Shown: positions 1 through 40,165 of the stretch, piece by piece
Position numbering within the stretch: position 1 is the first letter of the stretch
How the letters are laid out: every line of letters begins with the position of its first letter
Source of the DNA: a virus
Direction: 5' to 3' (one strand)
Virus record (IMG/VR): IMGVR_UViG_3300032677_000070
Span: 1-40,165 of that record
Length of the DNA: 40,165 nucleotides
The notes under the pieces: model-generated
What the model was told of the DNA's origin: nothing
Database searches by the model: none
Seen by the model: the letters and a program-made list of their open reading frames with translations, nothing else
Position numbers and translations under genes: made by a program

Positions 1-354
1 GTCATCATCGGCGGGTCATCCTTCGCCCAGGGGACGGACGATGCCAACCCGGGCGGAGGCCACTGCTACTACATCCAGACGGTGTCCGCCGGAGCCGGGC
101 AAAGCTATTCCACCAAGATCTGGCTAAGTAACGTCGGCAGCGGAGACACGGTGGCTGCCGCAATCAACCTCAACCAGACAGTGCTGAACTCCAGCGGAAC
201 CCCTGTGGGCGGGAACCAGGTATTCCCCCAGATCATCATCCCCCTGACCACCGGGGAGAGCCTGACCATCAACTGGGACGATGCGAACACGCAGTATCGC
301 TGGGACACAACCCAGGTGCAGTGGGCGTGGGCCATCAGCGTCGGAGCGCTCTAA
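1..354 (+). CDS. Hypothetical phage protein, 5' end missing
   Basis: The frame is open from base 1 to a TAA at 352-354, so this is the last 117 residues of a longer gene. A GTG at 82 is in frame, but coding continues upstream and it need not be the start. The visible part is rich in Thr, Asn, Gly and Ile in alternating hydrophobic/polar strands with almost no charge. That fits a beta-sandwich structural or receptor-binding protein, but I recognise no family. The gene is convergent with the minus-strand operon: its TAA overlaps the TAG of the neighbouring gene by two bases (351-354 in total). Confidence 0.6.
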   Translation, partial: VIIGGSSFAQGTDDANPGGGHCYYIQTVSAGAGQSYSTKIWLSNVGSGDTVAAAINLNQTVLNSSGTPVGGNQVFPQIIIPLTTGESLTINWDDANTQYRWDTTQVQWAWAISVGAL

Positions 355-1175
355 AACGAGCCAAGCATCTCGCGCAGGTCGGCCTCCAGGGCCCGCTCGA
401 TCTCCGGGCGGGCCCTGACCCATGAAACCTCGAGCGCGGTCTGCAGGGGGGCCATGGCGGCCGTGGCGGGGCGCATCCAGGAGCCGGGGGCCGACTTCTC
501 AGACATCACCCGGAAGGTGAGATAGGTCGTCTGCCCGTTCTTGCCCATGCGGACCATGCCGGCGAACCGCTTGGCCTCCGCCATGGAGAACCCGGCCGCG
601 GCAAGGGCCTTCTTGGACCCGAGCCGGTCCTGCCATTGGTAGGTGAACTTCGGGACGGTCCAGCCGGTGGCGGACTGGCGGGTGGTCGGGGAGCCCAGGG
701 CCCGGGAGTGGGCCATCGTCTTGGCTAGGGCGTAGACAGCCCGAGGCATGGCCTTCAGGCGCACGGTGTTCTCCACCCCATGCCGGAAGGGGATGATCAA
801 GTAGCGATGACCGTCCTTGGCCTGTCGGGCCTTCGGGGCGGTCGCCAGGTTCTTCTTCATGTCGTATTCGGGGGCGCCCTCCTCGATGGCCTTGGCGTAG
901 GGGGCCGCATTCCCGATGGCCCACGTGAGAAGGCCCCGCTTGTCCCGATAGGCGGCCTTCGCCAGAATCCCGGTCGGACGCTTTATGGCCCCCTTCCCTG
1001 GGATGGGCTGGCCCTGCAGGTAGCTGACATAGGTCGCGTGGGCATCCTCGACATAGCCCTCGAGGGCATCGCGGGTGTTCTGCCAGACCCCAAGGCCCAT
1101 GACCACGGCCTCGAGTTCGGCCCGGACGGAGTCGAGATTCAACCAGGCGATCGAGAGGGAGAAGTCACCGGCCAC
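351..1175 (-). CDS. Tail or virion-morphogenesis protein (HK97 gp10-like?)
   Basis: A protein of 274 aa starting at GTG 1175, three bases after the stop of the spike gene, with a GGGTGA-like ribosome site. It is basic and mixed alpha/beta. The segment with LLTWAIGNAAPYAKAIEEG followed by a C-terminal SWMRPATAA resembles tail-completion or minor tail proteins of the HK97 gp10 / Mu gpG type, where a short GxxPYA..vE.G motif and a conserved Arg-Pro near the end recur. It would act in capping or joining the tail during assembly. It is the last gene of the minus-strand structural operon. Family assignment rests on motif memory only; a baseplate accessory protein is the alternative. Confidence 0.5.
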   Translation of the reverse strand: MAGDFSLSIAWLNLDSVRAELEAVVMGLGVWQNTRDALEGYVEDAHATYVSYLQGQPIPGKGAIKRPTGILAKAAYRDKRGLLTWAIGNAAPYAKAIEEGAPEYDMKKNLATAPKARQAKDGHRYLIIPFRHGVENTVRLKAMPRAVYALAKTMAHSRALGSPTTRQSATGWTVPKFTYQWQDRLGSKKALAAAGFSMAEAKRFAGMVRMGKNGQTTYLTFRVMSEKSAPGSWMRPATAAMAPLQTALEVSWVRARPEIERALEADLREMLGSF

Positions 1176-1178
1176 AGA

Positions 1179-1985
1179 TCACCCATTTGGGCCAAGGAAG
1201 GTGGATGGGGAGAGCCCTGAGTCGGGGGGAGCCTCGTCTGGGATGGCGGTCTTGCCGCTGATCGTGCCCCCGCTGTGAATGTGGTTCTTGGCCCAGGTCC
1301 AGAAGTCCTCCATGCAGAACCTATTCGCACCATCCTGGAAGGTCTGAGAGGCGAAGCCATGGAGGGCCAGGTGCCCATCCGGATCCACCTCGACCGAGCC
1401 GCCCGATGGGTGGGCCACCGTGAGCGTGCCATCCGGGGCCATGGTGAGGATGCCGGCGTGGCTGTGGGCCACCTCCAGGGTGCCGTCGGGGTGCAGGCGC
1501 AGAGAACCTGCGGTGGGATGGTCCAGGGCCACCCAGGGGGCCGGCGTGACGGTCACAGGGGGCACGTTGGAACCGTGGGGCTGGTCCAGGGGGCCACCCT
1601 CCCCATCCCCGCCTTGCTCCACGACACGAAGGCAGAGGCCCGAAGGGTGGTCCAACTGCATATCGCCATTCCTATGCAGGTGCCTATGCACTGCCGACTC
1701 GTGCCGGAAGGAGTCCAGGAAGGGCTCCGCCTCTACCTGGTTCGCGTCCTGCCAGTGGATGGAGCCCAACCAGACGGACAAGTTCTCGTCCACCTCGACC
1801 ACGAGGCCCAGTTCCCCCTCCTGGGGGAGACTGATGGACGCGCCACCCGAGGCGTGGGCCCTGGAAGCCAGCACCCGGACGAACCGCTGGCCAGTGGAGG
1901 GGAAATAGACCCCATCACGGAACGCCACCATCACGCCATGGCGGTCCCAGAGCACCTTCGTGACCACAGCCGGAGAGATCATCAT
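1179..1985 (-). CDS. Baseplate spike / puncturing protein (gp45- or gpV-like)
   Basis: 268 aa. The start is ATG 1985, just after the upstream stop (1988) and a GGGGGAC site; a longer in-frame extension to 2243 is an out-of-frame shadow of the hub gene. The N-terminal half looks like an OB-fold spike domain (GQFVRVLASR, LPQEGELGLVVEVDEN). The C-terminal half carries at least three tandem 15-17-residue beta units of the form G.l.l.pDGTl.vah, the hallmark of a trimeric beta-helix needle. It ends with an HIHSGG motif resembling the HxH metal site of spike tips. It would sit at the centre of the contractile baseplate and pierce the outer membrane. The next gene starts 3 bases on. Confidence 0.75.
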   Translation of the reverse strand: MMISPAVVTKVLWDRHGVMVAFRDGVYFPSTGQRFVRVLASRAHASGGASISLPQEGELGLVVEVDENLSVWLGSIHWQDANQVEAEPFLDSFRHESAVHRHLHRNGDMQLDHPSGLCLRVVEQGGDGEGGPLDQPHGSNVPPVTVTPAPWVALDHPTAGSLRLHPDGTLEVAHSHAGILTMAPDGTLTVAHPSGGSVEVDPDGHLALHGFASQTFQDGANRFCMEDFWTWAKNHIHSGGTISGKTAIPDEAPPDSGLSPSTFLGPNG

Positions 1986-1987
1986 CG

Positions 1988-4060
1988 TCAGTCCCCCGTC
2001 TGGGCCACGGTATGGGCGTGGGGCCCGCTTACCCAACCGGGGTGCCCGGAGGGATAGATGGCGTAGTGAATCCATTGCTTCCCGGTCGCGGGGTCCGTCT
2101 CGAAAACCATCTGCTTGTAGACCAGCGAGTCCGTGGCCCCCAGCAACTGGATCCAGGCCGTGGCCAGAGCGCCGGAGCCCGCGGGCATCTGGAAGTCGAA
2201 CGCGAGGCCCAGCGTGTGGTCGCTGTTGGTGGCGCCCTTCCATTTGGCGTTCAAGGCCGGGCTCCGGTAGACCGAGGTCAAGGTGATGGGCCCGACGATG
2301 GCCTCCACCGGCTTGATCCCGTTCAGCACCAGGGAGGCGAGGTTCACCTTGACGGCGTCCGAGGGGTTCTTGTCCTGCAGCTCGGGGTTGGAGGTCACAA
2401 AGAGGTCGTAGGGCTGCCCAGAGGCCGGGCTGACGCCGCCCACAGGCTTGACCGCGCCCGGCTGGGAATGGACTGGGTCCATGTGGAGACGGAAGGGGGT
2501 CGCAACCTCCGGCGCCGTGGTGTAGAGCACCTTCTCCAGCTTCACCAGATCCCGCACGGCCGAAGGATAGCCATCCGCGGTGACGCCCTCGAGCGCCCGG
2601 GTGGTGCCCACGGAGGTCTCGGCATGCAGGCCCTTCTCGGAGGCCGTGAGGGTGTGGGAGACGGAAATCACATACCCAGTCGTCGGGGAGGACTGGCTCT
2701 CGGAGTGGTCCTCGAGGACCATGCCAGGATGAATGCCGGGCCAGAGAGGGTAGGAACGGGACTGGTCGAGCAGGAACGGGAGCGGGGCCTCCTGCCAGCC
2801 CACCCGGTCGAGCACCTGGGGGAGAATCTTTTGGATGTAGTCCGCCTCGGTCTGGATGTATTGCCCGATGCTCACCTGCCGGGAGGAGAACCCATAGCGG
2901 GCCACCAGGTTCCGGTCCACCAGGAAGCCCAGGAACACCTTGTCGGCCGTCAGGCCGTTGGGGCTCCCGTCGCTGGCCCCCGCGAAACTGAGCAAGAAGG
3001 AATTGGGGCGCACGGCGTCGTTCCAGGAGGTCGTCACGCTCAAGGCCGCCGGGAAGCCGTCCGGGGTGCCGGCCACAGCCACATCTAGCGTGCGCCAGAG
3101 AGAGTCATCATCGACCTTCGGAGAGATATCGGCGTTCACATCCTTGGCCGCCGGGCCGGGCCAGGGCCGAGGCCGGAACACCACCGTAGGGATCTCCTGG
3201 TAGTCCGAGGAATTGGGATCCTGGGCGTAGGTGATGAAGAACTCGTGGACGTCGGGCTCCACGAGGCCCATGAACAGACCCCAGATGGCCCCGCGCTGCT
3301 GCAGATACCAGTCTCCGGTGGCCAGCACCACCAGGTTGAAGGCCGTCTGCCAGTCGCGGGCCGCCACCGCCTCGTCGGGGACGTTCTTGGCGGTCTGATA
3401 GGTCGAACCGAAGCCCGCAAGCTGCCCGCGGACCCCGAACTCGAGGAACTGGTTGACCGAGCCCGTCACGAACACATCGAGCAGATCCGAGACGGGCATG
3501 TTGGCCTTCATGCTCGTCAGCTGCTGATAGAAGGACCAGCCCTTGCCGTAGGGGCTGTTCTTGGAATTCAGGGCCTGGATGATGGACTGCCAATCCAGCC
3601 ACTGCTCCGAGAAGGTCTTCTGGAGGCCCTGGGCTGATACGTCCATGCGCCAGCGGTAACTCCCGGCGTCCCCCTGCCGGGTCCACTGGATATTGGCCAG
3701 GTGGCCGTCGAAGGCACAGCGCCAGTGCATGGTCTCGGAGTCGAACAATTCCACCCGGAGAAGGTCATGGGGGCGGATCTTGTGGCGCAGGGCGTCCCCG
3801 ATGGGCCCCAGCAGCAGACTCAAAGAGGCGCCATGGCCCTGGAAGGTCTCCTGGGTCCGAAGGGACACGAGCCCGAGCGTGCCGGAGGTAAAGGTCGGCT
3901 GGGCCTCGTCCGGAAAGTAGGGGGAGGCCCAGGGAACCCCGCCCAGGTAGATGCCCGAAACCCCAGCCATGGGATCGATGACCACAGCGTAGGCCCGGGC
4001 TGCGTCCTCGGTGCGCTCGAGCACCGAAAGCGTGAGGCGGAAAAGAGGGCGGTAGATCAC
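1988..4060 (-). CDS. Tail hub protein fused to a C-terminal M15-type peptidoglycan peptidase
   Basis: 690 aa from GTG 4060, which overlaps the TGA of the baseplate J gene as GTGA. GTG 4072 is an alternative that overlaps by 16 bases. The first 590 residues look like a baseplate hub (gp44/gpD-like position just before the spike). The last 100 residues match the M15 / D-Ala-D-Ala carboxypeptidase fold: an SVYRSPALN start, SDHTLGLAFD with probable zinc ligands His615 and Asp622, and a terminal WIHYAI with His665. The enzyme would cut peptidoglycan cross-bridges during entry, so the hub carries its own lytic domain. Endopeptidase versus carboxypeptidase activity cannot be told apart here. Confidence 0.75.
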   Translation of the reverse strand: MIYRPLFRLTLSVLERTEDAARAYAVVIDPMAGVSGIYLGGVPWASPYFPDEAQPTFTSGTLGLVSLRTQETFQGHGASLSLLLGPIGDALRHKIRPHDLLRVELFDSETMHWRCAFDGHLANIQWTRQGDAGSYRWRMDVSAQGLQKTFSEQWLDWQSIIQALNSKNSPYGKGWSFYQQLTSMKANMPVSDLLDVFVTGSVNQFLEFGVRGQLAGFGSTYQTAKNVPDEAVAARDWQTAFNLVVLATGDWYLQQRGAIWGLFMGLVEPDVHEFFITYAQDPNSSDYQEIPTVVFRPRPWPGPAAKDVNADISPKVDDDSLWRTLDVAVAGTPDGFPAALSVTTSWNDAVRPNSFLLSFAGASDGSPNGLTADKVFLGFLVDRNLVARYGFSSRQVSIGQYIQTEADYIQKILPQVLDRVGWQEAPLPFLLDQSRSYPLWPGIHPGMVLEDHSESQSSPTTGYVISVSHTLTASEKGLHAETSVGTTRALEGVTADGYPSAVRDLVKLEKVLYTTAPEVATPFRLHMDPVHSQPGAVKPVGGVSPASGQPYDLFVTSNPELQDKNPSDAVKVNLASLVLNGIKPVEAIVGPITLTSVYRSPALNAKWKGATNSDHTLGLAFDFQMPAGSGALATAWIQLLGATDSLVYKQMVFETDPATGKQWIHYAIYPSGHPGWVSGPHAHTVAQTGD

Positions 4061-5316
4061 GCCTGGATCCACTGCGGATAGGTGATGGACACGCCACCGT
4101 CCACAGCAGAGCCCGTGAACACGACGGCCCGGGAGGTTGCCCCGGCGTAGGCATCGCCATCGACAAGAGGAGTGACGTCTGCGGCGAAGATGGGGTCCAC
4201 CACATTTGGGGCCGCATCGGAAGCAAGCCAGATGGTGGGGACGACCTTCAGGATGTCGGGATCGGCCGCAGCCAGCGCCACCAGGAGGTTGGCGTAGGAG
4301 ACGGCGTCGGTGACCTGGAGGGTGGCGAAGTAGGCAGCCAGCGCAGCATTCAGCGCCGTCTGGATATCACTCCACCGGCTGGCCCCCGTCGGGGAGAGGG
4401 TGACCGAAGCGCGGACCTTCACGGACACATAAGTCACAGGAATGATCACCACCCGGATGCCGGCCGCCTTCCATCCGGGAATCTTCCGGCCCGTCCCATC
4501 GATGTAGCCGAATATTGCATTGTTCAAGGCCGACAGGGTGCCCGCGGGAAGCGTGGTCACCTGGCTCCCAATGTCGACAACCAACCAGACCAGGCCGGCG
4601 AAGGGGGTGCCCGCCGGAGGGGAAGCCATGGCGAAGGGCTCTACCACCTTGACGCTGCTCACCACGCCGGTGCTCATGGCTGCGAACTCGAGGGCATCGG
4701 CGGTCCCGCGCTGCAAGGTGGAGATGAACCCCTGAAAGCGATTCATGCGGGCGTCCGGCGTCTCGGCGTCAGAACCACCCGTGAGGGGGCTGGGATTCTG
4801 GACGGCATCCACACCGAGGATAGGGATGCCCACCTGATTGATGACCCCGGCCGCCACGTTCCCCGCAACCCCCGGGACCGTGGCCACGACGGGAACCGAG
4901 GCTGAGGCGAGGGTTCCCACGAGAATGGACCCGTCCGCGGTGGTCAGATACTGCGAACCATCCGATCCAATGAGTTTGGTCCCAGCCGGGATGGAAACCG
5001 CCAGGGTGGTGGGGGCCGTGACGCACTGGAATACCACCCCACCCGTGGCCGCCTGGGCCGGGAGGAGGGAGAACCCGAAGGCCGTGAAGGCGGACTCGGA
5101 CACGGCCCACTTGATGGCAGAAGCTGTCCGGACGTCGTATTCCTCGAGCACGAGCCCCACAGCCTCCAGGTGCCCGCGCTCCAGGGAGCCGATGGTGAGG
5201 TCCGTCGGGAGGGACGGCAGGACGCCGTCAGAGGTGTCCGGGTTGGCCTGGAGCCAGGAGATCATGTCTAGGGTGGTCTGGTCCCACCGCCTGATCTGAA
5301 AGCCGCTGCTAGACAT
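4057..5316 (-). CDS. Baseplate J-like protein (Mu gp47 family)
   Basis: 419 aa from ATG 5316, with GGAGG six bases upstream; the start lies eight bases inside the end of the preceding gene. Typical baseplate J features are visible in order. A helical N-terminus is followed by a PAGT..IGSDGSQYLTTAD beta region, then GVAGNVAAGVINQ, then a GGSDAETPDARMNRF segment. The last is the conserved GG.daE.dd..R.R motif of the family, and a C-terminal domain completes the protein. In contractile phages this protein forms the wedge subunit that links the hub to the sheath and fibres. Position between a gp25-like gene and the hub supports the call. Confidence 0.85.
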   Translation of the reverse strand: MSSSGFQIRRWDQTTLDMISWLQANPDTSDGVLPSLPTDLTIGSLERGHLEAVGLVLEEYDVRTASAIKWAVSESAFTAFGFSLLPAQAATGGVVFQCVTAPTTLAVSIPAGTKLIGSDGSQYLTTADGSILVGTLASASVPVVATVPGVAGNVAAGVINQVGIPILGVDAVQNPSPLTGGSDAETPDARMNRFQGFISTLQRGTADALEFAAMSTGVVSSVKVVEPFAMASPPAGTPFAGLVWLVVDIGSQVTTLPAGTLSALNNAIFGYIDGTGRKIPGWKAAGIRVVIIPVTYVSVKVRASVTLSPTGASRWSDIQTALNAALAAYFATLQVTDAVSYANLLVALAAADPDILKVVPTIWLASDAAPNVVDPIFAADVTPLVDGDAYAGATSRAVVFTGSAVDGGVSITYPQWIQA

Positions 5317-6840
5317 TCCACGCCTCCATCTTGGACACCGCGCCGGCCAGGTCGAGAGGACCCAGAACGGTGGAGAGATTGGCCGAAATGGCCACCACAT
5401 CGTCGGTCACGTTCACCGAGAGGGAATTGACGGCCGTCACCCGGGGGTCGGCCTGGAGGGTCAACCCAACCTCGTCACGGAGCGCCAACACCGAGGCCAG
5501 GTCGAGGGGGCCACCGAGGTAGGTGAAGATCCGGGAACCGTAGTCCGGATGATGAGGGAGATACCCAAGGGGGCACTGGATTCGGCGAAGCAGGGCGTTC
5601 TGTAGGTTCCTGACCCCACCCACCAGCACCCCAGGGACACCCGCGGGATCCAGGTCGGTGCCAATCAAATCGGGGGGAGCCACCCCTGGGACGGCAGGGC
5701 TTACCGGGAGAGCATCGCCCACGTGTAGCACCGTCCCCGGGAAAGGGAGGGTGGGAGGGGTGCTGGCCACAGGCGAGGCCGAGGTATCCACGAAGGGATA
5801 GCGAAGGCCGTTCTGGTCGGCCAGAGCGGGCCAATTCGCCAGAGAGGACGACTGGGAGGCCACCTGCTGGATCGTGCCGTTGGAAGGGATCGTAGGGGCC
5901 AGAGCGGGCGAAGGAGCGGCCGAGGCGCCGATGGTTGTGCCCCAGGTCTTGATCTGGCCCAGCAGCAGGACGGTGTCCACCACCGCGGCCCGGTAGCCAG
6001 CCTGCGCGTCCGACCTGAAGGTGGCAGGCTGCGTGGCCGCCAAGATCCCCCGCGCCGCCTGAACAGCACGACTGATGGTGTCCGACACCCCGGTGATCTC
6101 GCCCACGAGGTTGGCACGAAGGGTGGTGATCGAGGATTCCAGGGTGGCAAGGCCGTTCGCCAGATCCTTCGCAAAGCCGGTCACATCGTGATAGGCGCCA
6201 AGGACAGCTTTGAGGGCCTTCAGATTGTCGACCGCGGCCCCCGGCTTCGGAGGCGCAGGGACCGTGTCCTTGGGCTTGGGAGGTATGTTTTCAAGACACC
6301 AGAACGAGAAATTGTAGGACCACTCATTGGGGCGACCAGCGGAGCGCTCCTCGCTGGGAAGTTCCGTGGGCATGATCCACCAGGACCACAGGCGCCACTC
6401 GGACCACACCCCATTCCGAATGGAGAAGTTGAGCCGGAGAGGATCCAGCCCCTGGAGGCCACGCTGCTTGTTGAGGCCGGCCCAGTCCAGGAAGAACTTG
6501 CGGACGGCCTGCAGGTTCCCCGGATCGTGCACCGGGCGAGGCCGAGCCCGCCCTCCACGACGACGGGATTCCCCTGAAGGTCCATCGTCACATCGGCACG
6601 GAGGGGCTGAGTGAAGGAGATGCTGTTCGGCGCCAGCCGGAATACCACGGAGGGCTTGATCCCGCTTAGGACAGCCTTCTTCGCCGGAGCGGTCCCTTCC
6701 CACACCTCGATCATGTAGGTGGGAGGCGTTGGAAGGCGGTTGGTGCCCCCACTCCGCTTCAAAGCTGAACCCACCGCCGAAGTGGTGATGGAATTCGAAA
6801 GGCTCTGGACCCCGGAAGCTGCTCCGTCGAACAAACCCAT
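5309..6840 (-). pseudogene. LysM-type tail protein fused to a gp25-like baseplate wedge domain, interrupted by a -1 frameshift
   Basis: Two reading frames make one product. Frame one starts at ATG 6840 after a GAGGGGGG site (10 bases from the upstream stop) and gives a beta-rich N-terminus (PPTYMIEVWEG, VTMDLQGNPVVVEGG). This is the style of LysM-like tail proteins that bind the tube. At about 6517-6522, in CCGGGGAACC, the sensible protein continues in the -1 frame (NLQAVRKFFLDWAG) to 5309. The C-terminal 110 residues match gp25-like wedge proteins (LPHHPDYGSRIFTYLGGP, then NVTDDVVAISANL). Each frame beyond the junction turns into basic, Pro/Ser-rich nonsense. One extra base near the site would restore it, so a sequencing indel or a real disruption are both possible. 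An intact gene is about 510 aa. Confidence 0.7.
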
Positions 6841-6850
6841 GGAGCCCCCC

Positions 6851-7621
6851 TCAGAGATAGATCACGCTGGGACCTTCCCAGACGTCCAGGATCCGGTTGA
6901 GGAGGGTCTCGGCCTCCTTGCCCAGCCGGTCCTCCATGTCCTTGAACACATAGGCAGAGCCACGAGACTGAGACAGGCCATCGGCGCTCTCCGTCGTCAG
7001 CTGCGCCGGATTGATCCACAGCGACATCGTCGGCATGAGTTGAAGCATCGCCCGGAGGGCCACCAGGCGCTTGATCTGGGGCCACTGAAGCATGGCCGTT
7101 TCGTCCAGGCCGGCATGGTATTCGATCTGGGCCGTGGCAGGCAGTCGCCAACTCAGCATGCCGATCCCCTGGGCCAGGGCGTATGGAGCGGTTCCCGCGG
7201 CAGGGGCGACCAGGATCTCGTTCGTCTGCCGGTCCACCCGGAGCCAGTCCGTGGGAATGGGGAACTGGCCCACCAACGACCCCGGGATGTTCAGCACGAT
7301 GCTGACGACATCCACGATGGGCCGCACCCGCGTGCGGAGGCGGGGATACCCATCACCAGGGATGCACCCGGGCCACTGCATGGGATATTCGTATTCGGAC
7401 CCGGCCGGGAGCGCAACGGGAGCCGAGGCCGACTGCATCGGGAGGAAGTGAGTCACACCGAAGCGCGTCCCCAGTTCCTTCCCGACCATGCTCTCGGCGT
7501 AGGCGATGGCGTCGGCCATTTCGATATCGAGGGAGGGGTCGGCAAGCGCGGGATAGGCGGACTGGAGGCCCATAAGGAACCCCCCCCGCAGGCTCTGTGC
7601 AGTAACACCAGACCCGGCCAT
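6851..7621 (-). CDS. Head-completion / connector-like phage protein
   Basis: 256 aa from ATG 7621, 15 bases after the previous stop; ATG 7573 is an alternative start. It is mixed alpha/beta with a helical beginning (SLDIEMADAIAYAESMVGKELG) and a middle beta domain (PRLRTRVRPIVDVVSIVL). A long helical end (PQIKRLVALRAMLQLMP, then KDMEDRLGKEAETLLNRIL) closes it. The position directly after the capsid and Ala-rich genes and before the tail genes suggests a head-tail adaptor or completion protein, but I cannot name the family with confidence. Confidence 0.5.
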   Translation of the reverse strand: MAGSGVTAQSLRGGFLMGLQSAYPALADPSLDIEMADAIAYAESMVGKELGTRFGVTHFLPMQSASAPVALPAGSEYEYPMQWPGCIPGDGYPRLRTRVRPIVDVVSIVLNIPGSLVGQFPIPTDWLRVDRQTNEILVAPAAGTAPYALAQGIGMLSWRLPATAQIEYHAGLDETAMLQWPQIKRLVALRAMLQLMPTMSLWINPAQLTTESADGLSQSRGSAYVFKDMEDRLGKEAETLLNRILDVWEGPSVIYL

Positions 7622-7636
7622 GCCGACCCCCCCTGA

Positions 7637-8023
7637 TTACTTCGACTTCTTGGCGTCCGCGACCGTCTGGGCGGCAGCGGCAGCAGCTTCGGCGGCCTCG
7701 GCATCAGCCTTGGCCTTGTCAGCGGCAGCAGCTTCATCCGCGGCAGCCTGTTCGGCGACCTTGGCAGCGGCAGCAGCCTCGTCGGCGGCGGCCTGGGCGG
7801 CGGCGGCCTCAGCGGCAGCAGCTTCCGGGTCGGTGGAGACAGGGAAAGGCAGACCACCGCCGTAGCGGGAGTAGGCCGGATTCCTGGTCAGGTCGGCAAC
7901 CTGCTCCTCGGAGCCCTCGCTGACCCAGATGTCGTCCTCGCCGAGCGGAATGAACACGAGCCCGTCAATGACCGGGGGCGTACAGGGTTTGCCCTTGTGG
8001 GCCACGATGACCATGTCGGCCAT
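7637..8023 (-). CDS. Small phage protein with an alanine-rich coiled-coil tail
   Basis: 128 aa from ATG 8023 with GGAGG five bases upstream. The first 60 residues form a small beta domain. The remainder (about 67-128) is almost only Ala, Glu, Asp and Lys in 3-4 spacing (AAAAEAAAAQAAADEAAAAA-like), i.e. a long single helix or coiled coil ending in KKSK. It lies between the capsid gene and the connector-like gene, the place of head decoration or head-completion proteins. No family recognised. A strong hairpin (8040-8076) separates it from the capsid gene. Confidence 0.6.
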   Translation of the reverse strand: MADMVIVAHKGKPCTPPVIDGLVFIPLGEDDIWVSEGSEEQVADLTRNPAYSRYGGGLPFPVSTDPEAAAAEAAAAQAAADEAAAAAKVAEQAAADEAAAADKAKADAEAAEAAAAAAQTVADAKKSK

Positions 8024-8039
8024 AGAACCTCCATCGAGA

Positions 8040-8076
8040 AATGGCCAGGCAGCCCCAGGGGAACCGCCTGGCCATT
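8040..8076 (-). terminator. Strong hairpin between the capsid gene and downstream genes
   Basis: An 11-bp perfect inverted repeat, AATGGCCAGGC (8040-8050) and GCCTGGCCATT (8066-8076), has a 15-base loop that itself contains CCCC-A-GGGG. On the minus strand it lies 14 bases after the capsid stop and is followed by only a short, broken T run (TTTCTC). It could be a leaky terminator that keeps capsid transcripts more abundant than downstream ones, or an mRNA-stabilising stem. Confidence 0.6.
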
Positions 8077-8089
8077 AGGTTTAGAACCC

Positions 8090-9559
8090 CTAGTTGAAGG
8101 GATCCCAGGTCTTGGCGGTCGGCAGGATGTTCTTGATCAGGCCGAGTTTCTTGGGGACCGCGATGCGGAGGGCGGCCAGGTAGAACATGACGAACCGATA
8201 CTGCAGGGCCGTCATGGCCAGGGGAAGCTTGCTGGGGGGGGCCATCTGCAGGAGGCGGAAGGCGCCGACGTTGGGGCTGCTGGACAGCACCAGGGCATCG
8301 GAGCAACCGGGCAGGTCGGCGTTGTAGTCGATGAAGGGCGTGGTGGCACCGGCCTTCACGACGCGGCCGATGTAGCGCATGTCGGTGGCGAGGTTGGTGC
8401 CATTCTTCCGGCCGCGGTAGACCTTGTAGTAGGTCTCCGTGTTGCCGGCGGAGGCGGTGATGGTGAGGGTCACCGCGTCACCGGCGGACACAGCCACAGC
8501 CGAGGCGAGGATGGCGGGGTTGGAAACCACACCGGCAGAGCAGGCTTCCGCGGCGTAGTAGTAGTTCCCAGCGTGGGCCGCGAGGAACTGGGAGGCGCCG
8601 TTGGCACCGTGGGCCGCCGTCACGGAGACGGGGGTCTGGCCGGTGATGGAACTGGAATCGGCATAGGTGCTGATGGGGGCCTTGATGCGCTCGTCCAGGA
8701 AGGGATGGGGCTCGAGGTCCATGATGCCGTTGCCGATGCCGAGGCCGTTGTAGCGCACGGCCTTGACCAAGGCGCCGAGCACGGTGCTGGGCACGTTCTG
8801 GTCGAGGTTCACGCGGTAGCTGGACTCGAGGTGGGTGTCGAAGTCCGCCTTGGTCAGCGGGCTGACCAGGAGGAGATCGGGGGAGCCCCAGTTCCCGAAG
8901 CCGGCGAGGTTCGCGGCCAGGGGCGCGACCTGGGAGCCGCTGTTGAGGGCGGTTCCGCGGAGATCGGTCACGTTCTGGGGAGCGCGGGCCTTGATGCTGG
9001 GCACCAGGCCGGTGAACTCCAGGGTGTCGATCGTGGCGTCGCCGTAGATCAGCGACCACTCGATGGACTGGAGGACCCGGGACAGGGCCGAGAAGATTTC
9101 CTGCTCGGAACTGTTGAAGTCCACGACACCGGCGGCCTGCTGGAGAGCGCCCTGCAGCGCGGTCGGGACGGTGATGCCGCCGTATTCCGCGAACAGCTTG
9201 AGTTCCGTGACTTCCCGGTGGTAGCTGCCATTCCGGTCGGGGAGGTTGGAGGCCGTCTCGTTGGCGATGGAGCCACCGGGATAGCCGCCGATGCCGTCCT
9301 GCACGACCTGCTCATCGATCAGCGACCAGCTGGTGTGCCGATTGGGGAACAGGCGGTTGAACAGCACGAAGTGGGGGTTCTGGACGGTGGCGATGGCGAG
9401 TTCACTCTCCACCGACTCCACGCGGAACGCACCACCGCCGGTGAGGGAGGCGATGTTCGTGCCTGCCTGGGTGCTCGTCAAGGACTTGACGATGTTACGG
9501 ATTCGAGGATCCGCGGAAGTCTCGGCCATTTGACCGAGGATGGAAACCACGTCGAACAT
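8090..9559 (-). CDS. Major capsid protein with an inserted fn3/Ig-like domain
   Basis: 489 aa from ATG 9559 with GGAGG upstream (CTTGGAGGCACC). It follows protease and scaffold genes, the standard place for the shell protein. Residues 1-300 and 430-489 are capsid-like: an N-terminal arm, a spine helix region (FSALSRVLQSIEWSLIYGD), and a C-terminal MFYLAALRIAVPKKLG segment. Residues about 305-425 look like an inserted fibronectin-III / Ig-like domain. This part shows YYYAAEACSAGVVSNPA, VSAGDAVTLTI and YYKVYRGRKNG, ending in FIDYNADLPG. Such insertions usually project from the capsid surface. The HK97 fold is inferred, not demonstrated. Confidence 0.8.
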   Translation of the reverse strand: MFDVVSILGQMAETSADPRIRNIVKSLTSTQAGTNIASLTGGGAFRVESVESELAIATVQNPHFVLFNRLFPNRHTSWSLIDEQVVQDGIGGYPGGSIANETASNLPDRNGSYHREVTELKLFAEYGGITVPTALQGALQQAAGVVDFNSSEQEIFSALSRVLQSIEWSLIYGDATIDTLEFTGLVPSIKARAPQNVTDLRGTALNSGSQVAPLAANLAGFGNWGSPDLLLVSPLTKADFDTHLESSYRVNLDQNVPSTVLGALVKAVRYNGLGIGNGIMDLEPHPFLDERIKAPISTYADSSSITGQTPVSVTAAHGANGASQFLAAHAGNYYYAAEACSAGVVSNPAILASAVAVSAGDAVTLTITASAGNTETYYKVYRGRKNGTNLATDMRYIGRVVKAGATTPFIDYNADLPGCSDALVLSSSPNVGAFRLLQMAPPSKLPLAMTALQYRFVMFYLAALRIAVPKKLGLIKNILPTAKTWDPFN

Positions 9560-9612
9560 GGTGCCTCCAAGAATCGGCGCTAGGGCCGGGAAGTGAGTGA
9601 GAAGGGGCGGTG

Positions 9613-10392
9613 CTAATGAATGCGGTTCTGCCTGGCGGCCTGGATTGCGCCGTCCTGCGTGAGGGCCCCGGACTTCATCTGGGCGAAGATCTGGTCCGGA
9701 GTGAGGGGAATGGGAGCGTTGGAATCCGGCACCAGCGCCTTGGCGACGACACGGGTGACGGCCTTGGGGAGAGGAGCGGGGGCGCTGGGGATGTGGCCTT
9801 CGGGCTGCATTTCGGCCAGGGCCTTGGACAGCTTCCGGTTCGTCGCGGTCTGGCCATGCTTGAGGGTCTGGACCTCGTCGTGCAGCGCCTGCAGGACCAC
9901 CTGCTGGTCCTCCATCGCGTGGAGGATGGTGCCGAGAATGGTCATGAGGTCCGGGCCGCCCTTGAGCAATTCGTTGGGCTCGGCTTCGCCGGTGCCGTTG
10001 CCGTAAGCCTTCTCCAGCCGACGGATCTCCTCGGGGTCGAAGTCCAGGTTGCCAAAGGCATCGCCTTCGCCCATGGACTTCTCGACCGGACGGCCTTCAT
10101 CCTCGGAGCCGTCGTCGTTGGCGTCGCCGCCTTCGGAACCTTCGTCGCCGTCGGGTTCGCCACCCTCGCCGGCGGCGCCGGCTTCATCGCCTCCGCCGGC
10201 ATCCTGGCCCGCGCCAGCCTCTTCGCCAGCTGCGGCCATGCCATCTTCCGTGGGGGCCGCGCCTTCGAGGCGAGGGTCCAGAGAATCGGGATCGGCAGGC
10301 GGCTCGGCAGCCTGGCCACCGGGCTTGAGGCCGTCGAGGCTCTTGAGGACGGAGCGAACCTGTTCCTGGATCTTGGCGAAATTGATCGACAT
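9613..10392 (-). CDS. Capsid scaffolding protein
   Basis: 259 aa from ATG 10392 with a perfect AGGAGGT six bases upstream; the longer open frame to 10737 is a shadow of the protease gene. Residues 45-115 are an acidic, disordered run of Glu, Asp, Gly and Ala. Residues 120-190 are helical (EEIRRLEKAYG, HAMEDQQVVLQALHDEVQTLK), and the C-terminus is short and basic (QDGAIQAARQNRIH). Acidic linker, central coiled coil and basic tail, located between protease and capsid genes, are the usual design of an internal scaffold that guides shell assembly and is then degraded. Confidence 0.7.
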   Translation of the reverse strand: MSINFAKIQEQVRSVLKSLDGLKPGGQAAEPPADPDSLDPRLEGAAPTEDGMAAAGEEAGAGQDAGGGDEAGAAGEGGEPDGDEGSEGGDANDDGSEDEGRPVEKSMGEGDAFGNLDFDPEEIRRLEKAYGNGTGEAEPNELLKGGPDLMTILGTILHAMEDQQVVLQALHDEVQTLKHGQTATNRKLSKALAEMQPEGHIPSAPAPLPKAVTRVVAKALVPDSNAPIPLTPDQIFAQMKSGALTQDGAIQAARQNRIH

Positions 10393-10403
10393 GGAATTAC
10401 CTC

Positions 10404-11288
10404 CTACGAATTGGCGGAAGGGGTGGGAAGCATGGTCAGGAGCACCGCGAGGGCATGCTCTGGGGGGATGCCGCGCTGCCCTGCGAGGGCAACGAAGCCG
10501 TCCACGCCCATTTCGGGCTGGGCGTCGTTGAGGGTCCGGAGGATGGAAATGACGTCGGGGTCCTTCGACTTGGAAGGAGACAGGGCCTTCGCCGCCTGGC
10601 GGGGGGTCAGGTTGGCCAGCGCCTCCTCGATGTCGGCCACCCCAGAGAACGCCTTGGCGAACGCTCGGAGGGGCACGGTCGAAACCGGGCCCACATCGTG
10701 GTTGACCGGGGTCCGAGATAGACCGATGGAATGCCACCGGATGCCCCGGATCTCCTGGGTCGGGAGCCCATCCTCGACCACGGGGGCCTCAGAGAACACA
10801 TCACCGGCGATGGAGGGATACCAGGTTGTCGGGGGGGAGGTCTGCAGGCTGTCCCAGAACAGGTCCGCAGACTCCGTGAACTGGTTCTGGCCCCGGGCGG
10901 AGTAGATGGCCGCCTTCACCCAGACCGAGTCACCGTCCACCCGGGCGTCCAGGGGCTTGCCGATCTCGAAAGCGTAGGGGTTGACCTTGGTCCCTCGGAT
11001 CTCGCCAAGGACCGAAGCGTGGTCAAGGTCGATCTTCCCGTATTGGAGGAAGTAGGGGATGGACTTGGCGAGGGCTGAAAGCAGCACCTTCTCGCCCTGG
11101 AGGTCCCGGACCTCGGACGACGCCTGCATGTAGAGGATGCGCTGGCCCTGTTCCTCGGCGACCTGAGCCTTGAGGGCCAGGCGGGGGAACTGGAACGAGA
11201 CAGGCAGCGCCGAACCCCCGATAGGGGCTGCAAGGGCAGCTGCAAGGCCGAGAACACTCATGCCTCGGATTCTTTGGCCCAAACCCAT
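10404..11288 (-). CDS. Prohead maturation protease
   Basis: 294 aa if started at ATG 11288; ATG 11261 is also possible. Neither has a clear ribosome site, and a large inverted repeat covers the region. The protease core is recognisable: ASSEVRDLQGEKV, then KIDLDHASVLGEI with the probable catalytic His (residue 90). WYPSIAGDVF follows with the probable nucleophile Ser (about 159), then IRWHSIGLSRTPVN. This order of conserved His, then S-I-x-G, then a strand ending in TP.N is that of S78-like phage prohead proteases. It would cut the scaffold and trim the capsid protein. It is the first gene of the minus-strand structural operon and diverges from the cargo block. No portal gene precedes it here. 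Confidence 0.7.
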   Translation of the reverse strand: MGLGQRIRGMSVLGLAAALAAPIGGSALPVSFQFPRLALKAQVAEEQGQRILYMQASSEVRDLQGEKVLLSALAKSIPYFLQYGKIDLDHASVLGEIRGTKVNPYAFEIGKPLDARVDGDSVWVKAAIYSARGQNQFTESADLFWDSLQTSPPTTWYPSIAGDVFSEAPVVEDGLPTQEIRGIRWHSIGLSRTPVNHDVGPVSTVPLRAFAKAFSGVADIEEALANLTPRQAAKALSPSKSKDPDVISILRTLNDAQPEMGVDGFVALAGQRGIPPEHALAVLLTMLPTPSANS

Positions 11289-11332
11289 CTTTCTACTGGA
11301 TGGGTGCCCGCTACATGCCCCATGTTGGGCCA
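11275..11332. promoter_or_regulatory. Nested inverted repeats in the divergent intergenic region
   Basis: Outer arms TGGCCCAA (11275-11282) and TTGGGCCA (11325-11332) pair perfectly. Inside them CCCATC (11284-11289) pairs with GATGGG (11299-11304). The structure lies between the divergent capsid and cargo operons and covers one candidate start of the protease gene. It may be an operator or a leader hairpin. I see no convincing -35/-10 pair on either side. Confidence 0.35.
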
Positions 11333-11392
11333 CCAGGGACGCCAGGCCGTGGCCCGAAACCCACGCTGGCCTCTACAGAACAGGAGTCAGCC

Positions 11393-14300
11393 ATGGGTCT
11401 GAACGAAACCCTCCGATCCCTCCTTAAGGCCCATGTGAAGGGCCACACGCGAGTGGTGAACGGCAAGGTGATCTACATCCACGACTACGACTCCAGCAAG
11501 CCCCAGGGCCGTGCCGCGGAACTTCACGAGCGCACCACCATCGGGAAGCACCGGAGTGGCACCCACTACCTCCGCGCCACCGACGCTGAGGACGGAACCC
11601 AAATCCAGGCCACTGCCAACAGGCTGGGCATCAAGACCGACAAGCGCCGCGCCGGGGCCAACCACTTCGGCCGCGTGGGCGCATACGACCACTACCATGT
11701 GGAGAGCCCCGAGCACGCGCTGGCCATCCACGAGGAACTGAAGAAGCTCGCCGGCAAGGGCGCTCCCGAGATGCAGGAGCCCGGGCCCGAGGCCAAGGTT
11801 GCCGCGAAGAAGGCCGCGCCCAAGGACCACACCGAGGCCAACATCGTCGCCCACGACGCCGAGGAGGAATCCGAACTCCTCCAGGGGAAGGGAGACAAGG
11901 CCGCCCATGCCCACGCTCGGACGGTCTCTGCCCACAACGGGACCGCATTCAAGCACCCCCACCCCACGACCGCGAACCTGCACGAGCTGGCCGCGCAGGC
12001 CCACCGGGAGGCCCACGCCGAGAACGGCGAGGAAGGCCACCTGAAGGCCGCAGAGCACCACGACACCCTGGCGGCCTACCACCACGGCGAGGGTAAGAAG
12101 AAATACGAGGCGTTCAAGGCGAAGCAGGCGTCAGATTACGAATCCCACCGGACGAAGGCGAAGGAGGCCAGCGAGGCCGCTCATACGGCCAGCCTCACCG
12201 CCAACACGAAGGATGAACACGCACGGGCGCTCGGCCTCCACCACCAAGCGATGCTCGAGCACCAGGAGGCCGGGAAGGCCACAACCCACGCGGGCCGAAA
12301 GTCCATGCATGAGGCGAACTTCGCCGAGCACTCCGACATGATCAACGGCCACAGCGCCAGGATGACCACTGGGGGCGGCAAGGACGCCACCCTCGAGGCC
12401 CGGGCCGCCAGCAACCTGACCAGGATCCCCGATAAGGACCTGAAGCCCGAGGACTACGACAAGGCCATCGCAGCCCACAACCGCGCTGGATCCGCCCATG
12501 TGGTCGCCATGGACAAGGGGCAGGCGGGGAGCCGAGCCCACCACAGCAGCCAGGCGGACCAGCATGCCCAGGACGCACGGACGATCGAGGCGATGAAGGC
12601 CGAGCACCTAAAGGAACATGGCAATGCCTCCGCCGGCGGCAACCCTCCAAGCGAGGACTCCAACGGAACCCCCAAACTTCGCGCCCACAATGCCACCCGT
12701 GTGGCCAACGAATTGTCCGAGAAGGCGAACAACAGCAACAGCCCCGAGGACCACACGGCCGCAGCCGAGGCCCATGAGAAGGCCCGGATACTCCATCACG
12801 AAGCCCAGCCGTCGGGATTCGACGCACCCGGAGCCGAGGAGCACCGCTTCGCCAAGAAATACCACGGGAACACGGCGGAAACCCACAAGGAGAAGGCGAA
12901 GGAACTCAGCCAGCCGAAAATCCGCAAGATCGTGGAAGATCAGCAGGCGAAGGAGAAGGCCGAAGGCCCCCAGGGCGACAGCCCCAAGCTCAAGGCCGCC
13001 AAGGCCAAGAACTGGGGCAAGCCCAGCGAATTCCCCAACGGCGACATGCGGGAAATCCTCCACCCCGGGGACGGGAACCGAAAAAACCAGGCCGCCCGGA
13101 AACCCAGCGATTGGGACGAGGCCGTGCAGGAGAGTGGGCCCATTGGCGACCACCCGGACGAAATCGGAGCCTTGAAGCACCTGCATGCCGCCCACGGCAC
13201 CCACTGGGTTCCCAAGCCGCTCAACGACATCAACGATCATCCGCACAGGGAGAACGACACCGACTACAGCGGGCAGGTTCGCGGCAAGCGCCCCCCCATG
13301 GAATTCATCGCCAAGGACAGCAAGGGGCGCCACTTCTACGTGAACACCGAAGGCGGGAAATACGCCCGATACGCCCGCCACATCCCTGACGAGATCGCGG
13401 AGAAGGCGGGGATCACGACCCCGCACCCCATGGACAAACTTGGTGAAGCCGGGAAGGCATCAAGGAAGGTGCTCGACATCTCATCCGAGATCGGTCAATC
13501 GGGGATAACCCCAGAGAACCATCCAAGGTGGACGGAGCGGGAGTCCTTGTCCAAAGAGGCGGCCAAACTTCACACCGAAGCCGCCAAGCAGGCCCACACC
13601 AAGGGCGACCACAAACTGGCAGAACTCCATGAAAAGTGGGCAAAGTCACACGGAGGGTCTACAGACGAGCCCGTCACGGTGAAGCCTGCCGAGGAGCCCA
13701 AGGGCCACGCGATCCCCAAGCCGACCACCATGCCCCCCCTCGCGGGAGCACGGCCCAGTGATGTCGCCGAGCACGGCGCCCAGGCATCCGACCTCAGCCG
13801 AAAGGCCGAGGCGCTGAAGAATGGCGCAGGCGGTTACCCCCACGAACGCGCTGCCATCACCGCCCACAATGCAACCCTGAACGCTCGAGTCGGTAGCCTA
13901 CAGGCCGCCAGCGGTGGGGACCATGGTCGGGCAGCCCTCTTGCACACCGCTGCAGCCCAGGCCCACGGAGAAGCCGCCACCGCCGCCAAGGGGCCCATGA
14001 GTGACGGTCACGAGATGATCGCCTCCGGACACAGCGACCTCGCCAAGAAGCATGCAGCCATCGCCGATGCCTCCAACGCAGAGAAGGAAGCCAACAAGGC
14101 CCGCGCCAAGGCCAAGCTGCCGGAATACACCGCCAAGGCGAACGAGGCCGGCAAGAAAGCATTCGCCATGACCCGCAAGGGGAACGACGACCCGGACGGA
14201 GAGGGCAAGGTCGAGGGGCACCACGACGTCGCCTCGAAACTCCACGCCCATGCCGCCAACCTCCACCGGGAGGCCCGGGAAATGGCCCACACGGCCGGGG

Positions 14301-16141
14301 AGGCCCAGCCGCTCCTCTACCACGACGAGATGAGCAACCACCACTCCGAGGCTCATGTGCAGCACAAGCATGAGATCGAACACCCCGGGCAGGTCGCCCG
14401 GGCCGGAACCCAGCAGATGATCCGGGCCGCCTCCGCCTTCGAGAAGCACTACGGGGAGAACAAGCCGGAGCCCACCCCCGGCGCCTCCGCCAAGGACTCC
14501 GTCGCCTCAACCCACGACGGCCTGACCTACGCGCAGCGCCTGGCTGGGAAATCCAACAGCCCCATGGAAAAGAGCCGTCTACACGATGCCGGCCACTCCT
14601 CAGAGGTCGCCTACGCGACGGGCGGCAAGCAGGACCACATGAAGGCCCACTACGACCACCTCGCCGCTGCAGGACAAGCCAACCACCCGGACATCAAGGC
14701 CCACCACGAGAAATACGCCCAGATCCACAAGGAAAAGGCTGACGCGATCGTCCCCTCCGCGGCCCCCAAGCCGAAGCACCCCGCCAATGTCGCCTACGAT
14801 GAGGCTCACCGCGTCCCCAACGTGAGGATCAATAAGAAGAACTGGCCCAAGTTTGGCGACAACACCCGGACTAGCACCCAGAAGGTGACGAAGGACGCCA
14901 CCGACGCCACCACGAAGGCCGAAGGCAGCGGAACCGCCGAGGATCACCAGGCCGCTTCCGACGCTCACTGGAAGGCAGCCCAGGCCCATGAAATCGCCTA
15001 CAGCGGACCCGGCCAGACCTACTACTCCGGCCACAGCCGGGCCAACGACGCCCACATGAAGGCTGGGATCTACCACCAGCAGAAGGCCATGGAGGCGAAG
15101 AAGGCCGGCAAGACCAACGCGACTGCTGCGAAGGAACCGCCCCTCGCCCCCGAGGCCAAGGACTACGACAAACGAGTCCGCGCCTACGAGAAGAAGGGCA
15201 TGAGCCGCTCGGATGCCCAGGGCGTAGTCGATGCCGAGGACATGAAGGCCCGGAGCAACCCCTCGGGAAAAGCTGAGGGGGCCTCGCAGGCCCCCGCCTA
15301 TCCCAACCTTAAGGGAGACGCCAAGAAGATGGGGCTCCACGAATTCTTGGATAAACACAATATCGAACATTTAAATGAGCACCTGGACAATGGGCTGACT
15401 CCGTCCAATAGGCCCCACGCCGAACTCCACCCAGATCGAATGGACCCATCTGAATGGGACGACTGGGATGAGCACAAAACGTGGGCTGGCAACACCATGC
15501 CTACATCCAAGAAACACATAGAGGGCCTCCGTGAATCAATCCGAAAGGGCGCCAAGACCAACCCTGTTCTGGTAGACCACCAGGAACCTGGTAAATACAG
15601 ACCACAGGTCATAGACGGCCATCATCGTGTCGCCGCACACAAAGAGGAGAACAAGCCGGCGCCCGTCGGATTTAACGCCAAAACCCTCGCTGGCACTTGG
15701 GCGAGTGAGAACGGGAAACCAAACACCCAAAAAGACCGGGATCGGATGGAGTCGGAATACAGGGCCCACCTTGCAACTAAGCCGGCTGCGTTAAAACCCC
15801 CCGCCGCCCCCAAAGGTGAGGTAACCGGCGCCAAGGAAAAAACCCGAGAGGCCGTCAACAATGCAGACCAGGGCGACGGTGGAAGCCGAGCCTACGACCA
15901 CAAGTGGGACAACGACAAGGGGAGCCCCAGCACCGCCAAGGCCATGGATGCCACGCACAAGCTGTCCTATGTGGACGGGTTCCCAAAGGAGCACGCAGAG
16001 GCCGCGAAGCACCACCGTGCCGCTGCAAGGGAATACCGCCTCGGAGAGCGTGACAAGAGTATCTCCGCGATCAAGGCAAACAAACGTGCCGACTACCACG
16101 ACGCCATGGCCGAACACCATGAAACCCACTCGAAGAAATAG
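11393..16141 (+). CDS. Giant His/Ala/Lys-rich repeat protein with a ParB-like domain (polyvalent cargo protein candidate)
   Basis: 1582 aa from ATG 11393 with ACAGGAG seven bases upstream; an open extension to 11300 lacks a site. Residues 1-120 form a globular start with the motif HTRVVNGKVIYIHDY (about 19-35). Much of the rest is imperfect helical repeats with A..H..A...H spacing, giving a very His-rich protein. A globular island lies at about 545-680 (PPMEFIAKDSKGRHFYVN). At about 1335-1425 a ParB/sulfiredoxin-like domain appears: NPVLVD followed by QVIDGHHRVAAHKE. That domain is more AT-rich than its surroundings, as if inserted. It lies first in the cargo operon, next to a smaller relative. 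Injected DNA-associated protein is the likely role; a structural role is possible. Confidence 0.65.
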   Translation: MGLNETLRSLLKAHVKGHTRVVNGKVIYIHDYDSSKPQGRAAELHERTTIGKHRSGTHYLRATDAEDGTQIQATANRLGIKTDKRRAGANHFGRVGAYDHYHVESPEHALAIHEELKKLAGKGAPEMQEPGPEAKVAAKKAAPKDHTEANIVAHDAEEESELLQGKGDKAAHAHARTVSAHNGTAFKHPHPTTANLHELAAQAHREAHAENGEEGHLKAAEHHDTLAAYHHGEGKKKYEAFKAKQASDYESHRTKAKEASEAAHTASLTANTKDEHARALGLHHQAMLEHQEAGKATTHAGRKSMHEANFAEHSDMINGHSARMTTGGGKDATLEARAASNLTRIPDKDLKPEDYDKAIAAHNRAGSAHVVAMDKGQAGSRAHHSSQADQHAQDARTIEAMKAEHLKEHGNASAGGNPPSEDSNGTPKLRAHNATRVANELSEKANNSNSPEDHTAAAEAHEKARILHHEAQPSGFDAPGAEEHRFAKKYHGNTAETHKEKAKELSQPKIRKIVEDQQAKEKAEGPQGDSPKLKAAKAKNWGKPSEFPNGDMREILHPGDGNRKNQAARKPSDWDEAVQESGPIGDHPDEIGALKHLHAAHGTHWVPKPLNDINDHPHRENDTDYSGQVRGKRPPMEFIAKDSKGRHFYVNTEGGKYARYARHIPDEIAEKAGITTPHPMDKLGEAGKASRKVLDISSEIGQSGITPENHPRWTERESLSKEAAKLHTEAAKQAHTKGDHKLAELHEKWAKSHGGSTDEPVTVKPAEEPKGHAIPKPTTMPPLAGARPSDVAEHGAQASDLSRKAEALKNGAGGYPHERAAITAHNATLNARVGSLQAASGGDHGRAALLHTAAAQAHGEAATAAKGPMSDGHEMIASGHSDLAKKHAAIADASNAEKEANKARAKAKLPEYTAKANEAGKKAFAMTRKGNDDPDGEGKVEGHHDVASKLHAHAANLHREAREMAHTAGEAQPLLYHDEMSNHHSEAHVQHKHEIEHPGQVARAGTQQMIRAASAFEKHYGENKPEPTPGASAKDSVASTHDGLTYAQRLAGKSNSPMEKSRLHDAGHSSEVAYATGGKQDHMKAHYDHLAAAGQANHPDIKAHHEKYAQIHKEKADAIVPSAAPKPKHPANVAYDEAHRVPNVRINKKNWPKFGDNTRTSTQKVTKDATDATTKAEGSGTAEDHQAASDAHWKAAQAHEIAYSGPGQTYYSGHSRANDAHMKAGIYHQQKAMEAKKAGKTNATAAKEPPLAPEAKDYDKRVRAYEKKGMSRSDAQGVVDAEDMKARSNPSGKAEGASQAPAYPNLKGDAKKMGLHEFLDKHNIEHLNEHLDNGLTPSNRPHAELHPDRMDPSEWDDWDEHKTWAGNTMPTSKKHIEGLRESIRKGAKTNPVLVDHQEPGKYRPQVIDGHHRVAAHKEENKPAPVGFNAKTLAGTWASENGKPNTQKDRDRMESEYRAHLATKPAALKPPAAPKGEVTGAKEKTREAVNNADQGDGGSRAYDHKWDNDKGSPSTAKAMDATHKLSYVDGFPKEHAEAAKHHRAAAREYRLGERDKSISAIKANKRADYHDAMAEHHETHSKK

Positions 16142-16149
16142 GAGCCCAC

Positions 16150-17658
16150 ATGCCCGCCGACATCACCAACCAGAGTGCCGACCTCGCCACCCTGAACCCG
16201 TTTGACCCCAAGGCCCTCGGCAACGTGGCCCTGCAGGCCATCACGGCACTGGCCCAGGCCAAGCGCAAGACCCTGAACCTGACCACGCCGCTCCTGAAGC
16301 TGCCGGAGGCCGAAGGCGCCCGGGTGGCCCTGAAGGCCGCCGTCGAGGGGGGCTGCCCCAAGGAGCACCTTCGGGAACTGATGAAGGCAGCCTTCGGCGG
16401 GGACGTTGCCGGCCAGTCCAACCTGACCGTGGGCGAGGCCGCCCTCTTCCCGTCCATGGAGCCCGAGCTGGCCCAGGCGTCCATCCTCCCCGACCACGAG
16501 GAGGGCCTGGAGCGTGCGCTCGAGAAGGCCATGAAGGTCTGCTGCACCGAGCGCCCCATCGAGAAGGCCCAGGTCGCCGGATACACCCGGACCCACATGG
16601 GCAAGGTGATCCAGGTCCAGGAATACATGAACCACCGCCAGGCAGCCATGAACGCGACGAAGCAGGCGCATGCGACCTCTGACGCCGCGCTCAAGGACAG
16701 GGGCCCCGAGGCCCACCAGAAGGCCGTGGCCTCCCACCTGGATGCCCTCCGGCACCACACGGAGGCCCACGAAATGGCCCCGGCGGACGTCGCCCAGGAC
16801 CACCAGGAACTCATGGAGCACCACCGCGCAGCTGCCCGCTGGCACGGCGATAAGGCCAAGGGCACCACCGGGGCCTACGGGGTCCAGAAAGAGGAGCCGG
16901 TGCGCGTGGCCACCAAGGCCCACCACGAGGCCAGCACCCGGGTGGTCAATGGGAAGGTCGTCCAGGTGAAGCCCTACGAGGACCACCGGAAGGCCGCCGA
17001 GAAGGCCAGCAAGCACGCAGAGAAACTGGGAGCGGACGCCCTCTTCGAGAACAAAGGCGTCTCCCATGTCCAGGCGGCCAAGGCCCACCAGGAAGCCCGC
17101 GACATGCACCTGGAGGCCGCCCTGGCATCCCCGTCCTATGAGAACTCAGAAGGGCACAAGGCTGTGGCTGCAACCCACAACGAACGTGCGTGGAAGCACG
17201 AGGTCTGGAACAAGGAGGCCGAGCACAAGGCGTCCACTGAAGCCCAAAAGGCCCAACCCAAGGGTTCCCTCACCATCAAACATTTGACCCGGGACGACCT
17301 CGACTACAAGGGCGGAGGCCGCGGATACCTCGGCCACGAATTCCGAGGCGACCACACCGACAAGGCCCTGATCGAAGCAGCCAACCACCACGGGCTGGAC
17401 GAGCATGAACTCGAAACCTACGCCAAGAGCCGCCCCGGCCGCCACGACATGGACGCGACGACCTTCCTCATGGGAAAGACGGCGCCCCAGGGAGCCGAGG
17501 AATCCGACGAGGCCGCCCGGGCCCGGGAGGTCAAGGCCCACGGAAAGATCCCTCACGCGAAGCTGGTCGAGCACTTCCACAAGGCCATCGGAGCCGTGAA
17601 GAACGAGAAGTGGTTCAAAGAGGACGCCGAGGAACGCCGGAACCCCGAGAAGAAGTAA
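16150..17658 (+). CDS. His-rich helical cargo protein with two copies of the TR..NGKV..V motif
   Basis: 502 aa from ATG 16150 with TAGGAG six bases upstream, 8 bases after the giant gene. The first 130 residues form a helical domain (ALGNVALQAITALAQAKRK, HLRELMKAAFGG, ERALEKAMKVCC). Then a unit beginning YTRTHMGKVIQVQEYMNHRQAA (about 145-166) is repeated as STRVVNGKVVQVKPYEDHRKAA (262-283). Each copy is followed by A..H-type helices like those of the neighbouring 1582-aa protein. The last 150 residues are a different mixed domain (HLTRDDLDYKGGGRGYLGHEF). I do not recognise a catalytic domain. The shared motif ties it to the giant protein and the nuclease downstream. Confidence 0.6.
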   Translation: MPADITNQSADLATLNPFDPKALGNVALQAITALAQAKRKTLNLTTPLLKLPEAEGARVALKAAVEGGCPKEHLRELMKAAFGGDVAGQSNLTVGEAALFPSMEPELAQASILPDHEEGLERALEKAMKVCCTERPIEKAQVAGYTRTHMGKVIQVQEYMNHRQAAMNATKQAHATSDAALKDRGPEAHQKAVASHLDALRHHTEAHEMAPADVAQDHQELMEHHRAAARWHGDKAKGTTGAYGVQKEEPVRVATKAHHEASTRVVNGKVVQVKPYEDHRKAAEKASKHAEKLGADALFENKGVSHVQAAKAHQEARDMHLEAALASPSYENSEGHKAVAATHNERAWKHEVWNKEAEHKASTEAQKAQPKGSLTIKHLTRDDLDYKGGGRGYLGHEFRGDHTDKALIEAANHHGLDEHELETYAKSRPGRHDMDATTFLMGKTAPQGAEESDEAARAREVKAHGKIPHAKLVEHFHKAIGAVKNEKWFKEDAEERRNPEKK

Positions 17659-17697
17659 CCCCCGACCCACAACCCCCCATCCACCACAGGAGCAACC

Positions 17698-18219
17698 ATG
17701 CCCACCGTAGCAGCCAAGCCCACCACCCCCGGCCTCGGCCTTCCGATCGCCCCCGTCGCCCAGGGCATCGAGGGCCAGAACGACCTCCTCCTCGACGCCC
17801 TCCTCCACCTCTCCGCGAAGTCTGCCACCACGACCGCGGCCCCCGCCTATCCCGCCGTCGGAGACGCCTACATCGTCCCCGCCAGCGGCACGGGAGCCTT
17901 CGCCGGACAGACCAACAACGTGGCCCTCTGTCAGCCCCAGAGCATCAAGGACGGCGTCCCCTCCGCCGCCGTGAAGTGGGTGTTCCTCGCCCCCAAGCTG
18001 GGCATGACCGCCTTCTGCCAGGACACCGGCCTCGAATTCGCCTGGAGCGGGACCGCATGGGGCGTCAAGGGCAGCGGTGGCATCCAGGGCCCCCTCACCG
18101 CCCCCGCCAACTCCAGCGCCGCGGGCAAGGCCGGCCAGTGCTACTTCGACGCCTCCGGCCTCCTCTACATCTGCATCGCCACGAACACCTGGCGGAAATT
18201 CACGGGTGCCACCTTCTAG
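17698..18219 (+). CDS. DUF2793-like phage structural protein
   Basis: 173 aa from ATG 17698 with ACAGGAG upstream. The middle resembles DUF2793 proteins of phages and gene-transfer agents: a short helix (NDLLLDALLHLSAKS), then GDAYIVPASGTGAFAGQTNNVALCQ. KWVFLAPKLGMTAFCQDTGLEFAWSGTAWG completes the pattern of paired Trp/Gly beta hairpins. The C-terminus adds another beta unit (YFDASGLLYICIATNTWRKFTG). DUF2793 proteins are usually fibre- or capsid-associated. Its presence among cargo genes suggests a virion component expressed with them. Confidence 0.6.
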   Translation: MPTVAAKPTTPGLGLPIAPVAQGIEGQNDLLLDALLHLSAKSATTTAAPAYPAVGDAYIVPASGTGAFAGQTNNVALCQPQSIKDGVPSAAVKWVFLAPKLGMTAFCQDTGLEFAWSGTAWGVKGSGGIQGPLTAPANSSAAGKAGQCYFDASGLLYICIATNTWRKFTGATF

Positions 18220-18267
18220 GCCCTTGACGATCCCAATGTGAATGGTCACGTAGCCATGGAGGCCCGC

Positions 18268-18381
18268 ATGAGCCGAACCGCCCGCACCATCGGCAATCCC
18301 CTGGTGTGGGCGGGGCTGGCCCTGTGCCTCCCCGGCGCCCTGCTGATCCTGGTCGGACAGTGGTTCCAGGAGCGTGGCTGA
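18268..18381 (+). CDS. 37-aa single-span membrane peptide
   Basis: Starts at ATG 18268 with GGAGG five bases upstream (18258-18262); an in-frame ATG at 18256 has no site. The peptide has a basic N-terminus (MSRTARTIG), one hydrophobic span of about 20 residues (LVWAGLALCLPGALLILVG) and a short QWFQERG end. It lies between the DUF2793-like gene and the nuclease gene. The size and topology fit a holin-like, antiholin-like or other small membrane effector; nothing identifies which. Confidence 0.55.
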   Translation: MSRTARTIGNPLVWAGLALCLPGALLILVGQWFQERG

Positions 18382-18470
18382 TCGAAGGCCGCGCTACATC
18401 GCCCAACCCGGACCACCTCCCGACTGAGCACCGCCCCGCCAAGGGAATCTGGCTGGGCGGAGACACGCTG

Positions 18471-19112
18471 ATGGATCGCCTGAATGCCCTCTTTACCCTC
18501 GCCGAGCACCTCGCCCGCGATCCCGAGGCATCACGAGCCATCCAGAAGGCACAAGCCGAAACACGGCCCATCGAGAAGTCGGACTACGACCAGAACCGCC
18601 GCGGGCGGATCGTCCATGTCCACAACAAGGTGCTTCCGCGAGGACAGGAACAGCTACCTGCAGGGGTCGTACGGGGTGGAAAGACTGAAATCACGGCGTT
18701 GCTCAACAACACAGCCAAAGGGTTCTCGGCCGTGCGATTCGGCGATGTGGATACAAATCAAGCCATACGCATCCATGACGCCACTGGGTTCGAGGTGGAG
18801 GGATTCCACCACAGGATCGATAAGGCCGCCATCAACCATGTAAGGAAGCACCATGGTCCCGGGAACGAAGATGATCCCGCCCTGGAACCAGTCACTGACG
18901 ACGATATCCTTGCAATCCAATCCATCGTTGCGAATCCAGACCACATCGAACGGGGAGAGGACCAGGACACAGGACTACCCAGCATCATCTACACGAAGAA
19001 GATGGGCGACACATTCGTGATGGTCGAGGAAATCCGCTACGGCAGGCGAGAACTCGCCCTCAAGACACTGATGAAGCGCCGAGCAAAGAATGGCCCGGGA
19101 GGGAGGCCATGA
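18471..19112 (+). CDS. PBECR-type nuclease (Barnase/EndoU/ColicinE5/RelE-like), polyvalent-protein family
   Basis: 213 aa from ATG 18471 (GGAG eight bases upstream); the open frame extends further but overlaps the membrane-peptide gene. Residues 35-52 carry RGRIVHVHNK, a variant of the motif in the preceding cargo proteins. The C-terminal 100 residues look like a PBECR nuclease. Helix INHVRKHHG (121-129) has candidate catalytic His. ILAIQSIVANPDHIERG (146-162), then GLPSIIYTKKMGDTFVMVEEIRYGRRELALKTLMK (168-202) follow, with the paired strands and final K/R helix of the family. Such domains are RNases injected or made as phage effectors. The nuclease half is more AT-rich than the flanks. Which PBECR subfamily, and activity, are unproven. 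Confidence 0.65.
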   Translation: MDRLNALFTLAEHLARDPEASRAIQKAQAETRPIEKSDYDQNRRGRIVHVHNKVLPRGQEQLPAGVVRGGKTEITALLNNTAKGFSAVRFGDVDTNQAIRIHDATGFEVEGFHHRIDKAAINHVRKHHGPGNEDDPALEPVTDDDILAIQSIVANPDHIERGEDQDTGLPSIIYTKKMGDTFVMVEEIRYGRRELALKTLMKRRAKNGPGGRP

Positions 19113-19382
19113 CGCGAGTCTGTGCCTTGCGGCCCACCTCATACGCCCAAAGCGTTTCGGCTGGGGCTCCCCACCGGGCATGTAAAGGTTGGGGCCACTT
19201 GGGACCGAACGCAAGTCCTTACGCTCACGACCAAAGGGGGTTCCCGGTGAAGTCGGCGGCGATGTTATACCCTCCGACCCTACGCGCTGCGACCTACATT
19301 CGCCCGGAACACAGCGGGAGCGGGAACCAGAGTCAGGTTGAGCCCATCCCCACCAACCCGCAAGCCCCTTTGTGAGCACCAC
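19113..19382 (+). other. Apparently non-coding gap between nuclease and helicase genes
   Basis: About 270 bases. A plus-strand open frame overlaps the previous stop by ATGA (19109-19375, 88 aa). Its product (Pro/Ala/Ser-rich, no hydrophobic core pattern) and lack of a ribosome site do not look like a gene. Base composition is less GC-biased than the neighbours. It probably holds a promoter or the remains of a gene, but I see no clear -35/-10 pair. Confidence 0.4.
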
Positions 19383-22300
19383 ATGACCCAGCCCATCCAA
19401 TTCCGCGACGCCGCCGGCAACGACCTCGACTGGAGGATCGTCGGGTGGTCGGCTGTCATCGCCCCCAAGCCCATCACCACCCCGGACATCGACGGTGCCG
19501 CGGACCAGGCGGAACCCCCGGGCCGGATCCGCAAGGGCACCGAGGCCCCCAGCTACAAGCGCGGGCGACTGGTGTTCCAGGGGATCCCTGTGGTCATCGA
19601 GAACCCCAAGGGGAGCGTGCGGAGGGGATATGGGCCGGATGGGAAGCCGTGGGCGAACGAACTGCAGGCGCACTATGGCTTCATCGCCCGCACCTTCGGC
19701 CAGGACGGCGACGGGGTGGACGTATTCGTAGGCCCGGACCCCGACAGCGACTTCGTGCTCATCATCCACCAGGTGGACCCAGCCACCGGCCAACCGGACG
19801 AGGACAAGGTGTGCCTCGGGTTCTCGAGCGCCCTAGCCGCCAAGACGGCCTACATGGGGAGCTACCAGAAGGGCTGGAAGGGCATGGGGTCCGTCACCCC
19901 AACCACGGTCCAGGGGCTGAAAGACTGGATCGCGGACGGCCAGACCGACCGCCAGATCCTGAAATCCGAGCCCGATGCCGACGGGTGCCGCTGGATCACC
20001 GTCCACCACGGCGGAGGCGAGGGCCAGGCCATCAAGGTCATGCCGGCCCAGGGCCACAAGGGCACCTGGCGGGTGGTCGGTGGCGCCGGTGGGAGCCTCA
20101 ACGGCCTCCGACTGCACGGACTCAAGAGCCCCGAGGAATACCAGAAGGAGGCCAAGGAGCGCCGCCAGCAGCAGAGCCTCGAGAAGAAGAAGCGCCAGCA
20201 GGACATGACCCCCGAGGAGCGCCACGCGGACAACGCGCTCGAGAAAGAAACCAAATCGAAGAACAAAGAGGTCCGGAAGAAGGCGGAGACTGCCTTCGCA
20301 GACAAGGTGCTGGGCCCCGAGCAGGGCAGCCTGCTGGGCGATGACGGGGAGCCCACGCCCGATGACCCCAAGGCCCAGGCCGAACACCACCGGGAGCGCC
20401 TGAAGGCAGCCCACATGGCCGTGCGCGAGGCCCAGAAGAAGCTGGTCCTCGACGTCGAGGCCCGGGTCCAGGCCGGCATCCCCACCATCGGGGGCTTCGC
20501 GCCCCACGGGCTGGACATCGATGATCTGGTCTCCGAGGCGGATCCCAAGGGCCCTGGCTACCAGCGGGCCCTGGCCAAGCGGGCGGAAATGTGCGGCCTG
20601 ACGGCGGACAAGCTGGCGGAGCAGATCGCAGACATCAAGGAGCGCCGGAACGCCGGGGAGGGGAAGCCCAGCCCCGCGGAGCCCGAACAGGCCAAGGATG
20701 GGGAGAAAACGGCCCTGCCAGGCATGGAGGGCGCCGTAGGAAAGGACGACCACGAGACGAAGAAGGCAGCCAACATCGAGGCCCACAAGGCCGGGAAGGA
20801 AATCCAAGCCCACAAGGCCGCGGCCACCCGGGAGGCCGTGAAGGAGGTCATCAAGAAGAACGAGAACCTGGCAGCGCTCCTGCAGGCCCGGAAGGAACTG
20901 CGGGCCGTCTATAAGGCCGCCACCCCGGAGGCCAAGGAGCGGGTGTTCGCCGAGGGGTTCCAGATGGCCGTCGGGGAGGGCGACACCGCCGCGCTCGAGC
21001 AGGACGTCTATCAGCAGATGCTCACCAACAACGTCGTGGGCTTCCTGCGGGAAGTCGGGGAAGCCTATCCCGAGGGAGAGCCCCTGGACCGCTTCGACCC
21101 CAAGGCCATGGAGGGCTTGCACGCCACCCGCGGGGCCGCTGCCTTCGACGCCCTGCACGAGATCGCCCTGGCGGCCGTGGGCCAGGGGATGATCGAGCGC
21201 GACGTCGTGGAGGCCCTGGGCCCGGAGGGTGCCGCCCAGCTAGTGGGCCGGGGCATCCGGAGGGAGTTCAGCCCGGAGGACCAGGCGTCCATCCTCGAAG
21301 CCCTGGAGCACCACCACCTGAAAGAACAAGAGGCCCTGCCCGGCGTCGTGGACGAGGCCCAGGCACTGAAGGCCGAAGCCAACCGCCTCCGGGCGGACCT
21401 GGCGGAGAACCCCCGCGACCTGACCATGGCCGTGGAGATGCAGAAGAACCGCCTGGCCACCTTGAAGGAAGCCCGACGGACCCTGGGAGGAGCACTGGGC
21501 CGCCTCGAGGCCCGGGCAGCCCTGATCGCCGATCTGCAGCGGGGCAAGGACCAGGACATGATGACCCTCCCCCTGGGGAAGATGACCCCGGAGAAGGCGG
21601 TCCAGACCGCGGCCTCCATGGGCATGAAGGAGGGCGACTACAAGATCGACCACGAGAGCGGCGAGGCCGTGATCCACATGAACCCGCAGGGCCAGGACCG
21701 CCTGGTGCAGCCGGTGGACATGGCGGCCACCCACGAGCGGGACCTGGCCCTGGCCATCAAGGGCGGCCAGCTTGACACGCCCGGATACCTCCCCAAAGGC
21801 TTCGCCGATCGCACCGACAGCCGATACGACCACCCCATCCAGGAGGCCCCCCAGTTCCGCAAGCGCCTCCAGGTGACCGACGGCATGAGCCCCACGGAGG
21901 TCCACGACGCCCTGGCGGACCATGTTGGGGCCCGGATCGCCGATGGGGAGCGCCCCTCGGACATCCTGAACGACGTCATGTCGGGAACCTTCATGGCGGA
22001 CAGCGTCCACGAGGGAGCGATGAAGGACTACGTCGACACCCTGCAGCAGGTGTTTCCCCTCCAGGAGCAGGTGAAGGACAAGGACGGGAAGCCGGTCGTC
22101 CAGAAGGCCGAGGACGGCACCGAATATCCCAAGATGCGCCTCCGCACGATGGAGGAACTGGCCCCCCACTTCGACAAGATGCTGGACGCCTACCTGACCA
22201 AGCAGGGCGTGGCCGGCGACGCGGCACTGTCCCGCCAGCGCGTGGATGCCGACCACCCAGACTTCGCCGAGGCGGTCCACCGATCGCTGGCGGAGGACCC

Positions 22301-24785
22301 CCGGACGGTCGCCGCATTTACCCCTCCCGGGGAACTCACACCCGAGCACCAAAGCCACATCCGCGACTACTTCTACCGGGAAATCAAGGGCGTGGACCCC
22401 GAGGCCCATCGCGCCAAGGCTGAATCCCAGGTGGACGGCCCCCCCGACAAGGCCGGCGAGGAACCCAAGCCGAAGGCCGCAGCCCAGACCAAAGACGAGA
22501 AGGTCCACACCCGCGCCATGGAGATCGCCGGCCCCCAGCCGGAGGAATGGGAAGTGGATATGTTCGGGGAGCAGACCCACTCCCCCGTCTGGGTCGACTG
22601 GAAGGCCCGCTATGACGGCGCCAAGGAGGCCGCGGAGAACGGCCAGGACGGCGACCTCGAGGCCAACACCAGCACCTACATCGCCCCCAGTGGGCAGAAG
22701 GTCCAGGCGTCGGCCGCGGCCCCCCAGGTCGAGGACAGCCCATGGGCGCAGTATGTCCAGGCCATGGGAGGGCTGAAGCAGGCCCAGGCCGCGGTCCAGG
22801 ACAGCATGAAGGGAGCCTTTGCCCAGCGGTTCAAGGCCCAGCACGAGCGCCTCACCGGCAAGGGCCTGAAGCTGGGCCAGACAGACCTCGCGCACCGGGA
22901 GCGGTTCATCGGCGCCACCATGGACCCCGACAAGTTGGCGGCCATGCGGAAGAACCAGGCCAGCCTCGCCACGGGCCTCCGGAAGCGCGACTCCCGCGGC
23001 CGTCTCCAGGAAGGCGCCGTGGCCGACATGATGGAGGAGGCCCGGAAGAAGCGCCAGGCAGCCCTCCAGGGCCAGGCACCCCTATTCGAGAAGGAGGAGG
23101 AGCCCGGCCTGCGCCCCACCCTCGGCCCCACCCTCGAGGCCCAGATCCGAGCCCACATCCCGGGCCTGGCCGTTGCCTTCGAAGGAATTCGGCGGGGGAT
23201 GAACGTCCACGAGAAGGTGGCGATGGACGGCGACAAGAAGGTCCAGCAGCGGGCCATCCGAGCCATCATCCACCTGCAGCGCCAGGGGCTCTTCCTCGGC
23301 GCCGGATCCGGCAAGACGCCGATCATGCTGGGGAGCCTCACGGAACTCCACCACAGCGGGAAGGTCAAGAAGTCCATCCTGGCGGTGCCCAGCATCGTGC
23401 AGAAGCAGTTCGGGGCAGAAGCCATCCGGTTCATCGACCCCAACAGTGGCTTCCATGTCCACGCCCAGCCGGGCGAGAGCTATGAGGAGCGCCTCCGGGC
23501 CTACCAGGACCCCGACAAGCACGCCGTGGTCGTCACCCACCAGAGCCTGCGGGATGACACCCTGCACATCCTGGGCGACCACCTGGGCATGGACCCCGAG
23601 CGGACCCACGACTGGGCCATGAGCGTGCCCAAGGACAAACTGGCCAACACCGTGAAGGAAGCATTCGCCAAGGCCGGCATCGACTTCCAGGCCCTCATGG
23701 TGGACGAGGCCCACGGGGCCCTGGACCGACTCGGGAAGGAGGACAGCACCTTCTCCCGCATCATGGACGCCCACAGCCGGAACGTCTCCCACATGGTCAT
23801 GGCCACGGCCGACCCCATGAAGAACGACGTCTCCGAGATTTACAGCGACCTGAACCACCTGGACCCCCACAACTACCCCGACGAGGGCAAGGACGAGTTC
23901 ATGCGCCGGTTTGGCGGGGACGCCGAACTGTGCAAGCGCAGCCTGGCCCAGCAGCTGACCCGCTACTGGACCAACGGCCGCGTCACCCTCCCCAAAGAGG
24001 CCCACCGGGTGGATGACGGGATCGAACTCGAGCCCCACCAGCACGAGGCCGTGGCCAAGGTCGACATGGCCGTGGGCAAGCTCCGGACGGGCGCCGAGGG
24101 CGAGGAACGCCTGAAGTGGGCCAAGGAACTGGCCCCGGAAGCCTTCGAAGGCCATCCCGAGGGCGACCATGAGGCCATCGCCAAGATGGTGGCCCGCAGC
24201 GTGGGCACCTTCCGCGAGTCGGCCATGAACCGGATCATCAACCTGGACCCCGCCGGCGGGAAGATGATCGCAGCCGTGAAGCAGGCCAAGGACGCGAAGG
24301 CCGAGGGCAAGCCCATGGTCATCTTTGCCCGGAACCTGGGCGCCGTGGCCTCCCTGCACAAGAACCTCGAGGCCGCGGGCCTGAAGGTGGCCAGCCTCAC
24401 CGGCAAGGACTCCAGCAAGAACAAGGGCGAGAAGGTGTCGGCCTACCAGCGGGGCGAGAACGATGTGATCGTGATGAGCGACGCCGGCGCCGTCGGGGCC
24501 AACCTGCAGGAAGGCAAGATCCTGGTGAACTATGACCAGGCGAACACGGCCATGCTGATGAACCAGAGGCAGGCCCGGATCAACCGGATCGGCCAGACCG
24601 ACAACGTGGAGATCCGGCACCTGCTGGCGAACCACAGCTGGGAGAAGCAGAACACCGAGCGCGTGAAGCGGAAGGATACCCTGGGGGCCGTGTTCCAGAG
24701 CCCCGAGGGCTTCCTGGACGACACCGGCCTCGCCGGCGACCTCCGCGAGATCCGGGCCCGCAGGAACCAGGAGAGAGTGGCATGA
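19383..24785 (+). CDS. 1800-aa polyvalent protein: inorganic-pyrophosphatase-like domain plus SNF2-type helicase
   Basis: The start is taken as ATG 19383, where the folded sequence begins; ATG 19338 is possible and neither has a strong site. Residues 45-185 match the InPase domain of polyvalent proteins: IPVVIENPKGSVRRG, AHYGFIARTFGQDGDGVDVFVG (Asp-rich metal site), then a LAAKTAYMGSYQKGW helix. About 215-245 holds WRVVGGAGGSLNGLRL, then a long helical middle. Residues 1290-1780 form a superfamily 2 helicase. They show Walker A GAGSGKT (about 1305), a DEAH box VDEAHG (about 1440), MATADPMKN, and motif VI QRQARINRIGQ (about 1728), as in SNF2 proteins. Such fusions are proposed to enter the host with phage DNA and protect or remodel it. 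Overlaps the next gene by ATGA. Confidence 0.8.
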   Translation: MTQPIQFRDAAGNDLDWRIVGWSAVIAPKPITTPDIDGAADQAEPPGRIRKGTEAPSYKRGRLVFQGIPVVIENPKGSVRRGYGPDGKPWANELQAHYGFIARTFGQDGDGVDVFVGPDPDSDFVLIIHQVDPATGQPDEDKVCLGFSSALAAKTAYMGSYQKGWKGMGSVTPTTVQGLKDWIADGQTDRQILKSEPDADGCRWITVHHGGGEGQAIKVMPAQGHKGTWRVVGGAGGSLNGLRLHGLKSPEEYQKEAKERRQQQSLEKKKRQQDMTPEERHADNALEKETKSKNKEVRKKAETAFADKVLGPEQGSLLGDDGEPTPDDPKAQAEHHRERLKAAHMAVREAQKKLVLDVEARVQAGIPTIGGFAPHGLDIDDLVSEADPKGPGYQRALAKRAEMCGLTADKLAEQIADIKERRNAGEGKPSPAEPEQAKDGEKTALPGMEGAVGKDDHETKKAANIEAHKAGKEIQAHKAAATREAVKEVIKKNENLAALLQARKELRAVYKAATPEAKERVFAEGFQMAVGEGDTAALEQDVYQQMLTNNVVGFLREVGEAYPEGEPLDRFDPKAMEGLHATRGAAAFDALHEIALAAVGQGMIERDVVEALGPEGAAQLVGRGIRREFSPEDQASILEALEHHHLKEQEALPGVVDEAQALKAEANRLRADLAENPRDLTMAVEMQKNRLATLKEARRTLGGALGRLEARAALIADLQRGKDQDMMTLPLGKMTPEKAVQTAASMGMKEGDYKIDHESGEAVIHMNPQGQDRLVQPVDMAATHERDLALAIKGGQLDTPGYLPKGFADRTDSRYDHPIQEAPQFRKRLQVTDGMSPTEVHDALADHVGARIADGERPSDILNDVMSGTFMADSVHEGAMKDYVDTLQQVFPLQEQVKDKDGKPVVQKAEDGTEYPKMRLRTMEELAPHFDKMLDAYLTKQGVAGDAALSRQRVDADHPDFAEAVHRSLAEDPRTVAAFTPPGELTPEHQSHIRDYFYREIKGVDPEAHRAKAESQVDGPPDKAGEEPKPKAAAQTKDEKVHTRAMEIAGPQPEEWEVDMFGEQTHSPVWVDWKARYDGAKEAAENGQDGDLEANTSTYIAPSGQKVQASAAAPQVEDSPWAQYVQAMGGLKQAQAAVQDSMKGAFAQRFKAQHERLTGKGLKLGQTDLAHRERFIGATMDPDKLAAMRKNQASLATGLRKRDSRGRLQEGAVADMMEEARKKRQAALQGQAPLFEKEEEPGLRPTLGPTLEAQIRAHIPGLAVAFEGIRRGMNVHEKVAMDGDKKVQQRAIRAIIHLQRQGLFLGAGSGKTPIMLGSLTELHHSGKVKKSILAVPSIVQKQFGAEAIRFIDPNSGFHVHAQPGESYEERLRAYQDPDKHAVVVTHQSLRDDTLHILGDHLGMDPERTHDWAMSVPKDKLANTVKEAFAKAGIDFQALMVDEAHGALDRLGKEDSTFSRIMDAHSRNVSHMVMATADPMKNDVSEIYSDLNHLDPHNYPDEGKDEFMRRFGGDAELCKRSLAQQLTRYWTNGRVTLPKEAHRVDDGIELEPHQHEAVAKVDMAVGKLRTGAEGEERLKWAKELAPEAFEGHPEGDHEAIAKMVARSVGTFRESAMNRIINLDPAGGKMIAAVKQAKDAKAEGKPMVIFARNLGAVASLHKNLEAAGLKVASLTGKDSSKNKGEKVSAYQRGENDVIVMSDAGAVGANLQEGKILVNYDQANTAMLMNQRQARINRIGQTDNVEIRHLLANHSWEKQNTERVKRKDTLGAVFQSPEGFLDDTGLAGDLREIRARRNQERVA

Positions 24786-25102
24786 GCACCCAGACCCCCC
24801 AGCCAGCCGCCAAGGACCCCCAGCAGCCCCAGGAGGGCCAGGAGGAGGCCCAGGCCACCCTCGACCCCATGGAGGAGGCCCGCCACCTGCTGGCCGGTAT
24901 CGAGGCGGACATCCAGGGTGGTCAGGCGGAACTCGCCCGGACCCTCCACGAAGGCCACGAGCATTTCCGCAAGGGCATGGAGAAGGCCACCAAGGGCCTC
25001 CAGGACGAGGATCTGGACAACTGGACGCACCAGGCCGCGGCCCTGGCGAGGGTCCAGGACGCCACCGCGGGGGTCAAAATGCCATCCGAGGACAAAAGTT
25101 GA
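24782..25102 (+). CDS. Small helical protein coupled to the polyvalent helicase
   Basis: 106 aa; ATG 24782 overlaps the helicase stop by four bases, so translation is probably coupled. Residues 1-28 are Pro/Gln/Glu-rich and disordered; 30-100 are helical and charged (DPMEEARHLLAGIEADI, HEGHEHFRKGMEKATKGL). No family recognised. An accessory or chaperone-like partner of the helicase is a guess from the overlap only. Confidence 0.6.
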   Translation: MSTQTPQPAAKDPQQPQEGQEEAQATLDPMEEARHLLAGIEADIQGGQAELARTLHEGHEHFRKGMEKATKGLQDEDLDNWTHQAAALARVQDATAGVKMPSEDKS

Positions 25103-25207
25103 GGTAGGTCGAAAAAAACTTCAACGATTCGGAGTATTAGGGATGGACAATGGTGCGCGACGCCCCATTCTGACTGTGCGCCCCGAAAAGCGCCCACAGG
25201 AGCCCAC

Positions 25208-25477
25208 ATGAACAACACCGAGTTCAACGCCCTAGTCGCCGGTGACCTGGTGCGGGTCATCAAGTCCGGCAAGGTCTACCGGACCCGCACGGTCGTCACC
25301 CTGGCCCAGAAGCAGGAGCAGAACGAGCGCTTCGCTGCCGGCACCAGCACCTGCCGCTGGGACCGGATGGAGCGCAACTCCACCGACTTCCTCATGCAGC
25401 GCGACGGCAAGGACTTCGGCCCCATCCGCGACCTCAAGCCTGAGAACATCGAGCGAGTGGACGGGGGTGCGAAGTGA
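25208..25477 (+). CDS. Small phage protein of unknown function
   Basis: 89 aa from ATG 25208 with CACAGGAG upstream. Residues 10-35 form a small beta barrel-like start (VAGDLVRVIKSGKVYRTRTVVTL), then a charged region and a C-terminal FGPIRDLKPENIERV strand-helix. The style is an SH3-like or KOW-like nucleic-acid binding fold, but I recognise no family. It heads a run of five genes joined by 4-base overlaps. Confidence 0.6.
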   Translation: MNNTEFNALVAGDLVRVIKSGKVYRTRTVVTLAQKQEQNERFAAGTSTCRWDRMERNSTDFLMQRDGKDFGPIRDLKPENIERVDGGAK

Positions 25478-25752
25478 GCCCCGTCGAGAAACTGATCTCC
25501 GACGCCGCCAAGGCCAACATGAGCATCAAGTGGGAGGAGCCCTACAAGGTGGAGATCCGCCGGCGGGGCAGCGACCGCCCGGTGATCATCTACCTCAAGG
25601 GCCTCGACGCCTTCGACTGGGCCTTCCAGGTCCCCGCCCCCAAAGGGCCCTCCCCCAAGACCATCCGCACCATCCAGGGGGTTCGCACCGCCCTCGCCCT
25701 CACACCCAAGAACGACGATGGCTATGCCGAGCGCATGCAGGGGGTCCAATGA
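25474..25752 (+). CDS. Small phage protein of unknown function
   Basis: 92 aa; GTG 25474 overlaps the preceding stop as GTGA. N-terminal helix (VEKLISDAAKANM), then beta strands (YKVEIRRRGSDRPVIIYLKG) and a Pro/Lys-rich segment ending in a helix. Basic and compact. No family recognised. Confidence 0.55.
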   Translation: MSPVEKLISDAAKANMSIKWEEPYKVEIRRRGSDRPVIIYLKGLDAFDWAFQVPAPKGPSPKTIRTIQGVRTALALTPKNDDGYAERMQGVQ

Positions 25753-26030
25753 GCACCCACGCCCCAGGCCCCTGGATCGCCCTGCCGGAAGCCTTCCTGC
25801 ACCAGACCAGGATCATGAACGAGAACAGGGAGACGGTCGCCGTCGTCCCCGTCTGGACCGACGGCACCGAGAACGAGCACATCATCGAGGCCGCGCCGGA
25901 CATGCTCAAGGCCCTCCAGACCATCGAGAGGATCGTGCTGGACGACTACACCATCGAGGAAACCATCAACGGGAAGGCCATCCTGCTCCAGATTCGGAAC
26001 GCCGTCGCCGCGGCCGAAGGGAGGGGATGA
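25749..26030 (+). CDS. Small phage protein of unknown function
   Basis: 93 aa from ATG 25749, ATGA overlap with the preceding stop. It starts THAPGPWIALPEAF and contains ENRETVAVVPVW, EHIIEAAPDMLKALQTIERIV and a final ILLQIRNAVAAAEG helix. The N-terminal PGPW followed later by AAPdMLkAL is a pattern common in small phage proteins of unknown function, which supports a real gene. Confidence 0.65.
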   Translation: MSTHAPGPWIALPEAFLHQTRIMNENRETVAVVPVWTDGTENEHIIEAAPDMLKALQTIERIVLDDYTIEETINGKAILLQIRNAVAAAEGRG

Positions 26031-26323
26031 TGGACATCGCCACCCTCAGCCAGACCACCTACGCCTGCCCGCAGGCCATCTACGACGCCGTGCAGCACGC
26101 CATGCGCGAAGGAACCGTGGAGATGGTTTTCCAACGGGCCCCCACCTACGCCGTGCCAGAGATGCCTGTCGATGCCGGGCCCATCATCTACACGCTGGTC
26201 ACCCTCTGGTGGCCCACCTTGCCGAAGAAGGACGACCGATGGATGCCGTGCAAGATGCTCCGCTGGCAGGTGCCGGCCATCGGCGGGGGAACCCGCATCG
26301 TCGGATACGGACCCGCCCGATGA
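26027..26323 (+). CDS. Small phage protein of unknown function
   Basis: 98 aa from ATG 26027 (or the adjacent ATG 26030, which has better spacing from GGGAGGGG). The protein is mixed alpha/beta with several Trp and Cys (TLWWPTLPKKDDRWMPCKMLRW). No family recognised. Coupled to both neighbours by 4-base overlaps. Confidence 0.55.
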   Translation: MMDIATLSQTTYACPQAIYDAVQHAMREGTVEMVFQRAPTYAVPEMPVDAGPIIYTLVTLWWPTLPKKDDRWMPCKMLRWQVPAIGGGTRIVGYGPAR

Positions 26324-26538
26324 ACACCGTCCTGCCAGCCGGACCATACTCCGACCTCGCCAAGCACACGGGGGGCGTCGCCAAGCTGGCGGAGGCCCTG
26401 CATGTGGACCGCAAGACGATCCGCACCGCAGCTGTCGCAGGCCGATGGCTCACGGGCGAACCAGGGGCACGCCTGAAGGCCCTGTGCCACGCCTACAAGG
26501 TCACGATCCCGGAAGGGATGAAACCAGACTGGGTCTGA
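26320..26538 (+). CDS. Helix-turn-helix DNA-binding protein (Cro-like)
   Basis: 72 aa from ATG 26320, ATGA overlap with the preceding stop. Residues 18-41 (GGVAKLAEALHVDRKTIRTAAVAG) fit a helix-turn-helix with the Ala and Gly-to-His turn of Cro/C1-type regulators. Residues 48-62 (PGARLKALCHAYKV) form the following helix. As the last gene of its operon it is a candidate regulator of the adjacent minus-strand island. No cognate repressor gene is seen beside it. Confidence 0.6.
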   Translation: MNTVLPAGPYSDLAKHTGGVAKLAEALHVDRKTIRTAAVAGRWLTGEPGARLKALCHAYKVTIPEGMKPDWV

Positions 26539-26541
26539 GCC

Positions 26542-26682
26542 TCACGCGGCCCAGGGGAGGCTAAGTCGCCCCCCTGGCTCCGCAGGAATGTCAGGGGGGG
26601 CACCCTCAGCCGCAGGCGCGAACTGGAACGCCTGGGCCTCGAGGAAGGAACCGAGGGAGAAAACGCAGACTGGCATGAACAT
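26542..26682 (-). CDS. 46-aa peptide with its own promoter and strong RBS
   Basis: ATG 26682 lies six bases after GCAGGAGG, one of the best ribosome sites in the window. The peptide begins MFMPVCVFSLGSFLEAQAF, then turns Ala/Pro/Gly-rich and ends LSLPWAA; its TGA at 26542-26544 abuts the end of the convergent HTH gene. An upstream consensus -35 (TTGACA, 26723-26728) supports independent transcription. No family recognised. Confidence 0.5.
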   Translation of the reverse strand: MFMPVCVFSLGSFLEAQAFQFAPAAEGAPPDIPAEPGGRLSLPWAA

Positions 26683-26701
26683 ATAAAGCCTCCTGCTACC
26701 A

Positions 26702-26728
26702 GGGTAGGCCGTTCGTTGTGCATGTCAA
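26702..26728 (-). promoter_or_regulatory. Predicted promoter for the 46-aa ORF
   Basis: On the minus strand a perfect TTGACA (26728-26723) is followed, 16 bases on, by TACCCT, a poor -10. The ribosome site and ATG of the 46-aa ORF follow within 20 bases. The same place holds a partial palindrome TGTC-A......T-GACA that could be an operator. Confidence 0.4.
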
Positions 26729-26773
26729 CAATTCGACACATTAACACAAAGCAGACCCAGTCCAGAGGCAAAT

Positions 26774-26795
26774 AAAAAGGCCCCCGAAGGGGCCT
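26774..26795 (-). terminator. Rho-independent terminator downstream of the tRNA
   Basis: On the minus strand AGGCCCC, loop TTCG, GGGGCCT is followed by TTTTTATTTG. The T run is only on this strand, so it stops transcription coming from the tRNA gene at 27083. Confidence 0.8.
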
Positions 26796-27006
26796 AGTTC
26801 CGCGGTGCTTCCAGATTCCGGACTGTGCGGACGCGTCTGCCGATTACGCTGCTGGACCAGGGCCAGATCGCCTATCCCACGGCGCTGACATCCTCGGGCT
26901 CTTGAGGGAGCAGGGACGAGGAGAATAAAGATCGCAGGGCACCCAGGAGTGCGCCCAGGCCATGTTCCGCGCCAGCAAAACGATGTGGCCCTGCGAAGTC
27001 AAAGAA
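26796..27006 (-). other. Unassigned transcribed segment between tRNA and terminator
   Basis: About 210 bases that a transcript from the tRNA promoter would cross before the terminator. One hairpin looks like a tRNA D-arm (stem GCGT/ACGC, loop AATCGGCAG) but no anticodon or T-arm follows correctly. No convincing ORF: the open frame here runs through the tRNA itself. Confidence 0.3.
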
Positions 27007-27083
27007 TGGAAGCGGGGGCCAGATTCGAACTGGCGACTTTCGGCGTATGAAACCGACGCTCTACCGGACTGAGCTACCCCGCA
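27007..27083 (-). tRNA. tRNA with anticodon CAT (elongator Met or Ile2), CCA encoded
   Basis: 77 bases. D-stem GCTC/GAGC with loop AGTCCGGTA, anticodon loop TTCATAC on stem TCGGT/GCCGA, T-arm GCCAG-TTCGAAT-CTGGC, discriminator T and an encoded CCA. The acceptor pairs at 2-71 to 7-66, but bases 1 and 72 are both T, so the end is unpaired. The C11-G24 pair and the lack of three G-C pairs below the anticodon argue against an initiator. Met versus Ile (lysidine-modified CAT) cannot be decided. Confidence 0.9.
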
Positions 27084-27113
27084 AGGGTGGGCCCCCTCAA
27101 GGGCGCAGGGACG

Positions 27114-27142
27114 AATATGGGATAGAAAAAGAAAATAATCAA
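27114..27142 (-). promoter_or_regulatory. Predicted promoter for the tRNA
   Basis: Minus strand: TTGATT (27142-27137), a 17-base AT-rich spacer, then CATATT (27119-27114). Each box matches four of six consensus bases. The tRNA begins about 30 bases downstream. This is the most AT-rich stretch nearby. Confidence 0.45.
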
Positions 27143-27223
27143 TCTCAATTTTAACCCTGGACAATCCCAATACAGACCCGAAGATGTCTCGTGCGGCCCG
27201 AAAACCCGCACAAGGAGACACGC

Positions 27224-27514
27224 ATGGGATACAAGGAGCACTCCCCCTGGGCCATCCGAACGGTGGTCATCCTCAGCAAAGCAGCCGTGGTCGGCGTGTT
27301 CCTGCTGGTGGGCGCCGCCTTCCTCTACGGCGAGTGGGGCGACAGGGTAGAGCAGGAGCACCTGCGCGAGAACGAAGCCCGCACCGCTGCTGAGTGGCGC
27401 GAGGCCGTCCACCAGTGGAACCAGGGCGCCCAGAAGCGCAAGGCCATGCAGGCGGAGATGGATCAACTGCGGGCCACCATCATGGCCTCCAAGCAAGCCA
27501 GCCTCCAGCGATGA
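27224..27514 (+). CDS. Single-span membrane protein with a coiled coil
   Basis: 96 aa from ATG 27224 with AAGGAG upstream. A GTG at 27191 would add 11 residues but runs through a hairpin (GTGCGG/CCGCAC, 27191-27211). Residues 11-29 form a transmembrane span (VVILSKAAVVGVFLLVGAA). Residues 35-92 are a charged coiled coil facing one side of the membrane (RVEQEHLRENEARTAAEW, KRKAMQAEMDQLRATI). It resembles Rz-like spanins or small phage inner-membrane proteins in outline, but its early-operon position argues against lysis. Function unknown. Confidence 0.6.
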   Translation: MGYKEHSPWAIRTVVILSKAAVVGVFLLVGAAFLYGEWGDRVEQEHLRENEARTAAEWREAVHQWNQGAQKRKAMQAEMDQLRATIMASKQASLQR

Positions 27515-27762
27515 ACGCCCTCTCCTACCGCGCCAGGAAGAACAGCGTCCACCTGCGGATCGTCGCATACCACCCAAGCATGGAGCCCATGCCCGATGAC
27601 CACCTGCGCGTGGTGTTCCAGGTGGTCGAGCGGGGCCGCCCCATCGCCGAGGACCCCGTATTCGAGGAGAACGCCTCCGCGCTCTGCCTCGCACGGGAAC
27701 TCCACCTCATGCGTGAGGAAGGCTGGGAGATAGAGCCCTGGGAGGCGCCCTATGGCCACTGA
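27511..27762 (+). CDS. Small phage protein of unknown function
   Basis: 83 aa from ATG 27511, ATGA overlap with the preceding stop. Beta strands (SVHLRIVAYHP, HLRVVFQVVERGRPI) are followed by a helix (NASALCLARELHLMREEG) and WEIEPWE. No family recognised. Its last 11 bases overlap the next gene. Confidence 0.55.
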   Translation: MNALSYRARKNSVHLRIVAYHPSMEPMPDDHLRVVFQVVERGRPIAEDPVFEENASALCLARELHLMREEGWEIEPWEAPYGH

Positions 27763-28057
27763 ATTCGACGGACTGCCCCTCTTCGCGCATATCCCATACT
27801 CGAATCCAACCACATCCAGGGATGCAGCAGAAACAGTCCGGCCACACCTAGCCGAACTCGAGCAGAAAGTGCTCGACGCCATCCGTGCCAGGCGAGGAGC
27901 AACCTGCGACGAAGTGGAAACGATGACGGGACTCTCCCATCAGACGGCCAGCGCACGCATCCGCGGCCTCGCGCTTAAGGGCCGGATACAAGACGCCGGA
28001 GAAACACGCGCCACACGAAGTGGACGCAAGGCCATTGTCTGGACCACCGCAGCTTAA
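27752..28057 (+). CDS. Winged-helix DNA-binding protein
   Basis: 101 aa from ATG 27752, overlapping the preceding gene. Residues 36-95 form a clear winged helix: LEQKVLDAIRARRG, helix two CDEVETMTGL, recognition helix SHQTASARIRGLALKG, and a basic wing ending GRKAIVW. This is the layout of MarR/ArsR-like phage regulators. It could control the early operon. No effector-binding part is visible. Confidence 0.7.
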   Translation: MATEFDGLPLFAHIPYSNPTTSRDAAETVRPHLAELEQKVLDAIRARRGATCDEVETMTGLSHQTASARIRGLALKGRIQDAGETRATRSGRKAIVWTTAA

Positions 28058-28094
28058 CCCCCGCCCACCGAAAGGGCCCATACAGGAGCACAGC

Positions 28095-29177
28095 ATGTCC
28101 GAAACCATCACCGCGCCAGCCGAGGAGATCATCGTCCCCCCGGAGGGCGGTCCCAGCGAACTGGTCCTCGTCAAGCGCCCCAACCCGGCGACCATCTTCA
28201 CCGACCAGACCTTCATCGAGGCCCTGCTGGCCAAGATCGAAGAAGCCGCCACGGCGTTCGAACCGGACCTCACCACCGACAAGGGTCGGAAGAAGATCGC
28301 CAGTCAAGCCTACCGGGTCGCCCAGACCAAGACCTACCTCGACGGCATGGGCAAGGATCTGGTGGCCGACTACAAGGAACTTCCCAAGCTGATCGACGCC
28401 GGCCGCAAGACCCTGCGCGACCGCCTGGACATCCTGCGGGACAAGGTCCGCCAGCCCCTCACCGACCTCGAGGCGGAGCAGGAGCGCCAGCAGAAGGTGA
28501 TCGCCGGCATCAGGTGCATCCCCACTGCCTGCGCGACGGCCACCGCCGACACCATCCAGTCCACCATCGATAGCCTGGGGACCGAAACAGAGGACTTCCC
28601 CGGATTCACCGAGGCCAAGACCGAAACCCTGGCCACCCTCCGGGAAATGCTGGCCAAGCGCCAGGCCCATGAAGCCGAGCAGGCCGAACTGGCCAGGCTC
28701 CGCGAGGAGGCTGAGGCCCGCCGGAAGGCCGACGAGGCCGCGGAGATCGCCCGCAAGGCCGCGGAGCAGGCCACCAAGGATGCCGAGGCCCGGGCCCAGG
28801 CAGAGAAGGACGCCGCCTACCGCCGGGAACAGGATGCCATCGCGGACAGGAACCGCGCCGAACAGGCCCAGAAGGACGCAGAGGCCCGCCTGGATCGGGA
28901 ACGCTCCGAAGCAGCCGAGCGCGAGGCCATCGCCCGCCGTGAGGCAGCCGCGGAGGAGCGCCGGCGCCAGGAGGAGCAGCAGGCCACAGACCGCCGCGCA
29001 GCCGAGGCCCGGGAACAGGACCAGGCCAACCGCAAGCGCGTGATGAACGAGGCCCTGGAGGATCTGAAGGCCCAGGTGCCCACCTACCCCGAGGGGATCC
29101 AGGTGGACGCCCTCCTGAAGAAGATCCTCCTGGCCGTCGAACAGGGCAAGGTCCGCCACACCCGGATCGAGTTCTGA
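28095..29177 (+). CDS. Coiled-coil phage protein of the DUF1351-like type
   Basis: 360 aa from ATG 28095 with ACAGGAG upstream; the open frame to 28020 has no site. Residues 30-200 are helical and begin FTDQTFIEALLAKIEEAATAF. A long charged coiled coil follows (about 195-325, Ala/Glu/Arg heptads). The small C-terminal domain ends LLKKILLAVEQGKVRHTRIEF, the ending I associate with DUF1351-like proteins that sit next to phage recombination or ssDNA-annealing genes. No recombinase gene is beside it here. Confidence 0.55.
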   Translation: MSETITAPAEEIIVPPEGGPSELVLVKRPNPATIFTDQTFIEALLAKIEEAATAFEPDLTTDKGRKKIASQAYRVAQTKTYLDGMGKDLVADYKELPKLIDAGRKTLRDRLDILRDKVRQPLTDLEAEQERQQKVIAGIRCIPTACATATADTIQSTIDSLGTETEDFPGFTEAKTETLATLREMLAKRQAHEAEQAELARLREEAEARRKADEAAEIARKAAEQATKDAEARAQAEKDAAYRREQDAIADRNRAEQAQKDAEARLDRERSEAAEREAIARREAAAEERRRQEEQQATDRRAAEAREQDQANRKRVMNEALEDLKAQVPTYPEGIQVDALLKKILLAVEQGKVRHTRIEF

Positions 29178-29181
29178 GCCC

Positions 29182-29298
29182 ATGGCCCCCAAGAAACTCA
29201 CCCCCAAACGCCGCAAGGCCCTCGTCAAACGCCTCCTCGACCGCCTGGTCGCTGACGCCAAGGCCCGGGCCGTCGCCAACCTAACGAGGACCGCATGA
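29182..29298 (+). CDS. 38-aa basic peptide
   Basis: ATG 29182 to TGA 29298, four bases after the previous stop; its end overlaps the next start by ATGA. The peptide is strongly basic (PKKLTPKRRKALVKRLLDRL) with a short helical end. Coupling to both neighbours is the main evidence that it is real; there is no clear ribosome site. Confidence 0.4.
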   Translation: MAPKKLTPKRRKALVKRLLDRLVADAKARAVANLTRTA

Positions 29299-29933
29299 GC
29301 GTCACCGCCAGCCACCGCGCACGAGAAGCATTCCTCCAACAGATCCTGGCCATGGAGCCCGAATACGCCACCGGGTTCGCCCGCGGGGCCAGCGGCATAG
29401 CCCATAAGACCATCTGGAACGAGGGAAACCTCCGCGAAGCCCTGGGTATCCCCGTGGTGACCCCGGCCCCGATCCTGTTCACTATCGAGGTCTCGCACCC
29501 CATCGCCTTCGACGCCGGAGCCCGGATGCGCTTCGAGGTCACAGCCGAGGCCCTGGCCAAAGCAGCTGCCCATGAGGCCGAGCAGGGCATCATCGCTGGC
29601 GCCTTCACCGAATGTCAGCGCCTGATCAAGCAGGTTGAGGAACTCCGGCAGCGGATCTTCACCCTCGAGGGAGGACTGTCCACCGACACCCCGGCAGTCT
29701 ACCTCGTCGCCCAGGAGGTCGCCCGGGCCCGGGCGAAATACCCCGTGACCAACTTCCACGACCGGATCGACGGATTCGTCCAGGAAGCCGGGGAGGCCAT
29801 GCAGGCCCTCCTGAAGCTGAAGCACAACGGGACCAACATCGCCCCGGACGGCACCGACCTGCTGGCCCACGCCCGCGAGGAGGTCATCCAGGCCGCCGGC
29901 CAGTGCGTCCGACTGCTCGAGGAGGCCCTGTGA
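29295..29933 (+). CDS. Phage protein with a C-terminal MazG-like domain
   Basis: 212 aa from ATG 29295. The first 125 residues are unassigned, with beta strands around PILFTIEVSHPIAFDAG. Residues about 135-212 resemble all-alpha NTP pyrophosphohydrolases of the MazG-like group: an ARAKYP start, EAGEAMQALLKLK in place of the usual EvGElakAL, and a final EEVIQAAGQCVRLLEEAL. One acidic position of the metal site appears weakened, so activity is uncertain. Such phage enzymes may hydrolyse nucleotides or alarmones. Confidence 0.5.
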   Translation: MSVTASHRAREAFLQQILAMEPEYATGFARGASGIAHKTIWNEGNLREALGIPVVTPAPILFTIEVSHPIAFDAGARMRFEVTAEALAKAAAHEAEQGIIAGAFTECQRLIKQVEELRQRIFTLEGGLSTDTPAVYLVAQEVARARAKYPVTNFHDRIDGFVQEAGEAMQALLKLKHNGTNIAPDGTDLLAHAREEVIQAAGQCVRLLEEAL

Positions 29934-30193
29934 TCGAGGTCCGAGGCTTCCGCTGCAGCCACTGCGACGCAGCCCGCCGGGTCCGCCGGACCTACGCCAC
30001 CAGCCAGTCCTGCTTCAAGCACGAGCGGGCCTGCTACATGAACCCCCTCAACGCCGCCTGCGCCACCTGTCGCAAGTGGGCCGTCGAGGAGGACCATGGC
30101 CACGCCTGCACGGAGGCCCATGACCGCGGCCCAGAGAAGGTCGACGCGTCCTTCCCCGTCAGGCACTGCCCCTTCTGGGAGGCCAAGCCATGA
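29930..30193 (+). CDS. Cysteine-rich zinc-ribbon-like protein
   Basis: 87 aa from GTG 29930, GTGA overlap with the preceding stop. It contains two or three Cys/His clusters: CSHC near residue 9, CFKHERAC in the middle, and CATC followed later by HGHAC and HC. This suggests one or two zinc-binding sites. No named family recognised. Confidence 0.55.
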   Translation: MIEVRGFRCSHCDAARRVRRTYATSQSCFKHERACYMNPLNAACATCRKWAVEEDHGHACTEAHDRGPEKVDASFPVRHCPFWEAKP

Positions 30194-30342
30194 AGGCACT
30201 CACCTACCAGGACTGGCTAGACGCCGGGTTCCAGGTCCGCAAGGGCCAGAAATCCAAGGCCAAGAACAAGGCCAGAGAGCCCACCTTCACCCGGGACCAG
30301 GTGGAGATCGCCAACGAACGCCCCCCCCGGGAGGAAGCGTGA
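30190..30342 (+). CDS. 50-aa basic phage peptide
   Basis: ATG 30190 to TGA 30342, 4-base overlaps with both neighbours. It starts MKALTYQDWLDAGFQVRKGQKS, a pattern (W..aGf.vrkGqKs) seen at the start of ArdC-like anti-restriction N-terminal domains and in small phage peptides. A basic and then acidic tail follows. Function unknown. Confidence 0.5.
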   Translation: MKALTYQDWLDAGFQVRKGQKSKAKNKAREPTFTRDQVEIANERPPREEA

Positions 30343-30527
30343 TCAAGCCCGACACCTGCATCAAGTGTGAGAAGGCTGAACCCGAGTGGGGGTCATTCCT
30401 CTGCAAGCCGTGCCAGGACACCCTCAAGGTCCCGGCCGAATCCAGTCGCCCCGAGCAGGGCAAGCCCGTGGCCAAGCGCACCGTCCGCCCCTACCACAAG
30501 AACCGATTTGGAGAATTCGCCCGATGA
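30339..30527 (+). CDS. Small zinc-ribbon peptide
   Basis: 62 aa from GTG 30339, GTGA overlap. Two CxxC pairs (CIKC at residues 8-11 and CKPC at about 26-29) form a compact zinc ribbon. The tail is basic and Pro-rich (KRTVRPYHKNRFGEF). Such peptides often modulate host transcription or DNA binding; no target is visible. Confidence 0.5.
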   Translation: MIKPDTCIKCEKAEPEWGSFLCKPCQDTLKVPAESSRPEQGKPVAKRTVRPYHKNRFGEFAR

Positions 30528-30994
30528 GCAACTACCTGAAGCACCCCACGGGGAACCTCCCTGCCCCCCGCATCTTCGGCCGCTGGATGGTCACGGGCCC
30601 CGAATTCGAGGACGGGTCCGGCTGGAGCATGTGCCAGCACGAGAACGACAAGTGCCAGAAGTGCGTCGCCTCCTTCAGCGACGAGGACGATGCCACCGAA
30701 ACCGCCCGGATCCTCGACAAGTGGGACACGGCCATCGCCCAGGGCCGCGAGGCCGCCAAGCAGATGGGCATCCACCTGGCCGTCCATCTGCGGGAAGCGG
30801 ACGCAGCCGGCAAGATGACCACGGTCGTGGACGAGACGGTCCCCGACGACACGATCATCATCGAGAAGGACGGCCAGGAGGTCGCCCGCCTCGTGGGGAT
30901 CGCCATGGAACCCGAGGAGCCCAAGGCCCCCCAGGTCACCCACGAACTCTCCGGCGTCGCCCGACCCTACAAGGGACTGCCGAAACCCCAGTAA
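30524..30994 (+). CDS. Phage protein of unknown function
   Basis: 156 aa from ATG 30524, ATGA overlap. Residues 15-50 contain two Cys groups (MCQHENDKCQKC). The middle helix is DEDDATETARILDKWDTAIAQG, followed by beta strands (DTIIIEKDGQEVARLVGIAM). The C-terminus is Pro-rich. No family recognised. Last gene of the second overlap chain. Confidence 0.55.
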   Translation: MSNYLKHPTGNLPAPRIFGRWMVTGPEFEDGSGWSMCQHENDKCQKCVASFSDEDDATETARILDKWDTAIAQGREAAKQMGIHLAVHLREADAAGKMTTVVDETVPDDTIIIEKDGQEVARLVGIAMEPEEPKAPQVTHELSGVARPYKGLPKPQ

Positions 30995-31058
30995 GGTTCG
31001 GCAGAAGGTCAGATGCCGGAACCATCAACCCAAGCCCAGGGCGGCCTCGTGGCGGTCC

Positions 31059-31077
31059 TGTCCATCTGCACGACCCT
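31059..31077 (+). repeat. 19-bp direct repeat, copy 1, upstream of a start codon
   Basis: TGTCCATCTGCACGACCCT, identical to 31563-31581. It ends 15 bases before ATG 31093. The equal distance to a start codon in both copies suggests a shared leader or regulatory element rather than chance. Confidence 0.7.
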
Positions 31078-31092
31078 CGAAAGGAACACGCC

Positions 31093-31407
31093 ATGGACCT
31101 GAAAGAATTAAATAACCTGGAAAGCCTGGCTGCCGGGGCAAGGCGCGAAGCCACACTAGCCACAGAAAGAGCCCAACATGCCGCCAAGTTCCGAGGCGAG
31201 TTGGCCGAACCAGAAACCAAGGTCAGCCTGGAGTGCAAGATCTCGGATTGGGTCGCTCCGTTGGTCCGCAAGAAGTTCAGCGATGCCGTTCTGGAGCACG
31301 CGCCATCTATCTTCCGCATGATCGAACTGCGGGAGCAGGCTGAGGCAAAGCGCCTCACCGCGCAGGCTGAAATCTTCGAAGCCCAGATCACAGCTGCAAT
31401 CCTCTGA
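31093..31407 (+). CDS. Helical phage protein of unknown function
   Basis: 104 aa from ATG 31093, with GAAAGGA upstream inside the 15-base leader after the 19-bp repeat. It is almost entirely helical (DLKELNNLESLAAGARREATLATERAQ at the start, IELREQAEAKRLTAQAEIFEAQITA at the end). A shorter beta-like middle (ETKVSLECKISDWVAPLV) divides the helices. Base use is less GC-biased than in neighbouring genes. No family recognised. Confidence 0.55.
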   Translation: MDLKELNNLESLAAGARREATLATERAQHAAKFRGELAEPETKVSLECKISDWVAPLVRKKFSDAVLEHAPSIFRMIELREQAEAKRLTAQAEIFEAQITAAIL

Positions 31408-31424
31408 TGTCCAGGAGGTGCCCG

Positions 31425-31559
31425 ATGTGGAAAGCCATCCTCTGTTTCTTCTGGGAGCCGTGGTCCTGCGATGCGTCTAACCCCTACAAAATCACTCGGA
31501 CCTGTGCCCGATGCGGAAGGCAGGAAGTTCTGGCTTTCGGAATGTGGCACCGGATCTGA
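31425..31559 (+). CDS. 44-aa zinc-binding peptide
   Basis: ATG 31425 with a perfect AGGAGGTG six bases upstream. The peptide begins MWKAILCFFWEPW and has a CARCGRQ pair plus another Cys near the start, typical of small phage zinc peptides. Stop at 31557-31559, just before the second 19-bp repeat. Confidence 0.55.
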   Translation: MWKAILCFFWEPWSCDASNPYKITRTCARCGRQEVLAFGMWHRI

Positions 31560-31562
31560 AGT

Positions 31563-31581
31563 TGTCCATCTGCACGACCCT
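31563..31581 (+). repeat. 19-bp direct repeat, copy 2, upstream of a GTG start
   Basis: Identical to 31059-31077. It ends 15 bases before GTG 31597, the same distance as copy 1 to ATG 31093. Confidence 0.7.
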
Positions 31582-31596
31582 TCGGAGCCCCGCGCC

Positions 31597-31770
31597 GTGA
31601 TCCGCCACCGAACCCAACCCCCAGAGGAACGAGCCTCCAGAAAGGCCACCCGTGCCGCCAGGAAGGCCGAATTCCAGGCGCTGGTACACGAGGCGGTAGC
31701 GGAGGCCATGGAAATGGGAAGGCAGCGCAGGGCCAAGTGGAGAGCATGGAAGGCTGGGAGGGTGGCGTGA
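31597..31770 (+). CDS. 57-aa basic helical peptide
   Basis: GTG 31597 is chosen because the 19-bp repeat lies exactly 15 bases upstream, as before the 31093 gene, and because CGGAG is present. The open frame extends back to ATG 31471 but would overlap the well-supported 44-aa gene. The peptide is very basic and helical (RASRKATRAARKAEFQALV, GRQRRAKWRAWKAG). Its stop overlaps the excisionase start by GTGA. It may be a DNA-binding accessory factor for excision; that is inference from position. Confidence 0.45.
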   Translation: MIRHRTQPPEERASRKATRAARKAEFQALVHEAVAEAMEMGRQRRAKWRAWKAGRVA

Positions 31771-31955
31771 TCGACTGGAAAGCACTCTCCATCCAGTTCA
31801 AGGCCTTCCGTGGCCGTGGCGTGAGCTACCACACGATCCAGGCCTGGCAGACCATGGGTATGCCTCACATTCAGGAGGGACGCTTCATCTTCTACATCTG
31901 GGATGATTGCCGGGAGTGGTATCTTGAACGCTTCAGTGTGAGGAAGGCCGGATGA
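31767..31955 (+). CDS. Excisionase-like DNA-binding protein
   Basis: 62 aa from GTG 31767, with GTGA and ATGA overlaps with its neighbours. The sequence RGRGVSYHTIQAWQTMGMPHIQEGRFIFYIWDDCREWYLER has the shape of an Xis/MerR-like winged helix. It shows a short helix-turn-helix (SYHTIQAWQTMG), then a wing with the aromatic FIFY strand, then a closing helix. Direct coupling to the integrase supports a recombination-directionality role. Confidence 0.65.
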   Translation: MIDWKALSIQFKAFRGRGVSYHTIQAWQTMGMPHIQEGRFIFYIWDDCREWYLERFSVRKAG

Positions 31956-33076
31956 AATTCTGGCGGGGCAAGGACGGCATCTGGAGAGTCCGTGACACCG
32001 TCGAGTGCCAGGCCAGCGAGTGCGACGCCTGCAAGTCCGGGACCAAGCACACCAAGCACACCAAGCGCTTCCAGAAGAACCTAGGCAAGGTGAAGGGGCA
32101 GGCAGAGGCCCTGGCGCTGGAGGTGGTGAAGGAGGTCAAGGCCAGGGCCAACGGGACCTACGTGCCCACCCTGAAGGAGCTGCGGCAGGACTGGCTAGCG
32201 GCCAATGCCACGGAGGTCTCCATCGGGCACTGGAACAACGTGAATACCTGGGACAGCCAGGGCCTCGACAAGTTCAAGATCGACCGCCTCACCAACGAAG
32301 TGGTGGAGCTGGCCCGAGGGAAGTTCCGGGCCGGGAAGGGCAGGGCAGGGGAAACCCGCTCCGATGCCACCGTGGCCGGTTGGATGCGCACCCTGAACCT
32401 GCTAATCAACTGGGCCATCGCCCGAAAGGCCCTCTCGGCGAAGCCCTACGACATCGCCATTCCCAAGCCCCAGAAGAACCCGAAAAAGATCCTGCCTGTG
32501 GCCATGGTGAAGGCCTGGGTGGAGTGTGTCGATCGCCACACCCGGAACTCACAGGTGGGCACGGCCACGCGCCTAATGGCCGGGCTGGGGCTCCGAGAGT
32601 CCGAGGCGCTGGGCGCCCGGTGGGAGTGGATGGACTGGGAAGCCCACACCTACACTCCTGGCCGGATCGTGGGTCGGAAGTTCGTCACGAAGGGGAAGAC
32701 GGCCGTGCCGGTGGACGTGCCGGCGTGGCTCTATGACCACCTGCTGCAGCTGCGGGGCGAGCAGATCCGGCTGGGCCTCATCCTGCCCTGGAAGACCCTA
32801 AAGGACGGCACCGAGATCCCGCACCCCGCCACCTTCACCAGGGCGGCCTTCCGGGCGGCGAACGTGGAAATGAAGACCCCGGGTGTCACGGCCCACCGGC
32901 TGCGCGGGACTTGGATCACGCACTTGCTGCGCCGGAAGACGCCGCTCCGGGAGGTTCAGGAGATGGCCCGCCACGCCGAAGAGAGCACGACGAACAGCTA
33001 CTATGAGATCGCCTCCGAGGTCCGCAAGGAGGCCCAGGAAGGCCTTGCCCAGGACATGGGTTTCGGGGCATCCTAA
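31952..33076 (+). CDS. int: Tyrosine recombinase integrase
   Basis: 374 aa from ATG 31952, overlapping the excisionase stop. The N-terminus has a Cys-rich start (CQASECDACKSG) and a basic KHTKHTKRF stretch. Residues 70-165 form the core-binding SAM-like domain (TLKELRQDWLAANATEVSIGHW), and 180-374 the catalytic domain. The catalytic set is visible: Arg215 in LGLRESEAL, Lys249 in VTKGKT, His315 and Arg318 in HRLRGTW, His341 in ARHAEEST, and nucleophile Tyr350 or 351 in NSYYEIA. It would integrate the phage at the tRNA-Arg fragment 67 bases downstream. Confidence 0.95.
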   Translation: MKFWRGKDGIWRVRDTVECQASECDACKSGTKHTKHTKRFQKNLGKVKGQAEALALEVVKEVKARANGTYVPTLKELRQDWLAANATEVSIGHWNNVNTWDSQGLDKFKIDRLTNEVVELARGKFRAGKGRAGETRSDATVAGWMRTLNLLINWAIARKALSAKPYDIAIPKPQKNPKKILPVAMVKAWVECVDRHTRNSQVGTATRLMAGLGLRESEALGARWEWMDWEAHTYTPGRIVGRKFVTKGKTAVPVDVPAWLYDHLLQLRGEQIRLGLILPWKTLKDGTEIPHPATFTRAAFRAANVEMKTPGVTAHRLRGTWITHLLRRKTPLREVQEMARHAEESTTNSYYEIASEVRKEAQEGLAQDMGFGAS

Positions 33077-33083
33077 TTGAGAC

Positions 33084-33102
33084 TGGCGCGGATTCGGCAC
33101 GG
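33084..33102 (+). repeat. Possible integrase arm-type site, left
   Basis: TGGCGCGGATTCGGCACGG matches 33302-33320 at 16 of 19 positions in the same orientation, and the two flank the tRNA core. Arm-type integrase sites are typically such short direct repeats. Only two copies are seen. Confidence 0.35.
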
Positions 33103-33142
33103 CACCCATCGGGAAGCGCACCAGGGCTAAGCCTTCCAGATA

Positions 33143-33187
33143 CTACGAATCTGAGGGTCGGACGTTCGAGTCGTCTCGGGACCACCA
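33143..33187 (+). other. Attachment site core: 3' half of tRNA-Arg(ACG)
   Basis: From the anticodon loop CTACGAA to the CCA end, canonical tRNA numbering fits exactly: 3' anticodon stem TCTGA, variable GGGTC, T-arm GGACG-TTCGAGT-CGTCT, acceptor strand CGGGACC, discriminator A, CCA. The 5' half is absent: upstream bases do not pair and there is no GGTCCCG. This is the usual duplicated tRNA end left by an integrase that targets a tRNA gene. If integrated, it is attR, with the host to the right. Confidence 0.85.
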
Positions 33188-33191
33188 GTCA

Positions 33192-33215
33192 AAAGCCCCT
33201 AAAATAAGGGGCTTT
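33192..33215. terminator. Bidirectional terminator just after the tRNA end
   Basis: AAAGCCCCT (33192-33200), loop AAAATA, AGGGGCTTT (33207-33215), followed by GTTGTTTT and preceded by A residues. This is the kind of terminator normally found right after a bacterial tRNA gene. It suggests that sequence right of 33187 is the original downstream flank of the tRNA. Confidence 0.8.
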
Positions 33216-33301
33216 GTTGTTTTAGGGACCAGACCAAAGTATCGGATCCGTTGCTGTCTGTTGCTTGTAAGTGCTGACCTTTGCGCCTCGTTTTCGAAGA
33301 G

Positions 33302-33320
33302 TGGCGCTGAATCGGCACAG
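33302..33320 (+). repeat. Possible integrase arm-type site, right
   Basis: TGGCGCTGAATCGGCACAG, 16 of 19 identical to 33084-33102 and in the same orientation. Lying beyond the tRNA end, it would mean that phage-like sequence exists on both sides of the core. Confidence 0.35.
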
Positions 33321-33346
33321 TGTTCTACGGATCGTTCCACACAATG

Positions 33347-33366
33347 AAAAGGCCCCTCGCGGGGCC
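33347..33366 (-). terminator. Rho-independent terminator of the right-hand tail operon
   Basis: Minus strand: GGCCCC, loop GCGA, GGGGCC, then TTTTCATTGTG. It lies 23 bases after the lipoprotein stop codon and closes the operon. Confidence 0.85.
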
Positions 33367-33388
33367 TCGTCGTGGAGCTGCGGACTCC

Positions 33389-34231
33389 TCATTCCTTCGT
33401 GAACACCGCCGAGAGCTGGTTGTTCCAACCGTTCGTTGCATTGTTTGGTCCAGCCGTCAAAATAACAAGGTTTCCACTTGCATCAAAATAAGCCAGGCCA
33501 GTGGTACCCCCTCCAGCTAAAGTCCCACTAGAGGGTGTCCAGAGAAAACCAATGTCGAAAAGGTTGAGTGAATGGGTGGTGTCCCTGTTTATCCATCCCA
33601 TGGTCCCCGCATACTGGCCGAGAACGTTTACCTTTGCCGCGGCATCTGCGTTGTTCGCATAGGCGTCGATGGTGACGTTGTAACTCTGCCCCAGGGCGGC
33701 CGGAACGGTGATCCTCAAAACTTGGCCGGTGCTACTGGATGTGCTGATCCAGGTGCCTGCCTTGGTAGGTAGGTCGATGGGGGTGTTCTGGATGGTCGTG
33801 AGAACCACGTCGAAGGTAAGTCCGCCATTGACTGTTCCAACCATCTCGTTCCCGGTCATGGTGCCCGTCAAGGTCAGGGGAGATGTGGCTCCTGCAGCAG
33901 TAGTAAGCGTGGGCGACGTGCCGACCTGAAGCGTTCCGTCGGGTAGCGAAGTAATGACGGCATTGACGAGGTTCCATCCCGGCAGTTCCATGAGACTTCC
34001 GCCAAACTGATCCACGATCACCGTCTGAGTGATGTCCCCGAGAGGCTGAATGGCACCCACGGCAGTCATAACTGAGACGCTACCGGTCGTGTGCTTGGCC
34101 GTGTAGGTTCCTTGCGGGATGGCCGTGGCGACAGGCGTAGGGGCAGGCGCGGGAGACGGCGTGGACGAATGTGAGCCACCTGAACAGGCAAAGATGAGGC
34201 TAGCAAGGAAGAGAACGAGAATGTGTCGCAT
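33389..34231 (-). CDS. Lipoprotein of unknown function at the end of the tail operon
   Basis: 280 aa from ATG 34231 with AAAGGAG four bases upstream; ATG 34252 has no site. It begins MRHILVLFLASLIFACSGGS, a signal peptide ending in a lipobox-like IFAC (Phe at -2 is unusual). A Ser/Pro/Ala/Thr linker (about 25-45) and a long beta-rich domain follow. Two similar stretches contain TGTMTGNEMVGTVNGGLTFD and GTLAGGGTTGLAYFDASGN, ending with WNNQLSAVF. No family recognised. Its position and separate lower-GC composition fit a phage moron, perhaps a surface protein that alters phage sensitivity. A host gene cut off by the att junction is also possible. Confidence 0.6.
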   Translation of the reverse strand: MRHILVLFLASLIFACSGGSHSSTPSPAPAPTPVATAIPQGTYTAKHTTGSVSVMTAVGAIQPLGDITQTVIVDQFGGSLMELPGWNLVNAVITSLPDGTLQVGTSPTLTTAAGATSPLTLTGTMTGNEMVGTVNGGLTFDVVLTTIQNTPIDLPTKAGTWISTSSSTGQVLRITVPAALGQSYNVTIDAYANNADAAAKVNVLGQYAGTMGWINRDTTHSLNLFDIGFLWTPSSGTLAGGGTTGLAYFDASGNLVILTAGPNNATNGWNNQLSAVFTKE

Positions 34232-34296
34232 GGGGCTCCTTTCAAGGGCCAACTGTCTTAATTCTACGTCCTGAGGGTAGACAATTCCTGACGAAT

Positions 34297-34662
34297 TTAT
34301 TGAGTGGCGCTAGCTGTTGGTGCAGCGTAGGTTCCCGCTGCAAGAGACTGGAGATTGGCGATTAAAGTTGAATCGGTCACGAGACCGGCCGCCTGAGCCG
34401 CCGCAATAAAGGCCGCCAGAATGTCTGCTTTGTACCCAAAGTCATCCGTAATGCCGGGACCAGCTCCTCCCTCCAGGGCTGTGAGTTCATTCTGTGCCGA
34501 TTGAAGCCGCCGCTGGCTGTCGCCGCAGTTGCTCGAAAGCAGGGTGGCGAGGCTGGCCTGCGCTTCCACGAGGCCCTGCATTTTCGCTACCTTTTGTTTG
34601 AGTTCGGTTCGCCGGGCTTCATTGGCCAATGCGGTTTGAATGGTAAGGTCCATGGTCGCCAT
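34297..34662 (-). CDS. Small helical protein after the tail fibre (chaperone candidate)
   Basis: 121 aa from ATG 34662 with AAGGAG six bases upstream. Residues 5-65 form a helical coiled coil (TALANEARRTELKQKVAKMQGLVE). A linker follows, and then a small helical end (KADILAAFIAAAQAAGLV, STLIANLQSLAAG). It is 10 bases downstream of the fibre-like gene, the usual position of fibre-assembly chaperones. No family recognised. Confidence 0.5.
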   Translation of the reverse strand: MATMDLTIQTALANEARRTELKQKVAKMQGLVEAQASLATLLSSNCGDSQRRLQSAQNELTALEGGAGPGITDDFGYKADILAAFIAAAQAAGLVTDSTLIANLQSLAAGTYAAPTASATQ

Positions 34663-34672
34663 GGTGATCTCC

Positions 34673-36760
34673 TTATGGTGCTGGTTTCATGTTGTGGGAA
34701 ATGAGCCCGTCGCTGATGTAGGTTGAGCATCCGTCAACTCCGAACGTCACCACCTGTCCAAGAACTGGGGGACCTATCGTTTTCACGATGCTAGGAGACT
34801 GGCCCAAGATGGAATCGCCAGGCTTCAGATCTTGAACTGATACCCAGCCTTTGCCTTCAACCGCCAAACGGTGGAGCACGCTGAATTCAGGGGCCCGGCC
34901 ATCCTCAAGAACCACGGCAGAGCGCATCTTGAAAAGGAGAGAGACATTGCGAACGGTGCCCACCATAGGCTCTAGCGTCATGTCGTTCACGCCGATGACC
35001 CGTGCGCCATCGTAGAGGTCGCCTGCATCCACGATCAAACCGGAAGCAAGTGTGATCTTCACCCAAGGGGCAGGACACAGTCCTCCGCCTCCGCCTCCGC
35101 CGCCGCCACCTCCGCCGCCCGTGCCTCCTGTCATGTTGGTCGGCCAACCCGCACCACTGTTGGTTAGGGCAGACCCATCTGCATTGCCAGTAAAGGCATA
35201 GAAACAATTCGCAGCGCTTGGTCCGTAGACATTATAGAGAGAAACCAATGCCGCAGGAAATCCTCCGTTGATCCCAGAATCTACGGTTTCAAAGGTGAAA
35301 ATTGCTAGATTTCCAGAGTTTGAATCAGTGCCCGCAGAGTAGTAACTTCGATCATTGGCAACCGGATAATAGGTATCAATCGCCGTCAATGTCGCCGTGG
35401 TAGATCCCCCTGAAACCACATTCTGGCGATATAGGACAACCTTGAGAAACCGCATTGCGTCCAAATTGTCCTGCCAGGATGAAGGCTGGTAAGACAGTCC
35501 AAGGCGCCCGACGTGATTCGTTGTGTCCCATCGGCGACGAGTAATCGTAAGCCTGTCAATTAAGGGGGCACCTAGCCGTGTAGAAACGTCAATGCTTCCC
35601 CGGTAGAAGACATGCCCGACCGAGGTGTTCCCATCGAGCCCCTGATTGATCCGTGCCAGCAGGTAATCGCTGAAAATCGTGGACCCAATCTGAAGATTAT
35701 TCGACGCCACCTTCAGCGCGGTAGAGCTGATGTCCATGCGGGCGCCAGCCGTGGGGTTGCCTGAGACCTCGGTGTAGTTGCTGGTCTGGATGGCATCGGC
35801 CTGGAGCATGCCGGTATTGATCATTCGGCAAGCGTAGATCTGGTTGAATGCGACCGAAGTCGCCGACGATGGATTGAAAAGCTGAATAAAAACTTTCATC
35901 GTGACGGGAGCACCACCACCAGGAACTGATGCGGGAGCGGTTGCATTGAGGCTCAGCTTCTGAGGGTTGGTGTATGAAAAGGTGCTGACAGTTTGTGCAG
36001 AATAGTAATCAGCCCCTACTCCGTTCGCGTCCAAGAATGAGATACCAAGCCAAACGGTCCCCATAAAAGCGCCTATGTAGGCGGCGAAGCATTCGGCATG
36101 AAATTGATCACCAGGAGCACAGGGCGCAGAAGCCACCCGGTAATAGATGTTCCCTCCGGCACCCGCTGAAACCAGTCGGATCCATCCATTCGGCGCGAGC
36201 AGGGATCCGATGGCCGAAGGATCAATAGCGCCCCAGTTCACGAGCCCAAGGGACTCTGGGCTGGCCGCTGGCGGGATAGTGTTGGCACAATTCCCATTTT
36301 TTACGATGTTGTTCGGAGAGCGTGCCAACGCATCCGCATAGGCCGCATTGGCGGTGATCTCGTCCTGGCAAGCCTTCTGCAACGATGCCCGGTTCAACGC
36401 GATGGAGGTCCACCAGGTATTCAGGTTCGTCATGATGCTGGTGGAGGACATCGTGGTGCCATCCGGCCAGGTGGTGGCCCAGTTCGAAGGAGCACCCGCT
36501 GCGATCAGATTCGTGGATAGCGCAGCTACAGCCGCATCGTAGGACGACGAACTCACACCCAAAGCGGAAGACTGGGTGTCAAGTTGGGCATTTATTTGAT
36601 GTTCTGCATTCCAATCCTGGATAAGGATTATTTTATCAAGGTTAGTTAGCTTATTGGACGAGTTGAGATCGTTAACGGTAGATGTTGGCGCCAGCGGCGT
36701 CGTAGATGGAGCGGAAGAAGAACCACTCGAAGACGTGGTAGCCCACGGACCATTAGGCAT
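34673..36760 (-). CDS. Tail fibre/tip protein with polyglycine linker and C-terminal Hint (intein-like) domain
   Basis: 695 aa from ATG 36760 (GTGAGGG upstream). Residues 30-150 are helical (LDKIILIQDWNAEHQINAQLD) and 150-540 are beta-rich carbohydrate-binding-like modules. A run of 13 glycines (548-560) follows. The last 134 residues are a Hint domain. Block A is C562-PAPWVKITLASG, leading to DLYDGARVIG. Block B is FSVLHRLAVEGKGWVSVQDLKPGDSIL. Block F is VVTFGVDGCSTYISDG, ending LISHN (His689-Asn690) and MKPAP. All residues for N-terminal thioester chemistry and Asn cyclisation are present, but the residue after Asn is Met, as in bacterial intein-like domains that cleave rather than splice. 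Lower GC than neighbours. Confidence 0.75.
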   Translation of the reverse strand: MPNGPWATTSSSGSSSAPSTTPLAPTSTVNDLNSSNKLTNLDKIILIQDWNAEHQINAQLDTQSSALGVSSSSYDAAVAALSTNLIAAGAPSNWATTWPDGTTMSSTSIMTNLNTWWTSIALNRASLQKACQDEITANAAYADALARSPNNIVKNGNCANTIPPAASPESLGLVNWGAIDPSAIGSLLAPNGWIRLVSAGAGGNIYYRVASAPCAPGDQFHAECFAAYIGAFMGTVWLGISFLDANGVGADYYSAQTVSTFSYTNPQKLSLNATAPASVPGGGAPVTMKVFIQLFNPSSATSVAFNQIYACRMINTGMLQADAIQTSNYTEVSGNPTAGARMDISSTALKVASNNLQIGSTIFSDYLLARINQGLDGNTSVGHVFYRGSIDVSTRLGAPLIDRLTITRRRWDTTNHVGRLGLSYQPSSWQDNLDAMRFLKVVLYRQNVVSGGSTTATLTAIDTYYPVANDRSYYSAGTDSNSGNLAIFTFETVDSGINGGFPAALVSLYNVYGPSAANCFYAFTGNADGSALTNSGAGWPTNMTGGTGGGGGGGGGGGGGLCPAPWVKITLASGLIVDAGDLYDGARVIGVNDMTLEPMVGTVRNVSLLFKMRSAVVLEDGRAPEFSVLHRLAVEGKGWVSVQDLKPGDSILGQSPSIVKTIGPPVLGQVVTFGVDGCSTYISDGLISHNMKPAP

Positions 36761-37037
36761 AGACGGCCCTCACTGCGACATTGATTCCGGTGAGTGTCGT
36801 TTTGATCGGCACAGAAATCTGACATTCGTGGTTTTCGGTGGGCTGGACCTTTTGAATGGGGACGATGTAGGTCCCGGGGATTGCAGGATTCGTCCCGATG
36901 TAGAACACGACCTCGAACCAGGAGGGCAGCGGCACATTGCTCGGCCACCCCCATGTTGCGTAGAGATAGTTCAGTTTGAGCGTCTGAGGGTTACCGCCGT
37001 TGTCATCAATCCCATCACCACTGGGGGCCATTCGCAT
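36753..37037 (-). CDS. Small tail-operon protein of unknown function
   Basis: 94 aa from ATG 37037 with GAGGTG upstream, 8 bases after the tip-protein stop. It is a compact beta protein (PSWFEVVFYIGTNPAIPGTYIVP, HECQISVPIKTTLTGINVAVRAVYA). Its stop overlaps the fibre start region. The immunoglobulin-like strand pattern suggests a fibre-attachment or decoration domain. No family recognised. Confidence 0.55.
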   Translation of the reverse strand: MRMAPSGDGIDDNGGNPQTLKLNYLYATWGWPSNVPLPSWFEVVFYIGTNPAIPGTYIVPIQKVQPTENHECQISVPIKTTLTGINVAVRAVYA

Positions 37038-37045
37038 GTGTCACC

Positions 37046-39091
37046 TCAGATGAAGGGAGTGGTGCCGATTTGCAGCACCACGTTGGTCGGCTGCGGATAG
37101 GACTGCGCTGAGGGCGTGAACGAGTACGGCGTCTCACTCGACAGCACACGGCCGCCGCCTCCCCAGAGGTTGAAGCTGAGAATCTTTAGGTAGGACAGGA
37201 CCCCCACCTGGCCCGGCTGCAGCTCGTAGCGGAACATGGCCGAATCGCACCGCCCCCAGGACGCCCCGGAGCTGTGCGAGCTGATGGTGGTTCCGTAGAG
37301 GCCACGGAAGAGGCCGGTCAAGTTGTAGTGGTTCGCCGACGTGAGAGTAGCCGTCTGGAAGCTGATCATTTCCCCGTCCACCCAGAGCAGGTTCAGCCCG
37401 TTCTGAGCGCTGGCGAGGTCGATGGATGAAAGCGTGCCCCCGTTCGGCAGGACCACCGAAAGGGTGTTCGTGTTGTCCTGGGCGGCGCCACCAGCCCAGG
37501 TGGGCAGTGAGGCCGTGAGGGTTCCGTAGCGCCCCGGCGCGGTGATGCTCCCGACCTTCCCGTAACTGCTCCCGGAGGCGCTTCCATACACGTCGCCCGT
37601 GCCCCAGTTCGCACCGCCGGTCGTCAGGACGCAGACCTCGGCCCCCCCTGGCACCGCAGCGAACAGGGAAGGCGACGTGAAGATCAGCGGGGCAGCGCAG
37701 GCGCCCGGGTCCACGTTGACGTTGGGTGAAGTACCAGCGGGTGTCTGCGCGGTATAGAGCGCGGCGCTGGCCACGCCGAATGGCCACTCCTCGCAGGTGA
37801 AGGTCATGCCCCCGGCTTCGTTGTCCTCGCCGGGGATGTCCACCGAGACGATACGGACGGTCTTGTTGGTGAAGCCGATGATCGGATCCGAGATGTTCAC
37901 CAGGTCCATGGCCTCCAGGAGCATGTACTTCAGGCCGAGGTTGAACTGGTAGCCGTTCCGGATGTAGACGTTCTTCTGGCTCAGAATCAGGCTGATCTGC
38001 GAGGCCACGGAAGCCCGGCAGATGCAGTGGAGGGACTTCGCCGTGTCGTTCTTCTGGCCAATCAGCGCCACAGACACCGGGTCCGGCATCTGCATCACGT
38101 TGACGTTGTAGGCCAGGAGCCGGTCCAGGTACTCCACCGGAACACAGTTGAAGATGTCCTGGGTGCTGTCGCGGGTGATCTTGACCGGGTCCTTCGCCCC
38201 GTTGGTGATGAAGTCGTCGTAGCCCAGGTTGTAGATGGGCGTCGTGTTCGGCGTGTAGGTCGCCCCGTTGGCAGTGATGGGCACGTCGCCGTAGGGCAAC
38301 ACCTGGAGCACCATCCCCGTCGCCGTGCTGTGGCTGATGATCTCGGAGTTCGTGGCGTCCAGGATGTCCTGCAGGTGATCGCCGGCGTTCTTCTGGGTGT
38401 CGAAGCTGGGCGACAGGACGAACCCGCAGGCCTGGCAGTAGGTCTTGTAGGAGGCCGCCCCGGTGGTCATCCCCGCCACGTCGATCTGGCTGGTAAGCCA
38501 ACCCGCGCCGTGGTTCGGGTCGGTCAGGAAGTCCGTGATGATGTCGCTGGGGATCGCGTCGTAGGCGGCCAGGGCATTCGGGTCCTGAGCCGTCGCCAGG
38601 AAGGCCACAACCTCAAAGCCGAAGTTCGGGATGCTGGCGCTGGAACCCAAGGGCAGCGAGGCGCTGGCCACATAAGCGAAGCCGCTGTAGGGGGCGGCCT
38701 GGCTGGGGTAGTTGCTCGTCAGGGTCGCCCAGGGGGTCTGTGGCCGCGTGCCGGTGGCCGTGAACGTGAACCCGAAGCCCGACAGGCTGCCAAGGGCCCC
38801 GGCACTCCAGACCTGGTTGATGCTGGAGATGGGCCCCTCGCACAGGGCGATGATCACGAAGGCGTTGTAGGTGTAGGTGGTGCTGGACGAGCTGCCCGCG
38901 CCACCCTTACCGCTAGATTGGGAGGTCGTGTGCGGCGTGGCGATGAAGCCGCTGGGGGGAGCGAAGATCACGTTCCCGCTGATTCGGGTGGTGCCATAGA
39001 CCAGAGGCAGGCAGGACCCGTAGATGCTCGTCTGGATCTGAATGCCCGCGATCTGCTGGTCCACCTGGGACTGGTTGTGCCGGCCGCCCAT
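37046..39091 (-). CDS. Tail tip / attachment protein (Phage-tail_3-like, GTA gp15-like)
   Basis: 681 aa from ATG 39091, whose A is shared with the TGA of the peptidase gene; the longer open frame to 39211 is a shadow. It begins GGRHNQSQVDQQIAGIQIQTSIYGSCLPLVYGTTRISGN, the start of GTA-type tail attachment proteins. It contains FVIIALCEGPISSINQVW, ITDFLTDPNHGAGW and DATNSEIISHSTATGMVLQVLPYGD. A C-terminal beta module ends LWGGGGRVLSSETPYSFTPS. It would form the hub and tip of a non-contractile tail. It follows the NlpC/P60 gene as in gene transfer agents. The TIM-barrel half of full-length gp15 proteins is absent. Confidence 0.75.
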   Translation of the reverse strand: MGGRHNQSQVDQQIAGIQIQTSIYGSCLPLVYGTTRISGNVIFAPPSGFIATPHTTSQSSGKGGAGSSSSTTYTYNAFVIIALCEGPISSINQVWSAGALGSLSGFGFTFTATGTRPQTPWATLTSNYPSQAAPYSGFAYVASASLPLGSSASIPNFGFEVVAFLATAQDPNALAAYDAIPSDIITDFLTDPNHGAGWLTSQIDVAGMTTGAASYKTYCQACGFVLSPSFDTQKNAGDHLQDILDATNSEIISHSTATGMVLQVLPYGDVPITANGATYTPNTTPIYNLGYDDFITNGAKDPVKITRDSTQDIFNCVPVEYLDRLLAYNVNVMQMPDPVSVALIGQKNDTAKSLHCICRASVASQISLILSQKNVYIRNGYQFNLGLKYMLLEAMDLVNISDPIIGFTNKTVRIVSVDIPGEDNEAGGMTFTCEEWPFGVASAALYTAQTPAGTSPNVNVDPGACAAPLIFTSPSLFAAVPGGAEVCVLTTGGANWGTGDVYGSASGSSYGKVGSITAPGRYGTLTASLPTWAGGAAQDNTNTLSVVLPNGGTLSSIDLASAQNGLNLLWVDGEMISFQTATLTSANHYNLTGLFRGLYGTTISSHSSGASWGRCDSAMFRYELQPGQVGVLSYLKILSFNLWGGGGRVLSSETPYSFTPSAQSYPQPTNVVLQIGTTPFI

Positions 39092-39582
39092 CAGGCACCC
39101 CACACATTCAAAGACCAGACGCCCTGCTGGGCGCCCCGCAGCACGTGGTTGCGCTCGGCGTCGTCGAGGATGACTCCGAGCCGAATGTAGGCGTGGATGA
39201 GCTCCGGCCATTTGGTGACGATGGCACCGTGACTCATAGCCTTGTCGAAGCGGTAGAGGATGATGTCCCCAGGCAGCGGCGCCCGGTCCACCTTGTGGGC
39301 CACGCGCTCCACGATCTCCAGGTAGCGCTCCTCGGAGCGGTGCAAATGCCAGTCGTGGGGGTAGTCCTCGATCTTGGTGGGCTGGATCACCCCGGTGTCC
39401 TCGAAGACAGCCGCCAGGAACTGCCCGCAGTCCACCCCAGCGCCCCGCACGCGCCCTTGGTGGAGGTAGGGGGTCCGAAGCCAGGTCAGGGCCTCCTGGA
39501 CCACCGCCAGGCGCTGCTGCTGCTCCTCCATGGGCAGGTGCTCGATCTGGCTGTGGGCCGCCAGCATCAGGTCCGCGATCAT
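39091..39582 (-). CDS. NlpC/P60 peptidoglycan peptidase (GTA gp14-like)
   Basis: 163 aa from ATG 39582, ATGA overlap with the upstream gene. Catalytic residues are visible: Cys52 in GVDCGQFLAAVFEDTG, His118 in MSHGAIV and a third polar residue at His130 (ELIHAY). The segment LPGDIILYRF precedes the His, as in phage NlpC/P60 proteins. It would cut peptide cross-links during DNA entry and sits between hub and tip genes. Length is normal for the phage family. Confidence 0.85.
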   Translation of the reverse strand: MIADLMLAAHSQIEHLPMEEQQQRLAVVQEALTWLRTPYLHQGRVRGAGVDCGQFLAAVFEDTGVIQPTKIEDYPHDWHLHRSEERYLEIVERVAHKVDRAPLPGDIILYRFDKAMSHGAIVTKWPELIHAYIRLGVILDDAERNHVLRGAQQGVWSLNVWGA

Positions 39583-40165
39583 CCCGTCACCGTCGTCTCG
39601 GGTGGAGGCACCCATGGGCAACCCCGGTACCGGGTCGAGTTGCTGTACTTCGTGTTGCAGGTGGTCCACTGCTTATCGCAGCCGGGCGTGATGGTGAAGG
39701 TGTCCCCGTTCGACGGCGCGGCGGGCAGCGGCGTCACCAGGACGATTACCCCCCCGCTGGTGAAGGTGGAGATGGCCCGGGTGGCACCGGACGCCGCCCC
39801 GGAGGTCATGGTGAGGGTGCCGAGGTTGAAGTAGCCAGTGGCCTGCCCCAGTCCCGAGGCCGTGAAGCCCGTCGTGGAGGGCCCGCTGGTGATCGAGCTG
39901 CTGACCGTGAGGCCCGCCAGGGACTTGCCGCAGTTCGCGTCCCCAAAGGCGTTGGAGCAGCTGCTCTGAAACACCGTGCGAGGCATCTGGTTGATCAGGA
40001 GTTCCTTGAAGTCCTTGACCTCCAGGACCACCGTCGTCGTGGTGGGATTCACGGCCGCCACGTTGCCCTGGAACAGGACCACGGACCCGAGCGAAGTATC
40101 CCCCCACCCGCCGGGCCCCATCGGCACCCATTCCACCAGGACCTGCGCACCGTCGAACCCGCCAT
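39579..40165 (-). CDS. DUF2163 / BR0599-like tail hub protein, 5' end missing
   Basis: The frame is open from the right edge to TGA 39579 (195 residues visible). The C-terminal motif GCDKQWTTCNTKYSNSTRYRG followed by PWVPP is the signature of the BR0599 family. Upstream FGDANCGKSLAGL matches its usual fGd..Cg.dL pair, and VKDFKELLINQMPR its distal strand-helix. In gene transfer agents this is gp13, a tail-tip hub ring. Its stop overlaps the NlpC/P60 start by ATGA. Confidence 0.8.
   Translation of the reverse strand, partial: GGFDGAQVLVEWVPMGPGGWGDTSLGSVVLFQGNVAAVNPTTTTVVLEVKDFKELLINQMPRTVFQSSCSNAFGDANCGKSLAGLTVSSSITSGPSTTGFTASGLGQATGYFNLGTLTMTSGAASGATRAISTFTSGGVIVLVTPLPAAPSNGDTFTITPGCDKQWTTCNTKYSNSTRYRGCPWVPPPETTVTG

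Follow-up and report, generated by a model that had tools for sequence, protein, structure and literature searches.

RESULTS

Organization of the attachment site and its surroundings

The window, by which we mean the whole stretch of DNA analysed here, is the 40,165-base viral record IMGVR_UViG_3300032677_000070. The following features bear on the site under study.

31737..31955 (+): 72-aa ORF overlapping the integrase start; candidate excisionase (recombination directionality factor) by position and conservation
31952..33076 (+): tyrosine integrase, 374 aa (PF00589, phrog_1), with a Cys/His insert in the predicted N-terminal (arm-binding) domain
33084..33100 (+): putative arm site on the integrase side, TGGCGC-N5-CGGCAC, from repeat and spacing
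33143..33187 (+): core, running from the anticodon loop of tRNA-Arg(ACG) to CCA (3' half of the gene)
33192..33215 (+): stem of a terminator hairpin directly 3' of the tRNA end, with a T-rich tail to ~33225
33250..33289 (+): conserved box in which TGC recurs at 10-bp intervals, containing TTGCNNGTAANTGNTG at 33261-33276; present in 5/5 attPs
33302..33318 (+): putative arm site on the tail-gene side, TGGCGC-N5-CGGCAC, from repeat and spacing
37046..39211 (-): tail protein gene (phrog_1101, PF13550/PF23666)
39579..40163 (-): tail assembly / baseplate hub-like gene, truncated where the contig stops (phrog_778, PF09356, PF09931)

The initial annotation had read the core as the 3' half of tRNA-Arg(ACG), and this assignment held: its anticodon loop is CTACGAA (anticodon ACG), and the search for an intact gene that had been proposed with it turned up a complete tRNA-Arg(ACG) on a Holophagaceae contig (L019) whose 3' end is identical to the core in 45/45 bases. 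ARAGORN called no tRNA at 33143-33187, and at up to three mismatches the core matched the window once (shuffles, 0/100), showing that a second copy is absent from it. The terminator, likewise proposed earlier, forms a stem of nine pairs (-15 kcal/mol) directly after the tRNA end; 7 of 200 shuffles folded equally well.

On either side of the core lies a direct repeat (33080-33098 and 33298-33316) with 16 of 19 bases identical, a number that none of 300 dinucleotide shuffles reached (maximum 15). A repeat finder at default settings did not report it; a scripted test did. The pattern YGGCRC-N5-YGGCRC occurs twice in the 40 kb window, both times at the arms, and 6/100 shuffles also gave two matches. 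Judged from the window sequence by itself the repeat is therefore suggestive of arm sites, as had been supposed; four other attPs with a repeat pair in matching positions turn the suggestion into a firm result.

The DNA to the right of the site belongs to the phage

Positions 33389-40163, to the right of the attachment site, are phage DNA with the two tail genes on the opposite strand; the three ORFs adjoining the site (33389-36760) gave no family match. A homologue of the tail protein encoded at 37046..39211 lies to the right of the attachment site in two relatives, at 53% and 57% identity. One of these is a 39.6 kb viral record (L002 and L004) with an integrase gene split over both ends. The overlap between these ends is 148 bases long and contains 137 matches, its final 126 bases being identical, so that the record looks circle-like although IMG/VR classes it as linear. 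The other is a Geothrix MAG contig (L042, in G003:C41), which has the same site with the tail homologue to its right. Only one integrase and one core are present in the window, which contains no long internal duplication; its ends do not overlap. Because the relatives share this layout and the window has a single integrase and a single core, we conclude that the DNA right of the attachment site is the phage's own.

These results bear on the two other readings that had been offered for the junction. According to the first, it is the attR of an integrated prophage, with the tRNA end and the terminator belonging to the host and the chromosome following to the right. An attR-like junction of a relative (L015, described below) does have a half tRNA and a terminator directly after the integrase. 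In the window, however, tail genes collinear with those of a relative stand beside the tRNA end in place of chromosome, and a second arm site and the box, both missing in L015, are present to the right of the core, which makes attR highly improbable. According to the second, the junction is a hybrid between two related phages lying in tandem at the same tRNA. The middle junction between like phages would resemble an attP, and tandems at this target seem to exist: the 68 kb viral contig 3300048576_000125 carries two tRNA-Arg halves (L008 4207-4251 and L009 1122-1166) on the same strand, ~20 kb apart and each with a terminator, which are probably tandem elements. Yet the lone integrase and core of the window, its lack of a long duplication and the single-core order of the relatives, one of them with overlapping ends, leave this second reading very little credence. 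An attP was also among the readings offered, and it is the one that agrees with phage genes to the right and the same layout in relatives.

Several other properties of the window were recorded. GC content is 55-57% over 33001-37000, from the attachment site through the unmatched ORFs, as against ~65% elsewhere, and this stretch may be a recently acquired host-recognition module. ARAGORN called a tRNA-Met(CAT) inside the phage at 27007-27083 (-). An ORF of 1815 aa (19338-24785, +) matches phage helicase families towards its C-terminus and minor-head, endolysin and DarB-like families towards its N-terminus, and an ORF of 1613 aa (11300-16141, +) has no PHROG or Pfam match. A short direct duplication of 63 bases, 78% identical, lies at 7673-7825.

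Five attPs share one geometry but differ in their arm motifs

We compared five attPs, those of the window, L004, L003, L042 and L006. A locus was included if a tRNA half and a second arm accompanied an integrase from this clade, and L015, being without a second arm, was left out; L001, L007, L010, L056, L091-L093 and L098 are duplicate retrievals of these loci and not extra cases. All five (5/5) have the same order, namely integrase stop, arm site, tRNA half, hairpin, the box TTGCNNGTAANTGNTG and second arm site, and in each the paired arm-type sites flank the core, as recognized by sequence pattern and spacing. The first arm lies 59 bp from the core start in 5/5 attPs, and the distance between arms is 218 bp in four and 217 in one; 117-118 bp separate the core start from the box and 41-42 bp the box from the second arm. 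The repeat pair exceeded all 300 shuffles in four attPs, while in L004 its score was reached by 2/300.

A hairpin follows the tRNA end in 5/5 attPs, and four of the five pass the terminator test that was also applied to the host flanks (below), that of L042 failing it because it has no good T-run. The initial annotation had seen a conflict between the terminator beside the tRNA end and the repeats on both sides; the conflict is only apparent, and it is resolved because elements at this site carry the terminator as well as the tRNA end.

Each arm site consists of two hexamers 11 bp apart. The hexamers are of the type YGGCRC in the window, L004 and L003, YGGCCC in L042 and TGGCGA in L006; since the window and L004 are closely related, there are three arm types at most. 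Agreement between hexamers averages 5.17/6 within phages versus 4.44/6 between them, and 22 of 20,000 permutations did as well. By reading, the box repeats TGC at a 10-bp phase, with four occurrences in the window, L004 and L042 and two in L003 and L006. In contrast to the arms themselves, the box does not change with the arm motif, and its likelier binder is therefore another protein, perhaps an excisionase or a host bending protein.

The constant spacing also speaks to the possibility that the site is a dead remnant, once used for attachment and since abandoned. No integrated form of the window's own phage was found in 77 genomes of the family, as might be the case for a remnant, but the spacing has stayed fixed over five phages whose integrases are 45-91% identical, the integrase and its neighbour genes are open, and the T stem of the core has changed on both sides with, by reading, its pairing kept. 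We regard a dead remnant as scarcely credible.

The integrase and the small ORF before it

The catalytic domain of the integrase was recognized above cut-off (PF00589, E 4.5e-12). Its predicted structure (mean pLDDT 74.3, pTM 0.49) has an N-terminus with strands and a helix and matches several tyrosine recombinases, Tn1549 Int and lambda Int among them, the match to lambda Int 1z1b being full-length; no Pfam arm-domain match was obtained for the N-terminus even at E 1. The window integrase appears to be a lambda-like tyrosine recombinase. Among 50,697 phage records no match to it was found at E 1e-10, and other related integrases have no tRNA-Arg half directly 3' of the gene.

In the alignment, an insert of the form CX4CX2C...HX2H stands between the second and third strand in the window, L002 and L003, and is missing in L042 and L006; its residues suggest that it may bind metal. 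Integrases with the insert coincide with YGGCRC arms, so that the arm hexamers and the Cys/His insert vary together, a correspondence that with few independent cases is suggestive and no more.

A small ORF directly precedes the integrase in 5/5 phages, the other versions being 51-79% identical to that of the window. It matched no Pfam or NCBIfam family above cut-off, and there were only sub-threshold matches to Phage_Nu1, a winged-helix family. Its product could act as an excisionase.

The host lineage and its tRNA-Arg(ACG) gene

The pattern of the tRNA 3' half was found in genome_contigs in 45 stretches as 46 copies, namely 35 intact tRNA-Arg(ACG) genes and 11 halves. By title, 35 of the stretches are Geothrix or Holophagaceae, eight 'Acidobacteria bacterium', one Bacillota and one Deltaproteobacteria, and the genomes with the last two titles (G012, G015) are nonetheless listed in the Geothrix fermentans family. 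Sequence matches thus place the host in Holophagaceae/Geothrix (Acidobacteriota).

Upstream of 26 of the 35 intact copies lies a glycerol-3-phosphate-dehydrogenase-like gene, below the NCBIfam cut-off; its match stops 19-23 bp short of the tRNA in 25 cases and 63 bp short of it in one. Four of the nine copies without it have less than 1.8 kb of upstream sequence. Downstream, the flanks are variable: 43 of the 46, the three others being dropped with fewer than 100 bases each, fell into 20 groups at 1e-4 and 26 at 1e-8 by blastn. Gapped clustering of these flanks had been too lax (2 groups) and was replaced by blastn; an all-against-all tblastx of host flanks, in which nearly every pair matched in this GC-rich DNA, gave way to a stricter tblastn. 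A terminator-like hairpin was present within the first 75 bases of 38/43 downstream flanks versus 12/560 control stretches. Conserved on its left and changing on its right, where a separate terminator is present each time, the gene has the look of an integration hot spot at which elements bring the tRNA end and the terminator with them.

Occupied sites and a rare T-stem allele

The best case for an occupied site in this phage clade is L015, which belongs to a relative and lies on a Holophagaceae MAG contig that breaks off inside the integrase gene. The remaining integrase fragment of 97 residues is 78% identical and is followed by a half tRNA and then by thioesterase and EamA genes, a right flank called host from gene content alone. 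The hairpin after the half tRNA is of another type, and one side only of the attP anatomy is present, as expected of an attR; by its sequence, L015 is attR-like. Another contig of the same MAG (L053) has an intact tRNA followed by 10 bases that are common to L015, and then ends. An attL with the box of this clade was not found in the 77 family genomes, the sole pattern match being the L042 attP.

Other elements also use the same tRNA-Arg(ACG) site. Intact and half tRNAs stand on one contig in Geothrix campi SG10 (L032, L048), Geothrix C12 (L027, L050) and the Holophagaceae genome MJ3_bin-213 (L029), the last with an island of ~5 kb between the intact and the half tRNA-Arg(ACG) (L029 577-5680).

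The T stem of the window core reads GGACG/CGTCT, while the other copies inspected, L019 excepted, have GGGCG/CGCTC; by reading, both pair. Among 97 loci the window's 45 bases recurred only in L019 (refetched as L089) and in the window's own L001, and the last 28 core bases matched no viral contig in a search that possibly did not include the window's own record. In L019 the intact tRNA is followed by type I restriction-modification genes (L089 2743-8643), and in the same MAG a half with the common allele is followed by two-component genes (L039, L090). This pattern, on two unlinked contigs, fits an element having swapped the host T arm.

DISCUSSION

The core of the site is part of a tRNA of the host lineage, with phage DNA on both sides. 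Because the right flank is phage with tail genes, and two relatives share the layout and the tail homologue, we read the site as attP and not attR; positions 33084-33318 very probably make up the whole attP of a temperate tailed Holophagaceae phage.

Integration at this attP would proceed as follows. The integrase would bind the two arm sites (33084-33100 and 33302-33318) and the core at the anticodon-loop region, from 33143 onward, and the core would recombine with the corresponding segment of the host's tRNA-Arg(ACG) gene, strand exchange presumably falling within it. At one junction the 5' half of the host tRNA would join the phage-borne 3' half and terminator into an intact, terminated tRNA gene, which would be expressed; the displaced host 3' half and host terminator would end up beyond the integrase gene. 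Excision would be driven by the small upstream protein.

A further reading, less likely than not, is that the arm code and the integrase co-evolve by gain or loss of a metal-binding loop (with the insert, YGGCRC pairs; without it, YGGCCC or TGGCGA pairs; spacing and box constant), and that elements with a variant tRNA half exchange the T arm and the terminator of the host's tRNA-Arg(ACG) gene for alleles of their own.

The site resembles the lambda attP/Int/Xis system in having a tyrosine integrase with a predicted arm-binding-like N-terminal domain, arm sites flanking the core, a total length of ~240 bp and a small gene before int. It differs in that the target is a tRNA gene, the arm pairs are symmetric with one per side, and a Cys/His insert is present in the integrase; no host factor site was identified in the window.

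In the part consulted here, the Islander report (PMC4383910) describes attPs that include a 3' portion of the tRNA gene they target and thereby restore that gene on integration, and lists an anticodon-loop-centred crossover class among its subsites. The window attP, carrying such a fragment, is like the anticodon-centred islands and prophages of that report; it differs in the hairpin that follows the tRNA end in all five attPs, the same part of the report making no mention of a terminator. Burkholderia phage AP3 inserts at one end of a tRNA-Arg gene, which is reported to stay functional (PMC5247547). AP3 shares with the window phage the tRNA-Arg target and an attP adjoining the integrase gene, but it is P2-like, and what is swapped there is the 3' end of the integrase gene and the last 15 tRNA bases (PMC5247547). 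Passages of PMC5900883 with Geothrix or tRNA hold nothing on this attachment site, which we do not take as absence from print.

The attP is ordinary in kind and well conserved in form, and its phages are those of a little-studied host family of soil and water bacteria. The attachment site ties an unassigned metagenomic phage to the host family Holophagaceae, and the case shows how attP can be distinguished from attR at a site that has both a tRNA end and a terminator. With their constant geometry and changing arm motifs, the five attPs form a natural set for studying how integrases read their arm sites.

Follow-up and report, generated by a model that had tools for sequence, protein, structure and literature searches.

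The window, by which we mean the whole stretch of 40,165 nucleotides of viral DNA that was analyzed, carries a tail-fiber gene whose product ends in a predicted Hint domain. The gene lies between genes for a J-like tail-tip protein and a 94-aa protein on one side and a small downstream gene on the other, with the following features.

37046 to 39211, minus strand: J-like tail-tip protein (Phage-tail_3, Rcc01698_C, phrog_1101)
36753 to 37037, minus strand: 94-aa gene between J and the fiber, overlapping the fiber start; homologues in L008 and L128
34673 to 36760, minus strand: tail-fiber gene with C-terminal Hint domain, 695 aa, open reading frame intact
35081 to 35119, minus strand: glycine arm, residues 548 to 560, 13 consecutive Gly codons, mixed GGC, GGA and GGT
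34676 to 35077, minus strand: fiber Hint domain, residues 562 to 695, including the 5-residue C-terminal tail (profile, AlphaFold2, Foldseek)
35075 to 35077, minus strand: codon of Cys562, Hint residue 1, expected nucleophile of the N-S acyl shift (47/47 representatives)
34871 to 34873, minus strand: codon of His630, the block-B histidine of Ser/Thr-x-x-His (47/47 representatives)
34691 to 34696, minus strand: codons of His689-Asn690, block G (47/47 representatives)
34676 to 34690, minus strand: C-terminal tail Met-Lys-Pro-Ala-Pro, after Asn690
34685 to 34687, minus strand: codon of Lys692, the conserved +2 lysine (family alignment)
34297 to 34662, minus strand: small 121-aa gene directly after the fiber; its AGGAG overlaps the fiber stop

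A first-pass annotation of this DNA had placed a Hint domain directly behind 13 glycines and had it close on a final His-Asn, at coordinates that hold except for the 5′ coordinate, which was off by one base. The 13 glycines are there, but Leu561 intervenes between Gly560 and Cys562, the first of the 134 residues of the domain; likewise, His689-Asn690 is present, but Met-Lys-Pro-Ala-Pro comes after it. The block-B motif of the fiber is Ser627-x-x-His630. Ahead of the arm, the fiber body has a domain homologous to the C termini of fiber and J proteins in L002, L128, L022 and others; its structure model (pLDDT 52) was too low in confidence for use.

The 121-aa gene encodes a helical-looking protein with the motif TDDFGYKA and had no family match. 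It is a conserved neighbor directly downstream of the Hint fiber in the CPAPW clade and, in the close clade, follows the Hint gene in nearly every locus with downstream sequence; L128 also shares the lipoprotein-like gene that comes after it. Its product is a candidate partner of the Hint fiber.

Evidence for a Hint fold

As a single sequence, the fiber Hint domain gave no convincing match to Pfam, PHROG, NCBIfam or PDB profiles, and tblastn returned Corynebacterium phage terminase mini-inteins at about 32% identity (E about 1e-5). A search of viral contigs recovered four close relatives, and the resulting five-sequence profile matched the solved bacterial intein-like (BIL) domain 2lwy in the PDB (E = 5.6e-6). 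With 42 family sequences, 2lwy was again the best match (E = 3.7e-13), followed by many inteins. At E values of 0.01 or better, 31 of the 42 members matched Pfam Intein_splicing and 12 matched PT-HINT (PF07591). AlphaFold2, run on the family alignment, modeled the fiber domain with a mean pLDDT of 95.8 and a pTM of 0.88. Among solved folds, Foldseek placed the Mtu RecA mini-intein first (2in0; TM 0.87), with the Ssp DnaB mini-intein, BIL domains and hedgehog (1at0; TM 0.84) also at the top; the best-matching viral structure model was a Corynebacterium phage terminase intein, and some uncultured-phage proteins in structure databases already carry the label "Hint."

The first-pass annotation had proposed an HMM search and a structure prediction as checks. 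The first found Hint and intein profiles through the family profile and not with the single sequence, and the second returned a Hint fold with intein matches by Foldseek, so that profile, predicted fold and catalytic residues conserved in 47/47 representatives agree in making the last 134 fiber residues a Hint domain. The match is far beyond chance, since relatives at 34% identity keep the catalytic set, the profile finds inteins and BILs, and the fold is predicted confidently. Judged from these features, the chemistry of the domain is very probably intact, and the catalytic domain that had been expected is supported as a prediction.

A family with an invariant active site and a conserved lysine

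The family, previously unmodeled, comprises 67 distinct full domains, reduced to 47 representatives at below 70% identity with a mean identity of 34%. Cys1, the block-B His (in a Ser/Thr-x-x-His motif), Thr119-Tyr120, His128 and Asn129 each occur in 47/47 representatives, and conservation in the alignment peaks at the active-site columns. How far these counts are independent of recruitment depends on the scan. One was seeded solely by TYIS[ND]G[IL][LI]S, so that in its recruits Cys1 and the block-B His, being absent from the seed, are free observations and Thr-Tyr is not. A second was seeded solely by Gly5-Cys and the proline region after it; here His-Asn and the lysine are free, because the C-terminal residues lie outside the seed. 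A third scan had SHN[IAD]K in its seed, so only Cys1 and the block-B His can be scored in its recruits.

Residue +1, after the Asn, is variable (Ile, Val, Leu, Ala, Thr, Lys, Asn, Met and others; Met in the fiber) and is Cys, Ser or Thr in just 5/47 representatives. Lys, however, stands at +2 in 44/47 and at +1 in the other three, and without the members recruited by SHN[IAD]K it is found at +1 or +2 in 37/37. The controls were 15 inteins close to the family in sequence space. They came from plasmids and from phage genes (terminases, helicases and others), included two near-identical sequences and left bacterial BILs outside the sample; among them, +1 was Cys, Ser or Thr in 15/15 and Lys at +1 or +2 occurred in 0/15. 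Most representatives (43/47) end just 2 to 17 residues after His-Asn. In L030, L103, L174 and L186, 61 to 208 residues follow, and Lys at +2 is retained; the lysine is therefore tied to the junction and not to the chain end. At the level of sequence, the invariant catalytic set together with a Lys just past the predicted cut site is the mark of this tail-tip Hint family. The first-pass annotation mentioned neither the lysine at +2 nor the large family of phage tail proteins, with its gpI homologues and J-like members.

The residues ahead of Cys1 are less constant. At least five glycines in the preceding 15 residues were counted in 37/47 representatives and fewer in 10/47, with nearly none in L031, L046 and L048; position −1 is mostly Gly, Tyr, Ala or Thr, and the Pro found there in L170 should hinder the first step. 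Since the arm is common but not universal, it is probably a spacer. Polyglycine had originally been offered as either substrate or spacer, and the latter is the better fit; the 10 glycine-poor relatives leave the substrate reading weak.

Carriers of the domain

Wherever they could be typed, proteins carrying the family Hint are phage tail proteins, and the domain is almost always C-terminal. Carriers include a J-like tip protein fused to a fiber (L002; phrog_1101, central fiber J), separate fibers, long collagen-like or BACON-containing fibers, and homologues of lambda gpI (phrog_32; E about 1e-54). A search for Hint-less fiber bodies found only L153 to L155, which share the first ~50 residues, and because the fiber thus gave no clean comparison with and without Hint, we drew that comparison from gpI. 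In the gpI homologues, phrog_32 was matched to position 198 of 203 and the Hint starts some 27 residues further on, after a Gly-rich linker. By this alignment, gpI is complete ahead of linker and Hint.

Two full-length Hint proteins lie a few kilobases apart in six records with isolate-like names and in those of L170 and L192. The second is a lambda gpI homologue in both typed cases, and in the gpI cases read, the pair flanks a J-sized gene. The gpI homologues at L195 (6633 to 8153, minus strand) and L196 (1773 to 3365, plus strand) have their own C-terminal Hint in records whose fiber is Hint-ended too.

Among 50,697 phage records, most matches were enzyme inteins and L194 was the only tail-type member; plasmid searches gave no convincing family member. 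Bacterial and archaeal contigs, at one genome per species, yielded no relatives in two scans with exact seed patterns, which limits that test.

Relation to known Hint systems

A non-nucleophilic +1 residue is a hallmark of A-type BILs (PMC7765530, PMC7664689), and by sequence the fiber Hint has the features of that type, namely Cys1, His-Asn and a non-nucleophilic +1. The BIL-like character first noted for the fiber Met extends to 42/47 relatives. Like the A-type BIL of Clostridium thermocellum (PDB 2lwy), the domain has a Hint fold of ~134 aa with a block-B His, Thr-Tyr in block F, His-Asn, and a +1 residue that is not a nucleophile. A-type BILs lie in bacterial proteins that are variable and nonconserved; the tail-tip family is found in phage tail proteins, usually ends 2 to 17 residues past His-Asn and has an invariant Lys at +1 or +2. 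The bacterial adhesin FhaB, with three BILs at its carboxyl end (PMC3091684), sets a precedent for a BIL that terminates an adhesive protein.

Similarity to class 1 mini-inteins of phage terminases (such as Corynebacterium phage Zion TerL) spans the whole domain (27 to 33% identity) and includes Cys1 and His-Asn. These mini-inteins, in contrast, are internal, with Cys, Ser or Thr at +1 and no Lys at +1 or +2 (15 phage and plasmid inteins). Class 1 inteins have a nucleophile at +1 and exteins on both sides that make up one conserved protein, and we rejected that assignment on the Met at +1 and the five residues past Asn690. Class 3, in which residue 1 is non-nucleophilic and a WCT motif supplies a block F Cys, was rejected on the Cys at position 1 and, by hand alignment, a Thr at block F:4. 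Hedgehog Hog (1at0; TM 0.84) shares a C-terminal Hint behind a functional domain and a Cys1 thioester, but the fiber has His-Asn, which is dispensable for hedgehog transfer; it also lacks a sterol-recognition region and stops five residues past Asn690, so a Hog assignment was discarded. PT-HINT of polymorphic toxins (PF07591, matched by 12/42 relatives) is likewise found close to the end of a protein that is delivered to the surface, but no toxin domain follows the fiber Hint.

Proposed self-processing of the fiber tip

We propose that the last domain of the fiber is a Hint of A-type-BIL-like character, catalytically intact and likely acting as a C-terminal autoprocessing cap. The basis is the predicted fold, an active site that has its full set of residues and is strictly conserved, and the placement of the domain behind a tail protein that is otherwise complete. 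Following known Hint chemistry, in which Cys1 forms a thioester and Asn cyclizes (PMC7664689, PMC7765530), Cys562 would attack the Leu561-Cys562 peptide bond once the protein has folded, in an N-S acyl shift that would attach the Gly-rich fiber end to the Hint through a thioester, with the glycine arm serving as a flexible spacer that exposes the junction. Asn690 would cyclize and free the short tail Met-Lys-Pro-Ala-Pro. The thioester could then be resolved by water, yielding a fiber of ~561 residues and a released Hint, or by an amine (of the freed tail, the conserved Lys or another molecule), yielding a ligated end. That self-processing occurs in the phage seems quite probable. Release of the Hint has roughly an even chance of being the main outcome and is our default; transfer or ligation as the main outcome is a more tentative suggestion, kept as an option because the Lys is invariant. 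Active-site conservation could also serve a noncleaving role, such as a stable thioester. In phages with a family Hint, the tail tip is probably processed or brought into a chemically activated state.

An alternative hypothesis is that processing ends in covalent transfer, with an amine of another tail subunit or of the host surface resolving the thioester, so that the tail tip would be cross-linked or the phage fastened to the cell. The conserved, predicted thioester-forming Cys1 at an exposed tail-tip end is consistent with this, as are a Lys at +1 or +2 in 47/47 representatives, which belongs to the junction even where long extensions follow, and the second Hint tail protein nearby in the paired records. 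BILs are, however, reported to yield mainly cleaved products (PMC7664689), and we regard transfer of this kind as rather unlikely. A narrower version, in which the domains would form a phage-specific Hint class whose Lys beside the Asn is the acyl acceptor or a guide for an outside amine, giving an isopeptide or amide bond to a tail subunit or host surface, is distinctly doubtful; if true, it would mean covalent tail-tip assembly or covalent adsorption.

Protein splicing would cut out the Hint and fuse Leu561 with the short tail; in a few relatives, the second partner would instead be a long C-terminal extension. The first-pass annotation had considered this unlikely on account of the Met at +1, an argument that does not hold: A-type BILs that lack a nucleophile at +1 are reported both to splice and to cleave (Dassa 2004, Aranko 2013, as related in the reviews PMC7765530 and PMC7664689), and since ligation is reported for them, Met leaves splicing possible. 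The Cys1 and His-Asn set is complete, and extensions of 61 to 208 aa in four relatives are genuine. Nevertheless, we consider splicing unlikely, with a +1 nucleophile in so few representatives and only 2 to 17 residues to join in 43/47, where splicing would restore little.

That the domain is a selfish or relic mini-intein of no benefit to the phage is improbable: among annotated phage sequences, terminase mini-inteins come closest to it, but its catalytic residues are invariant although it sits at protein ends, in nonconserved positions where loss is cost-free, it has no homing endonuclease, and HN-x-K and the missing +1 nucleophile set the family apart from the 15 control inteins. Least probable is a purely structural role as a trimerization or binding knob without catalysis, which would suit the terminal position on fibers but not active-site residues as the most conserved columns.

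From our literature search, which left most subscription papers and preprints outside its reach, no paper turned up that describes a phage tail protein with a terminal Hint or BIL domain. A coherent phage tail-tip family with HN-x-K on gpI, J and fiber proteins appears to be new, and within that limited search the HNxK signature and the confinement to tail tips look unreported. If the cap is active, self-processing would be how many uncultured phages complete, or chemically arm, the tail tips that face the receptor; the searchable papers describe no such step for tail fibers. The lengths read from the genes of such fibers would then not be those of the mature proteins. Small Hint domains in which +1 is non-nucleophilic and +2 is Lys are also possible ligation tools.

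Other features of the window

A baseplate-wedge-like protein (4057 to 5400, minus strand) and the J-like, Rcc01698-type tip protein share this one 40-kb record. An 1,815-aa open reading frame (19338 to 24785, plus strand) has, at the C-terminal end, an SNF2-like helicase region (residues 1444 to 1782), and its residues 76 to 205 resemble the C-terminal part of the portal-labeled chain 9b41_L; from these matches it looks like a large polyvalent phage protein. A 1,613-aa open reading frame (11300 to 16141, plus strand) had no PHROG or PDB match. The window also carries a tRNA-Met (CAT) gene (27007 to 27083, minus strand) and an integrase gene (31952 to 33076, plus strand).
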